Below, piece by piece: positions 1 to 32,903 of a stretch of 32,903 nt of DNA. How positions within the stretch are numbered: the first letter of the stretch is position 1; each line of letters opens with the position of its first letter. The stretch is taken from positions 1 through 32,903 of the forward strand of contig JAFYOF010000142.1 of NCBI GenBank assembly GCA_017560305.1. The letters are read 5' to 3'. The position numbers and the translations under genes are program-made. Source of the DNA: Alistipes sp. (GTDB taxonomy: Bacteria; Bacteroidota; Bacteroidia; Bacteroidales; Rikenellaceae). The notes beneath the pieces are model-generated. The model saw nothing but the letters and a program-made list of their open reading frames with translations, did no database searches and was not told where the DNA came from.

Positions 1-25
1 TAGTCCGACTAACCGACTGCTCACC

Positions 26-60
26 TATTCAGCTGGCTACAAATTGTAGCCAGCTGAATA
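26..60. terminator. perfect 16-bp inverted repeat, probable terminator of an upstream gene
   Basis: Arms 26-41 and 45-60 are exact reverse complements around a 3-nt loop (AAT). The hairpin is not followed by a clear T run, but sits where a gene outside the left edge could end. It could also be a recombination or protein-binding palindrome. The structure is certain; the role is inferred. Confidence 0.5.
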
Positions 61-182
61 TTCTACAATAGAAAGTGAACATTCACAACCCCAAAAATCC
101 ATATCAAACACAAGTGAAATGGTCTTTGGGGCTATGTTATTATTTATCTATAATTTAACTCGTATTTTCTATGAAAAATTAC

Positions 183-190
183 TATCTTTG
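183..190 (+). promoter_or_regulatory. Bacteroidota-type -7 promoter element (TATCTTTG)
   Basis: TATCTTTG fits the Bacteroidota -7 consensus TAnnTTTG. Its surroundings (GAAAAATTACTA before it, CTTTGTG across it) closely match the element before the YjdM gene at 20498. No convincing -33 TTTG is visible, and the only coding-like sequence downstream is the broken fragment ending at 512. It may be an orphan promoter left by a deletion. Confidence 0.4.
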
Positions 191-332
191 TGTCAGAATC
201 AGGGCGCCGAGTGGCAAAAACGAGAAGTCGCCATTAGTCACAATTGCAAGGCTCAATTGATTCCCTTATTTTACCCACAAGTCTGTAACTATCTGATTAT
301 CAGAGTGGTTTACTTTCTGCATCGGGAAGTAA

Positions 333-512
333 TTCCCACATCAGAAGCTTAATGCGACACGGATTGATATTGCAAAATATATCAGCAAATCGGTAAAACA
401 TTCAAGCGCAGAAATCTACATCGAGCAAAGTCTGCTCGAAAGAGAGAACGGAAACGCAATGGCAGATGAGGTGTCAATGCGAAGCTTAATTGATGAAATG
501 TATTTTACATAA
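333..512 (+). pseudogene. 3' fragment of an unrecognised gene
   Basis: A reading frame open from 333 to the stop at 510-512 encodes about 59 residues with ordinary coding character, including IDIAKYISKSV, EIYIEQSLLE and a C-terminus ending SLIDEMYFT. There is no start codon until an internal methionine close to the end, and an in-frame stop lies at 330-332. This is what the surviving C-terminal end of a longer protein looks like after loss of its 5' part. I do not recognise the family. The methionine-initiated frame at 119-352 overlaps it and has no protein-like features. The fragment ends 7 bp before the histidine-kinase gene, which is convergent with it. Confidence 0.35.
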
Positions 513-518
513 GCCCCC

Positions 519-1820
519 CTACTCCAGCACCATCGTGAATGTTACTTTGGCGGGGGTGTTTGCCGAGAGGTAGAGGGTGCCGCCGTGCATACGAACGACC
601 TGGCGGGAGAAGGCGAGTCCGATACCCGAGCCATCGGGTTTGGTTGAGAAGAATGGGGTGAAGATATTTTCAACTATCTCTTCAGCGATAGGTCCGCTAT
701 TGCTGCTGATATCTATGACGATGCGCTCGCTTATATCCAGACGGCTGTTTATTCTTACCCATCGCTCCCCATCTACTGAGGCCAAAGCCTCCTGCGCATT
801 TTTCAATATATTGACCAGCACCTGTGCCATAAGCGTACGATCCACATAGACCATAGTCTCGGCTGGTACAATCTCAACACTGCACTCAATCCCATCCCAC
901 TCTAGGATAGATACGGCGTGCCCAACAAGTTCCGTTAGCAATAGTGGGCTTCGTTGTGGTGTTGGGATGCGTGTCACCTGACGGAAAGAGTGTACAAACG
1001 ATAGCAATCGCTCACTTGTTGAATGTATGGTCTGCAATCCGCTCTGTACTTTATCCTCGTCGAGTTGTGAATTGAGCAGGGTGTGGCTGATGGATGTCAC
1101 GGGAGCTAATGAATTCATAATCTCGTGAGTAAGGATACGAGTCAGCTTATCCCACGACTCCTGCTCCTTTTGATTAAGCATATTATTCACATCGCCAACG
1201 GTAATCACTCGCAAGCGCTGGTCGCCCTGCATCATCTGCGAGCATCCTATCGAGAGTGTCATCTCGCCCATCTCATTGACATAGCGCACCACCTTTTGCT
1301 CGCCATTTTTTATATTCATCAGCCTCTCCGCCAACAACTCTGACTGTGGTCGCAGTTGGTCAATGTGCGAAAATCGGCGCAGTCCAAACAGATTGACGAT
1401 CTTTGAATTGGCGTGTACAACTATTCCATTCTCCTTTACGGTGAGGATACCTATATTGGCGCACTCCATAATCAGCTCAATGTAGCGTTCCTTCTCCTTT
1501 ATCTGCATTCTTACAGAGTTCATCACCTCCATAATGCGGTTGAGCAGGAAATTGACCATTGCATTGTCAGTGTATTGAGGGTTGTCGTTAAGGCGCAACA
1601 TATCGTTACCCTCAATCACCTCAAACACACTCTGTATTCGCTTCATTATATCGCTATATATGGCAAGCAGACGCCACAGCGACACGCCAAGAGCAGGAAT
1701 GGAGACTATGAGCAACGAACGGATGTCGTAGAATATAGCAACAACAATCAGCGCGGCAGAGAGTGCCACAGCCCCTGCCGAGAGCAGGATTTTACGATAT
1801 GGAATGGTGCGTTGTTTCAT
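519..1820 (-). CDS. membrane sensor histidine kinase, NtrB/AtoS-like, partner of the adjacent NtrC-type regulator
   Basis: This 433-residue kinase autophosphorylates on histidine and should pass the phosphate to the regulator encoded just upstream. Two membrane helices (about 12-30 and 35-55) are joined by only a few residues (YDIR), so almost nothing is exposed to the periplasm. A PAS-like region follows (about 115-215, with GILTVKENGIVVHAN). The H-box is LTHEIMNSLAP with His232. The ATPase domain has an N-box (NILKNAQEA, from N337), a degenerate G1 box (SSNSGPI, about 372-378, where DxGxG is usual), an F-box (FTPFFSTK) and a G2 box (GSGIGLAFS, from 397). Its ATG overlaps the regulator's stop codon (ATGA, 1817-1820), so the two are translationally coupled. 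The layout resembles intramembrane-sensing kinases that work with ABC transporters. The assignment is firm; the signal is unknown. Confidence 0.93.
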   Translation of the reverse strand: MKQRTIPYRKILLSAGAVALSAALIVVAIFYDIRSLLIVSIPALGVSLWRLLAIYSDIMKRIQSVFEVIEGNDMLRLNDNPQYTDNAMVNFLLNRIMEVMNSVRMQIKEKERYIELIMECANIGILTVKENGIVVHANSKIVNLFGLRRFSHIDQLRPQSELLAERLMNIKNGEQKVVRYVNEMGEMTLSIGCSQMMQGDQRLRVITVGDVNNMLNQKEQESWDKLTRILTHEIMNSLAPVTSISHTLLNSQLDEDKVQSGLQTIHSTSERLLSFVHSFRQVTRIPTPQRSPLLLTELVGHAVSILEWDGIECSVEIVPAETMVYVDRTLMAQVLVNILKNAQEALASVDGERWVRINSRLDISERIVIDISSNSGPIAEEIVENIFTPFFSTKPDGSGIGLAFSRQVVRMHGGTLYLSANTPAKVTFTMVLE

Positions 1821-3163
1821 AACCCATAGCGTTTAATCTTGTTATATAGCGTCTGGCGCGAGATACCCAGCTGCTGTGCGACGGTTGTCATATTGCCATC
1901 GCTCGATGCAATAGCCTCACTTATCATACGACGCTCCATCTCCTCAAGTGTCGAGCCTTCTCTCTTTTGCGAAGATAGCGCGATGGGTTGCAGACGCAGT
2001 TGCTCAACATCCACATCGCGATTTTCCGCCATAATAACAGCCTTCTCTACGGTGTGTTGCAACTCGCGTATATTACCTTCCCAGACATACTCCTTCAAAG
2101 CCTGCTGTGCCTCCTCGGTAAAGCGCAGTTCGCCCTTGTTGTAACGGTTGGCATAGCGCGTAAGGAAGATTTCAGCCAAAGGCAAAATATCCTCTTTTCG
2201 CTGGCGCAGAGGTGGTAGTTCGATATGAATGGTGTTGATTCTATATAGCAAATCCTGACGGAAATCGCCCTCGCCAACCATCTTGAACAGATCGCGGTTT
2301 GTGGCGGCAATCAGACGAATATCCACCGCTACGGCTTCGTCGCTTCCCAACGGCACGATGCTGCGATTTTGCAGAGCCACAAGCATCTTTTGCTGCGACT
2401 GCTGCGAGAGATTACCTATCTCGTCGAGGAACAATGTGCCGCCGCTTGCGGTGAGGAACTTTCCCTCACGATCGGTGTGCGCATCGGTAAACGCACCCTT
2501 CTTATGTCCGAACAGTTCACTTTCAAACAACGACTCTGGAATAGCACCCATATCAATGCTGACCATCGGCGACTGGCGACGCAACGAGCGACGATGTATC
2601 TCTCTTGCCAACACCTCTTTACCTGTTCCGTTCTCTCCCGTAATCAGTATGTTAGCATCGGTGACAGCCACCTTATCCACAACATCTCTCACCCTGCTCA
2701 TCGCCTCGCTTTGACCCCAGAACATTGGCACCTCATCGCGGGCATTCGACTCCTTTTTACGCTTGCGATTTTCACCTTGACTCATATTGTAGGCATTTCG
2801 CAACGAGGCAATAAGCCTGTCATTATCCCAGGGCTTCACCACAAAATCTACGGCACCAAACTGCATCGACCTCACCGCCAGATCAATATCGGCATAGGCA
2901 GTAAACAACACCACTTTGGTCTCTGGGAATTTCTCCACCACCTGCTTAAGCCAGTAAAGACCCTCATTGCCAGAGTTTATGCCCGCCGTGAAATTCATAT
3001 CCAGCAGAACGACATCCGCCCCCTGAAGGCGTAGTTCCGAGATGAGCAGATTGGGCGACGAGAGTCCGATAACTGACGCAAAATGCTTTTCTGTCAGCAA
3101 CTTAACTGCCGACAGAATACCCCTGTTATCATCTACTATAATCAATCGTCCTTGCTTTGCCAT
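1817..3163 (-). CDS. sigma-54-dependent NtrC-family response regulator
   Basis: This 448-residue protein has the three classic domains. The receiver (1-125) has acidic pair D11/D12, phospho-acceptor D55 (VLLDMN), T88 and K110. The AAA+ domain (about 150-385) has Walker A GENGTGKE (176-183), Walker B GTLFLDEIG (242-250) and the sigma-54 contact loop written GAFTDA (223-228) rather than GAFTGA. A Fis-type helix-turn-helix ends the protein (about 424-446, TTVAQQLGISRQTLYNKI). It should bind enhancer sites and use ATP to open a sigma-54 promoter; such a promoter with candidate sites lies in the divergent spacer before the tolC-like gene. It is the first gene of a two-gene operon with the kinase. 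The ATG at 3163 lies about 10 nt downstream of the expected start of a housekeeping-type promoter. Confidence 0.95.
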   Translation of the reverse strand: MAKQGRLIIVDDNRGILSAVKLLTEKHFASVIGLSSPNLLISELRLQGADVVLLDMNFTAGINSGNEGLYWLKQVVEKFPETKVVLFTAYADIDLAVRSMQFGAVDFVVKPWDNDRLIASLRNAYNMSQGENRKRKKESNARDEVPMFWGQSEAMSRVRDVVDKVAVTDANILITGENGTGKEVLAREIHRRSLRRQSPMVSIDMGAIPESLFESELFGHKKGAFTDAHTDREGKFLTASGGTLFLDEIGNLSQQSQQKMLVALQNRSIVPLGSDEAVAVDIRLIAATNRDLFKMVGEGDFRQDLLYRINTIHIELPPLRQRKEDILPLAEIFLTRYANRYNKGELRFTEEAQQALKEYVWEGNIRELQHTVEKAVIMAENRDVDVEQLRLQPIALSSQKREGSTLEEMERRMISEAIASSDGNMTTVAQQLGISRQTLYNKIKRYGL

Positions 3164-3178
3164 AGCTCTTGTTTGTTA

Positions 3179-3210
3179 CAAATTTATAGAGAAAAACCTC
3201 CACTGTCAAA
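3179..3210 (-). promoter_or_regulatory. housekeeping promoter of the regulator-kinase operon (TTTG-N20-TAAATTTG)
   Basis: On the minus strand a -33 TTTG (3210-3207) is followed after 20 nt by TAAATTTG (3186-3179), an excellent match to the Bacteroidota primary sigma consensus TTTG-N~19-21-TAnnTTTG. The expected start is near 3172, giving a leader of about 10 nt before the ATG at 3163. The -33 box lies inside candidate operator A (3202-3222), so the regulator could control its own transcription. Confidence 0.7.
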
Positions 3211-3222
3211 AAAAATTACACC
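3202..3222. promoter_or_regulatory. candidate enhancer/operator site A
   Basis: A 21-bp element with TGTC (3204-3207), nine A/T-rich bases, then TACA (3217-3220). It is a 3-of-4 right-arm match to the TGTC-N9-GACA pattern of sites B and C and begins with the same ACTGTC as site B. Its centre is about 111 bp upstream of the predicted sigma-54 start. Confidence 0.55.
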
Positions 3223-3243
3223 ACTGTCTAATTTTTTGACACT
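3223..3243. promoter_or_regulatory. candidate enhancer/operator site B
   Basis: A 21-bp element directly abutting site A: TGTC (3225-3228), N9, GACA (3238-3241). Centres of A and B are exactly 21 bp apart, two helical turns, so two dimers would bind the same face. The centre is about 90 bp upstream of the predicted sigma-54 start, a normal enhancer distance. Confidence 0.6.
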
Positions 3244-3296
3244 TTTCAAATTTCCAATTTTTGTCAAGTGCCTACGCCTCAACCATTTAACACTTT

Positions 3297-3312
3297 TGGC
3301 ACGGTTTCGGCA
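3297..3312 (+). promoter_or_regulatory. sigma-54 (-24/-12) promoter of the export operon
   Basis: TGGCACG (3297-3303), four bases, then CGGCA (3308-3312). The GG at 3298-3299 and GC at 3310-3311 have the invariant spacing of the -24/-12 consensus TGGCACG-N4-TTGCA, with 14 of 16 positions conforming (TT replaced by CG). The predicted start is near 3323, leaving a leader of about 27 nt before the ATG at 3350. Location in front of export genes divergent from an NtrC-type activator makes this a confident call. Confidence 0.78.
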
Positions 3313-3349
3313 TACTACAACCACAAACGAAGAAACACACAAAAATGAT

Positions 3350-4711
3350 ATGAAACAGGCTATTTTAACCCTTGCAGTGTCAATTTTTTTGACACTTTTC
3401 TCACACGCATCATTTGCACAGCAAATGACTCTGCTGGAATGTATGGAGTATGCTTTGGAAAATTCGCTCTCTATCAAGCAGAGTGAGAACAATTTAAGCA
3501 ATGCCGAGCTTGCCAAGAAGGAGGCTGTGGCTGCATTCTTCCCATCGGCGAGTGCATCCACCTCGGCGTCGCTTAGCTTTGGTCGCTCCATCGACCCTGC
3601 AACCAACACCTACACCACAATCACAACCTTCAGCAACTCTTACAACGGTGGTGTCTCAATACCCATCTTCTCGGTGCGCCGAATGATCAGCTCGCTCAAG
3701 ATGCAGAAACTCTCCTATGAGTCAAGCCAGAGCAGTCTGGAGGCAACCAAGGAGAATGTAACCCGCGAGGTGATGTCGTGCTACTTCGATGTGCTCTACT
3801 ACCTCGGCATGGTCGATATTGCCAAACAACGCCTTGAAGCAAGCCAGCGTTCGCTGGAGCTTGTTAGAGTGCAGTTTGAGCTGGGACAGCGTAGTCGTGC
3901 CGATATGCACGAAGTGGAGGCTACGGTTGCCAGCAACGCATCGACTCTCATCTCGCAACAAAACTCTCTGGATATGTCATACATCTCGCTCCGTTCGGCG
4001 ATGAACTACACTGGCGAGAAGCCTCTGGAGATTGACCCAGAGATTGGCATTGAGAGCATCGTTAGCTGCCCCTCACTTGATGGAGTGCTGGACTACGCAT
4101 TGGAGAACCACTACACGGTACGAAATGCCGACCGTTCGGTGCGCAGCTCCGAGATAAGTCTTTCAAACGCCAAGTGGCAGATAGCACCCAGCCTTTCGTC
4201 GGGCATCAGTTTTAGTTATGGCACAAGCTACTACACCCGTATGGGTAAAATCCACTACCCCGTCGATGATTGGGCGACGCAGATGAAGGGCAACCGAGGT
4301 TCGGGTCTGTCGCTCGGCTCTATCTCCATCCCCATATTTTCGGGCTTTAGCCGCCGCAACAATAAGATTCGCGCTCAGAACAATCTGCGTAACGCCGAGA
4401 TTAACGCCGAGAATGCGCGCCGTTCGCTTCAGACCGACATAACCCGTGCCTACCAGCAGATGCAGGGCTACGGAGCACAATATATCGCCAATCGCAAACG
4501 TGTAGAGACTGCCAGGGTTGCTTACCAGGGTATGGAGCAGAAGTTTGAGCAGGGAATGGTCTCGCCGCTTGACCTCCAGAGCTCGGCAAACACCCTGCTA
4601 CAAGCCGAGGCGGATATGTTGCGAACAAGGCTCTCATACATCATCCAGTGCCGCATAGTTGATTATTATAACGGAGTGTCGTTTATAGAATCAGCCGCAC
4701 GAAAAAATTAG
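3350..4711 (+). CDS. TolC-family outer-membrane efflux protein
   Basis: A 453-residue outer-membrane channel protein and first gene of the export operon. A signal peptide (1-23, cleavage after SFA before QQ) is followed by the two-fold TolC pattern: MTLLECMEYALENSLSIKQSE near the start of repeat 1, SIPIFSVRRM then long amphipathic helices, and a second half with LDYALENHYTVRNADRSV, SIPIFSGFSRRNNKIRAQNN and QKFEQGMVSPLDLQSS. I start it at 3350 rather than the farther upstream methionine (3083) because only this start gives a signal peptide and because the upstream frame would read through the sigma-54 promoter. It should form the outer-membrane exit for the adaptor and ABC permeases downstream. 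A 50-bp spacer with a short TTTGAA tandem repeat separates it from permease A1. Confidence 0.93.
   Translation: MKQAILTLAVSIFLTLFSHASFAQQMTLLECMEYALENSLSIKQSENNLSNAELAKKEAVAAFFPSASASTSASLSFGRSIDPATNTYTTITTFSNSYNGGVSIPIFSVRRMISSLKMQKLSYESSQSSLEATKENVTREVMSCYFDVLYYLGMVDIAKQRLEASQRSLELVRVQFELGQRSRADMHEVEATVASNASTLISQQNSLDMSYISLRSAMNYTGEKPLEIDPEIGIESIVSCPSLDGVLDYALENHYTVRNADRSVRSSEISLSNAKWQIAPSLSSGISFSYGTSYYTRMGKIHYPVDDWATQMKGNRGSGLSLGSISIPIFSGFSRRNNKIRAQNNLRNAEINAENARRSLQTDITRAYQQMQGYGAQYIANRKRVETARVAYQGMEQKFEQGMVSPLDLQSSANTLLQAEADMLRTRLSYIIQCRIVDYYNGVSFIESAARKN
3376..3396. promoter_or_regulatory. candidate operator site C inside the tolC-like coding sequence
   Basis: A perfect palindrome of AGTGTCAA and TTGACACT around five T residues, again TGTC-N9-GACA. 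It lies in codons 9-16 of the tolC-like gene, the signal-peptide core, about 63 bp downstream of the predicted transcription start. It is the best-conserved of the three sites. Confidence 0.55.
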
Positions 4712-4761
4712 TTATATTAGCAAAAGAATATTTTGAATTTTGAATTTTGAATTGAACTACT

Positions 4762-7212
4762 ATGAATACACTAAACTACTCATTCCGTTATTTGGCTAAC
4801 CGCCGAGGCAACACTCTGGCGCGATTTGTATCAATCTCATTGGGCTTGCTGGTTGCACTCCTCATCTTCTCGTATGTGGGTTTCAACCTCACATTTGACC
4901 GCTGTTTTAGCGACTACAACAGGATTTATGCCGCTTGGTCATATTCGCCGAAAGTAGGGTTCAAAAACGAGATTTCATTCGTGGCGGCAGAGGCAATGGC
5001 TGCCGAGATTCCGCAGATTGAGGCGATAACCTACTTCTATGGAGGAGGCAAAGATAGTGAAGGAGAAATGATATACAACAACGAGAGTTATCGCTGGAAG
5101 GGATGCTTAAGGTTACGGGATAACAAAAACTTATTTGATGTATTTGATTTTGATATTATATGTGGCGACCCACAGCAATTAAATACTACAAGCATAATGA
5201 TTTCACAGAGTTTCGCCAAAAGGGTCTTCGGCAATGAAGACCCTATGGGGAAGGTATTGAACGACAAAAGTCGCTCAACTCCTTGCGAATACACTATCTG
5301 TGGAGTCTTTGCCAATACACCTGCAAACACCTCAATGGGAAGTTTTGATATAGTGATGTATGATAAACAACAGAGGTCTTGGCAAGGTCAAAGAATTGAC
5401 CTTTGGGGTCTGACTGTCCCAACCTATATCAAACTGCATAAGGGTGCAAAGATTGAAGATGTAGAGCGCAACTTGGTGGAGATAAACAAGCGTTTCAAAG
5501 AGTACAATGAGTCTATGGATAGAAGTGTGATATTAGTTCCCCTAAAGGATAACTACTTCCAAGACAACAATCTTCGCCAAACACAACTTCTGCTTACCAT
5601 TGTCGGCATTATGGCGTTGGTGGTGGCTTGCTTGAATTATGTTCTGCTCTCTATCTCATCGCTTGCCGAGCGTAGCCGCACCATAGCAATGCTACGCTGT
5701 CACGGAGCGCAGAAGAGCGATATATTTAAGATGTTCGCAGTTGAAACCCTGCTTATCATGGGCGCAGCCATTGCGTGGACGGCATTTATGATATGGTGCT
5801 TGGATAAGGAGATATTCTCCCTCACAGGCTACCATAACGATGTGTTGTTTGCTTGGGAGCGCATCTGGATACCGCTGCTTGTCTGTGTGGTGGCATTCCT
5901 GCTGTCGGGTTTGATTCCATCCTTGCTCTTTGCGGGTGTGAAACTCTCACGCGCCTTCCGAGGTGGTAGCGATAGTTACCGTCTATGGAAACGCAGTTTA
6001 CTTTTTATACAGATTACCTGCACTATCTCAGCCGTTATCTTCCTCGCCATTTGTCTGCGCCAGATGCACTATGTACAGAACAAAGATATGGGATACAACA
6101 TTGACAATGTCTATATGATAGCGTATTTGAGAACTAATAGTTACGCTGGTATTCTGCCCATACGCGACGAGATAGCAGACTATCACGCTGTGGAGGCTAT
6201 TTCATTGTCATCATCAGGTCATAGTTTCTTGACTAACGACGAAGAGCGTAATATGTATGTGGATGAAAATAACCAGTTTCAATTTCCAATCCACGAATTG
6301 TGGTGGGATGCAGAGGTTCTCGATGTATTCAAATTTGAGTTGCTGGAAGGTCGCACATTCCACTCCGATGAGTATCCTATTGAGTGGGAAGATATATTGA
6401 CTACTCGAAATGTATTAATCAATGAGACCTTCAAAAAACAGATGGGCATAGAGGGTTCTCCTATTGGAAGACTAATCCAAATCGGAGATATCAGTTATGC
6501 AAATATTGACCAATGCAAGTATCGTATCATTGGCGTGGTAAAGGATTTTTATATAAGACGCGGCGTTGTGAAGCCCATAATAATCCACAATGGTACATTC
6601 AACCCAGCACGAGATATTAACGAAAGTTATTTGTCAAGTTCACAAGGCGTGCCATTGGCATCCGTCTGGCCAACGGTGCGTTTCAAGAAAAAGCCTTCAA
6701 AGGAGGATGTGGAGTACATACTTAATATTCTCAACGAGAAAAACTATGATGTTACGGAGAAGGATAAATTCAATCTCATCAGTTCCAAAGAGACCTTTAT
6801 GAGTCAGTTTGAGGGCGAGCGCAAGGTGAGCATCACAATGCTTGTGGTTTGTGTGATTACACTCATCATCGCACTGTCGGGACTTATTGGCTATATGGAT
6901 AACGAGATGCAGCGCCGCCGCAAAGAGATTGCAATTCGCAAGGTGGCGGGAGCTACCGTTGGCGAGGTGATGGTAATGGTCGCAGCGGATTTGTTGTGGA
7001 TAACTATTCCTGCAACCGCTTTCGGTGTTGTTATCGCCTATATGGCTGGCTCAGCGTGGATGCAGACCATCGCAGGTTTGCGTGCGCCACTCTCGTGGTG
7101 GATATTTGCCGCTGGCGCAATGCTCGTTTTGGCTATTGTCTATGCCATCCAGATTGCCCGCACTTGGCACACCGCCACTGCAAACCCTATTGAGATGATT
7201 AAAACTGAATAA
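4762..7212 (+). CDS. ABC transporter permease A1, double FtsX/MacB type
   Basis: An 816-residue inner-membrane permease. TM1 is at about 21-42, followed by a MacB-like periplasmic domain (43-272). A first FtsX domain (about 275-400) carries the coupling segment LAERSRTIAMLRCHGAQKSD; a further TM lies near 418-435, then a second periplasmic domain, then a C-terminal FtsX domain (about 690-805) with RRRKEIAIRKVAGATVGEVM. This gives about eight membrane segments, so one chain may equal a dimer of ordinary four-TM permeases. It is a paralogue of A2 (8626-11022): the first ~35 residues and last ~125 residues are nearly identical while the periplasmic parts differ strongly. No ATPase is fused, so it presumably uses the one encoded at 11220. 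The transported substrate cannot be inferred. Confidence 0.93.
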   Translation: MNTLNYSFRYLANRRGNTLARFVSISLGLLVALLIFSYVGFNLTFDRCFSDYNRIYAAWSYSPKVGFKNEISFVAAEAMAAEIPQIEAITYFYGGGKDSEGEMIYNNESYRWKGCLRLRDNKNLFDVFDFDIICGDPQQLNTTSIMISQSFAKRVFGNEDPMGKVLNDKSRSTPCEYTICGVFANTPANTSMGSFDIVMYDKQQRSWQGQRIDLWGLTVPTYIKLHKGAKIEDVERNLVEINKRFKEYNESMDRSVILVPLKDNYFQDNNLRQTQLLLTIVGIMALVVACLNYVLLSISSLAERSRTIAMLRCHGAQKSDIFKMFAVETLLIMGAAIAWTAFMIWCLDKEIFSLTGYHNDVLFAWERIWIPLLVCVVAFLLSGLIPSLLFAGVKLSRAFRGGSDSYRLWKRSLLFIQITCTISAVIFLAICLRQMHYVQNKDMGYNIDNVYMIAYLRTNSYAGILPIRDEIADYHAVEAISLSSSGHSFLTNDEERNMYVDENNQFQFPIHELWWDAEVLDVFKFELLEGRTFHSDEYPIEWEDILTTRNVLINETFKKQMGIEGSPIGRLIQIGDISYANIDQCKYRIIGVVKDFYIRRGVVKPIIIHNGTFNPARDINESYLSSSQGVPLASVWPTVRFKKKPSKEDVEYILNILNEKNYDVTEKDKFNLISSKETFMSQFEGERKVSITMLVVCVITLIIALSGLIGYMDNEMQRRRKEIAIRKVAGATVGEVMVMVAADLLWITIPATAFGVVIAYMAGSAWMQTIAGLRAPLSWWIFAAGAMLVLAIVYAIQIARTWHTATANPIEMIKTE

Positions 7213-7221
7213 AAATACACG

Positions 7222-7311
7222 CGTCATTCCGAGCAAGCGTAGTGAGCGTGGGAATCTCATTTGATGATAAACTGATTGCCACGCCGGGCTAATGCCCTCC
7301 TCGCAATGACG
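7222..7311. repeat. REP-like palindromic intergenic element
   Basis: A 90-bp element bounded by CGTCATT and AATGACG, with the internal blocks GGGAATCTC and GATTGCCACG...CCTCCTCGC. It has the look of the dispersed imperfect palindromes starting CGTCATTCC/CGTCATTGCGAGG found between genes in many bacterial genomes. It fills most of the gap between permease A1 and the adaptor. A related but diverged element lies at 11038. Confidence 0.65.
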
Positions 7312-7345
7312 AGGGAAATATAACCCCAAAATAAAAATTACAACT

Positions 7346-8608
7346 ATGGATATTAAACTTGAGAAGAAAACAGGCTGGAAGGCTCTCTTTCAGAAGAAAA
7401 ACATCCCTTACGCAGTTGCTGCGGTATTTATCATTTTGGTCATCTCGCTCCTGCTGCGTGACAACTCATCCACACTGCGCGTTGATGCCAACATCCTCAC
7501 AATCTCGCCCGTCGAGCAGACCGAGTTCAACGACTATGTGCGTCTGTCGGGTGCGGTGAAGCCAATCACCACGGTGCAGATTTCGCCAATGGAGACAGGA
7601 CTGGTGGAGCGCATCGTTGCCGAGGAGGGTACGATGGTCAGAAAGGGCGATGTGATTGTCGAGCTCTCCAACAATAACCTTTCGATGCAGATTCTCAACT
7701 CCGAAGCCGATCTTGCCGAGAAGCAGAACATCCTGCGCAACACCCTTATCCAGATGGAGAAGGATCGTCTTTCGTTGCGTCAAGAGCAGATGCAGCTCGA
7801 TATGGAGGTGGAGCGCAAGCGTCGCACATTTGAGAATAACGATGTGCTCTACAAAAAGGATTTGTTGGCGCGTGAGGTGTGGTTGCAGTCGAAGGAGGAC
7901 TATGAGTACTCGGTGAAGCGTCGCGCATTGGTTATGGAGCGTCAAAAGCAGGACTCGCTCTACCGCACCAATCAGGTGAAGCAGATGGATAGCGACCTGC
8001 AGTCGATGTCCCGCAATATGCAGCTCATACGCCAGAGAGTGGATAACCTCTGCGTGAAGGCTCCTATCGACGGCGAGGTGGGTGCATTGGATGTGGTGCT
8101 GGGGCGTAATGTAGGCTCTGGCTCCTCTATCGGTCAGATTAACGATATGTCGGCGTTCAAGGTCTCAACACAGATTGATGAGCACTACATCGACCGCATC
8201 GTGGTGGGTCTGCCTGCCACCATCGAGCGTCAGGAGCGCAAATACGATATGGTCATCCGCAAGGTCTATCCCGAAGTCAAGGGCGGTCAGTTCCGTGCCG
8301 ACTTTACCTTTGCGGGCGAGGTACCCGACAATATCCGCATCGGTCAGACCTACCACATCAACCTGCAGCTCGGCGAGGCGAGCGAGGCTGTCATCATCCC
8401 TCGTGGCGCATTCTACCAGGCCACAGGCGGCGGATGGATATATGTGGTTGATCCTTCGGGCGAGAAGGCTTACCGCCGCGATATACGCATAGGTCGCCAG
8501 AACCCACAACACTATGAAATTCTGGAGGGTCTTGAGCCAGGCGAGAAGGTCATCACCTCGGCTTACGATAACTTCGGCTCACACGATGTACTTATTTTGA
8601 AGAAATAA
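7346..8608 (+). CDS. periplasmic adaptor (membrane fusion) protein, HlyD/MacA type
   Basis: A 420-residue adaptor anchored by one N-terminal membrane helix (about 20-37). A lipoyl/barrel-sandwich half-motif follows (VQISPMETGLVERIVAEEGTMVRKGDVIVEL, quoted here in part as GLVERIVAEEG and VRKGDVIVEL), then a long charged coiled coil (about 115-230), then the second lipoyl half (NLCVKAPIDGEVGAL) and a beta-barrel/membrane-proximal region with RIGQTYHINLQLG and the C-terminal LEPGEKVITS. It should bridge the ABC permeases in the inner membrane to the TolC-like channel. It sits between permeases A1 and A2, 17 bp before A2, consistent with cotranscription. Confidence 0.93.
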   Translation: MDIKLEKKTGWKALFQKKNIPYAVAAVFIILVISLLLRDNSSTLRVDANILTISPVEQTEFNDYVRLSGAVKPITTVQISPMETGLVERIVAEEGTMVRKGDVIVELSNNNLSMQILNSEADLAEKQNILRNTLIQMEKDRLSLRQEQMQLDMEVERKRRTFENNDVLYKKDLLAREVWLQSKEDYEYSVKRRALVMERQKQDSLYRTNQVKQMDSDLQSMSRNMQLIRQRVDNLCVKAPIDGEVGALDVVLGRNVGSGSSIGQINDMSAFKVSTQIDEHYIDRIVVGLPATIERQERKYDMVIRKVYPEVKGGQFRADFTFAGEVPDNIRIGQTYHINLQLGEASEAVIIPRGAFYQATGGGWIYVVDPSGEKAYRRDIRIGRQNPQHYEILEGLEPGEKVITSAYDNFGSHDVLILKK

Positions 8609-8625
8609 TAAAACCTCAAAACATT

Positions 8626-11022
8626 ATGAATACACTAAACTACTCATTCCGTTATCTGTCAAACCGCCGAGGCAACACCCTTGCGCGATTTGTTTCACTT
8701 TCACTTGGTCTGTTTGTCGCAATAATCATCTTTGCGCGGGTAGGCTATTACCTCTCTTACGACCGCTGGATACCCGACTATAAGCGCATATACACATTGG
8801 GCGAGAGTCACAATAATGAACCACGAATCGACTATCGAGTGCGTTATCCTATCTATGAAAAAATAGTTAGCGAAAATCCTCTTTTCGAGGCTGCTACAGT
8901 CACGCAATATTATAGCCGCAAGATGAGCTATGAAAATCGTGAGGCTGTTGAGATGCGTTTGGGTGAAGTATCAAACACTTTTTTTGATGTCTTCGACCTT
9001 AAAATCATCAGTGGTGACCCCCATAAGATACTCTCAACTCCAGATGCTGCTATGATTTCCGACAGTGGTGCGAAGAGACTCTTTGGTGACGAAAATCCAC
9101 TCGGGAAAACCGTTCAGGTGTATAATGATGTCGGTGATAAGGTTGCTAAAGAAGTAACTATTCAAGGCGTATATAGTAATTGGGATAGCAGGCCGACACA
9201 CATATATATATTGAATAATGCCGATCTATTGCTTGCCTTTCGACCTGAAGAGCAAGGATTATCACACTCCGAATACAAATGGCTACTCTCGTTTGCGACC
9301 TATGTCAAACTTCGCAAAGGTGCAAACGAAGCAGATGTTGAAAAGAATTTAGAGGGTATCGCAGAAAGAGCAGGTGCACCCGAGAAGTATCTGCAAAGTG
9401 AGGAGAATTACAAGACCAAGTATCACATTGTACCCATACGAGAAATGTACCAGAATGATAGTGATATAACAATGGTGGCTCTTATGTCGGGCATCGCAAT
9501 TCTGGCTTTGGTTGTTGCCTGCTTGAACTATATTTTGCTCTCTATCTCGTCACTTGCCGAGCGCAGTCGCACCATTGCTATGCTGCGATGCCACGGAGCG
9601 CAGAAGAGCGATATTTTCCGTCTCTTCCTGGTAGAGACATTGTTAATCACTGGCAGCGCAACACTCTGGACATCGTTTATGATTTGGTGCCTGGAGAAGG
9701 AGATCCTCCACCTGATAGGATGGTCGTTAAAATTAATGTTTGCGTTTAATTTGTTGTGGATACCCATTGTAGTCTGCTGCTCGGCATTCCTGCTTGCAGG
9801 CATTATCCCAGCGTGGTTGTTCTCACGAGTTAAGCTGGAGACAGCCTTTAGAGGTGGTGGCGAGAGTTATCGTTTCTGGAAGCGAGCCTTGCTGTTCGTG
9901 CAGATGGGATGCACCGTGGCGGTGTTGATATTTATGATTATATGTATTCGCCAGACACAGTATCGCCGCAATATGGACTATGGCTACCACATAGAAAATA
10001 TTTATGCTGTGAGTCTGTATCCGCCAGAGGAAGAGAGAAATAATTACGATTATAATCTTCCATCGCGCGATGCTGTGTTGAGTGAGATTAAACGCTTCCC
10101 GTTTGTTGAGGCTGTTTCAATCGGAGATAATCCTCTGAATGCCTCTACATCGCAGATATTCCTCACTACCGCAGATGAACAACGAAAACCTCTTTTTCAC
10201 TATATTGATTTGCAATGGTCGTCAGCAGACTTTGCCGAGTTTTTAGGTATTGAGTTGGTTGATGGTCGCTATCTGACTGAAGATGATGGCAGGGACAAAT
10301 GCCTTGTAAATGAGCTTTTGGTGGAGCGTATGGGTTGGACAGATTCTGCTATTGGCAAATATATCGGAGCTTGGGCAGGAACCTATCAGATTGTGGGTGT
10401 TGTGAAAGATTTTATGTCGGCAAAAGAGGGAACTGTAATACCTGCTGTGATATATAAATCCTCTGAGTTCACACTGAAAAAGCGCTACACTGTTGCTATG
10501 CGTTTCTCTACTAAAGCCACCGACGAAGAGCGTGAGCAGGTGCTCGCAATATTAAAAAATATGACGGGCAACGATGAATTGCAGATGTATTCTTACGAAG
10601 AGCGTCTGGAGGATAGCCTGGATGAAATAAAGGCTATGCGTAATCTAATCACCGTTATCTGCGTGATTACGCTCATCATTGCTCTGTCGGGCTTGATTGG
10701 CTATATGGATAACGAGATGCAGCGCCGACGCAAGGAGATTGCCATTCGTAAGGTGGCGGGAGCTACCGTTGGCGAGGTGATGGTGATGGTCGCAGCAGAT
10801 TTGTTGTGGATAACTGTGCCTGCAACCGCTTTCGGCGTGGTTATCGCCTATATGGCTGGCTCAGCGTGGATGCAGACCATCGCAGGTTTGCGCGCTCCAC
10901 TCTCGTGGTGGATATTTGCATTGGGCGCAGCACTTGTTTTGGCTGTGGTCTATGCCATTCAGATTGCCCGCACTTGGCACACCGCCACTGCAAATCCAAT
11001 CGAGATGATTAAGACGGAATAA
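8626..11022 (+). CDS. ABC transporter permease A2, double FtsX/MacB type
   Basis: A 798-residue paralogue of permease A1 with the same architecture: N-terminal TM (21-42), periplasmic domain, FtsX domain with LAERSRTIAMLRCHGAQKSDIF, a middle TM, a second periplasmic domain and a C-terminal FtsX domain (RRRKEIAIRKVAGATVGEVM). The 5' 30 bases are identical to A1, and the last ~370 bases are nearly identical, while the periplasmic regions have different lengths and little shared sequence. That pattern suggests gene conversion at the ends with diversification of the exposed regions. A1 and A2 could form alternative or mixed complexes with the single ATPase. Confidence 0.93.
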   Translation: MNTLNYSFRYLSNRRGNTLARFVSLSLGLFVAIIIFARVGYYLSYDRWIPDYKRIYTLGESHNNEPRIDYRVRYPIYEKIVSENPLFEAATVTQYYSRKMSYENREAVEMRLGEVSNTFFDVFDLKIISGDPHKILSTPDAAMISDSGAKRLFGDENPLGKTVQVYNDVGDKVAKEVTIQGVYSNWDSRPTHIYILNNADLLLAFRPEEQGLSHSEYKWLLSFATYVKLRKGANEADVEKNLEGIAERAGAPEKYLQSEENYKTKYHIVPIREMYQNDSDITMVALMSGIAILALVVACLNYILLSISSLAERSRTIAMLRCHGAQKSDIFRLFLVETLLITGSATLWTSFMIWCLEKEILHLIGWSLKLMFAFNLLWIPIVVCCSAFLLAGIIPAWLFSRVKLETAFRGGGESYRFWKRALLFVQMGCTVAVLIFMIICIRQTQYRRNMDYGYHIENIYAVSLYPPEEERNNYDYNLPSRDAVLSEIKRFPFVEAVSIGDNPLNASTSQIFLTTADEQRKPLFHYIDLQWSSADFAEFLGIELVDGRYLTEDDGRDKCLVNELLVERMGWTDSAIGKYIGAWAGTYQIVGVVKDFMSAKEGTVIPAVIYKSSEFTLKKRYTVAMRFSTKATDEEREQVLAILKNMTGNDELQMYSYEERLEDSLDEIKAMRNLITVICVITLIIALSGLIGYMDNEMQRRRKEIAIRKVAGATVGEVMVMVAADLLWITVPATAFGVVIAYMAGSAWMQTIAGLRAPLSWWIFALGAALVLAVVYAIQIARTWHTATANPIEMIKTE

Positions 11023-11037
11023 AAACTATAACCCTCG

Positions 11038-11148
11038 CGTCATTCCCCGCCACAAGCATAGCGAGTGGCGAAGGGAATCCTCCAGGGAATTAACAAAAAA
11101 TGAGTGGAAGATCCCCATCGCCTAACCTACGGTTAGTCGGGGGATGAC
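11038..11148. repeat. REP-like palindromic intergenic element, second copy
   Basis: Starts CGTCATTCCCC and ends GGGGGATGAC, so the ends are inverted. A 6-bp hairpin, CTAACC-TAC-GGTTAG, lies near the right end. It resembles the element at 7222 in its left end and overall organisation but is clearly diverged. It separates permease A2 from the ATPase gene, leaving an AT-rich stretch (11149-11219) before the ATPase start. Confidence 0.5.
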
Positions 11149-11219
11149 TAAGGAAAAACGAAAAAAACAATATAAAAAACACATAACACAATTTATTAAC
11201 CAATTAAAATTTTACAATT

Positions 11220-11906
11220 ATGACAATGCTTAAAGTAACGGATTTGAAGAAGAGTTTCTTCACCGAGGAGATTGAGACCGTAGCCCTTGCAGGCGTATCT
11301 TTCGAGGTTAAGGAGGGCGAGTTCGTCGCCATTATGGGTCCTTCAGGTTGCGGTAAGTCAACCCTGTTGAACATTCTGGGTCTGCTGGACAACCCAACAA
11401 GTGGCGAGTATATGCTCCTGGACAACGAGGTGGGCAACCTCAAGGAGCGTGACCGCACCTACTTCCGCCGTGGCAACATCGGCTTTGTGTTCCAGTCGTT
11501 CAACCTTATCGACGAGATGAATGTGTCGGAGAATATTGAGCTTCCGCTGATTTATATGGGTGTGAAGCCTGCCGAGCGTAAGGAGCGCGTAAAGAAGATG
11601 CTGGAGCGTATGGATATGACCCACCGCGCAAAGCACTTCCCACAGCAGCTCTCGGGAGGTCAGCAGCAGCGTGTAGCCATCGCGCGCGCCCTGGTGAGCA
11701 ACCCCAAGCTCATCCTTGCCGATGAGCCTACGGGTAATCTCGACTCAAAGAATGGTCAGGAGGTTATGAACCTCTTGCGCGAGCTCAACAGCGAGGGCAC
11801 AACCGTGATTATGGTAACCCACTCACAGCACGACGCATCCTACGCACAGCGCATCTTGTGCTTGTTTGATGGTAAGCTGGTAACGGATGTTCGCAGCCGT
11901 ATGTAA
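11220..11906 (+). CDS. ABC transporter ATP-binding protein, LolD/MacB family
   Basis: A 228-residue stand-alone nucleotide-binding subunit with every catalytic motif: Walker [10 protein letters not shown] (40-48), Q-loop (FVFQSFNL, Q92), signature [15 protein letters not shown] (144-158), Walker [14 protein letters not shown] (164-176) and switch His201 (VMVTHSQHD region). The family powers mechanotransmission or lipoprotein-extraction type transporters built on FtsX-like permeases. It is the only ATPase in the locus, so it probably serves all four permeases. A second in-frame ATG two codons downstream (11226) is an equally possible start. It is followed by a hairpin and the conserved leader of permease B1. 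Confidence 0.96.
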
Positions 11907-11954
11907 TCGCTGCTACGGAGCATAGTTGAAACCGTATATACTCCGTCGGCTTCA

Positions 11955-12015
11955 GGTGCGAGGGCGGGTGATGCCCCCTCGCATCACAAAATAAATAACA
12001 AAAAACTTAAATACT
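11955..12015 (+). repeat. hairpin plus leader shared by permeases B1 and B2 (copy 1)
   Basis: A stem TGCGAGGG (11957-11964) / CCCTCGCA (11976-11983) is followed by an A-rich leader ending directly at the ATG of permease B1. The same block, with one or two changes, precedes permease B2 (14447-14507). The hairpin could be an attenuating or mRNA-stabilising stem between ATPase and permease. The block is duplicated together with the 5' coding region. Confidence 0.6.
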
Positions 12016-14400
12016 ATGAAAATCGCATTTCAAAACTTTCTAACAACGCTCAAGCGTTACAAGACAGCCTCTATTCTCAACATTGCAGGCTTGACCATTG
12101 CTTTTATCGCCTTCTACATTCTGATGGCGCAGGTACATTACGACCTATCGTACAACAAATCAATCAAAGACCACGACCAGATTTATGCTATCGCGGTGAC
12201 TGAAGGCGATTTAAGGTATGAGATGTGGAAAATTAGCGCGCCAGAGGGGACTTCACAACGAGCATTTGAGAGTTGTCCCGATGTTGTAGGGTATGGTTTT
12301 ATATCTGACTACTCTAACGATAAATGTTATAAGCAGGTCTCGGCAGATTATTACGAAGTGTTTCCTTATGGATTTGACCAGATATCGTTATCAGCCATTG
12401 AACTTTTAGGGATGGAGTGTCTGGCGGGTGACCTAACTCGTATCGCAGAACCTCAAACGATAATTATTGCTGAATCGGTAGCCGAAACAATGAAACTCGG
12501 TATAGGAGATTCTATATATGAAGCATACAATATGATGGACGGACGCACCTGCAGAGGTGAGGTTCCTTATACGGTTGTAGGCATATACAAAGATTTACCC
12601 CACAATTCACTATTTGGCAGATTAAAGTGCTTAACAACACCACCTAAACATTATTCTTATTTAGCATCACGCAATACAGGTCACAGCGGCTGGACGTTTG
12701 TAAAGTTGCGAGAAGGTGCCGATGCGGCAAACTTCGAGAAGATTTGGCGCGATGACTACACTGCTTGGGCTGAGGGTGTGGATTCCAGCGAACAGAATGT
12801 GGACAAGCAACGAAAAATGAGGCTGATCCCTATTGCTGCTACATATTTTCAGCACTTTATGGACACACATACAAACGGCTCAAAAAAAGCCACTTACTTG
12901 TGGATATGTATTGCATTCATAATCATCGCTATCGCCTTTATCAACTTTGTCAATTTCTTCTTTGCATTGATACCTGTGCGCATAAAGGCTGTGAACATAA
13001 GCAAGATTTTTGGTGCTTCCAATTTTACCTTGCGCTGGAGTTTCCTATTTGAGGCTTTGGCTCTAACACTCATATCACTCGCGCTTGCACTCTATCTGAT
13101 GATTGCCATAAAAGATACTTTCATCAGCAACTATCTTTCAGCGTCGCTTGATTTCAGTGATAATCTGCCAACCATTGGATGGGTAACACTCATTGTGGTG
13201 GTTATGGCTCTCACCGCTGCTCTCTATCCTGCGTGGTACATCACCTCGTTTAATCCCTCGTTAGCCGTCAAGGGCGGTTTTGCGGGATCACGCGCAGGAC
13301 GATGGTTGCGTATGATTCTGATAACTGTGCAGTTTACCATCTCGACCACATTGGTGACAATTTCCTTACTGCTATGGTTGCAGTATCGCAATATTGTGAA
13401 GTTTGATGTTGGCTACCAGACCGACAATGTTGTCACATTCCAGATGGCTACACCCCACTTAACCGATCGTTTCAACGCCATAATGGAGGAGTTGAGCAAA
13501 AACCCTGATGTTATTGATATAACCTACGCCGCACAATCAATATATTCAAACTCTAATATTGAGTGGGTAACTGTTGGCAACGACAGACTTCCTATGATGG
13601 GTGGAGGTGTGCATAATTCATTCCTGCGTTTCTTCAATATCCCTATTCAAATGGGCGAGGATTTTTCAGCGGATGCCACTAACCGAGAATGGATTATTGG
13701 AGAGAAGTTGCACATTGAAAAGGGTGTAAACATCGGCGATAGTTTGAATGGTCAAGGTCGTGTGGTGGGTATTATCAAGGATGTACAACTCACCTCACTT
13801 GATTTCGTTCAATATTTTATGGGATTTTTCGCGCCCGCAGATATTAGATATATGGCAACAGAGTTCTATGTGCGAATACCATCATCTGTTAGTCTCGATG
13901 ATATACGCCGTTACATACAACAGACATTGGCGAAATTTGATCCTTCGCTTGAAGAGGTTGATGTGCAATATCTTGACTACCATATGCAAAAGCGCTATGA
14001 AGACGACCGAAAAGGATTAAATATCTCCACACTCTTTTCTATCGTGGCAATAACCATCTCGCTGATGGGTGTATTTGGCTTGGTAATCTTTGAGACTCAA
14101 TATCGCCGTAGAGAGATAGCCATCCGACGCGTGTTTGGAGCAACACGCCAAAGTGTGATATGGAAAATGAATATGCAGTATGCGATAATACTTATCGTAT
14201 GCTTTATCATAGCAATGCCTATTGCTCGATGGTTTGCAAATATGAATTATGCACATTTTATCGCAGGACAATTGGAAATATCGTGGTGGATGTTTGCTGT
14301 AAGCGGTGGTATGATAGCACTCATAACACTGGGATTGGTTACCTATCGCAGCATAAAGTCCACCAACGAAAACCCCGCGCAGGTGGTCAAAGGAGAATAA
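12016..14400 (+). CDS. ABC transporter permease B1, double FtsX/MacB type
   Basis: A 794-residue inner-membrane permease of the same general design as A1/A2 but from a separate subfamily. TM1 (about 18-40, SILNIAGLTIAFIAFYILMA) is followed by a large periplasmic domain, a first FtsX domain (from about 290, with FINFVNFFFALIPVRIKAV and NISKIFGASNFTLRWSFLFEA), a middle TM (LRMILITVQFTISTTLVTIS) and a C-terminal FtsX domain with YRRREIAIRRVFGATRQSV. The segment contacting the ATPase is therefore intact twice. Its first ~40 codons and upstream leader are nearly identical to those of B2, whereas the periplasmic domain is unrelated at a glance. It shares the downstream position after the ATPase gene, so is likely the same transcription unit. 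Confidence 0.92.
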   Translation: MKIAFQNFLTTLKRYKTASILNIAGLTIAFIAFYILMAQVHYDLSYNKSIKDHDQIYAIAVTEGDLRYEMWKISAPEGTSQRAFESCPDVVGYGFISDYSNDKCYKQVSADYYEVFPYGFDQISLSAIELLGMECLAGDLTRIAEPQTIIIAESVAETMKLGIGDSIYEAYNMMDGRTCRGEVPYTVVGIYKDLPHNSLFGRLKCLTTPPKHYSYLASRNTGHSGWTFVKLREGADAANFEKIWRDDYTAWAEGVDSSEQNVDKQRKMRLIPIAATYFQHFMDTHTNGSKKATYLWICIAFIIIAIAFINFVNFFFALIPVRIKAVNISKIFGASNFTLRWSFLFEALALTLISLALALYLMIAIKDTFISNYLSASLDFSDNLPTIGWVTLIVVVMALTAALYPAWYITSFNPSLAVKGGFAGSRAGRWLRMILITVQFTISTTLVTISLLLWLQYRNIVKFDVGYQTDNVVTFQMATPHLTDRFNAIMEELSKNPDVIDITYAAQSIYSNSNIEWVTVGNDRLPMMGGGVHNSFLRFFNIPIQMGEDFSADATNREWIIGEKLHIEKGVNIGDSLNGQGRVVGIIKDVQLTSLDFVQYFMGFFAPADIRYMATEFYVRIPSSVSLDDIRRYIQQTLAKFDPSLEEVDVQYLDYHMQKRYEDDRKGLNISTLFSIVAITISLMGVFGLVIFETQYRRREIAIRRVFGATRQSVIWKMNMQYAIILIVCFIIAMPIARWFANMNYAHFIAGQLEISWWMFAVSGGMIALITLGLVTYRSIKSTNENPAQVVKGE

Positions 14401-14446
14401 AATAATGGATGTAGCATAATGATAAGATAAAACTCCACTCCATCCG

Positions 14447-14507
14447 GGTGCGAGGGCGGGTGATACCCCCTCGCATCACAAAATAAATAACAAAAAACTT
14501 AAATACT
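14447..14507 (+). repeat. hairpin plus leader shared by permeases B1 and B2 (copy 2)
   Basis: Stem TGCGAGGG (14449-14456) / CCCTCGCA (14468-14475) and the same A-rich leader as at 11955-12015, ending at the ATG of permease B2. Direct-repeat homology continues about 120 bp into both genes, which makes the pair a target for recombination that would delete or fuse the permeases. Confidence 0.6.
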
Positions 14508-16886
14508 ATGAAAATTGCATTTCAAAATTTCCTAACAACGCTCAAGCGTTACAAGACAGCCTCTATTCTCAACATTGCAGGCTTGACCATTGCTTTTATC
14601 GCCTTCTACATTCTGATGGCGCAGGTGCATTATGGCTTGAGCTACAACAGTTCCATCCCCGACTACGAGAGGGTTTATGTAACTGTTACGGAGGATTATT
14701 CGTCAGAATTTTTCTCATTGGGTGTTCCCTGGTCGCCAACCGAAGAGACCATCAAACAGATTCCCGAGGTGGAGGCTGCTGGATATTTTTCTTTCTTTGA
14801 ATCAAACACGGAGAAATATATATACAAGAAAAATGGCGAGCATTATAACCTATTTAATCTAACAACCGCCGGCATAAGCCTGTCTGCCATTGATGCGCTG
14901 GGTATTGAGATGATTGTGGGAGATGCGGAGCAACTCAAACGCCCTCAAACAGTTATTATCTCGGACTATGCCGCCGAGAAGATGAAACTCGGCATAGGTG
15001 ATTTTGTTTATTATTATGGTGTTAGTAAATATGACGGGATTGAGATTGTCGGAATATATAAGGCTTTCCAAAAAAACTCAATGTTTTCCGAAACTAATTT
15101 ATTACGATTGGGCTATACAGTCCCAAGTCTTTTCAACAAGGGGCAAACAGGAATAATAAAACTGCAGGAAGGAGCTGACCCTGAAAAATTTGAGAATCTA
15201 TGGCGAGATATTTATGCCAAGAAACTAAAGGCAGAGGTGGGAGAAGGAGTCCTTGTTAATGAGAAACCGATGCGTCTTATTTCGCTAAAGGATTTATATT
15301 TCTCACCATTTACGATAACCAAAGAATATATATCCATAGGGTTCCGTCAGGGAAATCTCTCAACCATTTATGGTCTTATTGCTGTGGCGATTTTGACGGT
15401 ACTGATTGCCTTTATCAACTTTGTAAATTTCTTCTTCGCGCTTATTCCTGTGCGCATCCGTGCGGTGAACATCAGCAAGGTGTTTGGCGCAACCAATCGC
15501 TCGTTGCGCTGGAGTTTTCTGTTCGAGGCATTGGCACTCACCCTTATCTCATTGGCGCTGGCTCTCTACCTGATGATTGCCATTCAAGATAGCTTTATCG
15601 CCGACTTTGTAGATTGCTCACTTGCGTTGAAGGATAACCTTGTCACCATCGGCTGGATATTGCTCATCGTGGTAGCGTTGGCACTCACCGCCGCGCTCTA
15701 TCCTGCGTGGTACATCACATCGTTTGCTCCGTCACTCGCTATTAAAGGTCGTTTCGGCGGGTCAAAAGCGGGACAACGATTGCGTATGGTGCTATCGTTT
15801 GTGCAGTTCTCAATATCAATGACGCTTATTATGGTAACTTTAGCCTTCTGGTTGCAGTATCGCTATATGGCGAAATATGATATGGGATTTAATTATGATA
15901 ATGTGGTTACATTTAGTTCTCGATCAAGAGAATATATCAATTACAGCCAATTTGAGTCGCATAATAATGTGATTCTCGAGGAGTTAAAACGAAGTCCTAT
16001 GGTTGAAGATGCAACAATGGCACAATATGATATGTTTAAACCATCTCTTTCGATGAGACTTTCTTCCACAAAAGATAGCGAAAAAATTAATGTCGATGGC
16101 ATTATCGTTAGATACAATTTCTTGCAGTTTTTTCATATTCCTGTTACAGGTCGAGACTTTTCGCCTACCGATAACGGCAAGCGCATTGTTACATCTGAGT
16201 TGTTAAATAAACTCTCTGAAAGTGGTCACCACGCACCTCTATTGGAAAGTGCTATTGGGTCCATTTCGGGGTGTCGCTTTCGCTCAGTCAATCGTCCTGA
16301 TGTCTATTATGAAATAATGTGTAACACCAAAGTAGACCCTATGACGCAATTCTATCTGCGTCTGCACCCCAAAGCTGATTATAAACAAGTTGTTGAGCAG
16401 ATTAGGACCGTTTGGGATGAGGTCATAGGTAGCGGTTCTGACCTCCTGCAAATTGAGAAGGTCGAAGACCAGATTGCCGATATGTACGCCGAGACACGCA
16501 ACCAGACGGTGCTGATGTCGCTCTTTTCGGCGTTGTCGATTGTCATCTCGCTGATGGGTGTCTTTGGAATTATCATCTTCGAGACGCAATACCGCCGCAA
16601 GGAGATTGCCATCCGCCGTGTCTTTGGAGCAACGACTTCGGGACTGCTCTGGATGTTCAACTCACGCTATGTGCAAATTGTGGTAGCGTGCTTTATGGTG
16701 TCGATGCCCACGGCGTACTACATCATCGGCGAATGGCAAAAGAATTTTGTGCACAAAGCCCCCATCGCTTGGTGGGTATATGTGTCAGCCTTTGCGCTGG
16801 TACTCCTTATCACCCTCTCGCTCGTCACCTCCCGCAGCCTCAAAGCCGCCCACGAAAACCCAGCAGATGTGGTTAAAGGGGAGTAA
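14508..16886 (+). CDS. ABC transporter permease B2, double FtsX/MacB type
   Basis: A 792-residue paralogue of B1 and last gene of the export locus. The N-terminal ~40 residues match B1 almost exactly; the first FtsX domain (FINFVNFFFALIPVRIRAV, ISKVFGATNRSLRWSFLFEA) and C-terminal FtsX domain (YRRKEIAIRRVFGATTSGLL) are close, while the two periplasmic regions diverge. About eight membrane segments are visible. A perfect 14-bp hairpin follows 24 bp after the stop codon, marking the end of the operon. The four permeases to one ATPase ratio suggests that several transporters share ATPase, adaptor and outer-membrane channel. Confidence 0.92.
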   Translation: MKIAFQNFLTTLKRYKTASILNIAGLTIAFIAFYILMAQVHYGLSYNSSIPDYERVYVTVTEDYSSEFFSLGVPWSPTEETIKQIPEVEAAGYFSFFESNTEKYIYKKNGEHYNLFNLTTAGISLSAIDALGIEMIVGDAEQLKRPQTVIISDYAAEKMKLGIGDFVYYYGVSKYDGIEIVGIYKAFQKNSMFSETNLLRLGYTVPSLFNKGQTGIIKLQEGADPEKFENLWRDIYAKKLKAEVGEGVLVNEKPMRLISLKDLYFSPFTITKEYISIGFRQGNLSTIYGLIAVAILTVLIAFINFVNFFFALIPVRIRAVNISKVFGATNRSLRWSFLFEALALTLISLALALYLMIAIQDSFIADFVDCSLALKDNLVTIGWILLIVVALALTAALYPAWYITSFAPSLAIKGRFGGSKAGQRLRMVLSFVQFSISMTLIMVTLAFWLQYRYMAKYDMGFNYDNVVTFSSRSREYINYSQFESHNNVILEELKRSPMVEDATMAQYDMFKPSLSMRLSSTKDSEKINVDGIIVRYNFLQFFHIPVTGRDFSPTDNGKRIVTSELLNKLSESGHHAPLLESAIGSISGCRFRSVNRPDVYYEIMCNTKVDPMTQFYLRLHPKADYKQVVEQIRTVWDEVIGSGSDLLQIEKVEDQIADMYAETRNQTVLMSLFSALSIVISLMGVFGIIIFETQYRRKEIAIRRVFGATTSGLLWMFNSRYVQIVVACFMVSMPTAYYIIGEWQKNFVHKAPIAWWVYVSAFALVLLITLSLVTSRSLKAAHENPADVVKGE

Positions 16887-16910
16887 CTTATTCCCTTCTT
16901 ATAATTCGCT

Positions 16911-16943
16911 CAAACAGCGTTAGATTTCTTCTAACGCTGTTTG
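16911..16943 (+). terminator. terminator of the export operon
   Basis: A perfect 14-bp stem (16911-16924 and 16930-16943) with a 5-nt loop TTTCT lies just after the permease B2 stop. The right arm ends GCTGTTTG and is followed by TTATATTTG, moderately T-rich. Confidence 0.8.
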
Positions 16944-17041
16944 TTATATTTGGGGATGATTAGCATTAATAATTTTACAAATAAATTTATACTTGCATAC
17001 CAATCTCTTAAAGTTTGGTAATCTTTAGCCTATTCTTTTTC

Positions 17042-17869
17042 TTACTCAATTCTCACCATCTCCGCCAACTGAACGAAATAGTCATTTGACCAGATTTCCA
17101 ACTCCTTCGGATTGCGAACAAAAGGCAACACATCCTCTTTTACTTGCTTTATATCAGCCGTCGAAAGGCGCTCCTTGAGTTTCTCCTTGAATAGTTCTGG
17201 AGTAACATCTTCATTATTGAACTGTTTGCATCTTTCAGCTAAGTGTGCAAAATCAAGCGGTACATTATGGCGTACATACCACTCAAAGTCGTACCAGTCG
17301 CGTCCCTTAACTCTATTCTTCCACGCACGATATACCAGGGCATGCATCTTACCTGCAAACAAATCGGGTAAAGTGAAGCAACGAGTCATGAATGAATGAG
17401 GCTGCAACAATAGTTTCTGCGCGGTCTTAAAATTCAGTGGAGGACAAGTATCAACCTCAATCTTGATTTTAATGGACTTCTCTGTTTGAAACAATACATC
17501 ATATACATCGGTATTATCCTTTAGAAAGGCAGACTCAACATTGCCGAAATTCTTCTTATCCTTCTTCTTGATTTCTACCTCACGCCCTACCAAGGCGAAT
17601 GCATCAACAATGGGTCGGAAATATTTGCTGAAGTCAAATGCATCATCCTGTGCTAGCAAAGAAAAATCCATATCTTCACTGAAGCGTTGCAACCCGTGAA
17701 AGATTCTCAGACAAGTATCGCCATAGAATGCTGCGGATTCAAAAAATCCACCACTATACAACCCGGCAAGAATCACCTGTTGGTTTACTTCAAATATGGC
17801 GTTTCGCTTATTCTGCTCTGTCGTCAAATCATAGCGTGACAACATGTTATCGTAAATTTCATTCTTCAT
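17042..17869 (-). CDS. AbiEii-family nucleotidyltransferase toxin (type IV toxin-antitoxin)
   Basis: A 275-residue protein with the DUF1814/AbiEii nucleotidyltransferase pattern: YGDTCLRIFHGLQRFSEDMD (49-68) with the G50-D51 loop and the acidic pair D66/D68, then KIEVD (136-140) and the family's basic signature KNRVKGRDWYDFEWYV (184-199). Members transfer nucleotides to RNA acceptors and arrest growth; the cognate AbiEi represses the operon. All key residues look intact. Its start overlaps the AbiEi-like stop by 4 bp (ATGA, 17866-17869), the normal antitoxin-then-toxin order. AT-rich content relative to the export genes points to horizontal gain. A weak stem TACCAA/TTGGTA (16998-17020) downstream could end its transcript. 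Confidence 0.9.
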   Translation of the reverse strand: MKNEIYDNMLSRYDLTTEQNKRNAIFEVNQQVILAGLYSGGFFESAAFYGDTCLRIFHGLQRFSEDMDFSLLAQDDAFDFSKYFRPIVDAFALVGREVEIKKKDKKNFGNVESAFLKDNTDVYDVLFQTEKSIKIKIEVDTCPPLNFKTAQKLLLQPHSFMTRCFTLPDLFAGKMHALVYRAWKNRVKGRDWYDFEWYVRHNVPLDFAHLAERCKQFNNEDVTPELFKEKLKERLSTADIKQVKEDVLPFVRNPKELEIWSNDYFVQLAEMVRIE

Positions 17870-18492
17870 CGTCTCAGAAACTTTAATAGGGTTGCAATAG
17901 AATCGGCCTTTTTTCCTACCTTAATATAGTTTTCAAAAATTGTAGTATCAAACTTATAAAATTCATCCATCTCCATTCGGATGTCATGCTCAAGATAGTT
18001 TTCCACATCCTTCAAAAAGCGCAGATTGACCTTTGACGAATTTGCTATCAAATCACACAAAGCCTTTTCGGGTGATGCTATCAAGAAAGCATATTCTCCC
18101 TTATGTATGCTCCTCACTCCTACAGAAAAGGCATCTCGGGCAATGTATTTGTAATCGTAATTACCAATAGGAGTCTGAAAACTTCGGGAATGCTTTACCG
18201 TCATTGACTGATGCGTAAATACAGCCTCTGGAATCAAACCATAATACCTCAATGCCGTCGACATAGAGATGTAAGAAGGTGCATATAGATGATTAGCTAT
18301 CAATTCATTTGAAAGTGTCTTTCCCGAATGTTCGGGGTTGACAACATAGAGTCCTCGCTTCAATCTTATGATATACCCGTTCTTCTCAAGCCAAACAACC
18401 TTCTTATCTGCAGACTTGAGTTCTGGATATAACGATTCGATAACTGAAGTCGTTATAGGGATAGCTCCTATTTCCTTTAATTGTCTTTTCAT
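17866..18492 (-). CDS. AbiEi-family antitoxin/transcriptional regulator
   Basis: A 208-residue protein, first gene of the pair. The N-terminal ~50 residues look like the winged-helix region of AbiEi antitoxins, ending with YIIRLKRGLYVV (40-51), and are followed by the family's LYAPSYISMSTALRYYGLIPE segment (69-89) and a C-terminal region with SPEKALCDLI. It should neutralise the toxin and bind its own promoter. The promoter element TATATTTG lies at 18504-18497, so the expected transcription start falls on or beside the ATG; the mRNA may be leaderless. No alternative start is available nearby (next in-frame Met is residue 77). Confidence 0.85.
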   Translation of the reverse strand: MKRQLKEIGAIPITTSVIESLYPELKSADKKVVWLEKNGYIIRLKRGLYVVNPEHSGKTLSNELIANHLYAPSYISMSTALRYYGLIPEAVFTHQSMTVKHSRSFQTPIGNYDYKYIARDAFSVGVRSIHKGEYAFLIASPEKALCDLIANSSKVNLRFLKDVENYLEHDIRMEMDEFYKFDTTIFENYIKVGKKADSIATLLKFLRR

Positions 18493-18496
18493 ATTG

Positions 18497-18504
18497 CAAA
18501 TATA
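18497..18504 (-). promoter_or_regulatory. -7 promoter element of the abiE operon
   Basis: TATATTTG on the minus strand is a perfect match to TAnnTTTG. It ends only 4 bp upstream of the AbiEi ATG (18492). The flanking A/T-rich segment offers no clear TTTG at -33. Confidence 0.55.
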
Positions 18505-18662
18505 GCAATATTTTGAACAATAAAAGAGTTTATTCTTCTTTTTCTATTCAAATATTTACTATTTTATGATTTGAACCCTAATTTACATCGATCAGATATC
18601 ATCTTAGTGAATCACATATAAAGATAAAGCCGCCAAAAGAAAAAAGAACCAGGGTAAAATGT

Positions 18663-18711
18663 GGTTTAGTTTAAATCCTTGAGTATATATATACAAGAAC
18701 TAAACTAAACC
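18663..18711. repeat. large imperfect palindrome, 11-bp outer arms
   Basis: GGTTTAGTTTA (18663-18673) pairs exactly with TAAACTAAACC (18701-18711); inside, CTTG (18678-18681) pairs with CAAG (18694-18697) around an alternating TA run. It could be a terminator-like hairpin, a cruciform or a recombinase/repressor site. No T tract follows. Confidence 0.6.
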
Positions 18712-18837
18712 TATATTTTCGCAGGAGGGTAAAACACCTCAGAGTGACATGCATTGGTTATGAATCAACCGAAATGGCAAATCCATGAACCAGTCCTTTT
18801 TTCTTTTGGTGGAGGGGATTTTTCAGCTAAAAAACGG

Positions 18838-18845
18838 TATATTTG
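18838..18845 (+). promoter_or_regulatory. -7 promoter element upstream of the S41 peptidase gene
   Basis: TATATTTG matches TAnnTTTG exactly. A start near 18852 would give the peptidase mRNA a leader of about 278 nt. No clear -33 TTTG is present, so this is tentative. Confidence 0.4.
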
Positions 18846-19129
18846 CAGTATCATAGTGTTAAAAAAGCACAAAATGCAGAAAAAATTAAAGAAAATGAGA
18901 AAAAAATGAGTTTTGGTGAAATAAATGGAGATATAAAATGCAATATACTATGTAATAATGAGTTATGCCATTTTCTATCAATTGCACAGAATTTTTCGGC
19001 TCAATATTCGTTCGAGCTATATTTAACCAATTGATACTCAGAATTTTCCAACTCATACATCAACAAGTAACATGCTTATACATTAAATTATCAACACATT
19101 ACTCCACCTAAAGACTAACTATATAACTA

Positions 19130-20404
19130 ATGAATAAATTTCTGAAATATTCCCTTATAACCATCCTTTCGGTAATTGCTTTGGCGGGCATAACCGTCAT
19201 TTTGGGCGTTACCGTTTTTAAGGATAGTTTGATTGAATATATCATTAAGCAAGATGAGGAGAAGCGAAAACTAATTCAGTCGTATTTTGTTTCTGAACTT
19301 CCAGTTGAGGCGGAACATTTCGCTGAAGATTTCAAGAGTATTCACGATATTGTTGCCGAACAATGTATTTTGAGCAAGCATAAAGGTTACGAGATTGACT
19401 CTCTTTATAATTCTTTCGTCCAACGAATAGAAAACAAAGCAATTACCAAAGCCGATTATGGAATATTGCTGCGTGAATATTTTGCTGCGCTGAACATCGG
19501 GCACGCGGGGGTTATGCTCTTGCTTCACTCGGCGGAGTATTATCCCGCAATTGTGGAGGGTAGAATATTCATCGATAATCCCACTGACCACTTTACAAAG
19601 TGTGGTTTTTGCGACAGGGATGAAATAATCGCTATCAACAACATCCCTATCGAGCAATATGTAGAGGATAGAAAAAAGTTCACCTCTGCATCGACTGACT
19701 CATATAGATTGCGACGAACTCAACTCGGTATCTTCACATCGTTTACCGACAGCCTAATCTATTGCGATGTACGCAGAGATGGAGATATCTTAAACTTCAA
19801 ATTACCTCTATCAAGTGCGCTACTGGGCAACACCCCTCAAGCACATTGCAAAACACTTCGCGAGGGTGTTGGTTATATCTGCATTGAATCGATGATGGAT
19901 AGCGTTGTGGAGGATTTCAAACAAGCATACGCGCAAGTAAGCGACCTTCCATATCTTATCGTAGATGTGCGCGGGAATGGCGGAGGCAATAGTTATAATG
20001 GTCGCCAGATAGCGGAGTATCTGCTCAACACACCACAGAAACACTGCCTCGGCGGAGAGATTACACCACAGCCAAACGCCTACCAGGGCAAGTTGTTCTT
20101 GCTAACAAGCAATTACACATTCTCCGCCGCCGAGAGTTTCACAATCGACATGAAAGAGAGTGGATATGTCACATTGGTTGGCGAGAAAACCGCTGGCGAC
20201 ACTGGTTGCATCCCAAAAGATTTCACCTCGAAATATGGCATTTGGTTCCGCATCCCCACCTCAGCACCAAAATTCTCACCCAACGGATTCCCGATGGAGG
20301 GTGTAAGCATCGAGCCGCACCACGAGGTTAAGCAGACACTCGCCGATTTCTTTGACGGCAAAGATACTGCGATAGAGTTTGTGGTGGCGGAGTTGATTGA
20401 ATAG
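19130..20404 (+). CDS. S41-family serine peptidase, membrane-anchored
   Basis: A 424-residue protein with an N-terminal membrane anchor or signal (about 7-29). Residues about 140-230 look PDZ-like (DEIIAINNIPIEQYV). The S41 core has LIVDVRGNGGGNS (277-288), the nucleophile region NYTFSAAESF with Ser332 and Glu335, and GEKTAGDTG (351-359). The CtpA/CtpB lysine (FGKG) is replaced by AGDTG, and LNIGHAGV (121-128) offers a histidine like that of tricorn-type S41 enzymes, so a Ser-His arrangement is more likely than Ser-Lys. It probably cleaves peptides or protein C-termini in the periplasm. It stands alone between an AT-rich gap and the YjdM gene. Confidence 0.88.
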   Translation: MNKFLKYSLITILSVIALAGITVILGVTVFKDSLIEYIIKQDEEKRKLIQSYFVSELPVEAEHFAEDFKSIHDIVAEQCILSKHKGYEIDSLYNSFVQRIENKAITKADYGILLREYFAALNIGHAGVMLLLHSAEYYPAIVEGRIFIDNPTDHFTKCGFCDRDEIIAINNIPIEQYVEDRKKFTSASTDSYRLRRTQLGIFTSFTDSLIYCDVRRDGDILNFKLPLSSALLGNTPQAHCKTLREGVGYICIESMMDSVVEDFKQAYAQVSDLPYLIVDVRGNGGGNSYNGRQIAEYLLNTPQKHCLGGEITPQPNAYQGKLFLLTSNYTFSAAESFTIDMKESGYVTLVGEKTAGDTGCIPKDFTSKYGIWFRIPTSAPKFSPNGFPMEGVSIEPHHEVKQTLADFFDGKDTAIEFVVAELIE

Positions 20405-20497
20405 TCTAATTGAAATTTATAAGAGAATCTCTCATCTCGCGTACGAAGTACTATCGTGTTATTTCTTGGGCAGGACAAATTATCAGCGAAAAATTAC

Positions 20498-20505
20498 TAC
20501 CTTTG
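20498..20505 (+). promoter_or_regulatory. -7 promoter element of the YjdM gene
   Basis: TACCTTTG matches TAnnTTTG and lies 43 bp before the ATG at 20549, giving a leader of about 37 nt. The preceding GAAAAATTACTA is shared with the element at 183. Confidence 0.6.
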
Positions 20506-20548
20506 TGGCGCGATAAAAATCTTATAAAAACTATAAAAGAAGAATACT

Positions 20549-20875
20549 ATGAACGAGATTTCAAAATGTCCAAAGTGCGGTAGCGAGTATGTATATTTCG
20601 ATGGTGCGTTGTATGTGTGCCCTGATTGCGGTCACGAGTTCGACGCCGAGAATGCAGAGCCTGCGGCAGATGTGGCAAAGGACAGCAACGGCGCAGAGTT
20701 GATGGATGGCGACGCAGTAACTGTGATCAAGGACCTCAAGGTGAAGGGCTCATCGATGGTCATCAAGCGCGGCACCAAGGTGAAGAGCATCCGCCTGACC
20801 GACAACCCCGAGGAGGTAGACTGCAAAATCGACGGCAGCAGCATCGTCCTCAAGACCTGCTTCCTGAAGAAGTAA
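20549..20875 (+). CDS. yjdM: zinc-ribbon protein YjdM (PhnA family)
   Basis: A 108-residue cytoplasmic protein. The N-terminal zinc ribbon has C7-x2-C10 (CPKC) and C24-x2-C27 (CPDC) followed by GHEF; the C-terminal half is the SH3-like PhnA domain with DGDAVTVIKDLKVKGSS, VIKRGTKVKSIRL and a KIDG...LKTCFLKK ending. Length and order match the YjdM/PhnA family throughout. The family was named for proximity to phosphonate genes in E. coli but is not a demonstrated phosphonoacetate hydrolase there; its role is poorly defined. It is monocistronic, with its own promoter and terminator. Confidence 0.92.
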   Translation: MNEISKCPKCGSEYVYFDGALYVCPDCGHEFDAENAEPAADVAKDSNGAELMDGDAVTVIKDLKVKGSSMVIKRGTKVKSIRLTDNPEEVDCKIDGSSIVLKTCFLKK

Positions 20876-20908
20876 GCGCCAAGCACACTTCATAACAAGC
20901 ATACAGAC

Positions 20909-20943
20909 AAATCCCGAAGGTCACCCGTTGGCTTTCGGGATTT
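20909..20943 (+). terminator. terminator of the YjdM gene
   Basis: Stem AAATCCCGAA (20909-20918) / TTCGGGATTT (20934-20943), 15-nt loop, followed by TCTTTTTGG. A typical intrinsic terminator. Confidence 0.85.
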
Positions 20944-20984
20944 TCTTTTTGGTGTGCAAAGTAGGTTTTCTCGCGAATAATTTT

Positions 20985-20992
20985 TAATTTTG
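20985..20992 (+). promoter_or_regulatory. -7 promoter element of the glycosidase gene
   Basis: TAATTTTG fits TAnnTTTG and lies 63 bp upstream of the glycosidase ATG. A -33 element is not obvious. Confidence 0.45.
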
Positions 20993-21055
20993 CTTGGGAA
21001 TGGGTCAATGACTCATCAACGAACCTAAAAACGCAACCTTGAAACATTCTGGAAT

Positions 21056-24000
21056 ATGAAAAGGCTACTGACTTTATCTACAATCCTATTGGCGCTGTCG
21101 TTTTGTGTAGTGGCGGCAAATAGTGGCTTGGCGCAGAGCAACTCAACAAATAGCAGCTCGGCAAAGGACAACTCAACTAAAACCACGCCAAATTCGCAAG
21201 GCGACAAACGGGAGATTGCACCCGTAGTGCCACCCAAAGAGGTTTTGCAGCGCGAGTTTGGCAGTCACGACTGCGAGGCTTTTGCACAACCCGACAAGGT
21301 ATTCTACCCCGAGACCTGGTTTCACTTTATCGGCGGAAATGTATCCTACGAGGGCATCACGGCCGACCTGGAGGCTATCGCTGGAGCGGGCATCTCGGGC
21401 ATCCACTTCTTCCACGGTCAGCAGGGCGGCAAGTGGCCAGCAACAGGCGAGGATATCGAGTGTATGAGCGAGAAGTGGGAGGATGCGGTGCAGTTCGTGG
21501 CGCAGGAGTGCGAGCGACTTGGCCTGCGCTTCACTATGCAGAACTGCCCTGGTTGGGCTATGTCGGGAGGTCCTTGGATCAAGCCCGAGAATGCTATGCG
21601 ACTCATCATCTCAAGCGACACCAACATAGATATCAACGGCTCGGTTGAGACCACCCTTTCCCAACCACAACCCTCATCGGAGGAGTGGCGCGACTACAAG
21701 GATATCGCCGTGCTGGCGTTCCCTATGCCTGCGGGTGCTGACAACCCTATCCCTTCGGTGCAGACAATCAGCGGCAGCGGTTCATTCCCCTGGGAGGCTC
21801 TGATTCGCCGAGGCGAGGCACTCACTCTGCCCGCGGGCGGCAAGACCCATAGCGTGGAGGTGTGCTACCCCACCCCAACCATCATCCGCACACTGGAGTT
21901 TTCTTCAGTGCAGGGATTCAACCACAATATGTGTTATGACCCCGATGCAAACTTCAGGATGTACGCCATCAACGCCGAGGGCAAGGAGACCAAGGTGCTC
22001 GACACCCCTATGCCGCAGTCAAACTGGCAGGACAACTCGCCGATGAGTATTGCCTGCGTAGAGGTTGAGGATGCAGTGAAGTACCGCCTTGAGATCACCA
22101 ACCAGCACGATATGCGCCTCTCTCACCTAAAGTTGCTCGCCGTAGCGCGCAAGAACAGCTGGGAGTCGGAGGCGGGCTGGACACTGCGAGGCTTTGAGCG
22201 CTCGGCAGATGATTTGGTGCAGTCCGAGGATGGCTACCTCAAGCGTGGGCAGATATTTGACATCAGCGATTGTATGACCCCCGACGGCACTCTGCGCTGG
22301 GAGGCTCCTTGGGCGGGCAAGTGGACCATCCTGCGCATAGGTCACATCAACGCAGGCAGGAAGAATGCCCCTGCGCCCCCATCGGGCACGGGCTGGGAGT
22401 GCGACAAACTCTCCACCGAGGGTCCCGAGGCGCACTTCGAGGGATATATCGGCCACTTGGCAAACGGCGCTCTGCAAGGCGGAATGCTGAAGGGTCTACT
22501 GCTTGACAGCTGGGAGTGCAACACCCAGACCTGGACCAACTTAATGGAGCAGGAGTTCAAGGCTTTCAAGGGATATGACTTGCGCAGTTGGTTGCCAGCC
22601 GTGTTTGGCTATGTGATTGACAACCCCGAGACCACATCGCGCTTCCTGCTCGACTGGCGCGGCACGATTGGCGAACTATTCTCAAACCGTTTCTACAAGC
22701 GTATGTCGGAGCTGGGCAGAGAGAACGGGCTCTCGGTGATGTATGAGACTGCTGCGGGCGATGTATTCCCCGCCGACATTATGGAGTATTTCAAGTATGC
22801 CGATGTACCGATGTGCGAGTTTTGGCATCCGTTCAGCAACGGCTATGTGGGCGACCTGAACTTCAAGCCCGTAAAGCCTACGGCATCGGCGGCACATCTC
22901 TACGGCAAGCCCCGTGTGAATGCCGAGTCGTTCACCTCGTTTGACCTTAACTGGGATGAGCACTGGGAGATGCTCAAGGAGGTGGCAGACTACCACGCTG
23001 TGGAGGGCGTGACACACAATGTATTCCACACCTACACCCACAATCCGCAGATTGACTACCTGCAACCAGGCACCTCGTTTGGCACAAGAATCGGCACACC
23101 ATTCCTGCGCGGGCAGACCTGGTGGCGACATATGAACTCTCTGACAACCTACCTCGCACGATGCAGTTATATGCTCGAAAGGGGTCACACGGTGAGCGAT
23201 GTGCTGTGGTATCTGGGCGATGAAATCAGCCACAAGCCAAGCCAGAAGTTTCCATTCCCTGCGGGTTACAAGTTCGACTACTGCAACCCCGACATACTTC
23301 TTAACCGCCTCAGCGTGGAGGATGGATGCGTGGTGAGCCCCGAGGGTCTGCGCTATCGTTTCATCTGGATTCCCGAGAACAAGCGAATGCTGCCCGAGAC
23401 TCTGGAGCGCCTCCGCGAGATGATGAAGCAGGGCGCTATCGTGGTGGCCGATGCGCCAAAGGGTCTTGCGACACTCTCCGACGGCAAGCGTGCGCAGAAG
23501 CGCTTCGACAAGGCGGTGCGTGCCATCTGGGGCAAGACCGAGGCGGGCAAGTTGCGCAAGATTGGCAAGGGCGGAATCCTTGCGGGCGTAACTATCGAGG
23601 AGGCTATCGCAAAGTTGGGCATCCCAGCAGATGTGCGCTGCGACAATGTGCGCTGGCTGCACCGACAGACTGATGGCGCTGACTGGTACTTTGTCACCCC
23701 ACAAAAGGGCGAGAGTTTCTCGGGCAAGGTTGAGTTCAAGGCCTCGGGCAATGTCGAGATTTGGAATCCCGTAACAGGCGAGGCTATTGCGGCGGAGGCT
23801 ACCTATGCCGATGGCTACACCTCGGTAAGCCTCACAATGCCACAGGGCGGCTCTTGCTTCGTGGTCTTCCACAATGGCGAGTCGCTCAAGAAGGGGGCAG
23901 AGCATAACTTCACCCACGAGCAGACCATTGCATCGCAATGGGAACTCTCATTCCCTGCAGGCTGGGGCGCTCCCGAGAAGATAATGGTTGACGAGCTCAA

Positions 24001-24388
24001 GCCTTGGAAGGAACTCCCACTCTCGGCAGAGGCAAAGGCATTTTCGGGTACGGTGACCTATCGCACAACTCTCTCGGCTACGAAGGATATGCTCTCACGA
24101 CCCGTGACCCTCGACCTTGGCAGAGTGGATATGATTGCGGTGGTGAAACTCAACGGCAAGACCCTGCGCACACTCTGGTGCTCACCATTCAGTCTTGACA
24201 TCAGCGAGGCGCTTGTTGAGGGCGAAAACGAGTTGGTAGTGGAGGTCACAAGCACCTGGTTTAACCGCCTGGTCTACGATGCTGGGCAACCGAAGAAGTC
24301 TCGCAAGAGCTGGACAATAGCAGGTCCATCGGCCGACAGGCCTCTGCGCGACAGCGGATTGATGGGTCCCGTGACGATAAAATATTAA
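21056..24388 (+). CDS. secreted glycoside hydrolase, GH106 (alpha-L-rhamnosidase-like)
   Basis: A 1110-residue exported enzyme. A signal peptide (1-26, cleavage after GLA) is followed by a Ser/Asn/Lys-rich linker (27-52). The catalytic region opens with the GH106 pattern WFHFIGGNVSYEGITADLEA (88-107), GISGIHFF and then NCPGWAMSGGPWIKPENAM (163-181); MYETAAGDVFPADIMEYF and MCEFWHPF lie in the presumed active-site half. A C-terminal beta-sandwich (about 960-1110) has LDLGRVDMIAVVKLNGKTL and ENELVVEVTSTWFNRL. Known GH106 enzymes release terminal L-rhamnose from plant polysaccharides such as rhamnogalacturonan-II, or from glycosides. There is no SusC/SusD pair or other glycanase nearby, so the substrate is not indicated by context. 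The large antisense frames over this gene are composition artefacts. Confidence 0.85.
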   Translation: MKRLLTLSTILLALSFCVVAANSGLAQSNSTNSSSAKDNSTKTTPNSQGDKREIAPVVPPKEVLQREFGSHDCEAFAQPDKVFYPETWFHFIGGNVSYEGITADLEAIAGAGISGIHFFHGQQGGKWPATGEDIECMSEKWEDAVQFVAQECERLGLRFTMQNCPGWAMSGGPWIKPENAMRLIISSDTNIDINGSVETTLSQPQPSSEEWRDYKDIAVLAFPMPAGADNPIPSVQTISGSGSFPWEALIRRGEALTLPAGGKTHSVEVCYPTPTIIRTLEFSSVQGFNHNMCYDPDANFRMYAINAEGKETKVLDTPMPQSNWQDNSPMSIACVEVEDAVKYRLEITNQHDMRLSHLKLLAVARKNSWESEAGWTLRGFERSADDLVQSEDGYLKRGQIFDISDCMTPDGTLRWEAPWAGKWTILRIGHINAGRKNAPAPPSGTGWECDKLSTEGPEAHFEGYIGHLANGALQGGMLKGLLLDSWECNTQTWTNLMEQEFKAFKGYDLRSWLPAVFGYVIDNPETTSRFLLDWRGTIGELFSNRFYKRMSELGRENGLSVMYETAAGDVFPADIMEYFKYADVPMCEFWHPFSNGYVGDLNFKPVKPTASAAHLYGKPRVNAESFTSFDLNWDEHWEMLKEVADYHAVEGVTHNVFHTYTHNPQIDYLQPGTSFGTRIGTPFLRGQTWWRHMNSLTTYLARCSYMLERGHTVSDVLWYLGDEISHKPSQKFPFPAGYKFDYCNPDILLNRLSVEDGCVVSPEGLRYRFIWIPENKRMLPETLERLREMMKQGAIVVADAPKGLATLSDGKRAQKRFDKAVRAIWGKTEAGKLRKIGKGGILAGVTIEEAIAKLGIPADVRCDNVRWLHRQTDGADWYFVTPQKGESFSGKVEFKASGNVEIWNPVTGEAIAAEATYADGYTSVSLTMPQGGSCFVVFHNGESLKKGAEHNFTHEQTIASQWELSFPAGWGAPEKIMVDELKPWKELPLSAEAKAFSGTVTYRTTLSATKDMLSRPVTLDLGRVDMIAVVKLNGKTLRTLWCSPFSLDISEALVEGENELVVEVTSTWFNRLVYDAGQPKKSRKSWTIAGPSADRPLRDSGLMGPVTIKY

Positions 24389-24394
24389 CTATAG

Positions 24395-24426
24395 AAAACC
24401 CCGCAGGCACAAGCCTTCGGGGTTTT
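24395..24426 (+). terminator. terminator of the glycosidase gene
   Basis: AAAACCCCG (24395-24403) pairs with CGGGGTTTT (24418-24426), and AGGC (24405-24408) with GCCT (24413-24416) inside; followed by ATTTTG. A strong intrinsic terminator immediately after the stop codon. Confidence 0.9.
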
Positions 24427-24503
24427 ATTTTGAGACATCAACCTAAGGTATAGTTTTTGCTTATGACAACATCAATATTTCCGATTGAGTTGCTATTGCC
24501 AGT

Positions 24504-24764
24504 ATGGAAATAATATCTACTTTTGCCAGTGAAAAAGAACAACAACCAATAGAAGTGACAACGGTTCCAAGCATAGAGAACTCCACCACCGAGGAGCGCC
24601 GCGCATTCGTTGCAGAGCAATGGAGATGCCTACACAATTGCGAGTTATGCGGCAAGTGCAACATCCTCAAGGGGCGCAACGCCGAGTTACTCTACGCCGA
24701 CTACATCGAGGGACGCCGCACCTATCGGGAGATAACACTTGAAATTAGAAACAGAAACTATTAA
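24504..24764 (+). CDS. small cysteine-rich hypothetical protein
   Basis: An 86-residue protein I cannot name. After a polar N-terminus it has C42-x3-C46-x2-C49-x2-C52 (CLHNCELCGKC) followed by a basic, well-behaved region (LKGRNAELLYADYIEGRRTY). Four cysteines at this spacing suggest a metal site, zinc or iron-sulfur. It is 12 bp upstream of the winged-helix-like small gene at 24777 and in the same direction, so the two are probably cotranscribed. Coding is supported by the conserved-looking C-terminal half and the tight spacing, not by a known domain. Confidence 0.65.
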   Translation: MEIISTFASEKEQQPIEVTTVPSIENSTTEERRAFVAEQWRCLHNCELCGKCNILKGRNAELLYADYIEGRRTYREITLEIRNRNY

Positions 24765-24776
24765 AACATTTTTACT

Positions 24777-24956
24777 ATGGAGACTAAAGCAAAAGTATTG
24801 GAGACAATGAAGCAGGCAGGTGAGCCTTTGAACGCTGGCAAGATTGCCGAGTTGAGCGGTATCGACCGCAAGGAGGTTGACAAGGCTATGAAGCAGCTCA
24901 AGGAGGAGGGCGCAATCATCTCTCCAGTCCGCTGCAAGTGGACCGCAGCAGAGTAA
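24777..24956 (+). CDS. small winged-helix-like protein (59 aa)
   Basis: A 59-residue frame, ATG 24777 to TAA 24956. It reads as a compact winged helix: a first helix ([10 protein letters not shown]), [12 protein letters not shown] with the turn, a recognition-like helix [16 protein letters not shown] and a short wing IISPVRCKW. Small proteins of this kind are common in Bacteroidales and are annotated as transcriptional regulators, without experimental function that I know of. It directly follows the Cys-rich gene and is closed by a hairpin at 24989, so the pair forms a short operon. Confidence 0.75.
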
Positions 24957-24988
24957 TTTCACTCCTCACTCCACAAGGCTTACAAAAC

Positions 24989-25016
24989 AAAGGCTGCCGC
25001 TTTAGCGACAGCCTTT
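24989..25016. terminator. bidirectional terminator between converging operons
   Basis: AAAGGCTG (24989-24996) pairs with CAGCCTTT (25009-25016), extended by CGC/GCG around a TTTA loop. It is followed by T's on the plus strand (TCTTT) and preceded by A's (AAAAC), so it can serve the small-gene operon and the converging WG-repeat operon. Confidence 0.85.
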
Positions 25017-25019
25017 TCT

Positions 25020-26183
25020 TTATCTCTCTACAACATTTCCCTTAGTATCAATCAGGTAACAACCATAGTTATCGGCAGATCTTACCCGAAAGAGCGTAGG
25101 CGAAATCATCTCAACCTCACCATAGATGGCTGGGGTTATAGGCTCGCCCGTGATGCGGTTGAAGATACCGTATTTGCCCAGAATGCAATACTCCGAGTAG
25201 TCGGAAAGAGCATATACATAGAAGCAATCCTCCTCATCATCCTCGCGTTTTGATAGCGGATAACTCAACACTTCGCTCGACTCAAAGAGGAACGAATGGA
25301 CCACATTACCCTCATAATCCTCCTGCCACATCCGTCCATCCTTAATCAGTATGAAGCCGCCCTTTTTAGTGAAGTTCTCGGCACACTCATACTCGGGCTC
25401 ATAGACGATATTCATCTGGGCATCAATAATGCCATAGCGGTTATTGGCAGTCACAGTTCTGTAGCCCATCTCCTGCGGTGACCACACCCTGTCGAAGCGA
25501 GGCTCAATCGCCCAGTTGCCCTGCTTGTCAATCAAGCCGAACTTACCATTCTCGCCCACCATCTGGCAGTAACCGCCGTGGAAGAGAAAGGCATACTCAC
25601 GCCACTCACGATACTCCGGCAGAGTGTACTGAAATGGAATAACCACCTCATTTTGAGCATTTATAAAGCCCACCTTACCATCCTCAACAACCGCCGCCAA
25701 GCCCTCGGAGAAGACCCACGCATTGGTGTAGTTGTTCTGCTTCGCGTCGATTACTATGCGACCTGTGTTGATGTTGAGAAAACCACGGCGGTGAGGCAGA
25801 GCGTAGACCGTGAGTGAGTCACACTCGGTTGCAATAGATACCCAGTTAAGGCGTGGCGTAGTGTACTTGCGCGCCTCGGCATCGTAGACCCTCACCTTAT
25901 GATCACGAAAGTCGTAGACCTTGATATTCTCCGAGAGATAGCTGGGGTAATAGCTCCATCTGCCGAAGTTGTTGTCATAGATTCGGTAGATATTCCACCC
26001 GACGACAAAGAGCACAAAACCCACAACAGCCCCACCGATGGCGCGACGCCACCACTTCGAGAAACCTCGCCACCACGCACGCATCTTGCGAATCGCAAGG
26101 CGACCAATGCCCACCAGCGACGAGAATACCACCGACGCCAGACCGACAATCATCTGGCACACCTCCTTAAAAGTCATATCCAT
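25020..26183 (-). CDS. membrane-anchored WG-repeat protein
   Basis: A 387-residue protein, last gene of the pseudokinase-AAA+ operon. Two hydrophobic stretches (about 9-29 and 49-66) flank a strongly basic segment (RKMRAWWRGFSKWWRR). If that loop is cytoplasmic, the rest is outside. The remainder consists of WG-type repeats: GKVGFINAQNEVVIPFQY, GKFGLIDKQGNWAIEPRFD, NRYGIIDAQMNIVYEPEY, GKYGIFNRITGEPITP and a last YGCYLIDTKGNVVE. Such repeats form beta-propeller-like binding surfaces. It lies 13 bp after the vWA gene. It may anchor or signal for the operon's cytoplasmic ATPase, but this is inference from neighbourhood and topology. Confidence 0.85.
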   Translation of the reverse strand: MDMTFKEVCQMIVGLASVVFSSLVGIGRLAIRKMRAWWRGFSKWWRRAIGGAVVGFVLFVVGWNIYRIYDNNFGRWSYYPSYLSENIKVYDFRDHKVRVYDAEARKYTTPRLNWVSIATECDSLTVYALPHRRGFLNINTGRIVIDAKQNNYTNAWVFSEGLAAVVEDGKVGFINAQNEVVIPFQYTLPEYREWREYAFLFHGGYCQMVGENGKFGLIDKQGNWAIEPRFDRVWSPQEMGYRTVTANNRYGIIDAQMNIVYEPEYECAENFTKKGGFILIKDGRMWQEDYEGNVVHSFLFESSEVLSYPLSKREDDEEDCFYVYALSDYSEYCILGKYGIFNRITGEPITPAIYGEVEMISPTLFRVRSADNYGCYLIDTKGNVVER

Positions 26184-26196
26184 AATCCGTTAGTTA

Positions 26197-26844
26197 TTAA
26201 TACTCATCATCATCGTCATCATTCTCAAAGAAATTCTCGTTCGCCGATTTGGCGCAGAAATCCACGCTCGACATCATACAATAGAGCATATTACGACTGC
26301 GGTTCATCGTACGCGTCATATCTCGTGTACCGCTTGGCGTTGCCTTAAACTCCATAACATTGGTAATGGAGATGGATGATGCGACAGCCTCCACATCGTG
26401 GTTTGCACCGAGGTAGGCAAACACCCAACCCTTCTCCTTCAGCTCATCCACCAGAGCCTTGATTGCCGAAGAGGTATACTCCCTCGAAGCATTCTCCAGG
26501 CCATCGGTCACAACGGTCACCAGCACACGGTCACCCTCCTCTACCTTACTGCGCAAGGCTGTGAGTGAAAATCCCATTGCATCATACAGAGCCGTGAAGC
26601 AATTGGGCTGATAGGTCTCGTCGTCAAACTCCTTTACTTCATCCACCGACACACAGTCGCATATGGTCTTGACCGTATCGTTGAAGGTCACGATTGTGAC
26701 AAAATGGTGCTGATCCTCGTGCTTTCGCTGCGCCTCACGGATGGTCTGGATAGTCTCGTTCACATTGTCAATAGCCTCCTCCTTGATTCTGTTCATCGAA
26801 CCGCTCGCATCGAGAATGATGAGATTGAAAATCTTTGTTGTCAT
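26197..26844 (-). CDS. von Willebrand factor A domain protein with intact MIDAS
   Basis: A 215-residue, probably cytoplasmic vWA protein. The metal-ion-dependent adhesion site is complete: DASGS (12-16), Thr84 in CFTALYDAM and TDG (113-115). The core spans about 5-190 and resembles TerY-type vWA proteins. The C-terminus is very acidic (NDDDDDEY). TerY-like vWA proteins occur in triads with phosphatases and kinases and with AAA+ ATPases in stress- and conflict-linked systems, where they act as metal-dependent scaffolds. It sits third in the operon, 79 bp after the DUF1810 gene and 13 bp before the WG gene. Confidence 0.9.
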   Translation of the reverse strand: MTTKIFNLIILDASGSMNRIKEEAIDNVNETIQTIREAQRKHEDQHHFVTIVTFNDTVKTICDCVSVDEVKEFDDETYQPNCFTALYDAMGFSLTALRSKVEEGDRVLVTVVTDGLENASREYTSSAIKALVDELKEKGWVFAYLGANHDVEAVASSISITNVMEFKATPSGTRDMTRTMNRSRNMLYCMMSSVDFCAKSANENFFENDDDDDEY

Positions 26845-26923
26845 AATTCTTATAGTTTTGTGTTAGTTGTTTTCTTTTATTGAGTCCTCCGCTGCGGGAA
26901 ATCTATCTCCCAAGGGGCACTTT

Positions 26924-27352
26924 CTACTCTCCCTCCAGCATTGCAAGCGTTGCCTGACACTCGCCATCGTAGAACGCCTCAAGCACCTGTCCAAAGACCT
27001 CGTTGGGCGCAAGGCGGTTGAAAAGCGTCATACACGAGCGCACCTTGCAGGCGTCAATGCCGCCCAAAATCTGCTCCGCCGACAGCGCGCGATGCTCAAG
27101 CAACGCCTGCGAAATCTCTCGCAGACGCGCTCCAAGCACCTGATGATTCAGGTAAGCCGTAGCCTCCGCCACATCCACAATGCCGTAAAACAGGGCATAA
27201 TGGCTACGACCCAAGCCCCTCATCTGGGGGAAGATATACCAAATCCAATGAGAACTCTTTTTGCCCGCACGAATCTCCTTCAGGGCAACATCATAACCAA
27301 AGTATGGCGACTCCTGAGCCACCACGAACCGATTAAGATTTACTTCTGGCAT
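26924..27352 (-). CDS. DUF1810 family protein
   Basis: A 142-residue protein matching DUF1810 over its whole length: NRFVVAQ (7-13), IRAGKKSSHWIWYIFPQM (27-44), GLGRSHYALFYGI and EATAYLNHQVLGARLREI (63-80). The family is small, single-domain and of unknown biochemical activity. Conserved His35 and the aromatic-rich WIWYIFPQ segment could form a binding pocket. It usually appears as an isolated gene; here it lies between a pseudokinase-AAA+ fusion (29 bp upstream) and a vWA gene, which gives a rare context for its role. Confidence 0.88.
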   Translation of the reverse strand: MPEVNLNRFVVAQESPYFGYDVALKEIRAGKKSSHWIWYIFPQMRGLGRSHYALFYGIVDVAEATAYLNHQVLGARLREISQALLEHRALSAEQILGGIDACKVRSCMTLFNRLAPNEVFGQVLEAFYDGECQATLAMLEGE

Positions 27353-27381
27353 AATAACTTATATTTTTTAGAACCTACTTT

Positions 27382-29310
27382 TTAAAAACCAATCCTGCGT
27401 CGCTCCTGCTGAGTCTTCTGCTCAAGCCTATCCCTCATCGTTGCATACTCCTCCACCGAGCGCTTTGTCACCGAGCGGCGTGACCTGCCAATCTCGCTTA
27501 CCAGCATCTCCTGCGAGATAGGCTCATCGGCCATAGCAGCCTCCAGAGCACTCTCGTTCACCATAAAACTGATGTCGCTTGCCACATATCCATCACTCAG
27601 GGTGGCCAACTCGTCGTAGTCGATACTCTTGGCGCAGTAACGACCCTCAAGGTGAATGCGGAACATCTCGCGGCGTGCCTCAAAGTCGGGCAAGGGGATG
27701 TAAACCATCTTGTCGATACGACCCGTGCGCAGAATGGCGGGGTCAATCTTATCGGGGCGGTTTGAGGTACCAATCACGAAGATTCCCCTCTCTGCGCAGT
27801 TGTTCAGCTGACTCAGGAACTCATTCACCTCACCCGAGATGCTATCGTTGCGCAGCGAAGCGCGGTCGGGCACCATACCATCCAACTCATCGAAGCAGAT
27901 GACAGTAGGCGCTTTGCGGGCAGCCTCCTCAAATAGCTCGGCAATCCTGCACTGCGTGCCGTGAACATAGATGCTACCCAAGTCTGATGCCTTCACCATC
28001 ATAAAGTTGAGCTTCGACTCCTCGGCGAACTTCTCGGCAATGAAGGTCTTGCCACACCCTGGAGGACCATAGAACAGAGCGCCATTGGGCGACTTGAGGC
28101 GGTACTTCAGCGCCTTCTCCTTGTTCTGTATCACAAACATCACCTCGCGGCGGAGCATCCTCTTCACCTCCTCCATACCCGCCACCTCGGCGAAACCCCT
28201 GCCAAAGCGTGGGCGGATGGTGAAATCCCCACGCTCCTGGGATGTTGCGGGGTAATCAAACTCATCGAATTCATCCGATTCTTCTCGGCGGCGACGACCA
28301 CCTGGGGTCTCGAAAAAATTACTCTCGCAAGAGTTACGCTCACCATCATCGCCCTCGCCGAAGCTGCTGCAGTCATCTGCGCTGCTGAAATCCTCCTCCT
28401 GACGATAGGTCTCAACCCACGACTTGGGGCGTGAGCTGGCAAACCGCTTCACTTCAACCTTGTCGGGACCATTGATCAGGTCGCCAAGAGCCTCCTCGAC
28501 TGTCCGGTATCTCTCCTTGCACTTGAGCGCCAGCATCCTGTGGAGGATATACCTCTGCTCATCGGTCAGCATCAGACCATAGAGTATCTCATCGCCCGCC
28601 ATTCGCAGAGCATTCAGCCTCTCCTTGCTAACCCGTGCGCTACCCGCATCGGCAGGGGTGCTCCAGGGCTCACGCCCCATCAGCATAAAATACATCAACG
28701 CTCCTATCGAAAAGATATCGGTCTGCTCGTTGTAGACCCCGCTGAAGGTCTCGGGAGCACGATACCACATATTCAAAAACCTTGGGTTGAAGTGCAGCTT
28801 GCCCTTCGTGACGGGCGAGATATAGTCATAACCCGTAATCTGCACCAGCAGTGGCTCTAAGCCACATTCTACACCCACCGTGCTGGGGTTTATGTTGTTG
28901 TGGATGACTGGTGGCTGATGATTGTGAATCCCCTGGGTTATCTCCAGCACCTGCTGGATAATCTCTGCAGCCTCCTTCCACTTGTATCGCTTACCCTCGC
29001 CAAAAACGCTTTCACGCACGCTTAAATCGGAGTAATCGTGAACAACCATATATCTGTACCCCACTCCCCCGATCCGCATCACATCAGCATCGGGCACGGG
29101 GCAGAACATCAGCGAGCTGCGCATCCTGGTAATTGTCGCCCACTCGAAAGGCTCCTCAACGCCCTCATTTGCAAAGACCTTAATAATATACTTCCTGTTC
29201 ATCTTATTGACAGCGGCGTAATGCTCTACCTTGCCGCCCATCTTTCGGCCGATGAACTCAGTAATGATAAACTCATCGACCCAATCACCAACTCTTAATA
29301 GCGATTTCAT
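27382..29310 (-). CDS. pseudokinase-AAA+ ATPase fusion protein
   Basis: A 642-residue cytoplasmic protein, first of the four-gene operon. Residues about 10-285 fold like a Ser/Thr protein kinase: ATP-lysine-like K44 (YIIKVF), APE (185-187) and the invariant D198 of the F-helix (TDIFSIGALMYFML) are present. The catalytic HRD is HNN (137-139) and DFG is GYD (160-162), so phosphotransfer is very unlikely. A charged, low-complexity linker (about 300-365) follows. The C-terminal AAA+ domain, like those of Cdc48/FtsH/ClpX-type proteins, has Walker A GPPGCGKT (415-422), Walker B ICFDELD (471-477), sensor-1 GTSNRPDKID and arginine finger region RTGRID (528-533), with a helical lid to about 615. It should be an active hexameric ATPase with a pseudokinase as a regulatory or substrate-binding module. 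Confidence 0.9.
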   Translation of the reverse strand: MKSLLRVGDWVDEFIITEFIGRKMGGKVEHYAAVNKMNRKYIIKVFANEGVEEPFEWATITRMRSSLMFCPVPDADVMRIGGVGYRYMVVHDYSDLSVRESVFGEGKRYKWKEAAEIIQQVLEITQGIHNHQPPVIHNNINPSTVGVECGLEPLLVQITGYDYISPVTKGKLHFNPRFLNMWYRAPETFSGVYNEQTDIFSIGALMYFMLMGREPWSTPADAGSARVSKERLNALRMAGDEILYGLMLTDEQRYILHRMLALKCKERYRTVEEALGDLINGPDKVEVKRFASSRPKSWVETYRQEEDFSSADDCSSFGEGDDGERNSCESNFFETPGGRRRREESDEFDEFDYPATSQERGDFTIRPRFGRGFAEVAGMEEVKRMLRREVMFVIQNKEKALKYRLKSPNGALFYGPPGCGKTFIAEKFAEESKLNFMMVKASDLGSIYVHGTQCRIAELFEEAARKAPTVICFDELDGMVPDRASLRNDSISGEVNEFLSQLNNCAERGIFVIGTSNRPDKIDPAILRTGRIDKMVYIPLPDFEARREMFRIHLEGRYCAKSIDYDELATLSDGYVASDISFMVNESALEAAMADEPISQEMLVSEIGRSRRSVTKRSVEEYATMRDRLEQKTQQERRRIGF

Positions 29311-29403
29311 CCTTCTAAAATTTTACATCCAACAAATTATTTCATCCAATCATATAATCACTTTTAGAGAGCGTCATCCCCACGGCAATCTATCACCACG
29401 GGG

Positions 29404-29583
29404 GCGAAAAAATCCACCCCGAAAGAGAATTTCAAAAGGTGGATTTGCAAACAACTATGAAAACATCTATCTCTTGAGCGCCGCTACAGACTACTGCAAT
29501 ACAGCGCTGGTCCAAAATAGTCGTCAGGTATATCCGTCATCACCAACATTGCGCAACCATTCTCCGGCAGCGAGGGGTTTTAT
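29404..29583 (-). ncRNA. candidate ~180-nt structured small RNA
   Basis: On the minus strand, a -7-like element GACCTTTG (29595-29588) is followed by about 180 nt ending in a strong intrinsic terminator (29446-29410, then TTTTTTCG). No protein of note is encoded; the longest frame is about 21 codons. The region can form nested stems, for example GACTA/TAGTC around CAGCGCTG, and AGCGC/GCGCT. Size and isolation are reminiscent of 6S-like RNA, but I cannot establish identity. It lies between the LytTR gene's terminator and the pseudokinase operon. Bounds are estimates. Confidence 0.45.
29410..29446 (-). terminator. terminator of the candidate small RNA
   Basis: Read on the minus strand, AAATCCACC (29446-29438) pairs with GGTGGATTT (29418-29410) across a 19-nt loop and is followed by TTTTCGCC. 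The T run falls on the minus-strand side only, so termination is minus-directed, about 100 bp before the pseudokinase start. Confidence 0.75.
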
Positions 29584-29686
29584 TTTACAAAGGTCCCAAA
29601 AGAGAGTGACATCTTTTGACATATATAAAAAATTGTTACTTTAATTTTATTATAATATTAATGTTGAGCATAACAAACAAAGAAAA

Positions 29687-29712
29687 ACGCCTCACCTTTG
29701 CGGGTGGGGCGT
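29687..29712 (-). terminator. terminator of the LytTR gene, placed beyond the repeat array
   Basis: ACGCCTCACC (29687-29696) pairs with GGTGGGGCGT (29703-29712) with one T-G wobble and a 6-nt loop. On the minus strand it is followed by TTTTCTTTGTTTG. The LytTR transcript should therefore run through the repeat array before ending here. Confidence 0.75.
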
Positions 29713-29737
29713 AACTTTTGTATTACACTCGCCTTGC

Positions 29738-29877
29738 GGGAATTTCTCGGGGAATTTCTCGGGGAATTTCTCGGGGAATTTCTCGGGGTATATCACTGAA
29801 ATATCTCGGGGTATATCACTGAAATATCTCGGGAATATCTCGGGGAATATCACTGAAATATCTCGGAAAATTTCTCG
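29738..29877. repeat. 140-bp tandem array of 11/12-bp units in the LytTR 3' UTR
   Basis: Four exact tandem copies of GGGAATTTCTCG (29738-29785), then two exact copies of a 23-bp unit (29786-29808, 29809-29831) reading GGGTATATCACT plus GAAATATCTCG, then an 11-bp partial (29832-29842), a variant 23-mer (29843-29865) and a final 12-mer (29866-29877). The 23-mer is itself a 12-mer plus an 11-mer. The pattern 12-12-12-12-23-23-11-23-12 is not frame-preserving and lies wholly outside coding sequence. Confidence 0.9.
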
Positions 29878-29885
29878 CTCGGGAG

Positions 29886-30821
29886 TTACTCTGCCTCTGC
29901 TGGGTCGGGGGTTATAAGAGCACCTTTTGAGAGTGCTGTGCCGTTGCAGGCCTCAACCTTCTCGATGAGGTTTTTGAAGTAACTCTTCGACACAGGGATA
30001 GGCTTGATTGCCTCATTCGTAAGGACGATGAAGCGAGCCTTGCCGCCCTTGCGGATATGGTTAATCTTCATCACATTGACCATAAACGAGCGGTGGCAGC
30101 GCACCATACTTGTCTCGGCGAGATTCTCCTCGATGGCCTTTGTGCGGCAGCGCAGCATATAGGAGAGCAGCTTGCCCTGATTCTCGTAGTAAATCTTGAC
30201 ATAGTTATCCTGCGACTCCATATAGTAGAGCGAGTCGGAGTTAATCGTCAGCTTCAGCGTGCCGTTGTAGTCATAGAGGTTCACCAGCGAGGGGTAAGCC
30301 ACCGATGCCTCGCCCGAGAGCGCGAGCTTATACTGCAACATCTCCAGCTCCTCGGTCTTGTCGCGGTAGGCGGCATAGAGCGTCAGGATGGTGTATGGGA
30401 TAGCCATAATGAGGAGGATACAGCCCAGCGCCTTCATCAGGATATTGAGCGCATCGAAGCCTCTGTCGGGCTGGTAGAGCAGCGTAAAGAGGGTGTAGAA
30501 GAGAGCGATTGCAACAATCTCGACCACCACCCAGCCGATGTACTTGATGTAGGTGAAACTGATTTTCTGCTGGAAGGTATTCATCAGCATCTTACTGATG
30601 AACATAATAGCCACCGCCACGATATAGAACGCCACGGTCTTTCCAAGGTCCATCAGGTTCGAGAATGTGAACCACGCTGTGTTTGAAAATGGGGTGTAGA
30701 CCCACATAAAGAGCACGGAAAAGGTCAAAATGAAGACCACCGAGCCAAAGAGGTAGCGTTTATCGAGCAGGAACTTGGGAATTTCCTGGTTTTTGTTTAT
30801 ATTTGTCATTGAAATAGTCAT
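29886..30821 (-). CDS. membrane-bound LytTR-domain transcriptional regulator
   Basis: A regulator of about 311 residues with four membrane segments (VVFILTFSVLFMWVY, VAFYIVAVAIMFIS, VVVEIVAIALFYTLFTLL, CILLIMAIPYTILTLYAAY), a short coiled coil (KTEELEMLQYKL) and a C-terminal LytTR DNA-binding domain with YYMESQDNYVKIYYE, MLRCRTKAIEENL and MVRCHRSFMVNVMKI. There is no receiver domain, so sensing is probably through the membrane part itself. The frame opens at 30896, but a -7-like element GATATTTG (30841-30834) lies inside that longer version, so I start at 30821; the ATG at 30809 fits a short leader even better. The gene is alone; its 3' UTR holds the repeat array. Confidence 0.85.
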   Translation of the reverse strand: MTISMTNINKNQEIPKFLLDKRYLFGSVVFILTFSVLFMWVYTPFSNTAWFTFSNLMDLGKTVAFYIVAVAIMFISKMLMNTFQQKISFTYIKYIGWVVVEIVAIALFYTLFTLLYQPDRGFDALNILMKALGCILLIMAIPYTILTLYAAYRDKTEELEMLQYKLALSGEASVAYPSLVNLYDYNGTLKLTINSDSLYYMESQDNYVKIYYENQGKLLSYMLRCRTKAIEENLAETSMVRCHRSFMVNVMKINHIRKGGKARFIVLTNEAIKPIPVSKSYFKNLIEKVEACNGTALSKGALITPDPAEAE

Positions 30822-30833
30822 TTTATTTGGTTG

Positions 30834-30841
30834 CAAATATC
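30834..30841 (-). promoter_or_regulatory. -7-like promoter element of the LytTR gene
   Basis: GATATTTG on the minus strand differs from TAnnTTTG only at the first base. It implies a transcription start near 30827 and excludes the in-frame ATG at 30896. Confidence 0.45.
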
Positions 30842-30945
30842 GCAATTTAAGTTGATAAAACATAAATTTTACCACATATAATGCACATTTCGTCACAAAA
30901 ACGGCCTTTCAACCGCATATAATGGGGTGCTCAGGATGTTTTTTG

Positions 30946-30953
30946 TACTTTTG
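30946..30953 (+). promoter_or_regulatory. -7 promoter element of the fabH operon
   Basis: TACTTTTG is an exact TAnnTTTG match, 93 bp upstream of the fabH ATG, giving a leader of about 87 nt. A -33 TTTG is not apparent. Confidence 0.55.
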
Positions 30954-30964
30954 CGGCGACAATC

Positions 30965-31014
30965 CCACAAGGGCTGTTTGCCCCACACCTAACCCACGGG
31001 TTAACGCATTGTGG
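30965..31014 (+). promoter_or_regulatory. structured 5' leader of fabH, possible three-way junction
   Basis: The outer stem CCACAA (30965-30970) / TTGTGG (31009-31014) encloses two hairpins: GGGC (30971-30974) / GCCC (30980-30983) and TAACC (30990-30994) / GGTTA (30999-31003). It lies wholly within the predicted leader. This could be a cis-regulatory RNA or a chance fold. No known riboswitch class was recognised. Confidence 0.4.
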
Positions 31015-31046
31015 TAGAGATTTATGACTAAATAAAATTTGACAAA

Positions 31047-32000
31047 ATGAAAATTATCGGAACGGGCAGAGTCCACCCTTCTCAGGTCGTCACAAACGAT
31101 ATGCTGGAGAAGTTTCTCGACACTAACGACGAGTGGATCAAGACTCGCACAGGTATTGCAGAGAGACGAGTTATCTCGTCAGAGAGATTGGAGGACCTCG
31201 CCGCCGAAGCCTCACTGAAGGCTATCGAGGACGCAGGATTGACACCTGCCGATATCGATTATATCATCTGCTCGAATGTGGTGAATGAGTACATCACTCC
31301 CTCATTGAGCTGTATCATCCAGGGTGCTATCGGTGCTCGCTGCGCCTGCATCGATGTGAATGCCGCTTGTTCGGGATTCGTCTACGCGCTGGATATGGCT
31401 GACGACCGCCTCCGTAGCGGCAAGGCAAAGAATATCCTGGTGGTGGCTGCCGAGGAGCCATCGAGAATGGTCGACTGGAGCGACCGCAGTCTCTGCGTAT
31501 TGTTTGGCGATGGCGCTGGCGCGGTGGTTGTAACTCAGGGTGAGGGTATGTTGTGCTCACGCCTTACGACCCAGAGCAAGATTGATTGCCTGAACTATGT
31601 TCGTACGCTGGAGCCTACGCCCTACATCACCAAGGTTGAGAATGGTGCTCCGATGTATATGAATGGCAAGGAGGTATTCAAGACAGCCGTGCTGTCATCT
31701 TCGCGCGACATCAAGACGCTGTTGAGCCGTGCGGGGCTGAAGCCTACCGACATCAAGTACTACATCCTGCATCAGGCAAATATGCGCATCATCGAGGCTA
31801 TTGCCAACTGGCTCAAGCTCGATATGTCGTACTTCCCACACAATGTGGACTACTGCGGCAACACCTCTTCGGCGAGCATTCCGCTGCTGCTCGATGAGCT
31901 GGCACGCGACGGCAAGCTGCAGAAGGGTGACAAGATTTTGATGAGCGCATTTGGTGCGGGCTTCACTACGGGTGCCTGCATTATTGAATGGACAAAGTAA
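31047..32000 (+). CDS. fabH: beta-ketoacyl-ACP synthase III
   Basis: A 317-residue initiating condensing enzyme of type II fatty acid synthesis; it joins acetyl-CoA (or a branched acyl-CoA) to malonyl-ACP. The catalytic triad is intact: Cys108 in NAACSGFVYAL, His242 in ILHQANMRI and Asn272 in YCGNTSSAS. The N-terminus has the family's GTGRVHPSQVVTND, and the oxyanion-loop/substrate region LFGDGAGAVVV (152-162) is normal. It is followed 16 bp later by fabF, forming an operon. Branched versus straight primer preference cannot be read here. The upstream leader may fold as a three-way junction. Confidence 0.95.
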   Translation: MKIIGTGRVHPSQVVTNDMLEKFLDTNDEWIKTRTGIAERRVISSERLEDLAAEASLKAIEDAGLTPADIDYIICSNVVNEYITPSLSCIIQGAIGARCACIDVNAACSGFVYALDMADDRLRSGKAKNILVVAAEEPSRMVDWSDRSLCVLFGDGAGAVVVTQGEGMLCSRLTTQSKIDCLNYVRTLEPTPYITKVENGAPMYMNGKEVFKTAVLSSSRDIKTLLSRAGLKPTDIKYYILHQANMRIIEAIANWLKLDMSYFPHNVDYCGNTSSASIPLLLDELARDGKLQKGDKILMSAFGAGFTTGACIIEWTK

Positions 32001-32016
32001 CAAAAAACGGAATAAA

Positions 32017-32903
32017 ATGGAAAACAGAGTTGTTATCACTGGTCTGGGAGTCATCTCGCCAGTAGGAAACAATGTGACAGATTTTTGGAACAGCCTCTGC
32101 GAGGGCAAGAGCGGCATCGACCTCATCAAGGGTTTCGAGGGTCAGGAGCTTCCCATCAGCGTGGCTGGTCAGGTGAAGGATTTCAATCCCGAGGCTGATG
32201 GCTTGGAGCGCAACGACATCCGTCGAAACGATATGTTCAGCATCTACGCTATGGCGGCAGCAAATCAGGCTATGAAGGATAGCGGTCTGAAGAGCGGCGA
32301 GAACATCGAGCCAGAGCGTCTGGGTGTATATATCGGTTCGGGCATTGGCGGTATGAATACTTTCGTGAACGAGACCGTAAAACTTATGAACGAGGGTATC
32401 CGTCGCATCTCTCCACTCTTCGTTCCGATGATGATTGGCAACATCGCATCGGGCAATGTGGCTATCAAGCATAATGCGCAGGGCGTATGTCTGCCTGTTG
32501 TGACTGCTTGCGCTACGGGTACTACGGCTGTGGGTGAGGCCTACCGCGCCATCAAGCACGGCTATGCCGACGCCATCATCGCGGGCGGTACTGAGGCATC
32601 AATCTGCCCTCTTGCCATCGGTGGCTTTGCCAACGCAAAGGCATTGAGCCGCGCCGAGGACCCAACGAAGGCATCCATCCCATTCAACCTCAACCGCAAC
32701 GGATTTGTTATGGGCGAGGGTGCGGGAGTGCTTATCGTAGAGTCGCTGGAGAGCGCACAGAAGCGAGGCGCGAAGATCTACGCCGAGGTTGTGGGCTACG
32801 GCAACAGCTGCGACGCACACCATGTTACAGCTCCAAACCCAGACGGCATCCCAGCATCACGCGCCATCAAGCAGTCGCTCGCTGAGGCGCAGTTCGATGC
32901 CGA
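32017..32903 (+). CDS. fabF: beta-ketoacyl-ACP synthase II, 3' end outside the window
   Basis: The first 295 codons of an elongating condensing enzyme; the normal length is about 415 residues, so roughly 120 are missing past the right edge. The thiolase-fold start is RVVITGLGVISPVGN (4-18), and the nucleophile is Cys165 in VVTACATGTT. The KAS-II segment GGTEASICPLAIGGF and the acidic-loop stretch FNLNRNGFVMGEGAG are present. FabF elongates acyl-ACP, adding two-carbon units from malonyl-ACP. It is cotranscribed with fabH, a pairing seen in Bacteroidales fatty-acid genes. Confidence 0.95.
   Translation, partial: MENRVVITGLGVISPVGNNVTDFWNSLCEGKSGIDLIKGFEGQELPISVAGQVKDFNPEADGLERNDIRRNDMFSIYAMAAANQAMKDSGLKSGENIEPERLGVYIGSGIGGMNTFVNETVKLMNEGIRRISPLFVPMMIGNIASGNVAIKHNAQGVCLPVVTACATGTTAVGEAYRAIKHGYADAIIAGGTEASICPLAIGGFANAKALSRAEDPTKASIPFNLNRNGFVMGEGAGVLIVESLESAQKRGAKIYAEVVGYGNSCDAHHVTAPNPDGIPASRAIKQSLAEAQFDA

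Follow-up and report, generated by a model that had tools for sequence, protein, structure and literature searches.

We found that a 32,903-nucleotide stretch of DNA from an Alistipes species (contig JAFYOF010000142.1, positions 1 to 32,903; the whole stretch is referred to as the window) carries an operon encoding a pseudokinase-AAA+ fusion, a DUF1810 protein, a vWA protein and a WG-repeat membrane protein. Judged from its context, the operon is most likely, in a reading that we hold tentatively, an AAA+ remodelling switch that is coupled to the membrane and acts in stress or conflict responses tied to NAD/ADP-ribose. In favour of this reading are the intact motifs of the AAA+ and vWA (MIDAS) proteins, the same-strand layout, three-gene groupings in distant lineages, the linkage of gene pairs and the ADP-ribose context of relatives; the lack of the full set elsewhere, the lack of any recognised ADP-ribose gene in the window and a series of 30 DUF1810 loci devoid of such genes weaken it. 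Put more generally, the four genes may together make up a switch for stress or defence that has yet to be characterised, given that their distant relatives appear in shifting combinations, often beside genes for NAD/ADP-ribose enzymes.

The four genes (Table 1) lie in a row on the minus strand (25020-29310). The distances between them, calculated from the ORF coordinates, are 29, 79 and 13 bp, and the last gene is followed by a hairpin of 12 pairs (25016-24989) which, being placed between convergent genes, may serve both strands. The original prediction of four same-strand genes ending at one terminator was thereby confirmed by ORF coordinates and, for the candidate terminator, hairpin search, as were its domain calls by Pfam and motif checks. 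The hairpin alone is weak evidence, since the scan returned 5 terminator-like sites versus 4.6 in shuffles. Proteins 98-99% identical to the AAA+, DUF1810 and vWA products are present in public data, and these ORFs are therefore not chance; relatives of the WG protein were detected in genomes at 43-46% identity. Further relatives share 68% identity with the AAA+ protein (P0002), 87-89% with DUF1810 (P0138 and P0139) and 82% with the vWA protein (P0242). At the DNA level the matches in 44 genomes of the family of G337 were short, and no close host genome emerged.

Table 1. Features of the four-gene operon, in positions of the window.
Feature	Position	Strand	Product or remark
Pseudokinase-AAA+ gene	27382..29310	-	642 aa
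DUF1810 gene	26924..27352	-	142 aa
vWA gene	26197..26844	-	215 aa
WG-repeat membrane protein gene	25020..26183	-	387 aa
Candidate terminator hairpin	24989..25016		between operon end and convergent HTH gene

The first product combines a degenerate kinase (Pfam Pkinase, 2.3e-10, residues 86-269) with an AAA domain (PF00004, 4.9e-32, residues 412-540) and its lid. In the kinase part HNN replaces HRD and GYD replaces DFG (N139, G160), such that both catalytic Asp residues are lost and the domain does not qualify as an active protein kinase, while the beta-3 Lys44 and APE are retained. The ATPase part retains its Walker A and B, sensor 1 and Arg-finger positions; its best NCBIfam models are CDC48 and FtsH, and the top Foldseek rows are p97. 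It is a classical AAA+ ATPase of the CDC48/p97 type and not a MoxR protein. A structure model of low overall confidence (pLDDT 72.5, pTM 0.48) was used for assignment of the ATPase fold only. The vWA protein falls just below the Pfam VWA_2 threshold (2e-05; 25.6 versus 27 bits), and its MIDAS motifs are intact (D12ASGS, T84ALYD and T113DG), as they are in 120 of the 120 relatives listed. In the WG protein, hydrophobic segments at ~7-31 and ~47-69 flank a basic loop and are followed by four stretches of WG repeats (Pfam, 1.9e-21), which by the positive-inside rule would place the WG domain outside the cytoplasm. A pattern scan confirmed no viral copies of the AAA+ or vWA proteins, and tblastn found vWA relatives in 215 phage records; the one such neighbourhood inspected, in phage LukeCage, had no ADP-ribose annotation in its table.

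DUF1810 is assigned by family (PF08837, 8.5e-51; 171.8 bits against a curated cut-off of 25) and has an all-helical, Rv1873-like fold for which, among the rows shown by Foldseek and VIA-align, a single one stands well above background, Rv1873 itself (2jek); NADAR and other ADP-ribose folds are absent from the fold-match rows shown, which excludes nothing. The family is found in Mycobacterium (Rv1873), rhizobial plasmids, Bacteroidota and viral contigs. In 4 of 15 DUF1810-bearing genomes it is fused to an ADP-ribosylglycohydrolase, in two domain orders, and the fusion recurs in 1 of 21 viral loci, the other 20 having no ADP-ribose-type gene in the DNA stretch covered. A further locus (L229) groups DUF1810 with DarT and an ADP-ribosylglycohydrolase. 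Among 249 plasmid records with DUF1810, three were inspected: in one, an A1S_2505-like gene lies two genes upstream, and in the other two our seven queries matched at most DUF1810 itself. In the 30 loci taken from the order of genome G014, DUF1810 is by the queries used a lone gene, with no vWA gene nearby and no ADP-ribose-type gene within ~1.5 kb (0/30). The original prediction had suggested that DUF1810 may be the effector; its fusions and neighbours point to a putative role in ADP-ribose chemistry instead. Our search of the open-access literature, in the text available to it, found no published link between DUF1810 and ADP-ribose.

Across the stretches surrounding the focal genes there were 29 ADP-ribose-type genes in 1.13 Mb versus 1 in 0.66 Mb of control, a count made with queries picked after some loci had already been viewed; with the 8 query genes removed it is 21 versus 1 (p 5e-4). 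The signal is thin for the AAA+ and WG genes, with such a gene nearby at only 4 of 43 loci for the former and 2 of 13 for the latter. In one locus (L207) AAA+, YbjN-like, WG, NADAR-like and A1S_2505-PARG genes share a strand, and relatives of the vWA gene neighbour NtrR-like NUDIX, A1S_2505 and ADP-ribosylglycohydrolase genes and, in one case (L154), a PP2C gene. When the window itself was searched with ADP-ribose-type and chaperone queries, nothing matched but DUF1810.

The original prediction had staked itself on the four genes being linked beyond close relatives, and this held for subsets of three and for some pairs but not for the whole: among 393 genomes from a single order not one has the full set together, nor does any other genome examined, and a fixed four-gene system is not borne out. 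Within the 393 genomes all 6 gene pairs co-occur above expectation, with p values (1.1e-6 to 0.026) that are uncorrected for relatedness. Such data could also describe a loose stress-gene neighbourhood, in which four independently mobile genes drawn from a shared phyletic pool are co-transcribed by chance and make up no single system. It would account for the solitary occurrence of the full set, for one of the 393 genomes (G154), which holds all four genes on different contigs, and for the AAA+-DUF1810 and WG-DUF1810 pairs, which never lie within 10 kb of each other in the 393 genomes. We nevertheless consider it doubtful. The gaps in the window are short and co-directional, and three of the six pairs (AAA+-WG, WG-vWA and DUF1810-vWA) lie within 10 kb above the expected 0.06-0.09 (p 0.0015 to 0.0037), the AAA+-vWA pair doing so once (p 0.084). 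Triples moreover occur in two distant lineages, one with AAA+ (9854), vWA (12941) and DUF1810 (17911) genes all on the plus strand (L051), the other with AAA+, WG and vWA genes inside 7 kb on both strands (L006).

The AAA+ family keeps other company as well, and the operon might instead serve protein quality control, with the pseudokinase-AAA+ protein as the unfoldase of an Hsp70-linked chaperone system that has acquired new accessory genes and has no ADP-ribose role. The contig scan with this protein was diluted by generic CDC48-type matches; 80 loci were kept, of which 24 were analysed (21 of these further), the remaining 56 being mostly archaeal and actinobacterial by title. Hsp70 or YbjN-like genes accompany the family in 29 of 41 tree rows, and Hsp70 or J-like genes lie within ~6.5 kb in 17 of the 41, frequently in the order J-like, coiled-coil membrane protein, Hsp70, AAA+, TerB-like; another locus (L186) groups J-like, Hsp70 and WG genes without the AAA+ protein. 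The window's protein, however, belongs to an 18-row clade (support 95/99) in which no row has Hsp70 context and 9 have a YbjN-like neighbour (judged from DNA for all rows but P0002), and a query search of the window returned no Hsp70, GrpE, J-like, TerB-like or YbjN-like gene, making this explanation an unlikely one. Less probable still is the originally proposed anti-phage defence, in which the operon would be a conflict system of the vWA/AAA+ kind and DUF1810 its effector. Conflict systems of vWA and AAA+ proteins do exist, according to the available text of PMC7159879, TIR genes stand ahead of a vWA-CreD-WG group (L156), and DarT, NADAR-like, PARG and CHAT genes lie close to relatives of the window's genes. 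Yet the PADLOC matches of the AAA+ gene (best 25 of 34) span the AAA+ or the kinase part alone, DUF1810 and WG have none and vWA one weak match (E 0.012), none of the four products has a Pfam toxin or nuclease domain, and DUF1810 stands alone in the 30 loci described above.

Our best, if tentative, reading remains that an AAA+ remodeller has been drawn into a switch that is linked to NAD/ADP-ribose and has a membrane sensor. In such a switch the WG protein would sit in the inner membrane, its repeats facing outwards, and sense the envelope or a ligand; the vWA protein, with its intact motifs and in the manner of known vWA co-chaperones, might bind a target peptide through its MIDAS site and present it; and the AAA+ ring, which has the motor motifs, would remodel the target or a complex with ATP, gated by the pseudokinase domain, which would serve for allostery or docking and not as an enzyme. 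DUF1810, to judge from its fusions and neighbours, could then bind or process ADP-ribose or a derivative and thereby set or clear a signal or modification. A more exacting proposal is speculative and on balance improbable: DUF1810 would be a hitherto unrecognised module that binds or processes ADP-ribose or a derivative of it, and the operon a switch anchored in the membrane, with an AAA+ motor gated by the pseudokinase, through which sensing at the envelope is coupled to a signal or modification based on ADP-ribose. With ADP-ribose, the widespread DUF1810, a domain of unknown function, gains a testable biochemical lead, and a pseudokinase-AAA+ family is described whose neighbours connect chaperone genes with NAD/ADP-ribose genes.

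A search of the open-access literature, within the text available, found no published description of this four-gene combination, and the likeness to TerY-linked triads and vWA-AAA+ ternary systems that had been suggested did not survive comparison, as MoxR, PP2C and an active kinase are all missing. MoxR-vWA ternary systems, as set out in the accessible part of PMC7159879, likewise join an AAA+ motor, a vWA protein and further components, and the metal-binding vWA site is present here (DASGS, TALYD, TDG); the window's AAA+ is instead a classical CDC48/p97-like ATPase with a fused pseudokinase, and since none of the four products was identified as a MoxR-clade AAA+ by Pfam, NCBIfam or Foldseek, membership was rejected. 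In the TerY-P triad (PMC11090510, available text) a vWA protein also adjoins a kinase-like protein, but that kinase has a C-terminal zinc ribbon or OB fold, whereas in the window the kinase domain is without its catalytic Asp residues and is followed by AAA+; no PP2C was matched in the four products (Pfam) or in the window (PP2C query), and without PP2C and an active kinase this assignment was rejected too. Similarity to the IetAS defence system (PADLOC, NCBIfam; 4.8e-27) is limited to the AAA+ part, and the NCBIfam IteA score of 83.1 bits is far below the curated cut-off of 510, so that membership was dismissed. IetS is a protease, and unlike IetAS the four products have no protease match in Pfam. 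With the Bacteroidota operon of Hsp70, J-like, AAA-pseudokinase and TerB-like genes the window shares the pseudokinase-AAA+ family, but here DUF1810, vWA and WG genes follow AAA+ and the clade has no Hsp70 context. A word search for DUF1810 in the available text of PMC9503650, on NAD/ADP-ribose processing networks, returned nothing, and the DUF1810 fold clearly matches Rv1873 only; the relatives of the window's genes nevertheless adjoin the ADP-ribosylglycohydrolase, NADAR-like, PARG, NUDIX, DarT and TIR genes of such networks.

Four minus-strand ORFs fill the region 25020-29310. Transcription runs from a 642-aa pseudokinase-AAA+ fusion (gene 1) through DUF1810 and a vWA protein to a WG-repeat membrane protein, and the ORF coordinates bear out the one-strand layout with intergenic gaps of 29, 79 and 13 bp. 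The adjacent hairpin was weighed by its position rather than by the terminator scan, which returned 5 sites against 4.6 expected. Other features of the window are tabulated below; the small ORF-HTH region shares 75.6% DNA identity over 213 bases with two plasmid records (Bacteroides finegoldii and Phocaeicola massiliensis).

Features in and around the four-gene operon
Feature	Position	Strand	E-value	Remark
Region with histidine kinase and sigma-54 response regulator genes	519-14400			these adjoin genes for outer-membrane efflux, HlyD and a MacB/FtsX-type ABC transporter
AbiEii-type nucleotidyltransferase toxin gene	17042-17869	minus	4.3e-32	
ORF upstream of AbiEii-type gene	17866-18492	minus		overlaps it; possibly its antitoxin
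Small ORF and HTH gene	24504-24956	plus		convergent with operon
Hairpin	24989-25016			adjoins convergent HTH gene
Tandem array	29738-29877			12-base unit, ~12 copies; separates operon from LytTR gene

The AAA+ part of gene 1 is classical, with CDC48 and FtsH as top NCBIfam models and p97 in the top Foldseek rows, and it retains both Walker motifs (A and B), sensor 1 and the two arginine-finger positions. In an alignment of 161 rows, including a few duplicates, 126 have the Asp at the HRD position and 27 the one at the DFG position; gene 1 of the window lacks both, together with the catalytic-loop Asn, and retains the beta-3 Lys. Judged by motif, its kinase part is a pseudokinase, towards the degenerate extreme of the family. 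Each of the PADLOC and NCBIfam hits to gene 1 among the matches listed spans one part of the protein alone.

Clustering of neighbour genes revealed two recurring contexts for gene 1 relatives. One runs J-like protein (a label resting on the sequence start, without Pfam support), coiled-coil membrane protein, Hsp70 (strong, 8e-67), AAA+ protein and TerB-like protein (weak, 0.059); in the other the AAA+ protein adjoins a YbjN-like protein (likewise weak, 0.0058). The Hsp70/J context occupies 17 of the 41 rows in the gene 1 tree, and the YbjN context without Hsp70 a further 12. Gene 1 of the window lies inside an 18-row clade (support 95/99) devoid of the Hsp70 context, nearest to P0002, then to L109 (genome G154) and L006. 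At another locus (L186, G392) J-like, Hsp70 and WG genes stand in a row without an AAA+ gene.

Linkage was surveyed with all four proteins in one draw of 393 genomes from the order of G006 (record titled Bacteroidales), giving AAA+ in 18 genomes (E 1e-55), vWA in 31 (1e-30), DUF1810 in 15 (1e-8) and WG in 18 (1e-15). All six pairs co-occur more than expected: vWA-AAA+ 9 genomes vs 1.4, AAA+-WG 6 vs 0.8, vWA-DUF1810 6 vs 1.2, vWA-WG 6 vs 1.4, DUF1810-WG 4 vs 0.7 and AAA+-DUF1810 3 vs 0.7. Same-genome pairs within 10 kb number 2/8 for AAA+-WG, 2/7 for WG-vWA, 2/11 for DUF1810-vWA, 1/11 for AAA+-vWA, 0/7 for AAA+-DUF1810 and 0/5 for WG-DUF1810, where G006, sampled for its AAA+ gene, gives one linked pair each of AAA+-WG, WG-vWA and AAA+-vWA; the p-values for these comparisons ignore relatedness and assembly breaks. 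G154 alone carries all four genes, on different contigs, and its contig C40 bears two copies of the pseudokinase-AAA+ gene ~49 kb apart.

The original prediction of conserved linkage stands for subsets of three, found in distant lineages, but not for the full set, which lay together in 0 of the 393 genomes. At L051 (by record title a Clostridiales MAG) one strand carries GrpE (strong, 2.9e-17) and AAA+, then vWA after one intervening gene and, after three more, a DUF1810 truncated at the contig end, with Hsp70 upstream. L006 holds, within 7 kb, AAA+ and YbjN-like genes on one strand and WG and vWA on the other. Since these loci, both chosen for carrying the AAA+ gene, occupy different parts of the gene 1 tree, subsets of three are associated in far-apart lineages.

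ADP-ribose-type genes (nine queries, of kinds picked after some loci had been seen) numbered 29 in 1.13 Mb around focal genes vs 1 in 0.66 Mb of controls, which were drawn for the most part from the same genomes; without the 8 that are query genes themselves the count is 21 vs 1 (p 5e-4). The signal is carried by vWA (9/32 loci) and DUF1810 (6/19), against WG (2/13) and AAA+ (4/43), two stretches entering these counts twice. Relatives of vWA carry a fused A1S_2505 domain (NCBIfam NF049995) and have as neighbours an NtrR-like NUDIX gene (match under the curated cut-off, 128 vs 400 bits) and ADP-ribosylglycohydrolase in L007, L162 and L164, and the NUDIX gene in L118 and L119. On one strand of L207 (G318) an AAA+ gene of the same family as gene 1, but missing the kinase part, is followed by YbjN-like and WG genes and these by genes for NADAR-like (PF08010 1e-43; NADAR model itself under cut-off) and A1S_2505-PARG proteins, with a CHAT protein nearby; one strand of L156 (G337) carries TIR genes, vWA, CreD and WG. 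The same queries found no match in the window.

Several further occurrences were seen. A viral contig (L268:293-1600) encodes a DUF1810-ADP-ribosylglycohydrolase fusion next to genes phage-like by eye. On the Prevotella plasmid NZ_CP091789.1 a vWA relative (L290) adjoins a Sir2-family NAD-dependent deacetylase gene, and DUF1810 lies near an A1S_2505-like gene. Relatives of vWA also occur in 215 phage records, all <60% identity, mostly of Streptomyces, Microbacterium and Pseudomonas phages.

Our tentative preference is that the operon is an AAA+ remodelling switch that either feeds into ADP-ribose chemistry or is cleared by it. A chaperone-only operon, to be set beside both the Hsp70 neighbours of many relatives and their absence from the window's own clade, seems unlikely to us, and we give an equally small chance to the four genes being a loose neighbourhood, a reading that must accommodate the scattered full set and the linkage of three of the six pairs above expectation alike. 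Dedicated phage defence appears quite improbable.

For the remodelling switch, the WG protein has a basic loop between two hydrophobic stretches, which by the positive-inside rule would place its repeats outside the cytoplasm. The portions of the literature consulted describe neither the four-gene combination nor a DUF1810-ADP-ribose link. In known MoxR systems, as PMC7159879 relates, AAA+ rings receive peptides from vWA co-chaperones; the vWA protein here might likewise hand peptides to the AAA+ ring, by analogy, because those systems belong to an AAA+ clade other than that of gene 1. Parts and logic (AAA+, vWA, ADP-ribose genes) are both of known kinds.
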